Below, one piece after another: positions 1 to 51,496 of a DNA stretch of 51,496 nt (the stretch's first letter is position 1; each line of letters begins with the position of its first letter). Made by a program: the position numbers and the translations under genes. Below the pieces are notes generated by a model. That model was not told the origin of the DNA. It saw nothing but the letters and a program-made list of their open reading frames with translations, and did not search any database. This stretch comes from Symbiobacteriaceae bacterium (GTDB lineage Bacteria; Bacillota; Sulfobacillia; Symbiobacteriales; Symbiobacteriaceae): NCBI GenBank assembly GCA_029239785.1, contig JARBUG010000015.1, forward strand, positions 1 through 51,496, in the 5' to 3' direction.

Positions 1-3000
1 TGAAGAATCCCTCGGCGCCTTACAACGTCATTCTGTTCGAGGAACCCGCGGGCCGGGTGATGGGGATGACCAAGTTCGTCGCGACCCTGCCCGACCCGAC
101 CCGGGTTGACGTCTTCCAGTTCCACTTCGTCACCGAGACTGGCGAGCGGCAACTGCTCAAGACCATCACCGGTGCCACCGGCAGCGGCATCTACGAGGCC
201 GAGTGGGACTCGACCACGGTGCCTGACGGCCACTACAGTGTGGCTGCCACCGCACTGGATGCTGACAACAATGTAATCGCCACCGGGTCGCATTCCTTTG
301 AGGTGTACAACGCGGTTGCCTCTGGCCTGGCCTTCCAGGTGAAGAAGCCCGGCGGTCAGCCCGCGGCGGGCGCCCGGGTCTACATCTATTATGCAATTGA
401 TCAAACGGCTCCGTTGACCCTGCTGGAAGAGGGCCGGGCCGACCGGGACGGCAAGTACAGCCTCACCGGCCGGGAGGCCACGGACGGGCACCAGTACTTC
501 GTGGTCGCCCAGGGCTCCGAACCGGGCTTCCTCTACATGCAGACGCTGACGGCGCCGGCAAATGCGGTCCTGACTGAACAGGACACCTTTCCTGTGACCT
601 TTGCGGGCCGCGATGCGGCGGGCGCCCCTGCAACCCTGGCCACCATTTGGGCGACGGCCCAGCTCGGCAGCCGCAAGCTGCACCTGAAGGACCCGCTCGC
701 CACGCTCGATGGCGCTGGCAGCGCCACGGTCTACCTGCCCTCTGCCGGGTTTACCTTCCGGCAGTACAGCAGCGACTACAGCCAGTACCAGGTGCTGCGC
801 AACGCCCTGGTGACTGAAGCCGCCACCGTGACCATCGCACCGCCCGCCGGCGGTCTGGCCACCATTGACGTGGTGGGCAACCCGCAGTTCGCCCGGACCA
901 CTGCGGTCTGGACCGACCTGACCGACGGCCTCACCCTGGAAGGGGGCGACCTGCCCCGCCGCCAGGTGACGCCGGGTTCCTACGAACTGGAAGTGACGGG
1001 GCGCTGGGCCGGCACCTACGGCGGCGACTCGACCACTTCCATTACGCCGGCCCTTACTGTCGCCGCAGGTGAGACGAGGAACGTCTCGCTCGGCGGGCCC
1101 TACACCCTGCAGCTCGCCACCGACTGGACCGGCCCGGTGCCGACCGACGCCGAGGTGGCGTTCACCGCCGCACTGGTCGACCAGTATGGCAACCGTTCGA
1201 AGTATGTCTACCCGACCCTGTACGTTTCCGGTCCCACGGGCAGCAACCAGTACGCCGGCTGGCCCGAGTGGGAACAGTGGGAGCACAGCCTGCCCGGCCA
1301 GTACACGGTCTACGCCGAGGTGAGCAACACCCTGGTGGGCAGCGCCCTGCGCTCGCAGCCGCTCACCTTCCAGGTCGTCAGCGGCGGCAACCAGAGCCCT
1401 GGCGGCGGCCTGACCGTGAACGTCATCGACCGGACCGGCTCGCCGATTATGTACGGGCAGGTCTCCCTGCTCAAAAAGAGCACCGCCGGCAGCCAGTTAG
1501 TTGATGAGCGCATGGTCTACGGGGGTCAGCCGGCATCGTTCGGCCTGCCCGCCCTGAGCCCTGGCGAATCGCTGGCCCTGGCCGTGACGGGCATTACGGC
1601 CTCCACCGACCCGGCCGCCCCGGGCATGAAGCCGTTCTTCCTGGTGGTGCCCGTGCCTGCGGGTGCGGCGCCCATCACCATGCAGGTTGACTTGCGGGGC
1701 TACAACTTCCAGAGCGTGACGCTGCAGGCCCTGGATAACGCCGGCAGCCTGATCCAGGACAGCGTCCAATACTACGGCTACTTTTATGGCGATGACCAGA
1801 CGCCGGTGGGCGCCCTGATCGATGGTGCCTATGGCGAACCGCTCACCGTGCTGATGCCGGAAGGCCGCTACGCCTTCCAGGCGGTGGTCCTGGGCGACCG
1901 GTGGTCGTCGGTGCAAAACCAGTACGTGCTGACGGCCGGCCCCGCCGACCTGCCCGCCAATGGTCAGGTCACCCTGGGCGGCAGCGGTCAGTTGACCCGC
2001 CTGTCGGCGGCCCTGGCCGGTCAGAACGATGAGGTGTCGATGGCGGCCATGGCCATTTTTGCCACCGGCGGGCCCGGGCTGCCCGGGCACCAGGTCTCCT
2101 TCGATGCCCCGGTCTACGTAACGCCGGGCGCCTACCAACTGGAATGGGTCCTGGTCCGGCAGGCGCTGTCGGGCGAGTGGGCCTACTGGCTGGCCCGCAC
2201 CGTGCAGGCCACGGGCGCCGACCAGAGCTTCCAGGTGGGCAGCACCTTCACGGTGCAGGCCACCGCCGGGCGCCCGGTCTACGAGCCGGGCAGCACGTTG
2301 CAGGTCAACACGCTCATCGGCGATGGATTCGGCAACCGCCTGGTCCGGGTCGCCCTGGGCTTCTACGGCGGCGGCGGATTCGCCACGGTAAACGGCGCCG
2401 TGCAGGTGCCCGAGACCGGCGACCCCAGCCAGATCGCCCCCTTCCTGGTGATCAAGGATGCCAACGGCACCGAAGTCCACCGGCAGAAGGTGGTCGACCC
2501 GGACGAGCAGCAGATTGTGACCAGCTGGTCGGGCTGCTATGAGGGCAACACCTGCCCGCCTCTGCGGCTCTCCGACGGCCCGAGCTCCTACTTTGGCCAG
2601 TCCCTGGTCGTGCCGGCCGAATGGGCCGGGCGCCAGCTCACCGCCCATGTCGAAGTGGGCGCCGGCCCCGAGGGCCCGACCCGCTCCGTACCGTTTGCTT
2701 TGAGCGTCAGCAACGCTCCGATCCTGGACAGCCAGCCCGCGGCGACCCGAGAGGCAGGCCTGACCATCACCGGCTTTACCGAGGCCGGGGCGACGGTCGC
2801 CCTGACCTACACGCTGGATGGTGGCGCCCCGGTGGCTGCCGGCAGCGCCACGGCCGGGTCCGACGGACGCTTCAGCATCTATGTGGAGATGGCGGCGGAA
2901 GGAACCTACGCCTTCACCGCCACGGCGACGCTGCCGGACAAGGTCTCCGACCCGTCCCAGCCGCTGGCGGTGGTGGTCGACCGGACCGCCCCGGCAGCCC

Positions 3001-6000
3001 CCGCCGACCTGGACTGGACTTCGCCGGACCAGAACCACATTCGCCTCACCTGGGCCGCCCCGGGTGGCGACATCATCAGCCGGTATGAGATCCGGCGGGA
3101 CGGCGTGAAGGTGGGGGAGGTGGCGGCGGATGCTGCTCTGTCCTTCCTGGAAGGGAATCTCGAGGTCAACGCCCGCTACACGTACGACGTGGTCGCCATC
3201 GACCAGGCGGGCAATATCTCCGAAGCGGCCACGGTGAAGGCGACCACCGGCTCCACCGCCGACACCGAGGCGCCCACGGCGCCCACCGGCCTGCAGGCCG
3301 TGCTGACCGACGTCACCACCGCCGAGCTGACCTGGGAAGCCGCCGACGACAACGTCGAAGTGGTGGCCTACAACATCTACCGGTCCGCCGACGGCGCTGC
3401 CGCCGAACTGATCGCCACCGTTACCGACGGGCTGGCCTATCAGGATGGGGACCTCTCCACCGACACGGCCTACACCTACACGGTGACGGCGGTTGACCTG
3501 GCGGGCAACGAGTCGGACGCCAGCGCCCCGGTCACGGTGAAGACGGAGCCCATGGTCATCGCCGACCTGATCACCCGGATTACGCCCAAGTCCCGGGCCG
3601 GCGCGGGCTTGCCCGGCGCCACGGTCGAAATGACCCTCGTCGGCGACGCCAAGCGCGGGGCCGAGATGATCATCGTCTACCAGACCTGGCTTGATGCCAC
3701 CGGCGTGATCCTCGACGCTCCCCGTGAGGTTGAACTGGTTCTGCCCATGGCAGAATCCGCTGCCGCCCCGGGCACCTACTTTGCCACCCAGACCATGCCG
3801 GTCGACATCGCTGCGATTCTCTCCGTGACCGGCAAGCTGTCTGACGGCAAGGGCAAGCACGTGGCGGAGGAGGCGACCGGCCTGCCCCTGCCCTTCATCG
3901 GCAACATGCAGGTCGAAATTGCGGCCCCGGCCGGCGCCACCGCCGAGGACGTCGCCGTGGCGCTGAAGAACGCCAAGCTGATGATCTGGAGCGACAGCGC
4001 CCAGAGCGGCGCCCAACTGGCCCCCACGGGCGTGGGCGTCCACTTCCTCGAAGGCATGACCCCCGCCGACGACTATACCATTCGTCTGGTCGACTACTGG
4101 AGCCGTGAACTGGCCCGGGTCACCGGCGTGCGGGTCGACGGCGGCATTACCCGGAACATACGGGTAGCGCCCCTGCTGCCCGCCAGCCTCCAGATCGAGG
4201 TGCTCGACGCCAGCGGTGCGCCGCTGCGGGGCGCCTACGGCCTCCTGCAAGATAGCGCCGGCAACACCATGCGTGACTGGGTGACAGGCGCAGACGGCAA
4301 GACCTACGCCATGAACTGGCAGTGGATGGACGAGACGATCAAGGTCGTGCCCGTCACCCGCCTGCCGTTCAAGCCGGCGGCGCCTCAGACCATCGTCCTG
4401 AAGCCGGGCACGAATCGGGTCACGTTCCAGCTGGAGCGGTACGCCGAAGGCCGGGTGGAGGGCGTTGTGACCGAGACCCAGCTGGGCATTCCCATGGAGC
4501 GGGCCTACGTGAGTGCCACCCAGGTAATCGACGGCCAGGGGCTCACCCGCACCGCCCATACCGATGAAAACGGCCGCTACAGCATCACGCTGTTTGAAGG
4601 CCCGGCCACCATCAACTTCAGCGGCGCCCAGCCGATCAAGCAGGTGCCGCCTGCGGCGGTCACCATTCCGGCGAACGGCGTGGCCGTGCACAACCAGAAC
4701 GTACAGTTGCTCGCCCCAGGCGAGCTGACGATCGACATCTACACCCGCTCGAACGGCGGCGATTGGATCGGCCCCATCGAACTGAACTGGCGGGTTGCGG
4801 TCCACTACGGCCTCAGCGTGATCGACAAGAACGGCACCCGGCTCTATGTCGGCGATTTCTCACCCGTCCGCATGGCCGCTGCGGCCGGCGACCCGATCAA
4901 GGTCTGCCTGGATGGGCGCGAGACCGGCTTCCCGGATGTCTGCCAGACCGGCACCTTCGGGGCTGACCTGAAGGCCCGGGTCGAAGTCCGCCTGGACTCC
5001 GACGCCCTGGGCCGGCTCCAGGCCTATGTGAACGCCTCGCAGTGGAGCGGCGTCGTCTACCGCATCGGTGATGACGGCTCCCGGATGCCCGTTGGCGTGG
5101 TTGATCAGGCGCAACCGATGTTCCGTGCCACCGCCGTCGGTGCGTACGAAGTTGCCGTGACCACCGGCGACGGCCGCTACGGCACGGGCCGGACGACCGT
5201 TGTGATGGGCGGCACGGTGGGCGCGGTTGTGTCGCTGACCGCTGGCAGCCGTTTCTTCGGGAAGACTGGCAACAGCCTGACCACCAATCGGAACGAGGTG
5301 ATGGAGGGTGACCTGCTCCATCTGCGGGCCGGCTACAAGAACAACGGCCTCGCCTTGAAGGACGCCGTGCTCAAGCTTGAGCTGCCGGCCGGCACCACCC
5401 TGGTGCCCGAAACCGTCACGCTGGATGATGTTCCGGTCGCTTACACCTTGGAAGATGGTGCAGTGCGGGTCGCCCTGGGCGACCTGGCGCCCGGCGCCGA
5501 AGGTGTGGTGCGGGCTTCGGTTACAGTGGGTGAAGGCCTGACCCAGGATTACCTGGCGGCCAGCGCCTGGATTGGCCAGGCCGGCGCCACCACGGCAGAA
5601 CTGGTAGGCACCAGCGTCGTGCGGCTGCTCCGCATCACCGTGAATGCCATGAAGGAAGTGACGAGCCTCGAGACCACCGTCTACGGGCGGGCGCCGGTCG
5701 ACAGCACCGTCACGGTGTACGCCAACGATACCCCGGTGGGCAGCGCCATCGTGCTGGAGGGCGGCAACTGGATGATGCCCGTGACGCTGCCCGGCAGTGC
5801 CACGCTGGCCCGCACCTACAGCATCAAGGCGGAGGCGAAGGACCAGAGCGGCAACCTGCTGGCAGCGGCCCAGACCGAAACCACCTTCGATCCCAACGGC
5901 GTCGAGGTCGTAACGGCCAGCGTTACCGGCGTTCATACGGTGACGGTCCGGCCCAATGCGGTTCCGCCCCGGTTCCCGGTGGTCTACATCCCCGGTCAGC

Positions 6001-8492
6001 GGGTTGGCGCATCGCTTTCGTTCAGTGACCCCAGCCGCATCACCGGCCTGCGCATGGGCGTGCAGGGGGTGGGCGCCCCGGTCGGGGCGTCGCTCAACAC
6101 CAACGGCAGCTTTTATGCGTCGCTGCCGAGCAGCAACCGCATGGGTGCGATCGTCGCCAGTTGGGGCGTGAAGCCCCGGCCCTACAGCCAGGCGGTGCAG
6201 CCGACCCTGGCCGACATGCGGGAGATGATTCCGTCCTCGCTCTACAACTCGACCCTTGCGTCGTTCTCGGAAACAGGCGATGTGGCCAGCGGACCCTACA
6301 CCCAGTCGGCCCTGCTGCATGCCGGCGGTGACGCCAACGAACCCATGGAGTTCGGCTTCTCGGTCTCCGACGTGCGGCCCTACAAGCCGACCGCCGAGGA
6401 CCAGGCCCGGATTCGCAGCGGCGCTCCTGCCATCTACAACCCGCAGTTCGAGTTCAAGGGTGATACCTTCACGTTTACGGCGCTGGTGCCTGCGAGCCAG
6501 GCCGGCGGGGTTGCCGTCAACTCCGTTGGTGCGATGATCGAAGATCCCGCCAAGGAGATTCAGATGTTTGGCCGGATCACGGGCAACGTATTTGGCGCCG
6601 TTATGGCCCTGCTCTCGATGGATCAGCAGTTCCGGGAGTTGACCGAGCTGTCCGATATCGCGGCCGGTTGCCGCGGCAGCGCTGCCAACTACCAGGCCAT
6701 GATTCAGGATATCGCCAACCAGGTGATGGTCAACCTGGGCTACCGCAGCAGCATGATGCTCCTGAGCGGCGTGCTGGCCGCCACGGGCGTGGGCGGCCCC
6801 GGTGCCGCCGTGCTGGCCGGGTTCACCTTCCTCTCCAGCGGCTTCCTGAACTTCATCCTCGGCCGCCGCATGGATGATCTCCGTGAGATGATGGCCAACG
6901 ACCCCAACTGCCACGCTGAGTTCCCGGTGCTCGACCCGGTCTGGATCATGGATCCCGGCGGCTACGTCTATGAGGCGACGCCGGAGAACTGGCTGGACGG
7001 CGTGACGACCACGCTTTATGAAAAGCAGCCTGACGGCACCTTTGCGGTTTGGGATGCCGCCTGGTACGGCCAGATGAACCCCCTGACCACGGGCACCGAT
7101 GGCACCTACGCCTGGGACGTGCCCGAAGGCGACTGGCAGGTTCACTACCAGAAGGACGGCTACCAGGAGGCGAAGAGCCCCGTGCTGGCCGTGCCCCCGC
7201 CCCGGACCGATGTGAACCAGGGCCTGGTCTCGCTGGAGGCCCCTGAAGTGGCCTCGCTGCGGGCGGGTCAGGATGGTGCGTATGTTGACGTGGTCTTTAC
7301 GCAGTACATGCGGGCCGCTTCGCTGGGTAACTCGACCGTGTCGGTCCTGCTGCCCGACGGCACCCGTGTGGAAGGCAACGCTGAGCCCCTGGCCCCGGTC
7401 GCCGGCGACGGCGGCGTGCTCGTGACCCGGGTGGCCCGGTTCACGCCGGCTGAGGCACTGAGCGTTGGCGCCACCTACCTGGTGGACGTGAGCGACCTGG
7501 TACAGAATTACGCGGGCCGGACCCTGGAGCAGGGCTTCGTGCAGGCGGTGCTGATTCCTGAAGATGCGACCCCGCCCGGCGCCGTGACCGGCGTGACGGC
7601 GGAGGGCACCGACGGCAGGCTGGTCCTGCGTTGGAGCAACCCGGCGGACGTTGATTTTGACCGGGTGCGCATCGAATGGCTCGACCAGTCCGTTGAAGTG
7701 AGCGGCTCCTCGTATACCGTGGAGCGGCTGGAGAACGGCGTTACGTATGTGGTGAGGCTGACGGCCATCGATCTGGCCGGCAACGAGTCGGCGGCCGTAA
7801 CCGTGACCGGTACGCCGGTCGACAACGTGGCGCCCGCAGCGGTGACGGATGTGACCGTGACGGCGGCTGCCCACCGGCTGACGCTACTCTGGAACGAGCC
7901 CTACGCCTCTGACCTGGATTACGTTCTGGTGGCGTGGGAGGGGGGCACCCGGGTGGTGCCTGCGGGCATCGGGGCGCTCGACCTGGGCGACCTGGCCGAC
8001 AGCCTGACGCTCACGTTTACCCTGACCCTGTTCGACCGGGCCGGCAACGGTTCGGCGCCCATGGTCGTATCCGGCACGACGCCTGCCGTGCTGATTGTGG
8101 CGCAGGTGAACGCCGGGCCGGTCAACGGCCTGCGCTCCGCCGACGGCAGCGTAGCGGTGCAGGTGAAGGCCAACACCTTCGACTGGGCCACGACCCTGCG
8201 CATCCTGCGCTACAACGCCCCCGTGAAGGTCGGCAACCCGGCGCTGACGGCCATCAGCTCCGCCATCACGGTGGAGGTGGTCTCGCCCCTGCTGAAGCCG
8301 CTCACGGTGGAGGTCAGCTACGACAAGGCGGCACTGGGCAAGGCCGACCACAAAAAGGTCGCCCTCTACCGCCAGGATGACCTGGACCCGAGCAATTGGG
8401 TCCTGGTGGGTGGCAGCGTCAACCCCGGCCAGGGGTACGTACGGGCTGAAGTAACGCAACCCGGCACGTATATGGTCATGGTCGCCAAGTAA
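1..8492 (+). CDS. Giant multidomain Fn3/Ig-like surface protein, 5' end outside window
   Basis: The reading frame is open from base 3, and the first codons already encode an Ig-like beta-sandwich, so the true start lies upstream; the GTG/ATG codons near 57 are internal. At least 2,800 residues are visible. Tandem Ig/carboxypeptidase-regulatory-like beta domains fill 60-2950. Two fibronectin type III domains lie at about 2980-3250 and 3265-3545, and two more at about 7565-7815 and 7825-8085. A DUF11-like module sits at about 5260-5620 (segment starting near GNSLTTNRNEVMEGD). A hydrophobic, Gly/Ala-rich stretch at about 6740-6870 could be membrane-active or a buried core. There is no LPXTG motif or C-terminal anchor; the end is a small beta domain. 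It is probably secreted or cell-surface. Substrate and partners are unknown. The family is inferred from fold-type repeats, not a named homologue. Confidence 0.85.
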   Translation, partial: KNPSAPYNVILFEEPAGRVMGMTKFVATLPDPTRVDVFQFHFVTETGERQLLKTITGATGSGIYEAEWDSTTVPDGHYSVAATALDADNNVIATGSHSFEVYNAVASGLAFQVKKPGGQPAAGARVYIYYAIDQTAPLTLLEEGRADRDGKYSLTGREATDGHQYFVVAQGSEPGFLYMQTLTAPANAVLTEQDTFPVTFAGRDAAGAPATLATIWATAQLGSRKLHLKDPLATLDGAGSATVYLPSAGFTFRQYSSDYSQYQVLRNALVTEAATVTIAPPAGGLATIDVVGNPQFARTTAVWTDLTDGLTLEGGDLPRRQVTPGSYELEVTGRWAGTYGGDSTTSITPALTVAAGETRNVSLGGPYTLQLATDWTGPVPTDAEVAFTAALVDQYGNRSKYVYPTLYVSGPTGSNQYAGWPEWEQWEHSLPGQYTVYAEVSNTLVGSALRSQPLTFQVVSGGNQSPGGGLTVNVIDRTGSPIMYGQVSLLKKSTAGSQLVDERMVYGGQPASFGLPALSPGESLALAVTGITASTDPAAPGMKPFFLVVPVPAGAAPITMQVDLRGYNFQSVTLQALDNAGSLIQDSVQYYGYFYGDDQTPVGALIDGAYGEPLTVLMPEGRYAFQAVVLGDRWSSVQNQYVLTAGPADLPANGQVTLGGSGQLTRLSAALAGQNDEVSMAAMAIFATGGPGLPGHQVSFDAPVYVTPGAYQLEWVLVRQALSGEWAYWLARTVQATGADQSFQVGSTFTVQATAGRPVYEPGSTLQVNTLIGDGFGNRLVRVALGFYGGGGFATVNGAVQVPETGDPSQIAPFLVIKDANGTEVHRQKVVDPDEQQIVTSWSGCYEGNTCPPLRLSDGPSSYFGQSLVVPAEWAGRQLTAHVEVGAGPEGPTRSVPFALSVSNAPILDSQPAATREAGLTITGFTEAGATVALTYTLDGGAPVAAGSATAGSDGRFSIYVEMAAEGTYAFTATATLPDKVSDPSQPLAVVVDRTAPAAPADLDWTSPDQNHIRLTWAAPGGDIISRYEIRRDGVKVGEVAADAALSFLEGNLEVNARYTYDVVAIDQAGNISEAATVKATTGSTADTEAPTAPTGLQAVLTDVTTAELTWEAADDNVEVVAYNIYRSADGAAAELIATVTDGLAYQDGDLSTDTAYTYTVTAVDLAGNESDASAPVTVKTEPMVIADLITRITPKSRAGAGLPGATVEMTLVGDAKRGAEMIIVYQTWLDATGVILDAPREVELVLPMAESAAAPGTYFATQTMPVDIAAILSVTGKLSDGKGKHVAEEATGLPLPFIGNMQVEIAAPAGATAEDVAVALKNAKLMIWSDSAQSGAQLAPTGVGVHFLEGMTPADDYTIRLVDYWSRELARVTGVRVDGGITRNIRVAPLLPASLQIEVLDASGAPLRGAYGLLQDSAGNTMRDWVTGADGKTYAMNWQWMDETIKVVPVTRLPFKPAAPQTIVLKPGTNRVTFQLERYAEGRVEGVVTETQLGIPMERAYVSATQVIDGQGLTRTAHTDENGRYSITLFEGPATINFSGAQPIKQVPPAAVTIPANGVAVHNQNVQLLAPGELTIDIYTRSNGGDWIGPIELNWRVAVHYGLSVIDKNGTRLYVGDFSPVRMAAAAGDPIKVCLDGRETGFPDVCQTGTFGADLKARVEVRLDSDALGRLQAYVNASQWSGVVYRIGDDGSRMPVGVVDQAQPMFRATAVGAYEVAVTTGDGRYGTGRTTVVMGGTVGAVVSLTAGSRFFGKTGNSLTTNRNEVMEGDLLHLRAGYKNNGLALKDAVLKLELPAGTTLVPETVTLDDVPVAYTLEDGAVRVALGDLAPGAEGVVRASVTVGEGLTQDYLAASAWIGQAGATTAELVGTSVVRLLRITVNAMKEVTSLETTVYGRAPVDSTVTVYANDTPVGSAIVLEGGNWMMPVTLPGSATLARTYSIKAEAKDQSGNLLAAAQTETTFDPNGVEVVTASVTGVHTVTVRPNAVPPRFPVVYIPGQRVGASLSFSDPSRITGLRMGVQGVGAPVGASLNTNGSFYASLPSSNRMGAIVASWGVKPRPYSQAVQPTLADMREMIPSSLYNSTLASFSETGDVASGPYTQSALLHAGGDANEPMEFGFSVSDVRPYKPTAEDQARIRSGAPAIYNPQFEFKGDTFTFTALVPASQAGGVAVNSVGAMIEDPAKEIQMFGRITGNVFGAVMALLSMDQQFRELTELSDIAAGCRGSAANYQAMIQDIANQVMVNLGYRSSMMLLSGVLAATGVGGPGAAVLAGFTFLSSGFLNFILGRRMDDLREMMANDPNCHAEFPVLDPVWIMDPGGYVYEATPENWLDGVTTTLYEKQPDGTFAVWDAAWYGQMNPLTTGTDGTYAWDVPEGDWQVHYQKDGYQEAKSPVLAVPPPRTDVNQGLVSLEAPEVASLRAGQDGAYVDVVFTQYMRAASLGNSTVSVLLPDGTRVEGNAEPLAPVAGDGGVLVTRVARFTPAEALSVGATYLVDVSDLVQNYAGRTLEQGFVQAVLIPEDATPPGAVTGVTAEGTDGRLVLRWSNPADVDFDRVRIEWLDQSVEVSGSSYTVERLENGVTYVVRLTAIDLAGNESAAVTVTGTPVDNVAPAAVTDVTVTAAAHRLTLLWNEPYASDLDYVLVAWEGGTRVVPAGIGALDLGDLADSLTLTFTLTLFDRAGNGSAPMVVSGTTPAVLIVAQVNAGPVNGLRSADGSVAVQVKANTFDWATTLRILRYNAPVKVGNPALTAISSAITVEVVSPLLKPLTVEVSYDKAALGKADHKKVALYRQDDLDPSNWVLVGGSVNPGQGYVRAEVTQPGTYMVMVAK

Positions 8493-8499
8493 ACAACGT

Positions 8500-8528
8500 G
8501 ACGCCACCCTCGCTCAGAGGGTGGCGTC
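8500..8528 (+). terminator. Terminator of the giant surface protein gene
   Basis: A perfect 12-bp stem (GACGCCACCCTC / GAGGGTGGCGTC) with a 5-nt loop starts 7 nt after the stop codon. It is followed by a short T-containing tail (TCGGTTTC). It separates the surface protein gene from prkA. Confidence 0.75.
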
Positions 8529-8540
8529 TCGGTTTCGCCC

Positions 8541-8563
8541 TCATAAGATGGAGCACATACCCA
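8541..8563 (+). promoter_or_regulatory. Possible sporulation-sigma promoter of prkA (weak)
   Basis: CATACCCA at 8556-8563 resembles the CATA-type -10 element used by mother-cell sigma factors (SigE/SigK), and TCATAAG at 8541-8547 faintly resembles a SigE -35. The spacer between them is only about 8 nt, which is too short for the usual arrangement. The call therefore rests on the -10 alone and on prkA being SigE-controlled in Bacillus subtilis. Treat it as a hint. Confidence 0.2.
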
Positions 8564-8590
8564 CGCATGTACGTCGGGAGGAGGGTGCGG

Positions 8591-9613
8591 GTGGACCTCA
8601 AAGAGCGGCTCGCCCAGTTTCGGGCGGAAGAGCAGCGGCTGTCCTGGGAAGGGACTTTCCTGGAGTACTTCGAGAAAGTAAAGGCCCAGCCCCAGATCGC
8701 GGGCCTGGCCCACGCTCGAGTCCATGACATGATCATGAGTCAGGGCGTCAGTACCGATGAAGCCGGGCGGAAGGTTTTTGACTTCTTCAAGCATGACATT
8801 TTCGGCGTCGAGAAGCCGCTGGAGCAGCTGGTCGAGTACTTCAACTCGGCGGCAAAGCGGCTGGAAGTGCGCAAGCGCATCTTGCTGCTCATGGGCCCGG
8901 TGGGCGGCGGCAAGAGCACCATTGTTTCGCTGCTCAAGCGGGGCATGGAGCAGTTTTCCCGGAGCGAGGAAGGCGCGGTCTACGCCATCAAGGGGTGCCC
9001 CATGCACGAGGAGCCCCTCCACTTGATCCCCGATGAGCTCCGGGCGGACATCTACCGGGAGTTTGGTCTTTACATTGAAGGTGACCTGTGCCCGGCCTGC
9101 CGGCAGATGGTGCAGGACCAGTACGGCGGACGCATGGAGGATGTGATCGTCCAGCGCATCGCTTTCTCGGAGAAGAACCGGGTGGGCATCGGCACGTTCA
9201 CGCCCTCGGACCCCAAGAGTCAGGACATTTCGGAGCTGACCGGCAGCGTTGACTTGTCGACCATTGGCCAGTACGGCAGCGAGTCCGATCCCCGGGCCTA
9301 TCGGTTCGACGGTGAACTGAATGTCGCTAACCGCGGCGTGATGGAGTTTATCGAGATGCTGAAGTGCGACGAGAAGTTCTTGTATGGATTGCTGACATTG
9401 AGCCAGGAGCAGAACATAAAAACTGGCAGGTTTGCGATGATTTACGCCGATGAGGTCATTCTGAGCCATACCAACGAGAACGAGTTCAACGCGTTCATCA
9501 ACAACAAGAAGAACGAGGCGCTCAAAGACCGGATGATCCTGGTGAGGGTGACAGACCTACAGACGAAGGCTGCAGGGGTTCGCCCCCTGCAGCCTTTCAC
9601 TCGGAGTCAGTGA
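8591..9613 (+). CDS. prkA: PrkA serine protein kinase, 5' half of an interrupted gene (AAA+ part)
   Basis: PrkA is an AAA+ domain joined to a C-terminal kinase-like domain. In Bacillus it is made early in sporulation in the mother cell. The GTG at 8591 is chosen because AGGAGG at 8579-8584 sits 6 nt upstream and the protein then begins VDLKERLAQFRAEEQR, as PrkA proteins do. Walker A (GPVGGGKST) is at about residues 101-110. The PrkA sequence is intact for 318 codons, to ...LKDRMILV (9544). After that the frame runs 22 foreign codons into an inserted element and stops at 9613, so this piece alone lacks the kinase domain. The rest of the gene begins at 16481 in the same codon phase; the joined product would be 318 + 313 = 631 residues, the length I recall for B. 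subtilis PrkA. Confidence 0.93.
   Translation: MDLKERLAQFRAEEQRLSWEGTFLEYFEKVKAQPQIAGLAHARVHDMIMSQGVSTDEAGRKVFDFFKHDIFGVEKPLEQLVEYFNSAAKRLEVRKRILLLMGPVGGGKSTIVSLLKRGMEQFSRSEEGAVYAIKGCPMHEEPLHLIPDELRADIYREFGLYIEGDLCPACRQMVQDQYGGRMEDVIVQRIAFSEKNRVGIGTFTPSDPKSQDISELTGSVDLSTIGQYGSESDPRAYRFDGELNVANRGVMEFIEMLKCDEKFLYGLLTLSQEQNIKTGRFAMIYADEVILSHTNENEFNAFINNKKNEALKDRMILVRVTDLQTKAAGVRPLQPFTRSQ
9534..9561 (+). other. attL: core repeat plus right half of attP
   Basis: The shared core TGATCCTGGTGA is at 9534-9545. It is followed by GGG and then TGACAGACCTACA (9549-9561), the inverted partner of TGTAGGTGTGTCA at the other end of the element (12 of 13 bases). The predicted crossover dinucleotide is the central CT at 9539-9540. 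Confidence 0.8.
9566..9597 (-). terminator. Terminator of the KAP NTPase gene
   Basis: The inverted repeat AAGGCTGCAGGGG / CCCCCTGCAGCCTT has a 4-nt loop and directly abuts the KAP stop codon at 9597-9599. It lies between the left attachment core and the first gene of the element, so it would also limit transcription running from prkA into the element, or the reverse. Confidence 0.65.
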
Positions 9614-12140
9614 TGCGTTCTTCCTCGGCAGTTGACGGGCTGCGGAATCGTTCGGTCATCTGCTCCAGAGACCACATGTCATTGTTGAACGCTTCGCGTG
9701 ACGTTGGGCGGAGATCGAGCGAATCGATGGCTTTCCGGACAGCCTCAAGCAGGCCAGAATCAGCAACTTGAACCCAAGTAGATCGAACTCTGTTCACGTC
9801 TTCTCCAGTGCGCGCCCATTCCAACCATGAATGAAGTAGCATCCGGAAATTGGCGACCCATCCTTCTTCGGCCCCATGTTTGGCGGCAGCCTCCACTAAC
9901 GTCTGATGAGCGTCAGGGCGACCCAGGAAGTCTGTACGTAAATCCACAACCGCAGAATAAAGAGGATGGCCGTCAAAGATCGGACGTTCGGAAAGTTGTT
10001 CTAGTGTCGAACGCCATAGGGAAGATGCTGCGTCTGAATGGAGACGGCGGAGTTCGCTCTCCAAGGTTGCTCCCAAGGCATACTCCCGAGTAATGTCTCC
10101 TTTGGTGATCTCTAGAAGTGCCTCGGGAGTCCATGCGGACTTCTCCAGTACGATCCGGGCAAAACCAAGGGAATCTACCTCCGATTCATGCTTCGACTCA
10201 CTAGCTAACAAGGGTTGGACACTCTTCCGTGGAAAAAGCTCCAGGCCCCTAAACTGTTGATGTCGAATAGCTTCGGTTAGGATGTCCCGCAAGAAGGCGT
10301 TGCTAAAGGTGGCATATTGTCCTCCAGGCGTGTACGACTGGTCGTTGGCCCGATAAATCTCGTTCTTCAAGTTCACACATCTAGAAATGAATTCCCTGAC
10401 CCGGTCCAGACCGTCGTTCTCAAGGTCCTTCAGGACAGCCGTGATCGTAGTTCTGCCGTCTCTAATGCCTGCTAGGAGTGACATCATTCGGGACTCAGGA
10501 ATCCAATCCGGGGGGTCCACGTATGTAAAGAAGATTGATTTGGGGGTAGTAAGAACTGTACCAACAGCGGTAAGCAACCCACCTAGTTCGAGTAGTTGCG
10601 AAACCCACGCCGCGTCCTCGGGCTTTGCGCTAATAGCCTTACCGAGTACCTCATACCATCGTTCTGCGGCCGGGTCGGCTTGGGTTCTAGGCCAAGAGGA
10701 CTGTCGCCGTGTGCGCAAATAATCCCAGTAGCTTGACCGGAGACCCTCAAAGATAGTCTGGTCCCCCAGTTTACTGTGGACTTCAGGATATCTGAAACGA
10801 AGTAGTTCTCCGAATAACAGTGCTTGAACGATGTCCTCCTGATCTAGGTCCAACACGCGATCAAGGAGTTTCTTCACGACAAGGAAGCTGTTCAGAACCT
10901 GCTTAATGGCCCGAGGATTGCCATCGACCGAATGAAAAATGAACGGAAAAACTCGATCAACAGTCTGGCGTTTTAGGCCGGTAATAGTTTGAATATCGTC
11001 GCGAAACAGGCGAGAGAATCGCTGTAAGCTTGGTGCCGGAAGGTCTACGGTAACGTTTATGATTTTCCTTAGAAAGTCCCGCCCCTTTGTTTTGTACCGC
11101 CTCGCTAGCACGGTCTCCACCGATTTTCTGTCCATTCCAACGATGAAGACACAGTGTTCGAAGTTGACGATCTCCTTTAGAAACTCTAGGGTCCCGAGTA
11201 CGTTTTCCGGAGCACACCTGTCCAAGTCATCGACAAAGACAACTAACTTCTTATCGTTAACCAGGTCCTTGATTAAAGCACTTACCTGCTCCTTTAGGTC
11301 TTCCAGGTTATCGGTGGATGGGATGTCTTGCATCAGTGCGCTTAACCACTTTACTTGGTCCTGGCTTGCCACCACGTCTCGGGCAGCCTTGTAGTACCCT
11401 GACACCGAAGAGAGTACGTTGATCGGTAGGTGGTGCTCCTTCATAACAGCGATGATTGACTGAATCATCGCTCTCCAAATTGAGATCTTTGTATCATAGA
11501 CCCAAGCATTTACCCACGCAGTTTTGTAACCACGCGAGTCGAGGTCGTGTTGCATCAGCTTCATTACAGAACTCTTTCCCGTACCCCATCCACCGTTCAG
11601 AGACAAAGTAATCGGAGTGCTCTCGGAATACTCGCCGATGCTGTTGACGATCGCGGCTGCCAGTGCCGACCGACCAAGAGCATCCTTCCCCGGGTGCAGG
11701 ATGGGGGAGTCCACCAAGAAATGAGGGTGAGAGGCCGAAGGTCCTTCTGCGTTGTCAGTGGGCGGAGTTGTCCTACCAAAGCCAGACAGATGAGTTATGG
11801 TAACTACGGTTGCGAGGGCCCATATGACCACCCATAGGCCCCCGGCGCTTGTATACCAGAAGCGAATCGTCAGGGCCAGAATCGACTCTACAAACAGGAC
11901 CAGGCCCAATCCACGCTTTTCCAACCCCGCCCAGTCGTATCTGGGCACCCAGGTCGCAAGGGAATAACCAGTCAGGGCCAAGATAGCAACAATTAATAGG
12001 GGTCCCCATTTGGCTACCCACTTCCCGGCAGCCTCTAGTAGAGGTGCAAGATGATCCGGTAACCACCACGACAGAATGGTACATAAGGCGATAAGGATAA
12101 ACAGGCGAGCAAACTTGTTCGATGAAGACCATTTGGTCAT
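9597..12140 (-). CDS. KAP-family P-loop NTPase, membrane-associated, element cargo
   Basis: KAP NTPases are large STAND-like ATPases. Bacterial members include PifA-type phage-exclusion proteins and plasmid-borne proteins of unknown role. The start is the ATG at 12140 with a GGGGGG ribosome site upstream, giving 847 residues. Four hydrophobic segments fill about residues 10-118, before the ATPase domain. Walker A (NGGWGTGKSSV) is at about 181-191 and Walker B (LVVFVDDLDRC) at about 300-311, followed by the KAP-typical arginine-rich helical region and a long unassigned C-terminal domain. Classical KAP proteins carry the membrane segments between Walker A and B, so the N-terminal placement here is notable. 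It is the only cargo gene of the element and has lower GC than the chromosome. A role in defence or entry exclusion is inference from family and context. Confidence 0.88.
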   Translation of the reverse strand: MTKWSSSNKFARLFILIALCTILSWWLPDHLAPLLEAAGKWVAKWGPLLIVAILALTGYSLATWVPRYDWAGLEKRGLGLVLFVESILALTIRFWYTSAGGLWVVIWALATVVTITHLSGFGRTTPPTDNAEGPSASHPHFLVDSPILHPGKDALGRSALAAAIVNSIGEYSESTPITLSLNGGWGTGKSSVMKLMQHDLDSRGYKTAWVNAWVYDTKISIWRAMIQSIIAVMKEHHLPINVLSSVSGYYKAARDVVASQDQVKWLSALMQDIPSTDNLEDLKEQVSALIKDLVNDKKLVVFVDDLDRCAPENVLGTLEFLKEIVNFEHCVFIVGMDRKSVETVLARRYKTKGRDFLRKIINVTVDLPAPSLQRFSRLFRDDIQTITGLKRQTVDRVFPFIFHSVDGNPRAIKQVLNSFLVVKKLLDRVLDLDQEDIVQALLFGELLRFRYPEVHSKLGDQTIFEGLRSSYWDYLRTRRQSSWPRTQADPAAERWYEVLGKAISAKPEDAAWVSQLLELGGLLTAVGTVLTTPKSIFFTYVDPPDWIPESRMMSLLAGIRDGRTTITAVLKDLENDGLDRVREFISRCVNLKNEIYRANDQSYTPGGQYATFSNAFLRDILTEAIRHQQFRGLELFPRKSVQPLLASESKHESEVDSLGFARIVLEKSAWTPEALLEITKGDITREYALGATLESELRRLHSDAASSLWRSTLEQLSERPIFDGHPLYSAVVDLRTDFLGRPDAHQTLVEAAAKHGAEEGWVANFRMLLHSWLEWARTGEDVNRVRSTWVQVADSGLLEAVRKAIDSLDLRPTSREAFNNDMWSLEQMTERFRSPSTAEEERITDSE

Positions 12141-12265
12141 CAATATCCCCCCTTCAAAGGTCAGTTGAAATGTTCGTTTGTGTAAGCAACATTTCCTCTT
12201 GGTTAAAGGATGTAAAAACTGGGCGGCGCCGCCACACTCGGTGGAGCCGCCTTGATAGATGTGCA

Positions 12266-12481
12266 CCACGTTGCCGTAGGGCAGTCAAGGGAGGAACGTG
12301 GATTCCCCGTGTAGATGCAGGCCCTTGACGGCCCGTAGGCAACGTGGTCTCCCCATGCCGCCCGGCCCGGCTGATTGTGCGCCCCGAAGCCCCGGCCGTC
12401 AAGCGTGAGGACTCTGGCGTTGGTCCCTGCTTGACTGCCGTGGCTCCGGGGCTAATCTTTCCTCTCAGCCGGGCAGCATGG
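12266..12481. repeat. Nested inverted repeats with two alternative pairings, 5' leader of KAP gene
   Basis: The 349-bp gap between KAP and the relaxase holds four arms: A 12266-12291, B 12322-12347, C 12381-12404 and D 12429-12452. A pairs with B (22 of 26, outer 10 bp perfect) and C with D (21 of 24). All four carry GGC(A/C)GTCAAG. The cores of A (12280-12289) and D (12430-12439) are perfectly complementary over 10 bp, and so are those of B (12324-12333) and C (12394-12403), so A:B + C:D and A:D + B:C are alternatives. An outer pair, 12353-12366 with 12468-12481, encloses C-D (13 of 14). A further GC-rich hairpin lies at 12221-12251. The function is unknown: attenuator, structured RNA or DNA-level origin-like structure are all possible. 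Confidence 0.7.
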
Positions 12482-12489
12482 TGTGTATC

Positions 12490-13851
12490 TCAACGCCCCC
12501 GGTCATAGCCGCTGTCGCACTCCCTGTCTCCGCGTCTGCGCCTCTGCATATGCTCCCACCTCTGCTGCACCTCCCGGTCCTGCTCCTGGGCAAAGCCATC
12601 CAGGGCCTTGACGATGCGCTCTAGCATCTCTCCGATGGACCCGACTTTCTCCTCCAGGGCCGGCACCTTGGCCCGGTCTCGCTCGAACCTTGAGCGTTGC
12701 TCCTTCAGGTCATCCTCCGAGGACACTCCCGCCTTTTGAGCCTCGTTGCCCCAGTGCTGGACCTGCTCCTCAGTCCGCCGATACTCCTCTCGGGCATCCT
12801 TGCTGAAGAAGCGCTTCAGCGTCGGGATGGGTGCTTTCAGCGCCGCACGGTGCGCCGCAGCTTGTCTCTGATTGTCCAGCGACAGTGCAGCACGGTTCAG
12901 TCGCTTCTCCTCGCTCGCAATCTCGGACAGTTGACTTCTGACTCCATGCAGTTCGTGCAGTTGTTGCTTCTGGAGGTCACGCGTCTGATCCCAACTCAGT
13001 TGGCTCCCGCCGCAGACGTAGTATTCCAGCTGAGCCAGCGCCTTGGCCTGGGGGATAGGCCACCCTGCCTGCAGGCGCGCAACGTGCCGGTCAGAGACAA
13101 CTTTCTCGGCCTGCAGTACTCGCCGCTGCTCCCGAGCCTTGTCCAGATCTATGACCACGCCGTTGTGCTGCTGGACTGTGCGGTTGTGGTTCCCCTTTTC
13201 GGTCTTCACACCCTGGCGCTCCAGGGCAGACGCATGCGGCCCCAGGTGGACCTGCGGCAGGCGTTCGGAACCCTGGTCGTTAAGGCTACGGTGGTCGATC
13301 CGATCCTCGACGTGAGCGCGCTCCAGGGCTCGATTGGCGTGGTTAGCCCACTCTGCCCGCCAACGCTCCAGCATCTCGGGGCGATTCCACTCACGGTTCT
13401 TCTTTGCCGGGAATCCTTTCGGCCCAATCTCTCGCATGGTCAGCATGATGTGTGCGTGCGGGTTGTTCGGGTTCCGGTGGATGGCCACGTCTGCCACCAT
13501 GCCCAGCGACACGAACTGCTCCTCAACGTACCCGCGGACTAGCTCACGTTGCTCGCCGGGGGTCAGCTCTTTGGGGAAGGCGACGACGATTTCGCGGGCC
13601 ACCTGGGCGTCGGCCCGGCGCTCCGCCTTCTCAACCTGGTTCCATAGCTGGGAACGGTCCTGCACCCACTCAGGGGCGCCCGTCGGCGCCATGATCTCCG
13701 TCTCGATCTCGCCCCGGCGCTTGGTGTAGTCGAAGACCTGCCCGGTGCGTTCGTCGACGATGCGCTCCCCGGCTCGATAGGCGGCGGCGCCCGTGGCGCT
13801 GCGCCCCGCACTGCGGCCGATAACCTGGGCGTTCAGGTAGTAGATCGCCAT
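12490..13851 (-). CDS. MobA/MobL-family relaxase (MOBQ type)
   Basis: The relaxase nicks oriT and leads the single strand into a recipient through a helper mating apparatus. The start is ATG 13851 with GGAGGTGG about 8 nt upstream, giving 453 residues. The N-terminus MAIYYLNAQVIGRSAGRSAT is typical of MobA/MobL and of the relaxase part of Ti-plasmid TraA. The metal-binding HUH-type segment HRNPNNPHAHIML is at about residues 121-133. The last 150 residues are charged and coiled-coil-like, and there is no C-terminal helicase domain, so it is shorter than TraA. It is divergent from the TraD-like gene with an oriT-like site in between, the same layout as traA/traCDG of Ti plasmids (recalled). The gene appears intact. 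Confidence 0.92.
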   Translation of the reverse strand: MAIYYLNAQVIGRSAGRSATGAAAYRAGERIVDERTGQVFDYTKRRGEIETEIMAPTGAPEWVQDRSQLWNQVEKAERRADAQVAREIVVAFPKELTPGEQRELVRGYVEEQFVSLGMVADVAIHRNPNNPHAHIMLTMREIGPKGFPAKKNREWNRPEMLERWRAEWANHANRALERAHVEDRIDHRSLNDQGSERLPQVHLGPHASALERQGVKTEKGNHNRTVQQHNGVVIDLDKAREQRRVLQAEKVVSDRHVARLQAGWPIPQAKALAQLEYYVCGGSQLSWDQTRDLQKQQLHELHGVRSQLSEIASEEKRLNRAALSLDNQRQAAAHRAALKAPIPTLKRFFSKDAREEYRRTEEQVQHWGNEAQKAGVSSEDDLKEQRSRFERDRAKVPALEEKVGSIGEMLERIVKALDGFAQEQDREVQQRWEHMQRRRRGDRECDSGYDRGR

Positions 13852-13912
13852 ACGGTGCCACCTCCGAGGCGAGGATGGGCGATACGGCATGTGGATCGGG
13901 CGGGGGCCTCCG

Positions 13913-13934
13913 TCACGCATCGCCAGATGCGTGA
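13913..13934. repeat. Perfect hairpin in the mobilization intergenic region
   Basis: TCACGCATC and GATGCGTGA form a perfect 9-bp stem around a GCCA loop. It lies 62 bp upstream of the relaxase start and about 50 bp from the oriT-like site. It may be an accessory relaxosome or autoregulatory site; nothing direct proves a function. Confidence 0.5.
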
Positions 13935-13981
13935 TGGGGCGCCCGGGCTGGGGTGCAGGGGCCGGAGCCCCATGCCGCAAC

Positions 13982-14014
13982 ACATCGGCGAAGCCGATGT
14001 ATAGTTGCGCCCTT
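13982..14014. other. Candidate origin of transfer (oriT), IncQ/Ti type
   Basis: A perfect 8-bp inverted repeat, ACATCGGC / GCCGATGT (13982-13989 and 13993-14000), is followed at once by ATAGTTGCGCCCTT (14001-14014). From memory, RSF1010/R1162 and Ti-plasmid oriTs have the same layout: an inverted repeat and then a core close to AAGTGCGCCCT, nicked within or beside that core. The site lies between the divergent relaxase and TraD-like genes, where such oriTs are usually found. The rest of 13852-14219 contains one further hairpin and no gene I can support. Confidence 0.75.
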
Positions 14015-14219
14015 CGTTTCACTCGGGATAAAGGTACCACGGAGGGGCGCGCGTGAGAACGGTGGAGGGGACCTTTTCGCTGGAGGCATTACATCTGGCG
14101 GAAACCGTGCGGTACAAGGCCTGCTGTGCCCCCAGCGAATATGCAGTCCCTCTGAAGTGCTGACTACGCGGGCTGGCGAATATCCAGGAGTAAGACCAAC
14201 CTGGAGGTGTGGCGAGGGC

Positions 14220-14501
14220 GTGGCAGGTAAGTCCATGGAGGAGCGGCTCACAGACGTTGAGGTACGCATTCGGCAGTTGCAGGCGAGGAAGCAGGCACTG
14301 GCTCAGCAGGTGAAGCAGCAGCAAAGGAAGGAGCGCACCCGGACGCTCATTCAGATCGGGGCGATCCTGGCCAAACTTGGCGTTGACTCATTGGAAAAAG
14401 CCCAGGCGTTTCAGAAGGAGATACAGGGTCGGCCCGAGGCCCAGGACTGGCTCAAGAAGGTGACGGCCAGAGCTGCGCAACCGACGAGAACTGAAGACTA
14501 A
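14220..14501 (+). CDS. TraD-like small mobilization accessory protein
   Basis: A 93-residue, highly charged, helical protein starts at GTG 14220, 10 nt after GGAGGTG (14203-14209); the later ATG 14235 has no ribosome site. The segment RKERTRTLIQIGAILAKLGV (about residues 39-58) resembles the conserved core of the TraD/MobC-type small proteins found next to MobA/MobL relaxases, which have a KxRTRxLIQxGxLxxKxGL-like pattern as I recall. An N-terminal coiled coil precedes it. It is divergent from the relaxase across the oriT-like region. Its likely role is DNA-binding relaxosome helper. The similarity is by eye only. Confidence 0.7.
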   Translation: MAGKSMEERLTDVEVRIRQLQARKQALAQQVKQQQRKERTRTLIQIGAILAKLGVDSLEKAQAFQKEIQGRPEAQDWLKKVTARAAQPTRTED

Positions 14502-14532
14502 ACGGCTCGCCCAGGGATAGGGCGGGCCGTTT
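14500..14532 (+). terminator. Terminator of the TraD-like gene
   Basis: The inverted repeat AAACGGCTCGCCC / GGGCGGGCCGTTT (one G-U pair) has a 7-nt loop, overlaps the stop codon, and is followed by TCATCTGT. It insulates the mobilization gene from the recombinase module. Confidence 0.6.
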
Positions 14533-14570
14533 CATCTGTCGGGAAAGGTCAGGGCGGAGGGGCGCCCGCA

Positions 14571-14609
14571 TATCGCTTAAGCGATACGAAGAACGACCTG
14601 GATATCGCT
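14571..14609 (+). promoter_or_regulatory. Palindromic operator-like site before the recombinase module
   Basis: The perfect 16-bp palindrome TATCGCTTAAGCGATA (14571-14586) is followed by a third half-site, TATCGCT (14603-14609). It lies 58-73 bp before the 56-residue ORF that leads into the recombinase gene. This layout suits a repressor or activator controlling recombinase expression. I could not place a convincing -35/-10 pair. Confidence 0.5.
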
Positions 14610-14643
14610 ACAGTGACAGACCAACACTGGGAGGGTAGATGAA

Positions 14644-14814
14644 ATGGCAGAGCGGCGAATTATAGGCAGGAAACCCAGTTCGTGGATCGAAATGACGATA
14701 GAGGGGGAGCGCCCATCGCGAGAGGTCCTGCTGAGGGCGCTGGCCTACGTTCGACGCTGTGCAGAGGAGCGAAAGCGGAATGCAGTTTGCGGAACCGAGA
14801 TCGACCCAGGTTAA
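14644..14814 (+). CDS. 56-residue ORF overlapping the recombinase start; possible excision factor
   Basis: ATG 14644 sits 8 nt after GGGAGGG (14629-14635) and encodes a 56-residue basic, Arg/Glu-rich peptide ending at TAA 14812-14814. Its last 35 nt overlap the start of the recombinase gene, whose own ribosome site (AGAGGAG, 14763-14769) lies inside this ORF, so translation is probably coupled. Large serine recombinases need a small recombination directionality factor to excise, and in some sporulation elements that factor is a peptide of about this size (SprB of SPbeta, 58 residues as I recall). Position and size fit that role, but no sequence similarity was seen. It could equally be a leader peptide or a small regulator. 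Confidence 0.6.
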   Translation: MAERRIIGRKPSSWIEMTIEGERPSREVLLRALAYVRRCAEERKRNAVCGTEIDPG

Positions 14815-16447
14815 GCGAACCATCAAGGTTGCCGTCTACCTGCGGGTAAGCACGGTGGACCAGGGCAAGCGGGGGTTCAGTATCCCGGAGCAGCGCAAGG
14901 CCTGTCTGGAGAAGGCGCGAGCGCTAGCCAAAGTGGTCGAGACAGACAGCTTTGATCCCGTCCTGGTTGAGTCCTATGAGTTCGTCGACACGGCTGGCGG
15001 GGACCTCATCGAACGACCGGAGTTGTCCAACGCCAGGGAGTTCGTCAAGGAGTCGCACCCTGACTACTTCATCTGCTTGGACCCTGACCGGTTCAGCCGC
15101 GCCACGTACCAGGCCATCTTGATCGCTAACGAAATCGAGGCCGCCGGTACTAAGCTTGAGTTCGTCCAACACGACTATCAGGCGACTTCGGAGGGGCGGC
15201 TCTTCTTCACGCTGCGCGTGGCCATCGCCGAATACGAGAAGGCCAAGATCATCGAGCGGACCAGCCGTGGGAAGCGGGGAAAGATTGCTGCCGGGGGCAT
15301 TCCGCATAACATCAGGGCTTACGGATATGATCATGTGTCCGAGCCGGAGCGGCAGCTCCGCCAGCGAGAAGGCCATCCTGACCCGGGGACTCTGGTGCCC
15401 AACTCGACAGAAGCCGCCTGGGTGCGGCAGATGTATGAGTGGGTAGCCAACGAGGAAATTGGCAGTATGACCATCGCCGAACGGTTGAACGAGATGGCTG
15501 TGCCGGCTAAGAACGGCGGCTCCTGGCACCGGGGCGTGGTTGACGGCATCATTCGCAACCCTATCTACATAGGTCAGTTGAGACTCAACCGATTTGACTT
15601 CACTGGGCTGGGGGGACAGGCGCATCTTCCGGCCGAAAAGCGCACCAAGAAGCTAACTGGCAAGCTGCGGCCCGAGGAAGAGTGGGTGACAGTCAGCGTT
15701 CCGGCCATCCTTGATGCTGACCTCTGGGAACGGGCCCAGGCGGTCCTCCAGAACATTAAGCGGCGGTCTAGTACCCGGATCTCGCCGGGGCGTAGGGGGC
15801 ATTTCCTCAGCGGCATTCTGACCTGCGGTCTGTGCGGCGCACCTGTGCATTACGTCTGGAACAACAAAGTGAACGGCTACCTAGTGCGGTGTGCCAATCG
15901 CTATCCGCTGGTGCGGGGGTTGAAGGAGACGCCTCCGACGTGTTCCCTGCCGCACATCAAGGCGGCTCCGATAGAGGCCAGGGTGTGGGATAAGCTGAAG
16001 GACTGGTTCGAAGACCCGGACCTCCTGGAGGAGGATCTCGCACGGCAGCAGGAGGAACCCTCGGAGCACCAGGCCGAGATTCAGGAGAAGCTGGCCCAAC
16101 TTGCTGAGCAACTTGAGGAGGCCAAAACCCGGCAGTCCCGAGTCTTATATCTGGTTACCAAGGGCGTCGTCCATCCTGAGGTAGCGGAGGCCCAGTTGGG
16201 AGAGATCAAGCGCCACCTGGACGCCCTGGAGCAGCAGCAGGAGGCGCTGAAGCAGATGTTAGGCCGAACCAACCAAACGGCAACCAGTATCGGCCGATAC
16301 GTGGGGATGGTACGGGACATGCAGAAGGAAGTGCTGGAGGAGATGGAACAGATGGATCTGCAGCAGCGGCAAACCTTGGCGCGGATGCTGCTCAGAGAAG
16401 TAGTTATCCACAGCAAAGACCGGGCGGAGACCATACCGGCGCTCTAA
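14780..16447 (+). CDS. Large serine recombinase (integrase/excisionase of the element)
   Basis: This is a site-specific recombinase of the SpoIVCA/phiC31 class. ATG 14780 lies 10 nt after AGAGGAG; an in-frame GTG at 14759 lacks a ribosome site. It has 555 residues. The N-terminal resolvase domain begins VAVYLRVSTVDQGKRGFSI, with the catalytic Ser in RVST (about residue 18). The recombinase domain includes RNPIYIGQLRLNR, and the zinc ribbon carries CGLCGAPVHY plus later Cys residues. A long coiled coil at about 425-520 is the part that controls direction of recombination in this class. It reads toward the right attachment site, stopping 23 nt before the core repeat, as integrase genes usually do. 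It should catalyse both insertion into prkA and, with a partner, excision. Confidence 0.96.
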   Translation: MQFAEPRSTQVKRTIKVAVYLRVSTVDQGKRGFSIPEQRKACLEKARALAKVVETDSFDPVLVESYEFVDTAGGDLIERPELSNAREFVKESHPDYFICLDPDRFSRATYQAILIANEIEAAGTKLEFVQHDYQATSEGRLFFTLRVAIAEYEKAKIIERTSRGKRGKIAAGGIPHNIRAYGYDHVSEPERQLRQREGHPDPGTLVPNSTEAAWVRQMYEWVANEEIGSMTIAERLNEMAVPAKNGGSWHRGVVDGIIRNPIYIGQLRLNRFDFTGLGGQAHLPAEKRTKKLTGKLRPEEEWVTVSVPAILDADLWERAQAVLQNIKRRSSTRISPGRRGHFLSGILTCGLCGAPVHYVWNNKVNGYLVRCANRYPLVRGLKETPPTCSLPHIKAAPIEARVWDKLKDWFEDPDLLEEDLARQQEEPSEHQAEIQEKLAQLAEQLEEAKTRQSRVLYLVTKGVVHPEVAEAQLGEIKRHLDALEQQQEALKQMLGRTNQTATSIGRYVGMVRDMQKEVLEEMEQMDLQQRQTLARMLLREVVIHSKDRAETIPAL

Positions 16448-16453
16448 CTAGTG

Positions 16454-16481
16454 TGTAGGTGTGTCAGCGTGATCCTGGTGA
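16454..16481 (+). other. attR: left half of attP plus core repeat
   Basis: TGTAGGTGTGTCA (16454-16466), GCG, then the core TGATCCTGGTGA (16470-16481). Joined to the left end, the circular element would read 13-bp arm, 3 nt, 12-bp core, 3 nt, 13-bp inverted arm. This is the symmetric attP expected for a serine integrase, centred on CT at 16475-16476. Confidence 0.8.
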
Positions 16482-17422
16482 AGGTGCCCTACAACCTGCG
16501 GGTATCGGACGAAGTCCGCATCTACGAGAAACTGCTGGCGGACTCGGCCCTCAAGGGAGTCCACATTGCACCCCACACCCTGCGGGTCGCTTCGATCTTC
16601 GCGATTCTGACACGACTGGAGCCGTCGAAGAAGACCGGCCTCAGCCTCATGAAGAAGCTGAAGCTTTACGACGGCGACAGCGTCGAGGGCTACACCCAGA
16701 AGGACCTGCGGGAGCTGCAAGACGAAGCACAACGGGAAGGCATGCAGGGCATTTCGCCCCGGTACGTCATCAACCGGCTCTCCAACGCCCTGGTCAAGGA
16801 AGGTATCAGCTGCATCAATCCGCTCGATGCCCTGCGGGCGCTGAAGGACGGCTTCGAACAGCACACCGGCATTGCCAAGGAAGAGCGGGAAGCCTACCTG
16901 AACTTCATCTACGAAGCACGCAAGGAGTTCGACGAGCTGGCCAAAACTGAAGTCCAGCGGGCGTTCATCTACTCCTTCGAGGAGACGGCCCGCACAGTCT
17001 TCAACAACTACCTCGATAACGTGGAGGCCTTCGTCAATAAGCAGAAGCTGCTTGACCCCATCACCGAAGAAGAGGTCGACCCGGACGAGAAGCTGATGCG
17101 CTCCATCGAAGAGCAGATTGGCGTCACCGACAACGCCAAGAAGGCCTTCCGGGAAGAGATCATGATTCGCATCAGCAGTCTGGCCCGGAAGGGGCAGAAG
17201 TTTGACTACACGTCACACGACCGGCTGCGGGAAGCGATTGAGAAGAAGCTCTTCGCCGACCTCAAGAACGTGGTTAAGATTACGACCAGTTCCCGGACCC
17301 CGGACCCTGAGCAGCAGAAGCGGGTCAGCGAGGTGGTGCGCCGGCTAATGGAGGACGGCGGCTACTGCGAATGCTGTGCTAACGAACTGCTGAGGTACGT
17401 GGGGACGCTGCTGAGTCGCTAA
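16481..17422 (+). CDS. prkA: PrkA serine protein kinase, 3' half of the interrupted gene (kinase part)
   Basis: From AAG 16481 the sequence resumes PrkA (KVPYNLRVSDEVRIYEKLL...) and runs 313 residues to the stop at 17420-17422. It holds the end of the AAA+ module and the whole C-terminal PrkA kinase-like domain. The frame is open from 16451, but the few upstream codons belong to the element and no ribosome site precedes a start codon, so this piece is probably not translated while the element is present. The phase matches the 5' half exactly across the shared 12-bp core. The C-terminus has a Cys pair (YCECC). No yhbH or spoVR, the usual prkA neighbours in Bacillus, follows. Confidence 0.93.
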   Translation, partial: KVPYNLRVSDEVRIYEKLLADSALKGVHIAPHTLRVASIFAILTRLEPSKKTGLSLMKKLKLYDGDSVEGYTQKDLRELQDEAQREGMQGISPRYVINRLSNALVKEGISCINPLDALRALKDGFEQHTGIAKEEREAYLNFIYEARKEFDELAKTEVQRAFIYSFEETARTVFNNYLDNVEAFVNKQKLLDPITEEEVDPDEKLMRSIEEQIGVTDNAKKAFREEIMIRISSLARKGQKFDYTSHDRLREAIEKKLFADLKNVVKITTSSRTPDPEQQKRVSEVVRRLMEDGGYCECCANELLRYVGTLLSR

Positions 17423-17430
17423 GCGAAGAG

Positions 17431-17461
17431 GAAGCCTGGGACCGCTGAGGTCCCAGGCTTC
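17431..17461. terminator. Bidirectional terminator between prkA and the CPBP gene
   Basis: A perfect 13-bp stem, GAAGCCTGGGACC / GGTCCCAGGCTTC, has a GCTGA loop. It lies between the convergent stop codons of prkA (17422) and the CPBP protease gene (17466). A outer AGCGAAG / CTTCGCT extension strengthens it. Confidence 0.75.
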
Positions 17462-17465
17462 GCTC

Positions 17466-18230
17466 TTACCCCAATAATGCCCACAGCGTCAGGTTGACGC
17501 AGAACAGGATCACGTGCGTCAGCGCATGTGCCAACATCGCGATTTCCAGCCCCTTCTTCCAGTAGAGCCAGCCGAACACGATACCGCCGACGGAGTTGGC
17601 GCCGATGATGAACGCCACCGTGAGGGACGTCAGCTCAACGCCCAGTGCCGTTGCGGCGGGCAGGTGTCCGAGTCCGAACAGAACGGCCGCCAGCAGGTTG
17701 CCTGCCCAGAAGTAGCCGCCCGCCACGGGTTGGTTCCTGCGGCCGAACAGCTTCCAGCCCGCCCAGACGAACAGGCTCATCAGACCCCAGCGGATCAGGA
17801 TCTCCTCGACGATACCGCCGTAGGTCATGCCCGCCAGCAGCTGGAGGACGCTCGGGAACGCCGGTTCGAGCGTCAGGCCGCCCGGCTGCAATGCACGGTT
17901 GCCCAGATCCAGGGCGATGCCGGAGGCGGCGGTGATGGCCGCAGCCCAGAGTGCGGACCCGAAGTTCCTCCGGAGAATGGCCAGCGGGCGCTGCCCTTCG
18001 GCCCGGGCGCCCAGCACCGGGGTACGCAGCCCCACGGCCGGCGCAGTGAAGGCGCCGATCGTGGCGGCCGCGAGGATCATCACCAGGGACTGCACGGCGG
18101 AGGCGATGCGCAGGGTATTCGGATCGACGCCGGGAACGGCGGGGGCCGGGGAGGCCAGAAGAATGAGGATCAGTCCGGGAATCGAGAGGCCGGCCAGGGT
18201 GAAGATCAGGCGCGAACGGCTGATAGGCAT
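17466..18230 (-). CDS. CPBP-family intramembrane metalloprotease
   Basis: A CAAX protease/bacteriocin-processing (Abi) type membrane protease of 254 residues. ATG 18230 is preceded by AAGGGAG about 10 nt upstream. About seven hydrophobic segments are visible. The three family motifs are present: EEILIRWGL (EExxxR, about residues 138-146), a GLGHLPAA motif supplying the second His region, and HALTHVILF near the C-terminus. It is the last gene of a minus-strand operon, 14 bp after the ABC permease gene, so it may process a peptide handled by that exporter or protect the cell against it. The substrate is unknown. Confidence 0.88.
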   Translation of the reverse strand: MPISRSRLIFTLAGLSIPGLILILLASPAPAVPGVDPNTLRIASAVQSLVMILAAATIGAFTAPAVGLRTPVLGARAEGQRPLAILRRNFGSALWAAAITAASGIALDLGNRALQPGGLTLEPAFPSVLQLLAGMTYGGIVEEILIRWGLMSLFVWAGWKLFGRRNQPVAGGYFWAGNLLAAVLFGLGHLPAATALGVELTSLTVAFIIGANSVGGIVFGWLYWKKGLEIAMLAHALTHVILFCVNLTLWALLG

Positions 18231-18244
18231 GTCATGTAACTCCC

Positions 18245-19081
18245 TTAGCGGATCTGGCTTTCAAACAGGGCACTCCGGTCCAGTTTGCGGCCGAACAGCC
18301 GCATGAGTAGGAAAGCGAGGATGCCCAGCACCAGGCCGATCAGCGCCGTCACCCAGAGATCAAGGGTCAGGGCGCCGCCCAATTGGCTGCCCATGAGGGC
18401 GAGGATCGGGAGGACCACGATGCCCCCGCTCTGGTAGGCCGCCTGGAAGGTCGCGACCCGTGAGCTTATGTAGACGCTGAAGAGGATCGTAACCAGGCTG
18501 AGCGCCGGAATGACCAGCAGCATGAGCGGCAGCCAGTTGGCCGTGGGGAAGAAGAGGCTGTGGAAGAGGTGCCAGCCCGTGGCGTTCGCCGTGATACCGA
18601 AGAGCACAAAGCTGCCCAGCGAAAGGCCCAGGGCGGGAACCAAGGCCGCGAGGACCTTTCCTACAAAGAGGCTGAGCAGATCAACCGGAGCGAACAGCAG
18701 GCTCTCCATGGTGGAGGTTTCCTTCTCACCGGCAAACGACTGGGCGCTCACCCCGGTGGAGGCCATGAGCGGGATGATCAGGAAGAGCGGGGCCATGCCA
18801 TAGTTCATCGCAAAGTAGGCCAGCTTGTGGCCCAGGCTGGGGAGGGCGTTCAGGGTCGCCTGCACTGTCGGCGATGCGATCCGGCTCAGCGTGTCGGCGA
18901 GGTCATTTAGAAAACTGGACGACTCAGCGCCCGTCGCAAAGCCTGCGGCCAGCAGCACTCCTATCGGCATGATGACGGCGAAGAGCAGGGGCAGCACCAG
19001 CATGGGTGACCAGACCTGCCAGTTGCTAAAGATGGACCGGATGTCTTTGCTCACGATCGCCTTGATGGCTTGCCAGTTCAT
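18245..19081 (-). CDS. ABC-2 type transporter permease
   Basis: A 278-residue membrane protein of the ABC-2/NatB type. An N-terminal cytoplasmic helix (MNWQAIKAIVSKDIRSIFSN) is followed by a hydrophobic segment, an extracytoplasmic loop and five further membrane segments. The family hallmark is the segment around SFAGEKETSTMESLLFAPV (about residues 118-136). Its ATG overlaps the stop of the upstream ATPase gene by 4 nt (ATGA), indicating translational coupling and a shared transporter. An Na+, antibiotic or peptide export role is typical of the family; the cargo cannot be read from sequence. Confidence 0.9.
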   Translation of the reverse strand: MNWQAIKAIVSKDIRSIFSNWQVWSPMLVLPLLFAVIMPIGVLLAAGFATGAESSSFLNDLADTLSRIASPTVQATLNALPSLGHKLAYFAMNYGMAPLFLIIPLMASTGVSAQSFAGEKETSTMESLLFAPVDLLSLFVGKVLAALVPALGLSLGSFVLFGITANATGWHLFHSLFFPTANWLPLMLLVIPALSLVTILFSVYISSRVATFQAAYQSGGIVVLPILALMGSQLGGALTLDLWVTALIGLVLGILAFLLMRLFGRKLDRSALFESQIR

Positions 19082-19980
19082 CGCGTGGTTCCCTCCAGCA
19101 CTTTGAAGTAGAGCGCCTGCAGGTCCTGGCCTGCCAGGGCTGCGGAGTAAATGTTCATTTCGGCCGAGAGGCGGCGCAGCAGGGCGGGAACCGCTTCCCG
19201 TGCCCGCAGCCTGAACTCCACCCGGCCCGGGGCCGCCACCGTGGCGGGCAGCCCGGCGGCCTCAGCGCCCGCCCAGGCGGCATCGGTCTCCACCTGGAGC
19301 GTCAGGTTGGTCAGGTACCGCTGCTCCAGTTCTGCCTTGGTGCCCTGCTCGATGACACGGCCCGCCGCCATGAAGACGTAGCGGTGGCAGATCGACTCCA
19401 GCTGCTGCAGCACGTGGGAGCAGATGACGATCGTCTTGCCCTGCTGATTCAGCCGGACGATCTCCTGCGATACCTGCTGGATGCCTTCGGGGTCGAGGCC
19501 GTTGGTGGGCTCGTCCAAAAAGAGGATCTGGGGGTCGTGCAGCAGGGCCCGGGCCAGGCCCAGCCGCTTCTTCATGCCGGTGGAAAAGGCGCCGGTCTTC
19601 CGGTCCCGGGCGGCGCCCAGGCCGAACTCTTCCAGGAGTTGCAGCGCCCGGCGGTCATCTTTCAGGCCGTGCAGGCGGCTGTAGAAGCGCAGGTTCTCCA
19701 GGGCGGTCATGTGCGGGTAGAACCCGGCGGTTTCGGTCAGAACGCCCGTCAGGCGGCGGACGGCATCGCCGTCCCGGTAGGGGTGGCGCCCTGCCACGGT
19801 AATCTCGCCGGCGTCAGCGGTCAGCACGCCGTTGATGCAGCGGATCGTCGTGGTCTTGCCCGAACCGTTCGGGCCCAGCAGGCCCAGAATTTCGCCTTCC
19901 CGCACCGCAAAGCTCATGTCGTGCAGGACCTGGTGCTTCTGAAGCCGTTTCTTCACCTGTGCCAAAGTAATCAACGCCAT
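19078..19980 (-). CDS. ABC transporter ATP-binding protein
   Basis: A complete ABC ATPase of 300 residues. Walker A is GPNGSGKT at residues 36-43. The signature region FSTGMKKRLGLARALL is at about 133-148, followed by Walker B LFLDEPTNGLDPEG and an H-loop His in ICSHVLQQLESICH. The signature is degenerate (STGMKKR) as in NatA-like exporters. The last 80 residues are a C-terminal accessory domain. It pairs with the overlapping permease gene, and 25 bp upstream lies a second, shortened ATPase gene of the same operon. Confidence 0.93.
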   Translation of the reverse strand: MALITLAQVKKRLQKHQVLHDMSFAVREGEILGLLGPNGSGKTTTIRCINGVLTADAGEITVAGRHPYRDGDAVRRLTGVLTETAGFYPHMTALENLRFYSRLHGLKDDRRALQLLEEFGLGAARDRKTGAFSTGMKKRLGLARALLHDPQILFLDEPTNGLDPEGIQQVSQEIVRLNQQGKTIVICSHVLQQLESICHRYVFMAAGRVIEQGTKAELEQRYLTNLTLQVETDAAWAGAEAAGLPATVAAPGRVEFRLRAREAVPALLRRLSAEMNIYSAALAGQDLQALYFKVLEGTTR

Positions 19981-20005
19981 CCTTGGGAGTCCCTCCTTCG
20001 GTAGA

Positions 20006-20650
20006 TCAGCGATACAGCGGTGTCAGGTCCGGTTCCAGGCGGGTCACATCCAGCACGGTCAGACCCAGGTCAAAGGCCCGGGTAAGCATCGCCCGCAGGG
20101 CGGCCTGGTCAGGAACCAGGCCGGTCAGGGCTGTGTCGGTGGCGCTTTGTTCGAGCTGGAAACCATCGAACCAGCGGGAAAGGTGCTGTTCCAGCCGCCC
20201 GCGCACCCGAATGCGGTAGCGCTCCTCGACCAGCAGGGGGGCCAGGTCCGCAGCGGGCCGCTCGGCCAGGAGGTGCCCTTCGCTGAGGATGGCGACCCGG
20301 TCGCAGAGCGCATGGGCCACTGCAGCGTGGGGCGTGGCCAGGACCACGGCCCGGCGCTCATCGCGGGTCCACCGGGCCACCTGCTCCCGCAGGCGGCGGC
20401 CGTCCGGTGAGTCGGCGTCGCTCAGCGGTTCGTCCAGCAAGACCGGCGGGAGTCCGGCTGTTACCACCTGGCCGGCATCGGGCTGGATCGCCCCGGCCAT
20501 CAGGCGCAGCAGGGTGCTCTTACCGGCCCCGGCAGGGCCGAGCAGCCCGAGCGCCTCGCCGGCGAAAACGTTCAGGGTCAGACCATGCAGGGCTCGCACC
20601 GGCGGACTGCCGGTCATGGAGAGCGAGCGAAGCTGAAGGGCGGCGGTCAT
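20006..20650 (-). CDS. Shortened ABC ATPase lacking the signature subdomain
   Basis: 214 residues from ATG 20650 (GAGGTG at the right spacing; an in-frame GTG at 20659 overlaps that site). Walker A GPAGAGKST is at residues 38-46, but Walker B (PPVLLDEP) follows at about 68-75, only about 25 residues later instead of the usual 110 or more. The Q-loop, the helical subdomain and the LSGGQ signature are absent. A D-loop-like LSDADSPDG and an H-loop-like ATPHAAVAHALCDRVAIL remain, and a 90-residue C-terminal accessory domain follows. The reading frame is clean, so the gap is an in-frame deletion or a real design. Such a subunit could not form a normal ATP sandwich and may be regulatory, or a slowly decaying gene. 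It is the first gene of the exporter operon. Confidence 0.75.
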   Translation of the reverse strand: MTAALQLRSLSMTGSPPVRALHGLTLNVFAGEALGLLGPAGAGKSTLLRLMAGAIQPDAGQVVTAGLPPVLLDEPLSDADSPDGRRLREQVARWTRDERRAVVLATPHAAVAHALCDRVAILSEGHLLAERPAADLAPLLVEERYRIRVRGRLEQHLSRWFDGFQLEQSATDTALTGLVPDQAALRAMLTRAFDLGLTVLDVTRLEPDLTPLYR

Positions 20651-20710
20651 CGCAGTCACCTCGGTGCGTCAACGTCTGCTGCTACAGTACCACCCACCCG
20701 GAAGGGCGGG

Positions 20711-20785
20711 CATGTACCCCGCGGATACATCGATAGGTACATTTCGGATACATACAGCACGAACGTGATGGTAATATGGGTACAT
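20711..20785. promoter_or_regulatory. Phased GGATACAT/GGTACAT sites between the ABC operon and the LuxR gene
   Basis: Copies of an eight-base motif close to GG(A)TACAT start at 20723, 20735, 20746 and 20778 on the plus strand, with an inverted copy (CATGTACC) at 20711-20718. The spacings of 12, 11 and 32 bp are near one, one and three helical turns. They lie in the 198-bp gap between divergent genes. They may be binding sites for the adjacent LuxR-family regulator (inference). Confidence 0.5.
20769..20777 (+). promoter_or_regulatory. Extended -10 promoter candidate for the LuxR-family gene
   Basis: TGGTAATAT is an extended -10 (TGn plus TAATAT at 20772-20777), 71 bp before the start codon and embedded in the phased repeat array. 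The -35 region has no good match, which suits an activator-dependent promoter. Confidence 0.4.
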
Positions 20786-20848
20786 AGAACTACGCCGCGA
20801 CGGGCAGCGAAGGCTCCGGCGGGCGGATGGTGAAGCAGGAGGAAGCCC

Positions 20849-23551
20849 ATGATTCAGACAACGCCGCAACCGGGTGCCGGACTGCAGTCACTGCTGCGGA
20901 CAAAGCTGTTCGCGCCACGTTCCCGCCCCCGCACGGTGGCCCGGCCCAGGCTGATCGCACGCTTGACGGAGGGGCTGCAAGGCAGACTCACCCTGATCGC
21001 GGCGCCGCCCGGCTTCGGCAAAACCTCACTGGTGGCAGCATGGCGGTCAGGCGAGCCAGGTGACCGGACGCCCCTGGCCTGGCTTTCGGTGGACGAAGGG
21101 GATAATGATCCGGTCCGGTTCTGGACGTACGTGGCCGCTGCGCTGGAGACCGTCCGGTCCGGCGCAGGCGCTGACGCCCTCAGCTTGCTGCAGGCAACGG
21201 GGCGGAGCCTCTCCATGGAGGCCGTCCTGATGGCGCTGATCAACGGCATGGCTGAACTGCCGGATGACTTCGTGCTGGCGCTTGATGATTGCCATCTCAT
21301 TCGGGCCGAGCCAATTCACGAAGGGCTCGCCTTCCTGGTGGAGCACCTGCCGCCGCATGCGCATCTGTTGCTGATCGCCCGGGCGGACCCGCCCCTGCCC
21401 CTGGCCCGCCTGCGGGCACGCGGCGACCTGGTGGAAGTGCGGGCGAAAGACCTGCGGTTCACGCCTGAGGAGGCGGCTGACCTCCTGGTCCGGGTGCAGG
21501 GGCTCGCCCTTTCGGCGCAGGAGATGCAGGACTTGACGGCCCGGACCGAGGGCTGGGTGGCCGGCCTGCAGTTGGCGGCCCTGTCGCTGCAGGGGCTGGA
21601 GGATGTCTCCGGCTTCATGGCTGACCTGATGGGCAGCAACCGCTTCATCGTCGATTACCTGGCAGAAGAGGTGCTGCAGCGCCAGCCCGCCGACATGCAG
21701 CGGTTTCTCCTGCAGACCTCGGTGTTGGATCGGCTGAGCGGGCCGCTCTGCGATGCGGTGACGGGGCGCCCCGAGTCACAGGCGCTGCTGGAGAGGTTGG
21801 AGTCCGGCAACCTCTTTACGGTGGCACTGGATGGCGAGCGGCGCTGGTACCGGTATCACGGTCTGTTTGCGGACATGCTGAAGGCGCGCCTTCTGCAGCA
21901 GTGCCCGGACGAGGTGCCGGGCCTGTGCGTGCGGGCGAGCGAGTGGTATGAGCAGCAGGACATGGCCGTCGAAGCCGCCCGGGCAGCGCTGGCCGGCGGG
22001 GCTTACGACCGTGCTGCCCGGCTGATCGCGGGTTTGGGCGATGCGGTCATGCAACGGGGCGAGGGGGAGACGCTCCGTGGGCTGATTGAATCGCTGCCTG
22101 ATGAGGTGGTACGGGCCTCGCCGGGCCTGTGCGTCTTCCATGCCCGGACCCTGCTGATCCAAATGAAGATCGACGCCTATTTGGAGCGACTTCAAGCCGC
22201 CGAGGCTGCCCTGGCTGGCCGGGAAGGCGACCCGGCCATCAGGGGCCGGGTTGCCGCACTCAAGTCGTTCTATGCCCGGACACAGGGGGATGCCCGCCGG
22301 TCGCTGGAACTGGCGGAGGCGGCCCTGGCTTTGCTCCCAGCCGATGACCCGGGCTGGCGAATCCTGGCGACGATCAGCCTGGCCGCCGCCTGCCACCTGA
22401 CAGGGCAGCGCGAGAAGGCCGGCACCGCGCTGCGCGAGGTGGTCCGGCTGAGTGAGAGTGCCGGAGATGTGTACCAGACCACGCTGACCACCTGCCTGCT
22501 GGCCGAGTTTTACGGGCAGCAGGGCGCCCTGCAGCGGGCGTGGGAGACCTACCAGGCCGCCCTGCAGGTGGGCGGGGGGCAGGGGGAGCGCATGCCCTGC
22601 GCCGGGATGGCTTTTGTCGGGATGGCTGGCCTACACCTGGAGTGGGGTGAGCCCGAAGCGGCTGAGCGGCTGGTCCTGGAGGGCGTCTCCCGTGGTTTGA
22701 AGGGGGGGCACCCTGATACGCAGCTCCGGGCGTACCCGGTGCTGGCAGGCATCCTGCACGCCCGGGGCGAGTCTGCGCTTAACAGCCCGCTGCTGGGCGA
22801 GCTGGCACAGGCGCTCGGGCGCGGGCGGTTCACGGTGGTCGGGCAGATCTTCGATACACTGCGGGCCCGCATCTGCCTGCAGGAGGGGCAGGTCGGAGAG
22901 GCGGTCCGCCTGGGGCAGCATGCCGGGCCAGATCCTTTCCAGGGGGCCGCGCTCTTCGACCCGACGGTGTACGCACGCTTGCTCGCGGCGCAGGGCCGCC
23001 CGGAAGAGGCTGTGGCGGTCCTGCGGGGACAACTTGCGGTCTATGAGCAGACCGATGCCATGGGGCTGGCGGTGCAGGTGCTGATCGCCATGGCCGGAGC
23101 CTGCCAGGCGGCGGGCGATGCGGAGGCGGCTGTGGCGGCGCTGGAGCAGGCCATGGTTCGGGGGGAGCCTGCCGGGTTTTTCCGATCATTCATCGACGAG
23201 GGGGCGCCGATGGTACCGCTGCTGCGGGCGGCGGCGCGGGGGACGGCTGCTCCGGCCTTCGCCCGCCGGCTGCTGACAGCCATGGGCGAAGAGCCGGAGC
23301 GTGCGGCGCCCGGTGTGCAGCGACCACCGCAGCCGCCGGCCGAGCTACTGGCTGAACCCCTGAGCGACCGGGAAACCGAGGTGTTGCTGCTCGTGGCCGA
23401 GGGACTCTCCAACCAGGAGATTGCCGACCGTGCTTTCATTGCTGTGGGTACGGTGAAGCGGCACCTGCATAACATCCTGGCGAAGCTGGAGGCTAAGGAC
23501 CGCAGGGAAGCGCTTGCAAGGGCCCGGAGGCTTGGGCTGCTTGGCTCGTAA
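20849..23551 (+). CDS. MalT/LAL-type LuxR-family ATP-dependent transcription activator
   Basis: A 900-residue STAND regulator. ATG 20849 follows AGGAGG (20839-20844). The N-terminal NTPase has Walker A APPGFGKTS at about residues 51-59 and Walker B DFVLALDDCHLI at about 140-151, followed by the winged-helix region (EGWVAGLQLAALSL). A long TPR-like superhelical sensor fills about 370-800. The LuxR helix-turn-helix is at about 836-893 (LSDRETEVLLLVAEGLSNQE...). MalT-class proteins oligomerise on ATP and an inducer and bind repeated DNA sites upstream of their targets. It is divergent from the ABC/CPBP operon, and the gap holds phased repeats, so control of that operon or of itself is a reasonable inference. 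The inducer is unknown. Confidence 0.94.
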   Translation: MIQTTPQPGAGLQSLLRTKLFAPRSRPRTVARPRLIARLTEGLQGRLTLIAAPPGFGKTSLVAAWRSGEPGDRTPLAWLSVDEGDNDPVRFWTYVAAALETVRSGAGADALSLLQATGRSLSMEAVLMALINGMAELPDDFVLALDDCHLIRAEPIHEGLAFLVEHLPPHAHLLLIARADPPLPLARLRARGDLVEVRAKDLRFTPEEAADLLVRVQGLALSAQEMQDLTARTEGWVAGLQLAALSLQGLEDVSGFMADLMGSNRFIVDYLAEEVLQRQPADMQRFLLQTSVLDRLSGPLCDAVTGRPESQALLERLESGNLFTVALDGERRWYRYHGLFADMLKARLLQQCPDEVPGLCVRASEWYEQQDMAVEAARAALAGGAYDRAARLIAGLGDAVMQRGEGETLRGLIESLPDEVVRASPGLCVFHARTLLIQMKIDAYLERLQAAEAALAGREGDPAIRGRVAALKSFYARTQGDARRSLELAEAALALLPADDPGWRILATISLAAACHLTGQREKAGTALREVVRLSESAGDVYQTTLTTCLLAEFYGQQGALQRAWETYQAALQVGGGQGERMPCAGMAFVGMAGLHLEWGEPEAAERLVLEGVSRGLKGGHPDTQLRAYPVLAGILHARGESALNSPLLGELAQALGRGRFTVVGQIFDTLRARICLQEGQVGEAVRLGQHAGPDPFQGAALFDPTVYARLLAAQGRPEEAVAVLRGQLAVYEQTDAMGLAVQVLIAMAGACQAAGDAEAAVAALEQAMVRGEPAGFFRSFIDEGAPMVPLLRAAARGTAAPAFARRLLTAMGEEPERAAPGVQRPPQPPAELLAEPLSDRETEVLLLVAEGLSNQEIADRAFIAVGTVKRHLHNILAKLEAKDRREALARARRLGLLGS

Positions 23552-23567
23552 AAGGCCCACGTAAAAA

Positions 23568-23602
23568 AGTGCCCGAAACCTGGGTTCCAGGTTTCGGGCA
23601 CT
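23568..23602. terminator. Strong terminator between LuxR gene and Clp gene
   Basis: A perfect 16-bp stem, AGTGCCCGAAACCTGG / CCAGGTTTCGGGCACT, with a 3-nt loop. On the minus strand the stem is followed by a T-run (complement of AAAAAA at 23563-23568), so it is a good terminator for the minus-strand chaperone cluster. It also serves the convergent LuxR gene. Confidence 0.8.
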
Positions 23603-23643
23603 GTCATATCTTCACCATCTGGGCGACGTCCTGGCGATCAGGT

Positions 23644-26055
23644 TCAGGTCAGTTCCAGTTGCTCGCCGTCGGCGGCTTTCACCACGACCCGGGCGCCCGG
23701 CGTGAAGCGGTTTTCCAGCAGGCCAGCGGCAAGGGGAGCGACCACCAGGTCCTCGATGACGCGTTCCATGCGGCGGACGCCGTCGGTCTCCGAGTACCCG
23801 GCACGCATGAGGACCGCATAGGCATCGTCGGTCACTTCCAGTGACAGACCTTTTTCCGCCATGCGGTTCCGGACCCGGTCGAGCAGTTTCTCCATAATCC
23901 GGCGCAGATTCGTCTGCGTGATGGGATAGAAGGGGATGACGCTGCGGATTCGGTTGAAGAGTTCCGGCGCCAGCGTCGTGCGGGCAGCAGCGACAAGCCG
24001 GTCGCCGTACGCCTGCTGTTCTGCGGCGGCGGGCTCGGGCTCGGCGAAGCCGATGGCACGCTTGCGGGGCGCCAGGGCGGTCAGGGCGCCCAGGTTGGAG
24101 GTCAGAATGATGAACGCGTTGCGGAAATCCGCCCGCCTGCCCCTGGCATCGGTCAGCCGCCCTTCGTCGAAGATCTGCAGGAAGAGGTTGAGCACTTCGG
24201 GATGGGCCTTTTCGACTTCGTCGAACAGCACCACCGAGTATGGCTGGCTACGGACCTTGCCAGTCAGCTGGCCTTCGTCTTCATAGCCCACGTAGCCCGG
24301 TGGTGAGCCGATCAGCTTGGCCACGCTGTGCTTTTCCGTGTACTCAGACATATCGATACGGATCAGCCGGTCTTCATCGTCGAAGAGGAACTCGGCGAGG
24401 GCCCGGGCCAGTTCGGTTTTGCCCACGCCCGTGGGACCGAGGAAGAGGAAGACCCCCTGCGGCCGGCGCGGGTCGGCCAGGCCGGCCCGTGCGGCGAGAA
24501 CCGCCTGTGCCAGCGCCGATACGGCCTGCTCCTGTCCGATGACGCGGCGGCCGAGGGCATCCGCCAGGTGTGCGAGGCGCTCCTGCTCGCCCTGCGTCAT
24601 GCGCTCCAGGGGGACGCGGCACCGCTTGGACACCACCCGGGCGACTTCGTCGAAGTCGATGATCTCGCGCCCTGCGGCCACCTCGGCCCCGGCACCGGCG
24701 CCCGGGCCCGCCGCCACGGCGATCCGGTCGAAGCTGAGCGTGACCAGCCGCTTCTGCGCACAGGCCTGGTCGATCAGATCCAGGCATTTGTCGGGCAAGC
24801 GCTGGTCGGGCAGGTAGCGAATGGAGAGGTCAACGGCCGCGGCAATGGCCCGGTCCGTGATGGTGACGCCGTGGTGCGCTTCGAGCGAGGGGCGCAGCCC
24901 CTGCACGATTGCCACCGCCTCGTCGCGTGTCGGCTCCTCCACCCAAATCAGCTCAAAGCGCCGTGCCAGCGCTTCATCCTTCTCGATGTAGCGCCGGTAC
25001 TCGGCGGTGGTCGTCGCCCCAATGCAGCGGATTTCGCCCCGGGCCAGGGCGGGTTTCAGCATGTTGGCCGCATCCATGGCACCGCGGCCGGCCGACCCGG
25101 CGCCGACCATGGTGTGAATCTCGTCGATGAACAGGACCACGTCGTCGTTGCTCGTAGCTTCTTCGAGGATTTTCTGGAGCCGCTCCTCGAACTGGCCGTG
25201 GTACTGGGTGCCCGCCACCAGGGCGCTCATGCTCAGCTCAACGACGCGCTTGCCCGCCAGCCCCGGCGGCGTGCCGGGCTGAATCAGCCTGTGCGCCAGC
25301 CCTTCGACGATGCAGGTCTTTCCCACCCCGGGTTCGCCCACAAGAATGGGGTTGTTCTTGCGCTGCCTGCTCAGTACCTGGGCGATGCGGGTCATCTCTT
25401 CTTTGCGGCCGATCAGTGGCGGGAGCTTGCCCTCGCGAGCCAGCCGGGTAATGTCGCGGCCAAACTGGTCCAGGAAGGGCGTGGGCTTGCGGGGCGCCGC
25501 CCCGTCCGGTGCACCGGGCGCCCGGGCGGGCCGGTCGGCTCCCCCGGGCTGGCCCAGCCGCTCAAGGGCGGCGGACTGCAGCCGGTCCAGGTCGATGCCG
25601 ACCTGGCGCATGAGCGCGCACGCCCCGTTCTCCCGGTCCTGAAGCACCGCCAGCAGCAGATGAAGCAGCTCGATGCGCCCGCCGCCCTGCCCCAGCCGGG
25701 CCGCCCGCTCGAACACGGTCCGGCAGCGGGCCGACCGGTGCATGACCCGGTTCTCCCGGGCGGGGCCGGGCGCCTGGTTGCCCCCCGCCAGCAGGCTGCG
25801 CAGTGTCCGGCGCAGCGCAACGGGGTTCACGTCATGCGCCCGGAACACCGCTGCGAGGCGCTCCATTTCGGCACGGGCCGGTTCGGCCTCGGCGAGGGGC
25901 AATCCCATGCGTGGCAGCCAGTCGGTCAGGGGCACATCTTCAACTTTGCAGAGGCCGATGAACAGCGCCTCCACCTCAATGGACTCCTGGTTCAAGGCTT
26001 CGCTCTCGCCGGCCGCGATAATCCAGGCCATGCGGCATACGGGTGATAAATCCAT
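23644..26055 (-). CDS. ClpA/ClpC-like double-ring AAA+ unfoldase
   Basis: 803 residues from ATG 26055 with GAGGAGG upstream. A divergent Clp-N-like helical domain covers about 1-165. D1 has Walker A GEPGVGKT (about 242) and Walker [11 protein letters not shown] (about 303). D2 has GPTGVGKT (about 540) and [13 protein letters not shown] (about 607). D1 and D2 are joined directly: there is no ClpB/ClpC middle coiled coil, so it is built like ClpA. An IGF tripeptide (RAIGFAEPE, about 667) sits where ClpP-binding loops carry IGF/VGF, so it may feed ClpP; no clpP is nearby. It is the last gene of the kinase-GrpE-Hsp70 cluster, and probably unfolds substrates presented by that Hsp70. It is a specialised paralogue, not obviously the housekeeping ClpC. 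Confidence 0.92.
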
Positions 26056-26090
26056 CGTCCGTCCTCCTCACGCTGGGCGGGTGCCCCCGG

Positions 26091-26867
26091 CTACCGCTGG
26101 GCCGACAGGGTGTGCTGCAGTTCCTGCACCTGTTTGCGCAGGGCTGCCACCTCTGCCCAGGCCTGCTCATAAGCAGCGTTGGTGTGCGAGTGCTCTGCCT
26201 GGTAGGCCTGCAGTTCCTTGGAGAGTGATGCCGCCGTCGTCCGCTCAGCCTCGGCCTCCTGCCTGCGCTGAGCGGCCTGGGCCACCGCTTCGGCGTACTC
26301 GGCGTCGGCATGGCTGTGGGCAGACCGATAGGCAGCGAACTGCTGCGACAGGTCCTGGGCGCCGGCCCGGGACTGCGCCAGTTCGGCGTCGACCTTGGCG
26401 GTGAGCTGGTCCAGCCCGGCCAGAACCGCTCGATACGGCAAGTAGATGGCCGCAGCGAGCAGAAGCGCCAGCAATGCGGCGCCTGCGGGCTTGACCAGGC
26501 GTGCGAGCCGGTCCCGCCGGAGCCTGACGGCGGCGGCATCGACCAGGCGACGCAGCTCGGCATCTTCGGACGCGCGGCTGGCCGCCTGCTGCCACTGGGC
26601 CTGGGCGGCCTGGCACTGCCCCTGGTTCCAGAGCAGCTTTCCGAGCAGCACCCGGGCCGGAACCAGAGACTCATCCAGGGTCAGGGCCACAGCCGCCCTG
26701 GCCATGGCGGCGTCAGAAGCCCCGGCCTCCGCCAGCCGCAGGGCTTCGTTATAGGCCGCAGCACCCAGTTCCGTGGCGCGGCGCAACGGGGTCAGATCAA
26801 CCCCACAACTGGGACAGACGGTGGCATCGGCGGGGATATCAACACGCGGGCAAACCGGACAATCCAT
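26091..26867 (-). CDS. Zinc-ribbon, single-TM, coiled-coil protein of the chaperone cluster
   Basis: 258 residues from ATG 26867 (GGGGGAG 7 nt upstream; the TTG at 26873 is too close to that site). The N-terminus has a rubredoxin-like zinc ribbon, CPVC...CPSC, at about residues 3-21. One or two TPR-like helical hairpins follow at about 30-110. A single membrane segment rich in Ala/Leu is at about 130-150. The remainder is a Gln/Ala/Glu-rich coiled coil that would lie on the far side of the membrane, with a repeated phrase of the form AYxxxHSHxxAxYxxA (two copies). The zinc ribbon echoes those of the cluster's Hsp70. It may anchor the complex or couple an outside signal to it. No named family was recognised. 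Confidence 0.8.
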   Translation of the reverse strand: MDCPVCPRVDIPADATVCPSCGVDLTPLRRATELGAAAYNEALRLAEAGASDAAMARAAVALTLDESLVPARVLLGKLLWNQGQCQAAQAQWQQAASRASEDAELRRLVDAAAVRLRRDRLARLVKPAGAALLALLLAAAIYLPYRAVLAGLDQLTAKVDAELAQSRAGAQDLSQQFAAYRSAHSHADAEYAEAVAQAAQRRQEAEAERTTAASLSKELQAYQAEHSHTNAAYEQAWAEVAALRKQVQELQHTLSAQR

Positions 26868-26906
26868 ACGCAATCTCCCCCAGAGCCGACCGCAAGGGTC
26901 GGCGAC

Positions 26907-28760
26907 CTAAAGCACAGCAGCTAGCGTGCAAACGGCGGCCACCAGCAGAATGAACGTGGCAATGACGGACGCGCAGCCTGAACCCTTGGTCTGGGGCGGC
27001 GTTGGGCGCCCCAGCCGGCCGCCATGGGCATGAATCGCCAGCATTTGCGCCCGGAGCTCGCGGGCCACTTTGGCCTGCTCGGCGGCCTTGCTGGAGCCCA
27101 GGCGCTCCGCCTTTTCCAGGTCCTCGACGCCGGATTGGACCGCCCGCATAGTGGCAGCACTGATCTCGCCCTGTCTCTTCGCCTGCTCCTGCGCCTCGTT
27201 GATGCGGCCGATGCCACGGGCGGTCAGGGCCTCCGCCAGGAACCCGCGCGCCAGCCGCTCCTGCTCCACGGCTTCCTTGGAGCCGAGCTTCTGGGCCTCC
27301 TCCAGGTAGCTGTGGCCGAGCTGGAACTTTGCGATGATCGCGTCGGTCAGGTCCCTGATGCGGCCAAGCTCTTCCTGGGCCTGCACGAACGTGGCCACGC
27401 CTTTGCGCAGCAGGAGCGCCCCCAGTGAAAGTTCGAGCGTGGTGGCGCCCCGGGCCATCTGAAGGGCCTGCTTCAAAATGGCGATGGCCGTCTCGCGCTG
27501 GTGGTCGCCCAGGGCGGCCGCCTTGGCGTGACAAATGTCGATGATATCCTGCTGGACTTCGTTCTTGACGGTCTGGTTGTGGACCTGGTCGGCTGACTCC
27601 AGGGCGCGCGCCCAGTCGGCAAAGGCCTCATCCATGCGGTCCATGTCCGCCTTTTGGCGTGCCCGCATTTGGTAGCACTGGGCCAGCAGGAGCACCACGC
27701 TGCCCGATTTCTGCTGTTCCGGGGACAGCTCCCGAATGGCCGCCAGCGCCGCCTCGGGTTTGCGCTGCGACACCAGCACGGCCACGGCGGAATGGGGCAT
27801 CAGCATGTCACGCAGACGCTGGAGCACCCGATTGCCGGGCTTCTCCTGCAAGATCGCTTCGACCTTGGCGCGGGCGGCGTCCATCAGCCCCATCAGCCGC
27901 AGCGTCAGGGGGCCGGCAGCCACCGGGCCGGCCGGCGTGCGCAGGCCCACCTCGGCCAGCGCCTGGGCCGATTCCAGTTCCACCGTGAGGGTGGAATCCA
28001 GCGTGCGGTAGGGCTCCGAAAGCTGTCCGTCGTAGCGCCCGGGCAGGTCGGCAAGGCGGTCGTGCAGCGTGGTGGTGAGCTGCTGCCGCAAAGCTTCCAG
28101 GTCGCGGTCGGCAACCCCGGGGACAGACTGGGCGATATACGGGCTGTTCACCAGCATCGACCAGTACCCGATCACCCGCTCCCACATCTCCTTGGGCGGC
28201 GGAGCCGATGAGACGCAGTCATCGCGCCACGGGCAGTCGGCGCGCCCGCACCGGGCGCCCAGCGTGGGATCGCAGGCGACCCCTTCGCCCTTGCGCACTA
28301 CCTTGAGCAGGCTCTGGCGCGGCGCCTTCCCCGGCGCCAGCCCGGTCGTTCCGCCGGCGGCCTTCACCAGCACCTGCATGCGCTCTTCTTCGTAGACGGC
28401 CCACCAGTACCAGAAGACCGCCAGGACCTGCACCAGCCTGGGGTCGGGGAAACGGCGCCGCAGCTGCTGCTCCCAGGCCTGGGCGGTCGCTGCCCGGTGC
28501 TCGCGGCTCAGGGCCTGCGCACTGGACTGCGGTGACGGGTCGAGCCCCGCCAGCACATCATCCTGATACTGAAGCAGGTCGAACCAGGCCCGTTTGGCCG
28601 GGTGAAGCAACAGCGCATCGCGCGCATTCTTCGCCACATTCGGCGGAACCCGCCGGCCAAGGGCGGCGGCAAAGGCACGCTCAATCCGCACCCGATCTGC
28701 GGTTCGGTCGACATCCAGGATTTCGTATGGGGTCTGCTCCCTTTGCAGCGGATCTTTCAC
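26907..28760 (-). CDS. J-domain-like, TPR, tail-anchored membrane protein (no HPD motif)
   Basis: 617 residues from GTG 28760 with GGGGAGG about 8 nt upstream. The first 75 residues look like a J-domain (TPYEILDVDRTADRVRIERAF ends helix II), but where DnaJ has HPD the sequence reads GRRVPPN. It therefore should not stimulate Hsp70 ATPase in the usual way. A Cys cluster, ARCGRADCPWRDDC (about 163-180), may bind zinc. About 330-560 is alpha-solenoid/TPR-like. The extreme C-terminus is a hydrophobic segment (SVIATFILLVAAVCTLAAVL) with no residues after it, a tail anchor that would put the protein on the cytoplasmic face of the membrane. It lies next to the Hsp70 gene and probably recruits it. 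Confidence 0.8.
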   Translation of the reverse strand: MKDPLQREQTPYEILDVDRTADRVRIERAFAAALGRRVPPNVAKNARDALLLHPAKRAWFDLLQYQDDVLAGLDPSPQSSAQALSREHRAATAQAWEQQLRRRFPDPRLVQVLAVFWYWWAVYEEERMQVLVKAAGGTTGLAPGKAPRQSLLKVVRKGEGVACDPTLGARCGRADCPWRDDCVSSAPPPKEMWERVIGYWSMLVNSPYIAQSVPGVADRDLEALRQQLTTTLHDRLADLPGRYDGQLSEPYRTLDSTLTVELESAQALAEVGLRTPAGPVAAGPLTLRLMGLMDAARAKVEAILQEKPGNRVLQRLRDMLMPHSAVAVLVSQRKPEAALAAIRELSPEQQKSGSVVLLLAQCYQMRARQKADMDRMDEAFADWARALESADQVHNQTVKNEVQQDIIDICHAKAAALGDHQRETAIAILKQALQMARGATTLELSLGALLLRKGVATFVQAQEELGRIRDLTDAIIAKFQLGHSYLEEAQKLGSKEAVEQERLARGFLAEALTARGIGRINEAQEQAKRQGEISAATMRAVQSGVEDLEKAERLGSSKAAEQAKVARELRAQMLAIHAHGGRLGRPTPPQTKGSGCASVIATFILLVAAVCTLAAVL

Positions 28761-28792
28761 AACGTATGCCTCCCCTGGACGAGCCGGTCGGG

Positions 28793-31228
28793 TTAACGGG
28801 AGATCGTCTGGAGCGTGCCGGTGTTCTTCTTATCGCGCAGGGCCCAGGAGTCTGCCTTGCACTGCGGGCAGTACCTGTTGCCCTGGAGGTCGGCGCCGCA
28901 GCTGCGGCAGGCGTTCTTGGGCCGGCTCCGCTCCAGCGCACGGGCTGCCTTTTCGGCCAGGTTTTCGAGGCGGGCCTTGGCCCGGGGATCTCGGGCCTTC
29001 ATGAGCGCTTCGGTCTCATCGAGGTCGGCCTCAAGCGAATCGGCCAGCCCGGGGTCGTGCCGATGGATCTCGTCGCCGATGGCACGGCGCACATTCAGCA
29101 GGAACCAGACCAGATCGCCGAGGTCGTCGGTCGCTTCATCCAACTCTTCGGCCAGCTGGGTCACCACGGGCCGGTCCCGGCGTTGGAGCGCCTCCTGCAG
29201 CCGTCCCATCAGCTGGTTCATGCGGTAAGTCCGCTCGGCGCCCAGCGCCCACCCGTAGCGGGAGGTGACCATCTGGGCGAAGCCGATCAGCCGCTCGGCC
29301 CGCTCCCAGAGCTCTTCCTGCGGTCCTTCGGCCAGTTTGTGGCGCAGCTCTTCGGCCATCCGGCCGGCAGCGCTGAAATCCTGCTCGCCCATGCGGTCAA
29401 AGAATGCCCGCATCCCCTGATCCAGCTCCTGCCGGAGGGGCGGCGGCAGCGCCCGGCCAATCTTGTGCACATCTTCCTGCAGCGCCTGGAACGCCTCTAC
29501 GGCCCGCTGGTCGGCCTCGCCCTGGAGCACCCAGGGCCGCAGGTCGGTGCCATCTTCCAAATGGGCCGTCAGGCGGAAGATGCAGTCGCCGTCGAGCCAC
29601 ATCTTCACCCGGACCGCGGTGTCCTGCGCCAGGCCGGGGGGCAGCACCGCAAAGGCGTCGCCCTGCTTTTCGTTCGCGCTGGCCTTCTCCAGGTTCTCGC
29701 CGCCGTACACCGGAATGCTGATCATCCGCTGGTTGGGCATGGTCGTGTAGAAGGTCATGGCTTCCGGGTTTTCCGTCGGATATGGATCGCCTTTCCGCAC
29801 GAAGACGTTAAACTTGTCGCCGGCTGTCTGGGTGCCGTAGTGGAACGGTGCGATGCCGCCCACCACCATGAAGCTGTCGCCCGGGTCCTGGTCAATGCCC
29901 GGGTCGGCGGCTGCTTCAAGGCCAAGGGTCCTGCCGCACCGGGCACAGGCCGTGGCGCCCTGTTCGTTCACGTGACCGCACTCACGGGTCGCGTCGGTCA
30001 TATCCGGCCCTTGGCAGACCACCTGGGGGCCAATGCGGCTGCCCACAATGGCGGCGCCCATGGCGACCGCATACTTGGGGTGAACCGAGCGCACGACCTT
30101 CTCCTTGCCGAACATCTTCTCCATCGCCTGCTGCACCAGCGGCACGGCCGAAGCGTTGCCCGCCATCAGCACGTGGTGGATCTGATCGACGGTCAGGCCG
30201 GCGTCCTGCAGCGCCAAGTTTGTCAGGCGGACGGCCTTGTCCACCAGGGGCTGTATCAGCCGCTCGAACTCCTCGCGGGTGATCGTCATTTCGACATCGA
30301 CCAGGTCTCCGTCCGCATCTCTCATGAGGCCTGGTACGATCAGATCGGCGCTCCGGGCCGAAGTGAGGCGCTCCTTGACCGCTCGGGCCCGCTTTCGCAG
30401 GGTGGTCATGGCGCGGGGGTCGCCCGTCGGATCGACGTGGTGGACCTGCTTCACGTAAGGCACAACCTGCTCTACGATCATCTGATCGAAGTTGTTGCCG
30501 CCCAGCCACATGTCGCCCTGGAGGCTGAGCGGGGCAAAGACCTTGCCGGCCCACATCAGCACCGAAATGTCAAAGGTGCCGCCGCCCAGGTCGAAGACCA
30601 GCATGTACTTGGGGTCAGAACTCTCCTGCTGCTCAAGGCCAAACGCCACGGCGGCCGCGGTGGGTTCATCGAGAATTTTGATCACCTGGAGGCCGGCCTT
30701 CAGCCCGGCCTGCCGGGTGGCGCGGCGCTGAATCTGGCTGAAGTAGGCGGGCACGGTAATCACCGCATGGGTCACCGGTCCGCCCAGGCGGAACTCGGCG
30801 TCGGCCTTCACCTTCTCCAGAATCAGGGCGGAAATGTCGATGGGGGAGTATTCTTTCTTCCCCATAATCACCCGCACGCTGTCGCGGGTGCCGTCCGATG
30901 GCTCTACGACTTCGTACTCCACTGACCGGCGGATCTTCTGCACCTCGGGGTCCGCGATGCCGCGGCCCATCAGCCGCTTCACGGAGACGATGGTGTCCCG
31001 GCTGGCCGACTCCCAGTTGTCCTCGGCCACGTCGCCCACGAGGATTTCGGTATCGACCGAACCGTCCTTGCCCTTGCGCTTTTTCAGCCCGACGACAGAT
31101 GGCACCTGCGGCCGGCCTTCCTTGCTGTCCAGCACCTTTGGCTGGGCGCCGGCAGCCGTGGCGGCCACGCTGTTGCTGGTTCCCAGGTCAATGCCGATAA
31201 TGCGGGTCTGGAGCTGCTCTCTGGCCAT
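28793..31228 (-). CDS. Divergent Hsp70 (DnaK-like) chaperone with two zinc ribbons
   Basis: 811 residues from ATG 31228, much longer than DnaK (about 610). The actin-like ATPase domain carries phosphate-1 GIDLGTSNSVAAT, phosphate-2 VFDLGGGTFDISVL and the adenosine motif AGNASAVPLVQ (residues 1 to about 385). The linker is interrupted by a zinc ribbon, CGHVNEQGATACARCG, at about 411-427. A beta-rich domain in the position of the substrate-binding domain follows, then a helical lid-like region, and a second zinc ribbon at the C-terminus (CRSCGADLQGNRYCPQC, about 773-789). There is no EEVD-like or DnaK-type tail. With kinase, GrpE, J-like and Clp neighbours on the same strand, it looks like the core of a dedicated chaperone system. 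Confidence 0.93.
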   Translation of the reverse strand: MAREQLQTRIIGIDLGTSNSVAATAAGAQPKVLDSKEGRPQVPSVVGLKKRKGKDGSVDTEILVGDVAEDNWESASRDTIVSVKRLMGRGIADPEVQKIRRSVEYEVVEPSDGTRDSVRVIMGKKEYSPIDISALILEKVKADAEFRLGGPVTHAVITVPAYFSQIQRRATRQAGLKAGLQVIKILDEPTAAAVAFGLEQQESSDPKYMLVFDLGGGTFDISVLMWAGKVFAPLSLQGDMWLGGNNFDQMIVEQVVPYVKQVHHVDPTGDPRAMTTLRKRARAVKERLTSARSADLIVPGLMRDADGDLVDVEMTITREEFERLIQPLVDKAVRLTNLALQDAGLTVDQIHHVLMAGNASAVPLVQQAMEKMFGKEKVVRSVHPKYAVAMGAAIVGSRIGPQVVCQGPDMTDATRECGHVNEQGATACARCGRTLGLEAAADPGIDQDPGDSFMVVGGIAPFHYGTQTAGDKFNVFVRKGDPYPTENPEAMTFYTTMPNQRMISIPVYGGENLEKASANEKQGDAFAVLPPGLAQDTAVRVKMWLDGDCIFRLTAHLEDGTDLRPWVLQGEADQRAVEAFQALQEDVHKIGRALPPPLRQELDQGMRAFFDRMGEQDFSAAGRMAEELRHKLAEGPQEELWERAERLIGFAQMVTSRYGWALGAERTYRMNQLMGRLQEALQRRDRPVVTQLAEELDEATDDLGDLVWFLLNVRRAIGDEIHRHDPGLADSLEADLDETEALMKARDPRAKARLENLAEKAARALERSRPKNACRSCGADLQGNRYCPQCKADSWALRDKKNTGTLQTISR

Positions 31229-31256
31229 CAGGACACGCCCCTTTTTACAGCGATTC

Positions 31257-31805
31257 TTACTCTGCTGGTTCCTGGTCTGCGGTGTGGCGAGTGACGACTA
31301 CTTCGGCCTTTCGTAGAACGGTGCCGCGCCATACGTATCCGGGGCGCACCTCTTCGACAATGCTGCCTTCCGGCTGGTCCGGGTCGAGGCGCGACTCGAT
31401 GGCCCGATGCCAGTGCGGATCAAACCCATCAGCCAGATTTTCCAGCCGCACGACGCCCTGTTCTGACAGCACGTCGTGCAGCAGACGGCTGACGGTGCGG
31501 AAGTTCCCGATCCATTTGCGCATCTGCGGTGTTACCTGATCATCCTTGGCGGCGATGCTGCGGAAGACCCGCTCGAAGGCGTCCATCACCTCCAGCAGCG
31601 AGAGAAGGTGCTTGGCCTGATCCTTGCGCCGCTGTTCGTCAGACGTGTTCAGGGCAAACTCTGCCTCCGCCACCCGGCGCATCAACTGCGCGGTCTCCCG
31701 GGCGATGGCGCCGGCACGGTCGGCAGCCTCTTCTGGCCGCCACCCGGGCGTGGGAATCGGTTTTTCGGTGATCGGAAGCACGGGCGGCAGGGGGGCGTTG
31801 CTCAT
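31257..31805 (-). CDS. GrpE-like nucleotide exchange factor
   Basis: 182 residues. A long N-terminal helix is followed by the GrpE head, whose signature is visible as EGSIVEEVRPGYVWRGTVLR and then KAEVVV, matching the xxGYxxxxRVLRPAxVxV pattern of GrpE. It should release ADP from the cluster's own Hsp70, 28 bp downstream. Its ATG overlaps the stop codon of the kinase gene by 4 nt, so the two are translationally coupled. It is more divergent than a housekeeping GrpE, consistent with serving a specialised Hsp70. Confidence 0.9.
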   Translation of the reverse strand: MSNAPLPPVLPITEKPIPTPGWRPEEAADRAGAIARETAQLMRRVAEAEFALNTSDEQRRKDQAKHLLSLLEVMDAFERVFRSIAAKDDQVTPQMRKWIGNFRTVSRLLHDVLSEQGVVRLENLADGFDPHWHRAIESRLDPDQPEGSIVEEVRPGYVWRGTVLRKAEVVVTRHTADQEPAE

Positions 31806-33025
31806 GGTTTTGGCCCTCGCAGTACTTTGAGGAGTGTGGCGGCGTGCCTGCGCAGGCTGGCATCCGGCGCCGAGTCCAGGACACGCTCCAAATGCAGAAC
31901 GGCATCTTTGCGGCGGCCGGCATTTTGGTAGGCCAGCGCCAGGTCCCAGTGCAGCAGGGATGATTCGGGGTCACAGCCGAGCCCCAGGCGGAAGGCCTCA
32001 ATCGCCTCGTGATACCGCTGGCAGAGGTTGTGCAGCTCCCCGAGCTGTTGGTAGACCGCCGCCACGCCCGGGAAGCGGGTGGTCAGGTCCTGAAGCAGCC
32101 GTTCGGCCCGGGCCAGTTTCTGCTCGTCGCGATCGGCAATGAGGCGGCGGATTTCGGCCAGCTCCTCTTCCCAGGCGTTGCCGGCCCGGGCCTGGAACCG
32201 CTGGAGCGCTTCGTGCATTTCGGCGCCGTTGGCGAAGCGCCGGGCCGGGTCCGGGCTGAGCGCCCGGTCGACGATTTCGACCAGGGGCCGGGGCACATCT
32301 GGCCGGAGGGTGGGAATGGGCGGGTAGTCCCCCCGCCGAATCAGGTCTGCCATCGTGCCGATGGGCGTTTCCAGCGTGCCGAAGGGCAGCTTGCCGGTCA
32401 GCATTTCGTAGAACATCACGCCCATGGACCAGATATCGGCCGGAAAGGAGGCCCCCGCCGAGCAGAGCACTTCCGGAGACATGTAGTAGATGGTTCCGGT
32501 CACGGTGGCTGCCAGTTCGTTGTTGGCGAGCATGCGGGCAATGCCGAGGTCGGCGATTTTTGGGGTCTGGCCGTTCATGAGGATGTTCTCCGGCTTGATG
32601 TCGCGGTGGACCACGTGCTCCGAATGGATGGCGGCCAGTCCGCTCACGACCCCCTTTGCCAGCTGGACGGCATCCGGCACCGGGAGCGCCTTGGCCCGCA
32701 TGTGCGGACCCAGGAGGCTGCGCAGCGTCCCGCTGGGGGCGAACTCCATGGCCATGACAATCTGGCCCCGGAAGACGGCAAACCCCATGTAGCGCACGAT
32801 GTTGGGCGACTCCATCTGCTTGAGGCGCATGTACAGGCTGGCGTTCAGCTCCAGCTCATGGCGGAGCTGCCGCTCCTTCTTGGTGTTCAGGGGGATTTTC
32901 AGCGCGACCTCATCGGTGCCGAAGTCTTCGAGCAGGTCTTCATCGATGACCCGTGCGCGGTACGTGTGGGCAAAACCGCCGGTGCCCAGGAGCTCAAGCA
33001 GTTCGAAGGGTTCTTTTCCGGTCAT
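31802..33025 (-). CDS. PknB-type Ser/Thr protein kinase with TPR tail
   Basis: 407 residues. The kinase domain (about 1-270) has the Gly-rich loop LGTGGFAHTYRAR, the catalytic Lys in EVALKIP, HRDIKPENIL in the catalytic loop, IADLGIAR (DLG in place of DFG, common in bacterial kinases) and SPEV in place of APE. About 290-400 is TPR-like (two to three repeats). There is no transmembrane segment and no PASTA domain, so it is cytosolic, unlike housekeeping PrkC/PknB. It is the first gene of the chaperone cluster and overlaps grpE, so phosphorylation of GrpE, Hsp70 or their clients is the natural hypothesis. Confidence 0.95.
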   Translation of the reverse strand: MTGKEPFELLELLGTGGFAHTYRARVIDEDLLEDFGTDEVALKIPLNTKKERQLRHELELNASLYMRLKQMESPNIVRYMGFAVFRGQIVMAMEFAPSGTLRSLLGPHMRAKALPVPDAVQLAKGVVSGLAAIHSEHVVHRDIKPENILMNGQTPKIADLGIARMLANNELAATVTGTIYYMSPEVLCSAGASFPADIWSMGVMFYEMLTGKLPFGTLETPIGTMADLIRRGDYPPIPTLRPDVPRPLVEIVDRALSPDPARRFANGAEMHEALQRFQARAGNAWEEELAEIRRLIADRDEQKLARAERLLQDLTTRFPGVAAVYQQLGELHNLCQRYHEAIEAFRLGLGCDPESSLLHWDLALAYQNAGRRKDAVLHLERVLDSAPDASLRRHAATLLKVLRGPKP

Positions 33026-33160
33026 GTGCAGCGCCCCAGTGCTAAGTTCATGCGGAATTTTTCACATACATTGATCTTAGGCAATACATTTTGCTTTGGC
33101 TACGTTTGTTAGATTATGGTTAGATACTCTTTTCGCTAGCGTCGCATTGGGAGGCGCGGG
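33026..33160 (-). promoter_or_regulatory. AT-rich promoter region of the kinase-chaperone cluster
   Basis: A 135-bp AT-rich island in otherwise GC-rich DNA, directly upstream of the kinase start and downstream of a terminator hairpin. On the minus strand, TTGCCT, 17 nt, AAAATT is a poor -35/-10 pair. No CIRCE-like (TTAGCACTC) or CtsR-like repeat was seen, so ordinary heat-shock control is not evident. Confidence 0.4.
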
Positions 33161-33196
33161 AAGAGCCCCGGGGGTCGCATCACCCCCGGGGCTCTT
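33161..33196 (-). terminator. Terminator of the PKD/vWA protein gene
   Basis: A perfect 15-bp stem, AAGAGCCCCGGGGGT / ACCCCCGGGGCTCTT, with a 6-nt loop, 12 nt past the stop codon of the vWA gene. There is no real T-run on either side. It separates the vWA gene from the kinase cluster. Confidence 0.7.
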
Positions 33197-33207
33197 GGTT
33201 GCGATTG

Positions 33208-36200
33208 CTACGGCGCCATCCGAATGAACGCCTGCCCCACCGCCTGGTCGGCGATGAAGATGTCGATGACCAGTTCCTGGCCGGGCGCCAGGCCGTAGAG
33301 GCCGGGGTCGAAGGTGACCCGGTACTCCTGGGCCGCATCATCGATGATGATGTCGGCGCCGTAGACCCAGGCGGTGACGGGCATTCCCGCCGCATCGCTG
33401 ATCATGACGATCACCGACTCATCGTGGACGAAGCCGCGGCAGCCGTTGTAGCCGAAGCGGATGGGCAGCGGCGCCCCGAGGCTGACCTCCGTCACGCCGC
33501 CCTGCCGGAGCGGCGTCTTCCAGACCACCGGGTCGCACGGGCCGCTCGGATCTTCCGTAACGGTGACCTGGGTGGTGACCTGGGCGGGCAGATACCCGGG
33601 CTCACCGGCGTAGGTTACGGTGAGCGGGTAGGTGCCGGGCGGCAGGTCGAGCAGCAGCGAGGTGTGCACCTGGCCGCTGGCGTCGGTCTGGCCGGTGGCA
33701 GTCAGGCCTGCCAGGTTGAAGGTGACGTTCCGGTTGCCCAGGGCCTGGCCGGAATGCTCGACGCCCAGCTGCGCCCGCAGGCTGATGTTGTCGTTGCGCA
33801 TGCCCGCCAGGTCACCCTGGTAAGTCAGACTCGTAGCACAGGTGACCAGGGCCGTCAGGGCCGGGAACGGCATGCTCTGCGGGTTGCCACGGGTGTCCGT
33901 GTAGCTGACGGTGGCCATCTGGTTAACCGTATGCGGCCCGCCGCCCGGGCCGGCGTACTGCACCTGGTACGAGAAAGACTTGGTCTCGCCCTTCAGCTCG
34001 GGCAGGGTCCAGGTGATCGTGTTGCCCACCACGCTGGTCGGGGCCGGGGTAATGGAGGCCGTGTCGAGGGTGAAATTGGCGTCCACCGTGGCGGTTACGG
34101 TCACGTTGGTGGCGGCGGCGCCCGTCGCCGAGCTGGCGATGAACTGGTAGATCTGCTCCAGCTGGGTGGTGGTGGGGCTGAAGAAGTAGTGGTCGGCCTG
34201 CGGGAGCGAGGCGATGGTGGACATGAGGGTGGTGTCGGCGCCGGTGCCCAGGGCGATGGAGAAGATCTCGGTGCCGGCGGCCTTGGCCGCGTTGGCGGCG
34301 GCATAGGCGGCGGTCCGGCTGCTGCCCCCGTCGGAGAGGACGATCATGATCGGCTTGTTGCCCAGCTTGTGCCCGTTCACCAGCTCCGCCTGGCCGACGT
34401 TGATGCCGGCATCAATCGCCGTGCCGCCGCCCGCATTCAGCGTGGCGATGTAGGCGTCGAGGTTGGCGGCGTTGCTCGACAGGCTCCGCCCAACGCTGGC
34501 GGCGTTCTCGAACGGAATCACGGCGACGCGGCTGCCGCGGATGATGCCGTCCTGCACGCCGTCGCTTTCCCGGTCGACGATGCTCACGAACTGGCGGGCG
34601 GCGTTCTTCGCGGCGGTCATGTTCGCACCGCTCATGCTGCCCGACACGTCGATGACCAGGGCGACATCTAGCGGCACCGCGGCGGTGGTCGGGTTGGTGC
34701 CCGTCAGCTGAAGGTTGACGGTGGTGGGGCTCAGGCAGCTCAGTTCGGTCTGTGACAGGCTGCCGTTGGCCGTCACCAGCGCATCGTCGGCGACGCCGAC
34801 CCAGAGGCGGTCGTGGTCGGTGGCGCTGGCGTTGTAGTGGGAATCGCCGGCGAAGTTGACCTCCACCGGGTAGACGCCGGGGGTGCTGATGCTGACCATC
34901 GCCGTGGCGGTGCCGTCGGCACCGGTGATGGCGCTCACCTGCTGCCCGTCGATGGTGAAGGTGACGGTGCGGCCGGCGAGGGGCCCGGCGACGCTGATGT
35001 CCCGCAGGCGGGCGCCCAGGGTGACCGTACCGGCGCTGAAGATGCGCAGGCCGTGGTAGCCGCCGCTGCTGTCATGCTTGCCCACGGTGACCGTGCTGGT
35101 GTCGGAGACGCTGCCGCCGTCCTTGTCGGTGACGGTCAGGGTACGGGTGTAGGTGCCCGGGTCGGCCCAGGCGTGGGTCGGCTGCTTGTAGCTGCCGTTG
35201 GTGCAGAGCCCCGGGCCGTGGCTGGTGCCGTCGCCGAAGGTCCAGCTGCACTGGAGGGATGCACGGTCGGCGCTGCCCACGTCGTTGGTATTGACGCCTG
35301 CCGAGGTGAGCGGCTGCCCCCACAGGACGGTTTGGTTGGTGCCGGCATCGGCTGTGGGCGGCGCGTTGTTGGTGGTGATGGTCTGCTGCGCCTGGGCGGT
35401 CTGGCCCTGGTCATCGGTGGCGACCAGGGTGACGGTGTAGGTGGCGTTGTCGGGGTAGCTGTGGTTGCCCGTGGCGTTGGAGGCCGTGGTGTTGCTCGCA
35501 CCGTCGCCCCAGGTCCACTGGTGGCTGACGATGAAACCGCCGTCCGGGTCGGCCGAGGTGGGTGTGAACGTGATGCTCTGCCCTTCGGTGAAGGGGCCGC
35601 CCGGCATGGTGAAGGAGACCGTCGGCGGGGCGAGGACTGTGTAGGGCAGGGTGGTGGCGTCCGTTGTGCCATCGGCGTCGGTGACGGTCAGGGTGACGGC
35701 GTAGGTGCCGGGCGCCCCGTAGGTGTGGGCCGGGCTCTCCGCCGCCGAGGTGGCGCCGTCGCCGAAGTCCCACAGGTAGGCCGTAATGTCGCCGTCAGCA
35801 TCGGTCGATTGATTATGGAAGGTGACGGTCGGGCCGCCCTGCTGGTTGGTGATCACCTGCAGCTGCTGGGTGCTGGTGCAGCAGTTGGAGCCCCGGTTGG
35901 TCAGGACCGTGTACTTGACGTACCGGGCCATGACCGGCGCCGGGAAGACGAACTCCTGGAGGTTGTTGTTGTGGGCCGCGGTCGCGCTCAGCACGGTGGT
36001 AAAGTTGGTGTCGGCGGTGCCGGTGGCCGAGACAGCGACCTCGAAGTTGGCCACCCGCTCGGTGGAGGAGCTGGCGGGCATCAGCCTGATCCGATCGATC
36101 ATCCAGGGGCTGGCGCCCATCAGGTCGATGATGATCCAGCCGGTCTTCTGGCCGTTTGCCGTGGCCCAGTAGCTGGTCGGCGTGCCGGAGTCGATGATCA

Positions 36201-38874
36201 AGCTCGGACTGTAGCCTGAGCCGTACTGGCTGGAGTAGGAGTGAATGGCGGCGCCGCTCTCCTTGAGGGCGACGTTGCGGCCGCTGCCGCCCGGGGCAAA
36301 GAGCGCCTGCGGCGGATGGTGCGGCACGCTGACCATGACGGTGGCGGTGTACTCGGAGGTGGCGTTGTCTTTATCTTTGACTTGCGCCCGAACGGTTTGG
36401 GCGCCGGTGCCCACGGCCGTGCAGGTCGTGGAGCTGGCCGGGCCGAAGGGGCCGTAGCCGCTGCCGCAGTCGAAGGCATAGGTGAAACCGGCGGCGGTGT
36501 CGGCGGGCGACGGGTCGGCGGCGGCGGCGAGGGTGAGGGTGATCGCCTGGCCCGTCTCAGCCGTGGGCGGCGCCGTGAACGTCGCCGTCGGGGGCAGATT
36601 CGAGACGTTGGCGGTGAAGGTGCCGCTGGCGGAGTCGCCCGAGGCATCGGTCACGGTGACGGAGCCGGTGTAGCTGCCGTTGTCGGCGTAGGTGTGGCTC
36701 TCCGGCCCGATGGGAGCGGGCGCCGGGCTGCTGAGCACCGTGTGCGCCGAGCCGTCGCCCCAGTCGATGTCAATGGTGTAGGGGCCGTCGTTGCCCGCAG
36801 CGGCAAAGGCACCCAGGGTGAAGCTCGTCGGCGTCCCCTCGGTGGCGGCGAGAACGCCGGGCACCACGACTTGCACGGGCACATCGTCAGAGGTCGCGGC
36901 GTCGCAGTCGTCATCCTTGCCGTTACCGGGCATTTCGGTGGCGCCGGGGTTAATGGCGGCGTCGTGGTCGTTGCAATCAAGGTGCTGGCGCCAGCCGTCG
37001 CCGTCGGCGTCGGGCATCATCACTTCGATCGACCAGCGCACCCGGGTGGAGCCGCCCAGGGGCGAACCATCCGATACGATGGCGTCGAGCGTGTGGGCGC
37101 CCAGCTGAGCGGCGGTCGGGGTGAAGTTGAAGGTAGGGCCCGATCCCGTCCCCAGGTTGTGGAGGGTCCAGTCGATCATGATCGGATCGAAGTCGGGGTC
37201 GGTGGCGGTCACGGAGAAGGTCTGCGAACTGCCGACTTCGACGAGGACGCCCAGGGGGGAGGGGGTGTAGCTGCTCACCTGGGGCGCCCCGTTCACTTCG
37301 TTCACCCGAATGGCGGCGAAGTGAATGTTGGAGCGGCCGGCGCTGTTGGTCACCCTGAGGCCCACAAAGCCCCGGAAACCGTGGTTGTAGGTGAAGGTGG
37401 GCGTGGCCCCGGTGGCGTCGTCAAAAGCGCCGTCGCCGTCGAGGTCCCACTCGTAGGTGGTGATCGGGTTCGGGCTGGTGGAACCGGTGCCGTTGAAGCT
37501 GATCGGGCTGCCCTCGGCGCCGGTGTACGGCCCGCCGGCATGGGCCAGGGGAAACTCGACGGAGACAGCGGGATCAGTCTGCAGTTGGTTGACGATGGGC
37601 TGCATGGCGTTCCAGTAGTTGATCAGCGTCGTCATCATGTCGTTGTTGTCGTTCATGATGGCGGAGATCTCGTTCAGCGTGTCGCTGAGCGAAAAGGTCC
37701 AGTCCTCGGCGATGATCTCCTGCCGGAACTGCTCGATCATGGCATCATCAAAACCGGAATTGCGCAGGTCGATCAGTTCCTCGGCGGTAAAGCCCGAAGC
37801 GGCGACCCGGTCCCGGAAAGCCTGCATGTCGGCAGCGATGGCGTCCCAGGGGCGGGGGTCGGTGGCTAGCGTGTTCGCGAGTGCGTTGAGGGCAGCGTTG
37901 CTCTGGTTAATCGCCTGCGCCAGGGCGTCTGTGTTGTCCTGAATCGCCCAGCCGTGCAGGAGCGCCCAGTTGCCGTCAGTGGCCTGGTCGGCGCCCTGGT
38001 AGCGCTCCAGCGACCGGAGCAGCGCCTCGGCAAGGGCCGCTTCGCTGCTGGCCGCCGTCAGGTAGTTCGCAATCGCCTGGTCCAGCGGGTCGTCGCTCTG
38101 GAAGTCGATTATTTCCCGGGGCCGCAGCGGCGAGAACTGCTGGAAAGCCGGGTCGGGCGGGTCGGCGGCGATGCCCTTGTAGTGCTTGGCCAGGTTGCCC
38201 AGGTTGATCATGGCGCCCTGGCGGGGGTCGGTCACCACGGAAAGGAACTTGAACTTGCCATAGCCGTAGGTGGTACCGCCCTTGTCGTACTTGCCGCCCT
38301 TTTTAAAGAGCTTGTCGATGATCTTCTCGAACTTCTCCAGCTTCTTGTACATGCTGTCCGCGTCGCCCTTCAGGGGCGTCAGGTCGGGAAGCTGGGGAAC
38401 GTTGGCGGTCGGGGCCACAACGGTAATGGCGTTCGGGAAGCGCGCGTCCTGCAGGTCGTAGGTGCCGTCCTGGCATTCGTCGTAGATGACGTCGTAGACG
38501 CCCGGCGCTGAGACGGCGCCGATAAACTCACTGATGAAGATGCCGGACTGGACACCGCTCTGGACAGTGTTAACGCCGCCGGTCACGTCGTTCAGTTCAC
38601 CGAAGGGCGGCACACTGCCCGCCGGCACGACGTAAATATCGGTCCAGGGGTAGATGAAGTCGGGCGTGCCCCCGCCGATGCAGGCGGGTACGTACTCCAT
38701 CGCGCCGGTATGAATGATGAGGGGGGAGCCAACGCTGACGGTCGTCGTAGTTTGAGCGTCGTCCGTCCACCACAGGAACTGATGCACAGCCAGGACCGGG
38801 CGCCCGGGAATGATCGTAAACAGGAACGTAAAGACGAGCAGCAGGGCCAGGTACGCCGCTGAAAAGCGTCGCAT
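33208..38874 (-). CDS. Secreted giant PKD / MopE / F5-8C / von Willebrand A protein
   Basis: 1,888 residues from ATG 38874 (GGGAGG upstream) with a clear signal peptide (SAAYLALLLVFTFLFTII, cleavage near VLA-VH). Domains in order: a unique helical region (about 150-440); PKD (about 450-535); a Ca-binding MopE-like DADGDG...DCND...DDDCD motif (about 625-665); PKD-like domains; an F5/8-type C (discoidin, carbohydrate-binding) domain (about 868-1015); three more PKD repeats with WDFGDG-type signatures (about 1020-1290); an Ig-like domain; a vWA domain with MIDAS DVSGSMSG (about 1406-1413); and a beta-rich tail. There is no sortase signal or C-terminal membrane helix. It is probably released or wall-associated and binds metal, sugar or protein ligands. 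It shares the strand with the downstream kinase-chaperone cluster but is separated by a terminator. Confidence 0.92.
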   Translation of the reverse strand: MRRFSAAYLALLLVFTFLFTIIPGRPVLAVHQFLWWTDDAQTTTTVSVGSPLIIHTGAMEYVPACIGGGTPDFIYPWTDIYVVPAGSVPPFGELNDVTGGVNTVQSGVQSGIFISEFIGAVSAPGVYDVIYDECQDGTYDLQDARFPNAITVVAPTANVPQLPDLTPLKGDADSMYKKLEKFEKIIDKLFKKGGKYDKGGTTYGYGKFKFLSVVTDPRQGAMINLGNLAKHYKGIAADPPDPAFQQFSPLRPREIIDFQSDDPLDQAIANYLTAASSEAALAEALLRSLERYQGADQATDGNWALLHGWAIQDNTDALAQAINQSNAALNALANTLATDPRPWDAIAADMQAFRDRVAASGFTAEELIDLRNSGFDDAMIEQFRQEIIAEDWTFSLSDTLNEISAIMNDNNDMMTTLINYWNAMQPIVNQLQTDPAVSVEFPLAHAGGPYTGAEGSPISFNGTGSTSPNPITTYEWDLDGDGAFDDATGATPTFTYNHGFRGFVGLRVTNSAGRSNIHFAAIRVNEVNGAPQVSSYTPSPLGVLVEVGSSQTFSVTATDPDFDPIMIDWTLHNLGTGSGPTFNFTPTAAQLGAHTLDAIVSDGSPLGGSTRVRWSIEVMMPDADGDGWRQHLDCNDHDAAINPGATEMPGNGKDDDCDAATSDDVPVQVVVPGVLAATEGTPTSFTLGAFAAAGNDGPYTIDIDWGDGSAHTVLSSPAPAPIGPESHTYADNGSYTGSVTVTDASGDSASGTFTANVSNLPPTATFTAPPTAETGQAITLTLAAAADPSPADTAAGFTYAFDCGSGYGPFGPASSTTCTAVGTGAQTVRAQVKDKDNATSEYTATVMVSVPHHPPQALFAPGGSGRNVALKESGAAIHSYSSQYGSGYSPSLIIDSGTPTSYWATANGQKTGWIIIDLMGASPWMIDRIRLMPASSSTERVANFEVAVSATGTADTNFTTVLSATAAHNNNLQEFVFPAPVMARYVKYTVLTNRGSNCCTSTQQLQVITNQQGGPTVTFHNQSTDADGDITAYLWDFGDGATSAAESPAHTYGAPGTYAVTLTVTDADGTTDATTLPYTVLAPPTVSFTMPGGPFTEGQSITFTPTSADPDGGFIVSHQWTWGDGASNTTASNATGNHSYPDNATYTVTLVATDDQGQTAQAQQTITTNNAPPTADAGTNQTVLWGQPLTSAGVNTNDVGSADRASLQCSWTFGDGTSHGPGLCTNGSYKQPTHAWADPGTYTRTLTVTDKDGGSVSDTSTVTVGKHDSSGGYHGLRIFSAGTVTLGARLRDISVAGPLAGRTVTFTIDGQQVSAITGADGTATAMVSISTPGVYPVEVNFAGDSHYNASATDHDRLWVGVADDALVTANGSLSQTELSCLSPTTVNLQLTGTNPTTAAVPLDVALVIDVSGSMSGANMTAAKNAARQFVSIVDRESDGVQDGIIRGSRVAVIPFENAASVGRSLSSNAANLDAYIATLNAGGGTAIDAGINVGQAELVNGHKLGNKPIMIVLSDGGSSRTAAYAAANAAKAAGTEIFSIALGTGADTTLMSTIASLPQADHYFFSPTTTQLEQIYQFIASSATGAAATNVTVTATVDANFTLDTASITPAPTSVVGNTITWTLPELKGETKSFSYQVQYAGPGGGPHTVNQMATVSYTDTRGNPQSMPFPALTALVTCATSLTYQGDLAGMRNDNISLRAQLGVEHSGQALGNRNVTFNLAGLTATGQTDASGQVHTSLLLDLPPGTYPLTVTYAGEPGYLPAQVTTQVTVTEDPSGPCDPVVWKTPLRQGGVTEVSLGAPLPIRFGYNGCRGFVHDESVIVMISDAAGMPVTAWVYGADIIIDDAAQEYRVTFDPGLYGLAPGQELVIDIFIADQAVGQAFIRMAP

Positions 38875-38893
38875 GCAGATCCTCCCAGTGAAA

Positions 38894-38917
38894 CGCCACC
38901 CCTTCCGGAGTGGCGTC
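38894..38917 (-). terminator. Short terminator downstream of the CBS gene
   Basis: ACGCCAC...GTGGCGT with imperfect CCCC/GGAG extension, 5 nt after the CBS stop codon. On the minus strand it is followed by TTTC. It is weaker than the neighbouring terminators, so readthrough into the vWA gene is possible. Confidence 0.5.
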
Positions 38918-38922
38918 TGAAA

Positions 38923-39696
38923 TTAGGTGCCGAGGCCGGTGTGCGGCGGCAGCAGCGTGATCAGCCAGTCACCTGCCGCAGGGCAGATCTGGCGGATTTC
39001 CCGCAGTTCCTCCGCCGAAAGCACGTACAAATGGGCGACCATGTTCCGCAGCTCCCGGATGCGGTGGAGCCGGTCGAACCGCTCATCGCCCAGGTTGGGC
39101 CGGATGTTCCGGAAAATCTCGATCAGGCTCCAGAGCGAGGTGTGGCCCAGCATGTGCTCGGGTGTGTCCGCCGCATCGCGGTCGGCCTTGTGCTCCTCTT
39201 CGGCCCGCTCCCGCAGATTCTTGGGAATGCTGTCCCACCAGTTGGCGCCGTACTTTGCCTGGTACATGGCTGAGACGACCCGGCGCAAAATGAGCTCGAC
39301 TTCCTGGACGAGCAGCGCAGGCTGAGCTGTCACCAGAATGTCCCAGTAGGTGACAATGCCCGCCAGGCTGCCGTCCGGGCCTACGACCAGGACGGTTTCT
39401 TGCTCCTGCAGGAGGCCCAGCACGTGGGAGAGGCGGGCCTGCGGCTCGACGACCGCTGGCAGCGGCGAGGCCGCCTGGTCTGCGGTCTGGTCCGCCTTCG
39501 ATTCCAGCAGCGCCCGGCGGACATCGGTCTCGGTGAGCAAAGCCTCGGGCTTTCCATCGCGCATGACTGGCAGCTGGCTGTAACCGTGCCGGTCCATGAT
39601 GGCAATGGCTTCAGCCAGGCTGCTGCCGGCGGCCACGGTTACGACTTCGGCCGTCATGAGGTCCCGGGCGGTCAGCTTGTGTCTGGGTTCGGTCAC
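38923..39696 (-). CDS. Tandem CBS-domain protein with C-terminal HEPN-like domain
   Basis: 257 residues. GTG 39696 is preferred because GGAGG lies 8 nt upstream; the in-frame GTG at 39705 is part of that site. Two CBS motifs (LTARDLMTAEVVTVAAGSSL... and ...VEPQARLSHVLGLL) at about 5-125 form a Bateman module, which usually binds adenine nucleotides. The second half is helical and ends with RIRELRNMVAHLYVLS: RNMVAH is an Rx4H motif as found in HEPN/Swt1-like domains, many of which are RNases or nucleic-acid binding. A nucleotide-gated HEPN protein is inference. It lies between mreB-like and vWA genes on the same strand. No toxin-antitoxin partner is evident. Confidence 0.8.
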   Translation of the reverse strand: MTEPRHKLTARDLMTAEVVTVAAGSSLAEAIAIMDRHGYSQLPVMRDGKPEALLTETDVRRALLESKADQTADQAASPLPAVVEPQARLSHVLGLLQEQETVLVVGPDGSLAGIVTYWDILVTAQPALLVQEVELILRRVVSAMYQAKYGANWWDSIPKNLRERAEEEHKADRDAADTPEHMLGHTSLWSLIEIFRNIRPNLGDERFDRLHRIRELRNMVAHLYVLSAEELREIRQICPAAGDWLITLLPPHTGLGT

Positions 39697-39794
39697 GCGG
39701 ATCACCTCCGACGTTTCCAGTTCTTGGTTGTTACTTGCCCGTCCTTTTCGGGAGCGTCTCTTTCCTGGTGGCGAAATTGGGGGGGCGCGCGACT

Positions 39795-39836
39795 AGGCCC
39801 CGCACTGCAACCGGGCTTGCAGTGCGGGGCCTTTTT
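39795..39836 (+). terminator. Strong plus-strand terminator with no plus-strand gene before it
   Basis: A perfect 16-bp stem, AGGCCCCGCACTGCAA / TTGCAGTGCGGGGCCT, with a 6-nt loop and then TTTT. The T-run is on the plus strand, yet both neighbours (CBS and MreB-like) are on the minus strand. It would terminate an antisense or small RNA, or it works poorly for the mreB-like gene on the minus strand. Confidence 0.7.
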
Positions 39837-39851
39837 CGGGCACTTATTTCG

Positions 39852-40055
39852 CCGCGGATTGCGCAGATTACGCGGACTTCGGGGCATTTTTTTGACCACA
39901 GATGTACACAGATGGACCGAAATTCCCAGTCTGGTTACGGGCGCCCGGGACAGTTGGCCACGGAAAATATATATAGTTTGACCAAAAATATTGTCTCGGG
40001 TTCTTACAGCCATGCAACCTGACTGGGAGACCGGGGAAAATCCGTGCAGGTCCGT
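39852..40055. repeat. Intergenic repeat-rich element between CBS and MreB-like genes
   Basis: The 401-bp gap 39697-40097 holds no gene I support. It contains GCGGATT/GCGCAGATT/ACGCGGA repeats (39853-39876), CACAGATG twice at a 10-bp step (39897-39904 and 39907-39914), and the related TCCGTGCAGGTCCGTGTAATCTGT at 40040-40063, cited here only as two TCCGTG copies. CCCAGTCTGGTT (39925-39936) and AACCTGACTGGG (40016-40027) form an 11 of 12 inverted repeat around an AT-rich centre. It looks like the CACAGATGNACACAGATGGA-type intergenic repeats seen in many bacterial genomes (recalled); translations of it are artefacts. Confidence 0.6.
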
Positions 40056-40097
40056 GTAATCTGTCCGACCGCCAGCCCGGCCACATAGGCTCACGCT

Positions 40098-41114
40098 CTA
40101 CTTCTTCCCCCGCCGCGCCGGCTTCACCCGGTAGAGGTTGATCCGGTTGGGGTGCTCCAGCACCACGGCGGTGCCGATCGCCACCGATTCCTGCGGAGAT
40201 TCAGCCAGCCGGACGGCGAGACCGGTGACCTGGCTCATCCGCTCGGCCATGCCGGTCATCATGGAACCGCCACCGGTCAGAACGATACCGCTGCGGCTGA
40301 TGTCGGCCATCAGCTCCGGCGGGGTCCGCTCCAGCACCGACTGCACCGCCAGGTCTATCTGCGTAAGCGATTCTGCCATAGCCTCGTAAACGCCGGCTGC
40401 GCCCACCTGCACCTGGCACGGGTTGCCCGTGGTCATGTGCCGGCCCACAATCATGGTGCTGGCCGTGCGGCCGGGGAGGGCTGCGCCCACTTCAACCTTG
40501 ACACGTTCGGCCGTCGGGGAGCCGATCAGCAAGCTGAACTCCCGCTTGATATACCGCGCAACTACTTCGTCAAGCTGGTCGCCCGCCACCGGGGCGGAAG
40601 CGGAAACGACCACGCCCCCCAGGGAGATGACGGCAATGTTGGTGGTGCCGCTGCCGATGTCAACCAGCAGGGAGCCCACGGGCCTGTCCACGGGCAGACC
40701 GGCGCCCAGACCGGCGGCCACCGTCTCTTCCACCATCAGCACCTCGCCGGCGCCAGCCTGAATGGCCGCCTCGGCCAGCGCGTGCCGCTCCAGTTCCGAG
40801 GCGCTGGTCTGCATGGTCATGATCACACGCGGGCGGAGCCAGCGGCTGCCGGCGATCTTGCGCATGACGTGTCGGAGAAGGGCGGTGCTCTGCTCCATGT
40901 CAGAAATGACGCCGCCCCGCACGGGGTGGGCGGACATGATCGTATCAGGCGTGCGGCCGATCATGCGGTGCGCCTCGGCGCCTACGGCCACGACGGCCTG
41001 CGTATTCCGGTTAATAGCTACGACGGAGGGCTCCCTGGCGATAATTCCCTTCCGCTTGGCGACGACGACGGTATTGGCCGAACCCAGGTCAATGCCGATC
41101 TCCTGCGCGAACAT
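40098..41114 (-). CDS. MreB/Mbl-family bacterial actin
   Basis: 338 residues from ATG 41114. The actin-like ATPase motifs are phosphate-1 GIDLGSANTVVVAKRKGI, phosphate-2 LLVDIGSGTTNIAVISLGG and the adenosine motif GIVLTGGGSMMTGM. PSVVAINRNTQAVVAVG near the N-terminus is typical MreB, and the length matches the family (about 335-345). MreB paralogues polymerise under the membrane and guide wall synthesis. There is no mreC, mreD or rodA next to it, so it is an Mbl/MreBH-type stand-alone copy. It is divergent from a TPR protein gene across an AT-rich 196-bp gap that presumably holds both promoters. Confidence 0.93.
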   Translation of the reverse strand: MFAQEIGIDLGSANTVVVAKRKGIIAREPSVVAINRNTQAVVAVGAEAHRMIGRTPDTIMSAHPVRGGVISDMEQSTALLRHVMRKIAGSRWLRPRVIMTMQTSASELERHALAEAAIQAGAGEVLMVEETVAAGLGAGLPVDRPVGSLLVDIGSGTTNIAVISLGGVVVSASAPVAGDQLDEVVARYIKREFSLLIGSPTAERVKVEVGAALPGRTASTMIVGRHMTTGNPCQVQVGAAGVYEAMAESLTQIDLAVQSVLERTPPELMADISRSGIVLTGGGSMMTGMAERMSQVTGLAVRLAESPQESVAIGTAVVLEHPNRINLYRVKPARRGKK

Positions 41115-41257
41115 GCGGGCTCCCCCTTGCTCTATGTTTACTGATATAGACTAGTTCTACATCAAAAGGACTGACTTACATAATACGATAAATGAACAAG
41201 TCCACCGCCACAACGTGAAGTTTGTGGGCGAGATGGTTAGATCCTTCCAGTTGGCCG

Positions 41258-41279
41258 CTGCCATCTGCTATAATGGCAG
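41258..41279 (+). promoter_or_regulatory. Extended -10 promoter inside an inverted repeat, TPR gene
   Basis: TGCTATAAT (41266-41274) is a consensus extended -10, with TTCCAG at 41245-41250 as a weak -35 (18-nt spacer). The perfect 7-bp inverted repeat CTGCCAT / ATGGCAG (41258-41264 and 41273-41279) brackets the -10, which suggests an operator. The start codon is 37 nt downstream. Confidence 0.65.
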
Positions 41280-41310
41280 TAATTGGCAAGTACTGGAGGT
41301 GCGTGAGCCG

Positions 41311-42204
41311 ATGGAGGATTCACGGTGGCCTGGCGTTGCCGAAGCCTACCGGGCCGTGCAAAACCACTTACGCGATGGCCGGTGGCAGGAAGCGCTCGAT
41401 CAGGCTGAGCGCATCTTTGCTGAAGGTGGGCTCGGGCGCAAGCACACGGCCCGCCTGCATAGTCAGGTCTGCTGGCTCTACACGGAGCAACTGCAGCGCA
41501 TCTGCCCGGCGGCAGTGCTGCACGGCGAGGAAGCCGTGCGCCTGGCCGACATGGTCAACGACGAATGGATCAGGACCGAAGCGCGCTCCCGGCTGGTCCA
41601 TGCCTACTGCAGGCTTGGCGACGTGGACCGCGCCCGCAATACTTGCCGCGAAATCTCGCGTGAGCTGGAAAAGAACGGCGCAGCACTGGTCGGCGGCACT
41701 GCGTCGCTCATGCAGTTGGAGGCCACCATTGCCATGGCCGACGGCGACGAAGAGGGCTGCCTATCGGCGCTCTGTCTTGCGGAAGAGATGGCCAGCGATC
41801 AGCCGTCGGCCTTCAGGGCGCGCATCTATTTGCAGAAAGCGCTTGCCCTGCTTGAATATGAGCGCTACGACGAAGCCGCCGACCTGCTGGCAGACACGGC
41901 GCCCCCTGCCCAGGCCGCCCCTGACGTACGCCTGGAATGGGACCTGGCACGGGTATGGCTGGCTGTATTCACCCAGCCCTGTGCCGAAGCCGCGCGCCAA
42001 CTGGAAGAAACGCTGGACCGTGCCACAGGCTGCTGCCACACGTACGCGGTCATTCAGTGCCTGGGCCTCAAGGCCGCGCTGGCCGGGCGCGCCGAAACGG
42101 GCGAGGCATCCCGCCTCGCCCGCCAGGCGCTGGAACGTTGCCACGCCACAGGCCGGTACGACCTGAACCGCCTGATGCACCGACGCCTGAGCCCCCTGCT
42201 TTAG
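41311..42204 (+). CDS. TPR-repeat protein of unknown function
   Basis: 297 residues from ATG 41311, 10 nt after TGGAGGT; the longer frame from 41215 would start before the promoter, so it is rejected. The whole protein is helical, with degenerate TPR pairs (for example LRDGRWQEALDQAERIFAEGG, cited as positions about 17-37, and YERYDEAADLLADTAPP near 190). There is no enzyme motif, signal peptide or membrane segment. Similar TPR-only proteins act as scaffolds or as the sensor part of regulators. It has its own promoter and is divergent from the MreB-like gene. Confidence 0.8.
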   Translation: MEDSRWPGVAEAYRAVQNHLRDGRWQEALDQAERIFAEGGLGRKHTARLHSQVCWLYTEQLQRICPAAVLHGEEAVRLADMVNDEWIRTEARSRLVHAYCRLGDVDRARNTCREISRELEKNGAALVGGTASLMQLEATIAMADGDEEGCLSALCLAEEMASDQPSAFRARIYLQKALALLEYERYDEAADLLADTAPPAQAAPDVRLEWDLARVWLAVFTQPCAEAARQLEETLDRATGCCHTYAVIQCLGLKAALAGRAETGEASRLARQALERCHATGRYDLNRLMHRRLSPLL

Positions 42205-42330
42205 GCACCCTCAATGGGTGCCGTAACCCGTCAGGCGTGGGCCAAACCTCGACCGGCCCATGCCGAGAGGGTTTAGGCACCCGGGGTGGGTGCCGTAACC
42301 CGTCAGGCGTGGGCCAAACCTCGACCGGCC
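42202..42330 (+). repeat. Two-copy 72-bp tandem repeat with terminator-like hairpins
   Basis: The unit begins at the TAG stop of the TPR gene (42202) and again at 42274. A 43-bp block is identical in both (42216-42258 and 42288-42330). Each copy starts with GGCACCC-N5-GGGTGCC, a perfect 7-bp stem; the loops differ (TCAAT and GGGGT) while the stems and the 43-bp block are conserved. It may terminate the TPR gene and, from the other side, the ger operon. Confidence 0.75.
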
Positions 42331-42337
42331 AATGGGG

Positions 42338-42514
42338 CTAGGCTGTCCACCACACGGTGAAAGCAGGCACCGCAACCGTTGCGGCGGCCAGCAAGTAGAG
42401 GCCGGCCGCACCGCGGCGCAGTCGTTGCTTGGCGGCCCACCGCCCGTAGTGAAACGTGTAGATCGCCACCAGCATCGACGGCAGCACCGTCATTAAAAGG
42501 GCAGATATTTTCAC
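42338..42514 (-). CDS. Small two-TM GerD-type subunit of the germinant receptor
   Basis: 58 residues from GTG 42514, with GGGAGGA about 10 nt upstream and 21 bp after the GerC stop. It has two hydrophobic segments (about residues 3-20 and 36-57) separated by a short basic loop (RWAAKQRLRR). Many ger operons carry a fourth gene for a small two-helix membrane protein (GerKD, YndD-neighbour and similar D subunits) that tunes receptor activity. The size, topology and operon position fit that class. The sequence itself is too short to assign by eye with more certainty. Confidence 0.75.
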   Translation of the reverse strand: MKISALLMTVLPSMLVAIYTFHYGRWAAKQRLRRGAAGLYLLAAATVAVPAFTVWWTA

Positions 42515-42535
42515 GGCTTGGGCTTCCTCCCTTGC

Positions 42536-43786
42536 TTACTGCCCCCGCGCCCGGGGCGGACTCAACTGCTTGCCGAAACGGCGCAGGGTAAACCGTACAT
42601 CGGCGGTAATCTCCGCGTTCTTGTACTTATCCTGCCAGCCAAATCGCTCCCAATCAGACACGGTGGGAAACTGCTTGACAACCTCCTGGCCAAAGCCAAT
42701 CACGTCGGTGTCCCATTCCTGGGTCTTGCTGATCAGGCTCTTCAGCCGCTGCTCCACCGCCGCAACCGTTGCCTTCTCCAGCTCGACCTGCAATTCCGGT
42801 TCCGTGTAATCGTTGTCGGACTGGGTGGAGAGCAGTTCTCCCTCAAGCGTTATTGTGGCGTGCAGTCGCGGCTTCTGACCTGACAGGTCTGCCGTAATGC
42901 GCAGGGGGCGCCCCTGGTGAATCTCCATCGAAACGAACAGGTCAGGCCGTTTCGGGTCGGGAATGGTGAAGAGCCCTCGCCTGAACCTGTCCTGCAACAT
43001 GAGAATCATGCGCATGTCCTCACCCGTTAAAATGCCCACCATTTTCTCACTGCGGAACGCCGCGCCGCCCAGCAGTTCGATGTTGGGTCCGCCGGTGCGG
43101 GGCAGTTCGCCGGCCTTATACCCTTCCGTCATCGCCGTGCCTTTTCCGCTCTGCTCCCCGTCGCCTTCGTTCAACGCGGCGTAATAGGTGATGGGCTGTG
43201 AGTACCCGGTGTTGACCTGCGTCACAAAGTGCTGAATCTGGCTGGCTGACGGCACCATGCCGGTGTGCCGCACGTTGTAGGTCATCTGCTCGATATAGCG
43301 CTGCGGGTCTTTCTCCAGCTTGGGTTCCATTTTCTTGAGAAAGTCGGCGGCCTTGCCTTTGGTGACGATATAGAAAATCGTGCGCCTGGCCTGACGGAAG
43401 CGGACGAACTCATCCATGGTGTACATGCCGCTCTGGCGGGCCAGTTCTTCCCCCATGAAAAGTGCCTTGGTATGTCGCAGCGAGACCTGCCGGCTCAGGT
43501 ACGAATCGGCCATGGAGATGGCGCCTGCCACGGTGGGTGCCTCAATCGATGTCAAAATGAGTGGCTTCTCGTCACCGCCGCCGCCGCCGCCGCCCTTGCC
43601 GCCGCCCGCCATTTTGGCCGGGTGGGCGATGGCGAAGGTCACGGTGTACAGGCTTTCCTTGCCCTTGTCCACGCCAATGGCCAGCACGAAAGCCTCTTCC
43701 TCCAACTCGCTGCGGTCCCAGCAGCCCGCCAGGGGCAGGGTGAGCAGCAGCACCAGCAGCAGGGCGGCCAGGCGCCTACGCCGCAT
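42536..43786 (-). CDS. Spore germination protein GerC, lipoprotein subunit
   Basis: 416 residues from ATG 43786. The lipoprotein signal ends LPLAGCWD (lipobox LAGC, Cys 22), and the next residues, WDRSELEEEAFVLAIGVDKG, are the GerAC hallmark. Ger(x)C proteins are anchored in the outer leaflet of the spore inner membrane and complete the nutrient receptor with the A and B subunits. The start overlaps the end of gerB by 11 nt. An unusual run of Gly/Lys (KMAGGGKGGGGGGGDEKP, about residues 55-72) is inserted in the first domain, where most GerC proteins have a short loop. Confidence 0.94.
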   Translation of the reverse strand: MRRRRLAALLLVLLLTLPLAGCWDRSELEEEAFVLAIGVDKGKESLYTVTFAIAHPAKMAGGGKGGGGGGGDEKPLILTSIEAPTVAGAISMADSYLSRQVSLRHTKALFMGEELARQSGMYTMDEFVRFRQARRTIFYIVTKGKAADFLKKMEPKLEKDPQRYIEQMTYNVRHTGMVPSASQIQHFVTQVNTGYSQPITYYAALNEGDGEQSGKGTAMTEGYKAGELPRTGGPNIELLGGAAFRSEKMVGILTGEDMRMILMLQDRFRRGLFTIPDPKRPDLFVSMEIHQGRPLRITADLSGQKPRLHATITLEGELLSTQSDNDYTEPELQVELEKATVAAVEQRLKSLISKTQEWDTDVIGFGQEVVKQFPTVSDWERFGWQDKYKNAEITADVRFTLRRFGKQLSPPRARGQ

Positions 43787-44876
43787 GGGACCGCACCCCC
43801 TTGCCCCGAATCAGCGCCAGGGCCAGCAGCAGAATCGGCACAAAAAAGATACCGAGGCCGCTGGGCGTCAGCCAGTCACGCATGAGTCGCAGCACAACCA
43901 GAGAGTCCTCCGGCAGCAGCGATGTTGCAAAGAGCAGGACCGCCATCGGAAAGATGATGGGCCGGTGGTAGGGCAGCCGCAGCATGCCCGTGAAGGTGAC
44001 GACCAGGGCATGAAACAACACGGCCAGCCGCACCGCGACGTTGAAAAACCAGAACATGACCATGAGCGCTTCCGTTCGCTGGAAAAACCTGCCCAGGTAG
44101 ACGAGCTGCGACAGGTTGAAGAGGGGGAAGGGCTGCTGCGCCGCGTCCGGGGCGCCAAATACCATCACCAGCACCGCACACGTCAGGGCTGACAGCAGTC
44201 CGAACAGGGCAACGCCCAGCATTGCGGCCTTTCGTATGTTCTTGGCGTCACGCAGGCTGTAAGCCAGCGCCAGCACGACCACCGCTTCGGCCGCCAAACC
44301 GGCGTAGTAGATCCCGCCGGTCACCGTGTCGATCAGCCCGTGCCCCCAGAACGGGTACAGGCGGCTCAACTGTATGCGCGGCATGCTGAAGACGAGCACC
44401 AGCACAATGCCCGCCAAAATGACGGGCAGCATCACCTGGGTCGCCCGGCCCAGCGACTCAAGGCCGCGGTAGGAGGCGTACCCCATGCAGACCAGGGCCA
44501 CCAGCGTAAGCACGCTGGGCGGTGTGTTTGGCAAAATCGTGCCGATATAGACCTCCGTGAAATTGCGGAGGCTGTTTGCTAACGTGGTAAAGAGCCACGC
44601 AATGACATACAGGGAGAAGAGGCTGCCGAGGTACGGGCCAGCCGCCTCTTCCGCGATTTCGGCGAGCCCCTGCCCCGGGAAGCGGCGGGCCAGGGCGCCA
44701 ATGGGCAGCAGCAAGACCAGCCCGGCGGCGGTCATGACAAGGGCCACCTGCCACGCGGCCGGCCCCCCGATATCGATCAGAAACCCAGGCGCCTGCATGA
44801 ACAGCTTGGCCGAAAGCACCGCATAGACGAGTACGGTCGCCTCCAGCAGCCCGATGTGTCCTTCCTCCCGAATCAT
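43776..44876 (-). CDS. Spore germination protein GerB, transporter-like subunit
   Basis: 366 residues, about ten membrane helices, of the GerAB/ArcD/ProY amino-acid-permease superfamily. N-terminal REEGHIGLLEATVLVYAVLS and the internal segment YIGTILPNTPPSVLTLVALV are typical of GerAB proteins. This subunit binds the germinant. The ATG at 44876 overlaps the gerA stop by 4 nt, and its end overlaps gerC, so A, B and C are translationally coupled. The nutrient recognised cannot be told from sequence. Confidence 0.95.
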   Translation of the reverse strand: MIREEGHIGLLEATVLVYAVLSAKLFMQAPGFLIDIGGPAAWQVALVMTAAGLVLLLPIGALARRFPGQGLAEIAEEAAGPYLGSLFSLYVIAWLFTTLANSLRNFTEVYIGTILPNTPPSVLTLVALVCMGYASYRGLESLGRATQVMLPVILAGIVLVLVFSMPRIQLSRLYPFWGHGLIDTVTGGIYYAGLAAEAVVVLALAYSLRDAKNIRKAAMLGVALFGLLSALTCAVLVMVFGAPDAAQQPFPLFNLSQLVYLGRFFQRTEALMVMFWFFNVAVRLAVLFHALVVTFTGMLRLPYHRPIIFPMAVLLFATSLLPEDSLVVLRLMRDWLTPSGLGIFFVPILLLALALIRGKGVRSHAA

Positions 44877-46663
44877 GACTTGCCTCCTTTCTTAGTGCCG
44901 CTGCCCGCTCTTTCTTCGGGCTCGGGTGCGAGCGGGTCCCAGGTGCGCACAATCTCTTGCTGACGCTGCTTGTCCAGCGGTCGGGCGTACGAGGGCCGCA
45001 TCTCCATTCTGTAGAGCGGTCCGCGGCCGGTGGCATCAGCCGAGCGCGTGCGCATGGGTGCAAGGGGCGTAAGGAACGGCACGCCAAACGAGCGGAGCCC
45101 GGAGACGTACACCACCATGAGAAACAGCACAGCGGCCAGGCCATAAAAACCCATGACTGCGGCGCCGGCGAGCACCAGGAATCGCCAGGCCCGAATGCCG
45201 TAGCTGGTCACGTAATGCGGAATGGCAAACGAGGCGAGGCCAGTTACGGCCACAATCAGCACCATCAGGGGACTGATCAGCTTGGCTTCCACCGCCGCCT
45301 GCCCCAGCACCAGCGAGGCCACAAGGCCTACGGTGGGGCCGATTAGCGAGGGAATGCGTGTGCCGGACTCGCGAATCAGTTCAAAGGTCAGATCCATTAG
45401 AATCAGTTCAAGCAGGGCGGGCAGCGGTACGTTCTCACGCGAGGAAGCGACGAACAGCATCAGCTCGGTGGGAATCATCTCGTGATGATAGTTGACGACC
45501 GCTATGTACAGAGCAGGCACCAAAACCGTGATCAGCAAGGCCGCAAACCGGATGTATCGGATGAAGGCCCCAAATGGCCAGCGCAGGGCATAATCCTCAG
45601 CCGTTTGGAGCAGGCCCCAGAAGGTGACCGGCAAAATCAGGGCGGTCGGCGCGTTATCAGCAAGCAGCGCCACGTTCCCCTCTGAGAGGTATGCGGCCGT
45701 TCGGTCGGGGCGCTCGGTGGTCAGAAGGCCCGGGAGCATGGATGAGGGAGAGTCCTCTATGTACTGCTCCAGCACGCCTGCGCCGTTGACCACGTCGACG
45801 TCAATCGCTTCAATGCGGCGCCTGGCTTCTTCGATCAGCTTTGGGTTTGCAATGCCATCTATGTACATCATGCCGACGTAGTTCTTGCTCACTCGTCCAA
45901 CCGTCAGGATTTCGGTGACGACCCGGGGATCCTTCAGCCGGCGGCGCACCAGCGCCACGTTGACGCGCCAGGCCTCAACGAAGGCATCCTGCGCCCCCTG
46001 GACCACCTGCTCCACTTTCGGTTCGCCAACGCTGCGCCCGGGCGGCGCTTTTGTCTCCACTGATACGGCCGTACTTACGTTTTCAAAGAAGAGCACTGTA
46101 TCACCGGCCAGCAACGACTCGGCAATGGCTGCCATGTCGTACTTCTCGGTGGTCTGGTGGCCCGGCAGCAGCCGTTGTATCAACGTATCGATGGAAAACT
46201 GCGTTCTGCCGGCCTCGCCTTCTCCATCGACGTGGTGGTCGAGGTGGGCCAGCAGCATGAGCGGCTGCAGAATGTGCTCGTTGATGACGATTTTGTCGGT
46301 GAGCCCTTCCATGAAGCAGACCACCGCCCGGGTGGGCGGCTGGGTGGCAATCTGCAACTCGCGAATGATCAGGTCCTTGTTGGCGGGCATCCGAAAGATC
46401 TTTTTGAGCCGTTCCAGATTCTCATCCAGGTTGGCTGAAAGATCGCCGGCTTTCTCCAGCGCCTTCGCACCCTGATCCTTCGCCTCCAGCAGATTGTCAA
46501 TGTGGGTGAGGAGCCCCTCTGCCCGGACCTGCGCATCGGCTAGCAGCGTCGGGCCCGTGGTTTCCACCGCAGGCTTGTCGCCCCGGTCACCGAGGGTAAA
46601 GAGCTGCCCGGCAGAACCGGCTGCGGGGTCAAGTAGGTCCTTCAGCCACTGCCACCGTTTCAC
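44873..46663 (-). CDS. Spore germination protein GerA, channel subunit
   Basis: 596 residues from GTG 46663, 9-10 nt after AGGAGG. The longer frame upstream to 47227 is rejected because it runs through the antisense of a Gly-rich gene. The soluble N-terminal part has ANKDLIIRELQI and the GDTVLFFENV-type segment. The C-terminal half has the membrane region with the ESGTRIPSLIGPTVGLVASL and LGQAAVEAKLISPLMVLIVA stretches diagnostic of GerA (spore GerA family). GerA forms the pentameric ion channel of the receptor. First gene of the A-B-C-D operon. Confidence 0.95.
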   Translation of the reverse strand: MKRWQWLKDLLDPAAGSAGQLFTLGDRGDKPAVETTGPTLLADAQVRAEGLLTHIDNLLEAKDQGAKALEKAGDLSANLDENLERLKKIFRMPANKDLIIRELQIATQPPTRAVVCFMEGLTDKIVINEHILQPLMLLAHLDHHVDGEGEAGRTQFSIDTLIQRLLPGHQTTEKYDMAAIAESLLAGDTVLFFENVSTAVSVETKAPPGRSVGEPKVEQVVQGAQDAFVEAWRVNVALVRRRLKDPRVVTEILTVGRVSKNYVGMMYIDGIANPKLIEEARRRIEAIDVDVVNGAGVLEQYIEDSPSSMLPGLLTTERPDRTAAYLSEGNVALLADNAPTALILPVTFWGLLQTAEDYALRWPFGAFIRYIRFAALLITVLVPALYIAVVNYHHEMIPTELMLFVASSRENVPLPALLELILMDLTFELIRESGTRIPSLIGPTVGLVASLVLGQAAVEAKLISPLMVLIVAVTGLASFAIPHYVTSYGIRAWRFLVLAGAAVMGFYGLAAVLFLMVVYVSGLRSFGVPFLTPLAPMRTRSADATGRGPLYRMEMRPSYARPLDKQRQQEIVRTWDPLAPEPEERAGSGTKKGGKS

Positions 46664-46760
46664 GTGCGATTCCTCCTGGCCGGTCGGTCTTCGCTTGTAA
46701 AGTTCCCCGCGCCCCAGACTGCCTATACCGCCGGCGGTTCGCCGTGCACAGGCTGCGGCG

Positions 46761-46789
46761 TCGTATGGCGGAAGTCGCGCAGGGCATGC
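46761..46789 (-). promoter_or_regulatory. Forespore SigG-like promoter of the ger operon
   Basis: On the minus strand, GCATG (46789-46785), 17 nt, CATACGA (46767-46761). The SigG consensus as I recall it is GnATR, 17-18 nt, CATnnTA, so there is one mismatch. It would start transcription near 46753, about 90 nt before the gerA GTG. Forespore-specific SigG control is normal for ger operons. Confidence 0.5.
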
Positions 46790-46838
46790 TACGAATGGCA
46801 TGAGTCGCGTGTACAAAGCGAAGGGGGGACCATTTCCA

Positions 46839-47129
46839 GTGCGTAAGCGCATGGGCATGCGTCTGTTAGCATGGATGATGCTGGCTGCGGTGATGGCCAG
46901 CACAACGGCGTGCATGGGGCCGCAACGCCGCGGTGGTGAGCCGCAGCAGGAGAAGGGCGGCGGCGGTGGCGAGGAGAAAGGCGGCGAACAGAAGGGCGGC
47001 GAGGAACAAGGCGGCGGCGGAGGCGGCGAAGAGAAGGGTGGCGGCGGCGGTGAAAAGGGCGGCGGAGGCGGCGGTGAGCAGGGCGGCGGAGGCGGCGGCG
47101 GAGACGAAAAGAAGAAAGAGGAAAAGTAG
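46839..47129 (+). CDS. Small Gly/Glu/Lys-rich lipoprotein
   Basis: 96 residues from GTG 46839, about 10 nt after AAGGGGGG. It has a basic N-terminus, a hydrophobic core (RLLAWMMLAAVMAS) and the lipobox STTAC, giving Cys 25 as the modified residue (approximate). The mature protein is almost wholly Gly, Glu, Lys and Gln in blocks of the form G(4-7)E(1-2)KGG, ending DEKKKEEK: a flexible, highly charged brush with no fold. It is divergent from the ger operon, and GerC of that operon has a similar Gly-rich run, so a spore-surface or inner-membrane link is possible. No family was recognised. Confidence 0.75.
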   Translation: MRKRMGMRLLAWMMLAAVMASTTACMGPQRRGGEPQQEKGGGGGEEKGGEQKGGEEQGGGGGGEEKGGGGGEKGGGGGGEQGGGGGGGDEKKKEEK

Positions 47130-47138
47130 GTGTGAGCG

Positions 47139-47160
47139 AGGGGGGCGGAAGCCCCCCTTG
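47139..47160 (+). terminator. Terminator after the Gly-rich lipoprotein gene
   Basis: GGGGGGC / GCCCCCC, a perfect 7-bp stem with a GGAA tetraloop, followed by TTGTC. It begins 11 nt after the stop codon. Confidence 0.55.
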
Positions 47161-47230
47161 TCGCCTTCCGCATGGTAAGATACTGTTGATCGTTTGCGAA
47201 GTGCCGAGCGGAGAGCGGAGGTTGCATACG

Positions 47231-48517
47231 GTGAAACTGGTGATTATCGGTGGAGCGAGTGCGTATACACCTGATATCATTGCCGGACTATTGAAGGAGC
47301 AGCGGCTGTTTTCCGGTTGGGAACTGGTGCTGCATGATATTGACGAACCTAACCTCGAAGTAATCGGGCGGTTGGCCCGGGGCATGGTCCGGGTCGCCGG
47401 GGCCGATCTGACCGTGGTAACCACCACGGACCGGGCCCAGGCGGTGGCAGGCGCCCGCTTTATTCTGACACAGCCCCGGGTAGGCGGCTTCAAGGGCCGG
47501 GCGCTAGATGAGCGCATTCCGCTAAAGTACGGGGTGATCGGGCAGGAGACGCTCGGACCAGGGGGGCTCTCGTTTGCCTGGCGCACCATTCCACTCATCC
47601 TGGAGATTGTCGAAGAGGTCCGGCGGCTGGCGCCCGAGGCATGGATCATCAACTACGCCAACCCGGCCGGCATGGTGACGGAGGCCGTCATACGCAAATT
47701 CCCGGATGCCCGGTTTATTGGGCTGTGCGATATGCCCACCGGGGTGCAGTGGGGCATTGGCAAGGTCCTGCGGGTCGACTTTCACCGCATTGGGCTCGAT
47801 TACGCGGGCGTAAACCATGGTGGGTGGAGTGAACGGGTGCTGCTTGACGGCGAAGATGTGCTGCCGCGGCTGCGGCGGTACGCATCGGTGTTAGGGCCGC
47901 TGGCGTCCCTGCTGCCGGTGGCCGAGGAGAGCGGCACGGTGCGCCTGTTGGGCCGCTATGGCATGGTTCCCGACCCGTACCTGCGTTACTACTATTACAA
48001 GGACCGGATTCTCAAGAAGCTGCTGCGGGCACGCCGCACCCGGGCCGAAGAGCTGATGGAGCGGCTGCCCCTGCTGTATGGCCACTATGAGGCAGCGGGC
48101 GCGGCAGATAAGCCGGTCCTGGAGATTCACCGGGGGCACCAGTCGCACAGCGACCTGGCCAGCCAGGTGATCGCGTCCATGGCAGCGGGGCGCCGGACCC
48201 GGTTTGTGATTCAGCAGCGCAACGGCGGCACCGTGCCTAACCTGCCCGCCGACCAGGCGGCCCAGTTCCCGGCCTTTGTCGATGCGAACGGCTGGGAGCC
48301 CATCGCCGTGCCCCCCATTCGGGCCGATGTGGCACCGTTGATTCAGCAGATCAAGGAAGCCGAGTCGATCAACGTGACAGCCGCCCTGACTGGCGACGCC
48401 AAACTGGCGGTGGAGGCGGCGGCAGCCAATCCGCTGGTGCCGCGGCGGCAGGTAGCGGAAGTGATCGTGGGCGAACTGTTGAAGGCGCACCAGCCGTATC
48501 TGCCTCAGTTCCGGTAA
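47231..48517 (+). CDS. Glycoside hydrolase family 4 phospho-glycosidase
   Basis: GH4 enzymes split phosphorylated disaccharides by an NAD+ and metal dependent elimination mechanism. GTG 47231 is preceded by GGAGG (47217-47221), giving 428 residues and the N-terminus VKLVIIGGASAYTPDIIAGLL, a Rossmann loop as in GH4 (GGGSTYTPEL in relatives). Other motifs are INYANPAGMVTEA, the metal-binding Cys/His pair GLCDMPTGV and AGVNHGGW. CDMP replaces the usual CN(V/I)P of 6-phospho-glucosidases, so the specificity may be shifted. With a ChbG-like deacetylase and a PTS permease downstream, a 6-phospho-beta-linked amino-sugar disaccharide (chitobiose type) is the likely substrate. Confidence 0.92.
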   Translation: MKLVIIGGASAYTPDIIAGLLKEQRLFSGWELVLHDIDEPNLEVIGRLARGMVRVAGADLTVVTTTDRAQAVAGARFILTQPRVGGFKGRALDERIPLKYGVIGQETLGPGGLSFAWRTIPLILEIVEEVRRLAPEAWIINYANPAGMVTEAVIRKFPDARFIGLCDMPTGVQWGIGKVLRVDFHRIGLDYAGVNHGGWSERVLLDGEDVLPRLRRYASVLGPLASLLPVAEESGTVRLLGRYGMVPDPYLRYYYYKDRILKKLLRARRTRAEELMERLPLLYGHYEAAGAADKPVLEIHRGHQSHSDLASQVIASMAAGRRTRFVIQQRNGGTVPNLPADQAAQFPAFVDANGWEPIAVPPIRADVAPLIQQIKEAESINVTAALTGDAKLAVEAAAANPLVPRRQVAEVIVGELLKAHQPYLPQFR

Positions 48518-48530
48518 GGAGGCGAGCCGA

Positions 48531-49355
48531 TTGGCCGGAAAGTTAATCGTCAACGCCGATGACTTTGGTTTGAGCGAATCGGTCAGCCGGGGGATCATTC
48601 AGGCGCACCTGCAGGGGATTCTTACCTCCACAACATTCATGGCCAATTTCCCGTGGGCGCCGGAGATGGCGCCGTTGCTGGCCGAGGCGCCAAAGTTGGG
48701 CGTAGGGGTTCATTTGAACCTGACGACCGGCAGCCCGGTGCTGCCCCCGGATGAAGTGCCTACCCTGGCCGCGGAAGACGGGCGCTTTGGCAAGTCGCTG
48801 GTACGGCTTTTCACCCGGGCCGATGCCGGTGAGGTGCGCCGGGAGTGGGCGGCACAGATTGAGCGGGCCATCAGCTTGCTCGACCGCCGGCCAACACATC
48901 TGGACACCCACCGGTATTTGCAGGCGCATCCGCAGTTCACGGCGGTCCTGATCGACCTTGCGCGTACATATCAGATTCCGGCGGTGCGGTGCCTCCATTC
49001 GGGGCCCGAGTTGAACCTCGGCCAGATGTTGGCGCCCTGGAACCCGGTTCGTATCGTGGTGGAGCGGGCGCTGCGCCGGTCGGCCGAAATGACGCTGCAG
49101 AGCGGGCTCAAGTATACGGACGTTACCCTGGCCGGCGATTTTGACACCAGTCTGCTGCTGAACAAGTTAGAGCGGGTTGGAAACCGGGCCGCGGAACTCG
49201 TAAGCCACCCCGGCCTGGTCGATGAGCGGCTGCGTTCACTTTCATCCATGCAGGAGCATCGGGAAGAAGAACTGGCCGCCCTGACTTCGCCGGCAGTCCG
49301 GCGCAAGGTGGAGGAGCTGGGGATAGGTCTGATTACGTTTGCTGATTTGCGTTAA
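48531..49355 (+). CDS. ChbG/YdjC-family carbohydrate deacetylase
   Basis: 274 residues from TTG 48531, 8 nt after AAGGAGG. Motifs of the family: LIVNADDFGLS with the metal-binding Asp pair (residues 5-15), GVGVHLNLTTGSPVL (His ligand) and DTHRYLQAHPQF (His ligand and catalytic region). In E. coli ChbG removes an acetyl group from chitobiose-6-phosphate so that the GH4 enzyme ChbF can split it. The gene lies 13 bp after the GH4 gene here, the same pairing. No signal peptide, so it acts on the phosphorylated sugar in the cytosol. Confidence 0.93.
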   Translation: MAGKLIVNADDFGLSESVSRGIIQAHLQGILTSTTFMANFPWAPEMAPLLAEAPKLGVGVHLNLTTGSPVLPPDEVPTLAAEDGRFGKSLVRLFTRADAGEVRREWAAQIERAISLLDRRPTHLDTHRYLQAHPQFTAVLIDLARTYQIPAVRCLHSGPELNLGQMLAPWNPVRIVVERALRRSAEMTLQSGLKYTDVTLAGDFDTSLLLNKLERVGNRAAELVSHPGLVDERLRSLSSMQEHREEELAALTSPAVRRKVEELGIGLITFADLR

Positions 49356-49381
49356 CCCACCGGATAAGGGGTTGGTTTCGT

Positions 49382-51265
49382 ATGCGGTCTCGCCAGGCCC
49401 TGTTTCAGCGGGTCTCGGCCAGCCTGATCATTCCGGTGACCTTCCTGCCTCTGGCCGCGATTTTGCTCGCGCTGGGAACACAGTTAGGCATCGCACCTCT
49501 GGAGGCCGCCGGACGGTCGTTACTGCAAGTCTGGCTGCCCCTGATATTTGGCATAGGTATTAGCATTGGCTTTACTGAGGGCGACGGGATGGGCGTCCTA
49601 TCGACGGTGGCCGGTTACTTGACCATGGTTGCCGTGGCAGAGAAGGTTGCCGGAGATCCGAGTCTGCATCTCGGCGTGCTGGGCGGCATTGTTGCGGGCG
49701 CCGTCTGCGCCTGGTTTTTCAACAAAGTGAAAGATACGAGCCTGCCCGAGTACCTGGCGCTGTTCAGCGGCAAGCGGCTCGGGCCCCTGGTGGGCGCCCT
49801 GGCGGGTCTGGTGTTGGGCTTCCTGTTCGGGGCCGCGTGGCCACCGATTCAGCGCAGCATCATCGCCCTGGGCGAATGGATGTACCAAAGCGGCGGGGTT
49901 GGCATCTTTGCCTATGGTGCCACGCTGCGGGTGCTGATTCCCACGGGGCTGCACCATATTTTGATGCAGTTGGTCGATTACCAGATTGGCGGCTGGATGG
50001 ACCCGGAATCTGGCAAGATGGTGGCGGGGGAGTATGTGCGGTTCCTCGCAGGCGACCCGTCGGCGGGCCGGATTCTTTCCGGCTTTTTTCTGACGCTGGG
50101 GTTCGGGCCGCTGGGGGCTGCCCTGGCAATGACGCATGAGGCGAAGCCATCGCAGCGCCGCAAGGTGGGCGGTTTGATGACCACCGCCGCGCTGACAGCG
50201 ATGTTGCTGGGCGTGACGGAGCCGATTGAGTTCGCTTTCATTTTCGCCTCGCCGCTGTTGTTTGCATTGCACATCATACTTGCCGGGCTGGGGTCGCTGG
50301 TGGCGTGGGCGCTCAATATTCATCTGGGCGGATATGCCCTGCCGATGATTCTGATTAACTGGCGCCTCCAGCAGAATGGCTGGCTGCTAATTCCGCTGGG
50401 GCTCGTGTTTACGGCGGTGTATTATGTCTCGTTCCGGGCTGTGATCCGGTGGCGCAGGCCGCCGATTCTGGGGCAGGTGGAGGAAGGCGCCCCGGGCGTG
50501 TCGGGCGATTCGGGCCGGTCGGGCCCCGGGACTGAGCGTGGCGAGGCTGGTGCTTTGCTGGCGGCCCTGGGCGGGGCGGGGAACGTGGTAACGCTGGATG
50601 CCTGCATGACGAGGCTGCGCCTGGTGGTGCGCGACCCCGGTGCGGTGGATGATGCGAGGCTCAGGCAGCTGGGTGCGGCGGCGGTGCTGCGGCCCGGGGC
50701 GGGGGAAGTGCAGGTCGTGGTGGGCGCCCGGGCCGGCGAGCTGGCTGCCCGGGTGAAGGCGGTGGGGGCGGGCGAGGCCCCGGCCCCGCCTCCGGCGCCC
50801 TTGGTCACTCTCCTCAGCCCTCTCGGCGGCACCATCGTCCCGCTCGACCAGGTACCCGACCCGGTCTTTGCGGGGCGCTTGGCCGGCGATGGCGTCGCCA
50901 TTCTGCCCACCAGCGGCCAGATCCTCGCCCCGGCCACCGGGCGGGTCGTCCTGGTCTTCCCGGGCGGCCACGCACTCGGCCTCGCTACCCCAGACGGCCT
51001 CGAACTGCTCATCCATATCGGCATCGACACCGTGGCCCTGCAGGGCCAGGGCTTCCACATCGCCGTCAAGGAGGGCGACCAGGTCACAGCGGGCGACACG
51101 CTGGGTCATTTTGATCCGGCGACCATCGAAGCCGCCGGCAAGTCGCTCATCTCCCCAGTACTCATTACCAATCCCGATGCTGCCACCCAAATCAGCCGCA
51201 TCGCCGATGGCACCGTGCGAGCCGGTGAGCCCTTGCTCCTGGTGCGGCGCCCTGCCCAGCCATAA
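49382..51265 (+). CDS. PTS permease EIICBA, glucose/N-acetylglucosamine family
   Basis: 627 residues, all three PTS domains fused in the order C-B-A. EIIC (about 1-365) has about ten membrane helices, with VLIPTGLHHILMQLVDYQIG characteristic of the Glc family. EIIB (about 390-460) carries the phosphorylated Cys in LDACMTRLRL (about 406). EIIA (about 475-620) is the Crr-like domain with the active His in LLIHIGIDTV (about 543). It takes in and phosphorylates the sugar handled by the two upstream enzymes. Downstream of chbG by 26 bp with a weak ribosome site (AAGGGG), probably one operon. It replaces the Lac-family chbBCA permease of E. coli. Confidence 0.95.
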   Translation: MRSRQALFQRVSASLIIPVTFLPLAAILLALGTQLGIAPLEAAGRSLLQVWLPLIFGIGISIGFTEGDGMGVLSTVAGYLTMVAVAEKVAGDPSLHLGVLGGIVAGAVCAWFFNKVKDTSLPEYLALFSGKRLGPLVGALAGLVLGFLFGAAWPPIQRSIIALGEWMYQSGGVGIFAYGATLRVLIPTGLHHILMQLVDYQIGGWMDPESGKMVAGEYVRFLAGDPSAGRILSGFFLTLGFGPLGAALAMTHEAKPSQRRKVGGLMTTAALTAMLLGVTEPIEFAFIFASPLLFALHIILAGLGSLVAWALNIHLGGYALPMILINWRLQQNGWLLIPLGLVFTAVYYVSFRAVIRWRRPPILGQVEEGAPGVSGDSGRSGPGTERGEAGALLAALGGAGNVVTLDACMTRLRLVVRDPGAVDDARLRQLGAAAVLRPGAGEVQVVVGARAGELAARVKAVGAGEAPAPPPAPLVTLLSPLGGTIVPLDQVPDPVFAGRLAGDGVAILPTSGQILAPATGRVVLVFPGGHALGLATPDGLELLIHIGIDTVALQGQGFHIAVKEGDQVTAGDTLGHFDPATIEAAGKSLISPVLITNPDAATQISRIADGTVRAGEPLLLVRRPAQP

Positions 51266-51271
51266 AACAAG

Positions 51272-51300
51272 ACCGCCGGGGCATGGCCCCCGGCGGTTTT
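51272..51300 (+). terminator. Terminator of the GH4-ChbG-PTS operon
   Basis: ACCGCCGGGG / CCCCGGCGGT, a perfect 10-bp stem with a 6-nt loop followed by TTTTC, 6 nt after the PTS stop codon. Confidence 0.85.
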
Positions 51301-51307
51301 CATTACC

Positions 51308-51493
51308 TTATACAGTTTCGAGGCCGGCCACCGCCGCATAGGTAGCGCATAACTCCAAAAGCTCCTCAGGTTCCATTTCGTTCTTCCCCCAGGCGTCCAG
51401 AGCGACCCTGGTGAAGTCGGTGGCCCCTGCCTCCAGCAGTTTGGAGAGCACAAGGGGCAGTTCATCCTTAGGCGTAATCTTACACGTTCCCAT
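51308..51493 (-). CDS. Small acidic protein of unknown function, possibly cut by window edge
   Basis: ATG 51493 gives 61 residues, mostly helical and acidic (KDELPLVLSKLLEAGATDF near the start). The frame stays open to the window edge, so the real start may lie outside. Only three bases precede the ATG, so no ribosome site can be judged. It is convergent with the PTS operon, whose terminator lies 8 bp beyond its stop. No family recognised. Confidence 0.5.
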   Translation of the reverse strand: MGTCKITPKDELPLVLSKLLEAGATDFTRVALDAWGKNEMEPEELLELCATYAAVAGLETV

Positions 51494-51496
51494 TTT

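Follow-up and report, generated by a model that had tools for sequence, protein, structure and literature searches.

A mobilizable element in a split prkA gene of a Symbiobacteriaceae bacterium, and prkA as a recurrent target of large serine recombinases

Elements that intervene in sporulation genes are of a known kind. SP-beta, skin and gin are described, in the available sections of two papers, as leaving during sporulation and restoring spsM, sigK and gerE, respectively (PMC4191935, PMC5595907). Gin, which resides in gerE of Bacillus cereus ATCC10987, is not a phage; it is 28.6 kb long and has three serine recombinases (PMC5595907, same sections). The vrin element in spoVR of Geobacillus thermoglucosidasius is a further known example (PMC4191935, in part), and the 105-kb infectious Alicyclobacillus phage MMB025 is integrated in sigK (PMC13141910, in part).

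The stretch of DNA analyzed here, called the window, is the whole of a 51,496-nucleotide contig from a 302-contig, 5.52-Mb draft genome of a Symbiobacteriaceae bacterium (estimated completeness 91%, contamination 4.9%). It carries a prkA gene split by a 6.9-kb element. MobQ integrative mobilizable elements with a serine recombinase are an existing class, with which the window element shares a relaxase, an oriT-like block and a large serine recombinase (LSR); the window adds to these a split prkA with exact in-frame restoration. Gin resembles the element in being non-phage and LSR-driven and in splitting a sporulation gene that is then restored, but its target is gerE, no relaxase is mentioned in the available sections describing it, and its excision is experimental, whereas here excision is predicted (PMC5595907). 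SP-beta (in spsM) and skin (in sigK) of B. subtilis have the LSR, the short core, the inverted repeats and the restored gene in common with the window but, unlike the window element, are a phage or a phage remnant (PMC4191935, in part). MMB025 likewise sits in a sporulation gene, although it is an infectious phage and its target is sigK (PMC13141910, in part). The target of vrin, spoVR, belongs to the prkA-yhbH-spoVR cassette, but both the target gene and the type of element differ from those of the window.

No report of prkA as an interrupted gene or as a target was found in the open-licence literature, subscription literature being mostly outside this scope. The word prkA is absent from the main text of PMC5595907, PMC6957869, PMC4191935, PMC13141910 and PMC10083194, and the available part of a Thermus paper that mentions both prkA and prophages describes no interruption. 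Of the novelty suggested by the first-pass annotation, the choice of target stands to that extent; a non-prophage intruder has a precedent in gin, and spoVR is already targeted by vrin.

The split gene and its element

The family has two types of prkA, A and B, and it is type A that is split in the window, at a 12-bp core, TGATCCTGGTGA, by an element extending from about 9546 to 16469. The features are listed with their window positions and, for genes, strands.

8591..9545, + strand: 5' part of prkA (type A), 318 codons and the first base of codon 319; AAA_PrkA 2-307 of 358, E 7e-108
9534..9545: core TGATCCTGGTGA at the left junction, exact repeat of the right core
9546..9564: left inverted arm GGGTGACAGACCTACAGAC, 15/19 positions the reverse complement of 16451-16469
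9597..12143, - strand: KAP-family P-loop NTPase, cargo, PifA/QatA/PDC-S20-like; KAP_NTPase E 2e-39
12490..13851, - strand: MobQ relaxase (MobA/MobL); PF03389 E 7e-73; NCBIfam NF041496 266.6 bits, cut-off 200
13897..14042: oriT-like block between relaxase and accessory gene, hairpin ACATCGGC..GCCGATGT, then TATAGTTGCGCCC
14235..14501, + strand: DUF3847/TraD-like small accessory protein; PF12958 E 2e-7, 31.2 bits, under the cut-off of 40
14571..14586: palindrome TATCGCTTAAGCGATA, read from the sequence, upstream of orf56 and the recombinase
14644..14814, + strand: orf56, 56 residues, overlapping the recombinase start; a homologous small ORF lies near the recombinase of a second element
14780..16447, + strand: LSR, all three LSR domains present
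16451..16469: right inverted arm, pairing with 9546-9564 at 15/19 positions
16470..16481: core TGATCCTGGTGA at the right junction, exact repeat of the left core
16482..17422, + strand: 3' part of prkA, second base of codon 319 to the stop; PrkA C-terminal domain 1-255 of 255, E 1e-97

Exactly two copies of the core are present in the window, those at the junctions (100 shuffles gave a mean expectation of 0.01), and the wider pattern TGATCCTGGTGARGGTG, with one mismatch allowed, matches only at these junctions in the entire assembly. The prkA coordinates at the core are to be read with the reservation that the crossover position inside the 12 bp cannot be told. The frame of the 5' part continues into the element as far as a stop at 9613. 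Joining the flanks creates a single open frame of 631 codons; as the first-pass annotation had read it, the halves meet at the core in the same codon phase, with the junction LKDRMILV-KVPYNLRV. The joined protein aligns with its orthologues in two genomes of the family (G001 and G003) over residues 1-631 in 631 gap-free columns with 84% identity. These orthologues are unbroken at this point, which answers the comparison with relatives that had been proposed. In Pfam terms, the C half consists of AAA_PrkA 302-356 and the complete PrkA C-terminal domain (1-255). This arrangement shows that, by recombining, the two 12-bp cores would restore prkA-A as a single intact gene of 631 codons.

The dN/dS ratios of the two window halves relative to the G003 orthologue are 0.11 and 0.14, and those of the intact G001/G003 pair are 0.13 and 0.10. 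Ordinary ratios are also to be expected after a recent insertion. These values bear on the notion of a dead insertion, with prkA-A on its way to becoming a pseudogene and the element immobile, which we consider very improbable. One of two paralogues was hit, the same paralogue has decayed in another genome (G002), and a recent dead insertion would have the same appearance; but both halves are open with ordinary dN/dS, the core is exact, the arms are present, the LSR has its three domains, and the relaxase and oriT-like block are apparently intact. The G+C content of the element is 0.58 (lowest, 0.52, in the KAP gene), compared to 0.66 in the remaining window. The prkA halves themselves have a G+C content of 0.59, so that the element can be neither dated nor placed by composition. 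In the window, neither Rfam (at the gathering threshold) nor a tRNA scan gave a hit.

From left to right, the element encodes the KAP NTPase, the MobQ relaxase, the DUF3847/TraD-like protein, the 56-residue protein and the LSR. Judged by this anatomy, it is an LSR-carrying integrative mobilizable element of the MobQ type. A relaxase and an oriT had both been named in the first pass, and the relaxase is now placed in MobQ above the NCBIfam cut-off. A search of five ORFs within the 6.9 kb gave no phage structural or packaging genes and no conjugation, mating-pair or type IV secretion genes. The KAP NTPase matches PDC-S20 (E 5.5e-29) and PifA (E 3e-27) in PADLOC, but its score with the QatA equivalog, 82.5 bits, is far under the cut-off of 600; it is possibly a phage-exclusion gene. 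The palindrome may be an operator. Orf56 matched nothing in PADLOC, NCBIfam and PHROGs at the thresholds applied and gave one noise-level match in Pfam; only its position and size make it a candidate recombination directionality factor.

A second MobQ element is present in the same genome (G000:C237). Its relaxase is 88% identical to that of the window element, its accessory protein is a 58% homologue, and its LSR is different. The block beside its relaxase is 93% identical to the oriT-like block of the window over 147 columns, and we take the latter to resemble an RSF1010-type nic region. The best-ranked phage match of the window LSR is the integrase of MMB025, with 30% identity, and the identity to the matched recombinases of SPbetaL8, Goe11 and phi3T is only about 22%. 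In a plasmid collection the window LSR matched 232 records, all below 60% identity, the best-ranked at 28%, which was uninformative.

The second prkA of the host

The two types of prkA are separated in a tree. Both are full length in G001 and G003; in G002 type A is interrupted by in-frame stops, and no type-A gene was found in G005. The window's own genome (G000) has a second, intact prkA, of type B, on contig C209, followed by yhbH and then by spoVR, the latter recognized by eye. Relatives of yhbH or spoVR were not found in the window. Contamination as the source of the intact copy was not adopted, because genomes of the same family also carry two copies (two full in G001 and G003, one full and one broken in G002, one full and one partial at a contig end in G004) and spoIVA is single-copy in G000. 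With spoIVA present in nine of nine genomes of the neighborhood, gene content marks the host as a spore former.

The first-pass annotation had held that PrkA production requires excision. The intact type-B gene, with its yhbH and spoVR, contradicts this: PrkA as such is independent of excision in this organism and only PrkA-A depends on it. Furthermore, selection for rejoining the split copy may be weak with an intact second prkA at hand. An ordinary mobilizable element could then occupy a tolerated, conserved site in prkA-A, its excision being rare, tied to transfer and of no developmental role, like that of many LSR elements that reside in conserved genes. We regard this as possible, if somewhat short of probable. 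It agrees with the intact prkA-B, which would make the A copy dispensable, with the decay of prkA-A in G002 and its not being found in G005, and with the second MobQ element and its other LSR, which suggest ongoing mobility. The evidence that it leaves unexplained comes from prkA genes in other genomes.

prkA as a recurrent landing gene

A search for the PrkA C-terminal domain (PF06798) covered 154 genomes of the class, 78 of which had a match, and 398 genomes from the phylum, 116 of which had one. Ten matching genomes are common to both lists, resulting in 184 distinct genomes. In 11 of these, prkA is broken beside an LSR: G000 (the window), G006, G028, G122, G143, G155, G190, G231, G248, G358 and G522. 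Nine of the 11 yielded both gene ends, one end not being found in G006 and G028; the set of pieces is complete in eight, the middle part of G522 not being found. There are about five break sites.

About codon 143: G522
About codon 255: G028, G522, G248, G358
About codon 275: G006, G122
About codons 285-298: G143, G155, G190, G231, G248, G358
Codon 318: the window and no other genome

The pieces lie on a single contig in the window, G190, G155 and G248; elsewhere they are on separate contigs and their continuity is inferred. An assembly artefact, in which unrelated sequences were joined, would suit a draft of 302 contigs with 4.9% estimated contamination. It is hardly credible for an element that is bounded exactly by a duplicated core and inverted arms and adjoins its own LSR, in a pattern seen again in other genomes at other sites and, in G190, G155 and G248, within one contig.

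Several other broken copies were not counted as insertions. Both halves of the G148 gene end at contig ends and have 32 bases in common; G002 has internal stops and G019 fragments; the partial copies of G235 and G302 reach a contig end, as does that of G004 (C78); and the break in G056 is, by eye, an intein. Further partial copies, in G058, G117, G146, G152, G241, G268 and G423, were also left uncounted. A single control gene for breakage, FtsH (PF01434), was followed in that one class; it gave at least six short frames, and all six among the matches listed are at contig ends.

In six of the seven split type-B genes, these being the ones fetched with their downstream side, yhbH lies directly 3' of the C half (G155, G190, G231, G248, G358 and G522; G028 is the exception). 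The LSRs of the codon-255 site form one clade of the LSR tree (100/100), and those of the fourth site in G155, G190, G231, G248 and G358 form another (100/100). The G006 and G122 LSRs pair (100/98) within a larger clade that includes the window LSR (100/99), and the LSR of G143 and the N-side LSR of G522 stand apart. The nearest row to the window LSR is G003:C31, with 44% identity, and the window LSR is outside the SP-beta-like clade. YokA of SP-beta is presumably the same protein as SprA, whose recombinase activity restores spsM in the mother cell; it is 47% identical to the G190 LSR and 41% identical to that of L245, a viral contig.

The elements differ widely in content. G190 has a 4.2-kb element with a nucleotidyltransferase/HEPN pair, and the G155 element, of about 17 kb, carries a molybdopterin oxidoreductase, an ArsR-type regulator and an SBF-family transporter. 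The second element of G248, about 48 kb long, encodes a MobL relaxase and a VirD4/TraG-type coupling protein, together with an ATPase that has TraG P-loop and AAA_10 domains and is VirB4-like by eye. In G143 a phage-type repressor and an LSR are on the N side of prkA and a tail-fibre-like gene is on the C side. With the prkA N half as a query, IMG/VR returned six loci, four of them truncated beside an LSR (L244, L245, L246 and L249); the truncation in L244, at about codon 507, constitutes a further site. The other two, L247 and L248, are near full-length PrkA relatives with no LSR found. An LSR query added L250, which carries the C half of prkA, for a total of five agreeing contigs. L245 carries terminase and portal genes, and the Paenibacillus larvae phages Likha and Riker have an integrase with 100% identity to the L249 LSR; the available parts of two papers on P. 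larvae phages leave the integration gene unnamed. No relatives of the window LSR, the window prkA C half or the G190 LSR were found in IMG/VR. At the sequence level, these loci show that LSR elements unrelated in make-up have repeatedly landed in prkA.

Two genomes of the same genus, G248 and G358, have both interruptions in common, so that two elements divide prkA into three pieces. The block comprising the first LSR, the middle piece and the second LSR is 92% identical between them. Nei-Gojobori estimates, obtained with our own script and crude, gave omega values of 0.048 for the N piece (253 codons), 0.011 for the middle piece (33 codons) and 0.032 for the C piece (347 codons). The middle piece encodes an identical protein in both genomes, with about 12 synonymous differences and one non-synonymous difference as counted, the latter a product of averaging over mutation paths. 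Since dS is 0.42 for the first LSR and 0.34-0.35 for the outer prkA pieces, the LSR divergence argues, if not conclusively, against independent recent insertions into the two genomes.

Each of the three pieces is under purifying selection, which implies that prkA is rejoined in G248 and G358. The protein sequence of a 33-codon orphan between mobile elements would have no reason to persist unless the gene were reassembled. An element merely tolerated in a dispensable copy leaves this unexplained. It also leaves unexplained G190 and G231, in which only a split prkA was found and both reading frames are kept open.

Excision, timing and wider meaning

In the explanation proposed here, the LSR, helped by a directionality factor for which orf56 is the candidate, would excise the window element precisely, and PrkA-A would be made afterwards. 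We lean slightly towards this explanation as a whole. Precise excision is very probable, and mother-cell timing is a fair reading of the company that the element keeps, with even chances of being right. For the excised junction, the assembly itself contains only attL and attR, although a consensus assembly would rarely show the product.

A CATA box (CTCATATACTTTA) upstream of prkA-A is conserved in G001, G003 and G004 and changed in the window. The same three genomes have ATA-N16-CATAG(C/T)AT upstream of spoIVA, which we take to be a sigma-E gene. The boxes upstream of prkA-A are suggestive, but not decisive. By eye, no convincing sigma-E or sigma-K box was recognized before orf56 (14502-14643). 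PrkA also occurs outside the endospore formers, in the control genomes of E. coli, Thermus and Haloferax and in Chloroflexi and Acidobacteria, and LSRs often target conserved genes unrelated to sporulation, according to the available sections of PMC10083194.

The first-pass annotation had called the element skin-like. The LSR, the short core, the inverted arms and the in-frame restoration support this, being the anatomy of skin, SP-beta and gin; excision as the sole route to PrkA was the part of the comparison that had to be given up. Counted toward the skin-like reading are spoIVA in nine of nine genomes, the recurrence of prkA as an LSR target and the purifying selection in the two congeneric genomes. 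Counted against the proposed explanation are the uniqueness of the codon-318 site, the lack of yhbH and spoVR near the window copy, and the decay of prkA-A in G002 and its not being found in G005.

In our view, the prkA hotspot and the three-piece prkA are a more interesting outcome than the window element. The three-piece gene provides an evolutionary, experiment-free argument for the rejoining of split genes, and two elements in one prkA allow a test of when, and in which order, each is excised. More widely, prkA could be a standing docking gene in endospore-forming Bacillota, whose inherited copy various elements have independently split and which the mother cell, itself bound to die, is alone in putting together again, with two recombinases at work in some lineages; we hold this with as much doubt as confidence. 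If prkA can stay broken through growth, the need for PrkA probably arises late. If the wider reading is true, the riders need not be phages, as phage, conjugative, mobilizable and minimal elements would all use prkA, and a purely conjugation-dependent element could adopt the same life style, as in the window. Programmed rearrangement in spore formers would then extend from a handful of known targets to prkA.

Genes around the split prkA

The prkA gene interrupted by the mobilizable element shares its contig with the following genes, the giant frames and the cluster between them having been judged by eye:

57-8492 and 33208-38874, giant frames, each resembling a surface protein with fibronectin/PKD-type repeats
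23644-33025, between both giant frames, a cluster of chaperone, ClpC-like and Ser/Thr kinase genes
42536-47227, minus strand, genes resembling a GerA/GerB/GerC germination receptor set

A second prkA and another MobQ element in the same genome

The genome contains a second, intact prkA (G000:C209:33068; loci L001 and L033), followed downstream by yhbH and then by a spoVR-like gene. Another MobQ element occupies positions 1-3100 of a further contig (G000:C237, locus L101) and extends past the contig end. It carries a relaxase related to that of the window element (88%), a small ORF and a different large serine recombinase (LSR).

Interruptions of prkA in other genomes

In two genomes of one genus, two LSR elements divide prkA into three pieces (G248:C3, loci L234, L223 and L239; G358:C17/C7, loci L235 and L224). 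The second element inside the G248 gene is about 48 kb long and contains conjugation genes.

PrkA of genome G056 (contigs C175 and C194; loci L086 and L087) was judged by eye to have an intein-like interruption, with a cysteine at the upstream edge of the insert and HN-S at the downstream edge. In G148 (contigs C157 and C108; loci L110 and L128) both prkA halves stop at contig ends that have 32 bases in common, near the codon of the prophage in congeneric G143. One possible cause is a mixed population of excised and integrated forms.

Broken prkA genes also occur on IMG/VR contigs. IMGVR 641736255 (L249) carries a 143-codon N-terminal piece; the LSR next to it and the integrase of Paenibacillus larvae phages Likha and Riker are identical. 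In IMGVR 2636415620 (L244) the break, at about codon 507, adjoins an LSR that is 33% identical to the G155 LSR; this is a further prkA insertion site, outside the AAA domain. The element within the G155 prkA (G155:C10, L221) carries genes for a molybdopterin oxidoreductase, an ArsR-type regulator and an SBF-family transporter, a cargo that looks arsenic-related.
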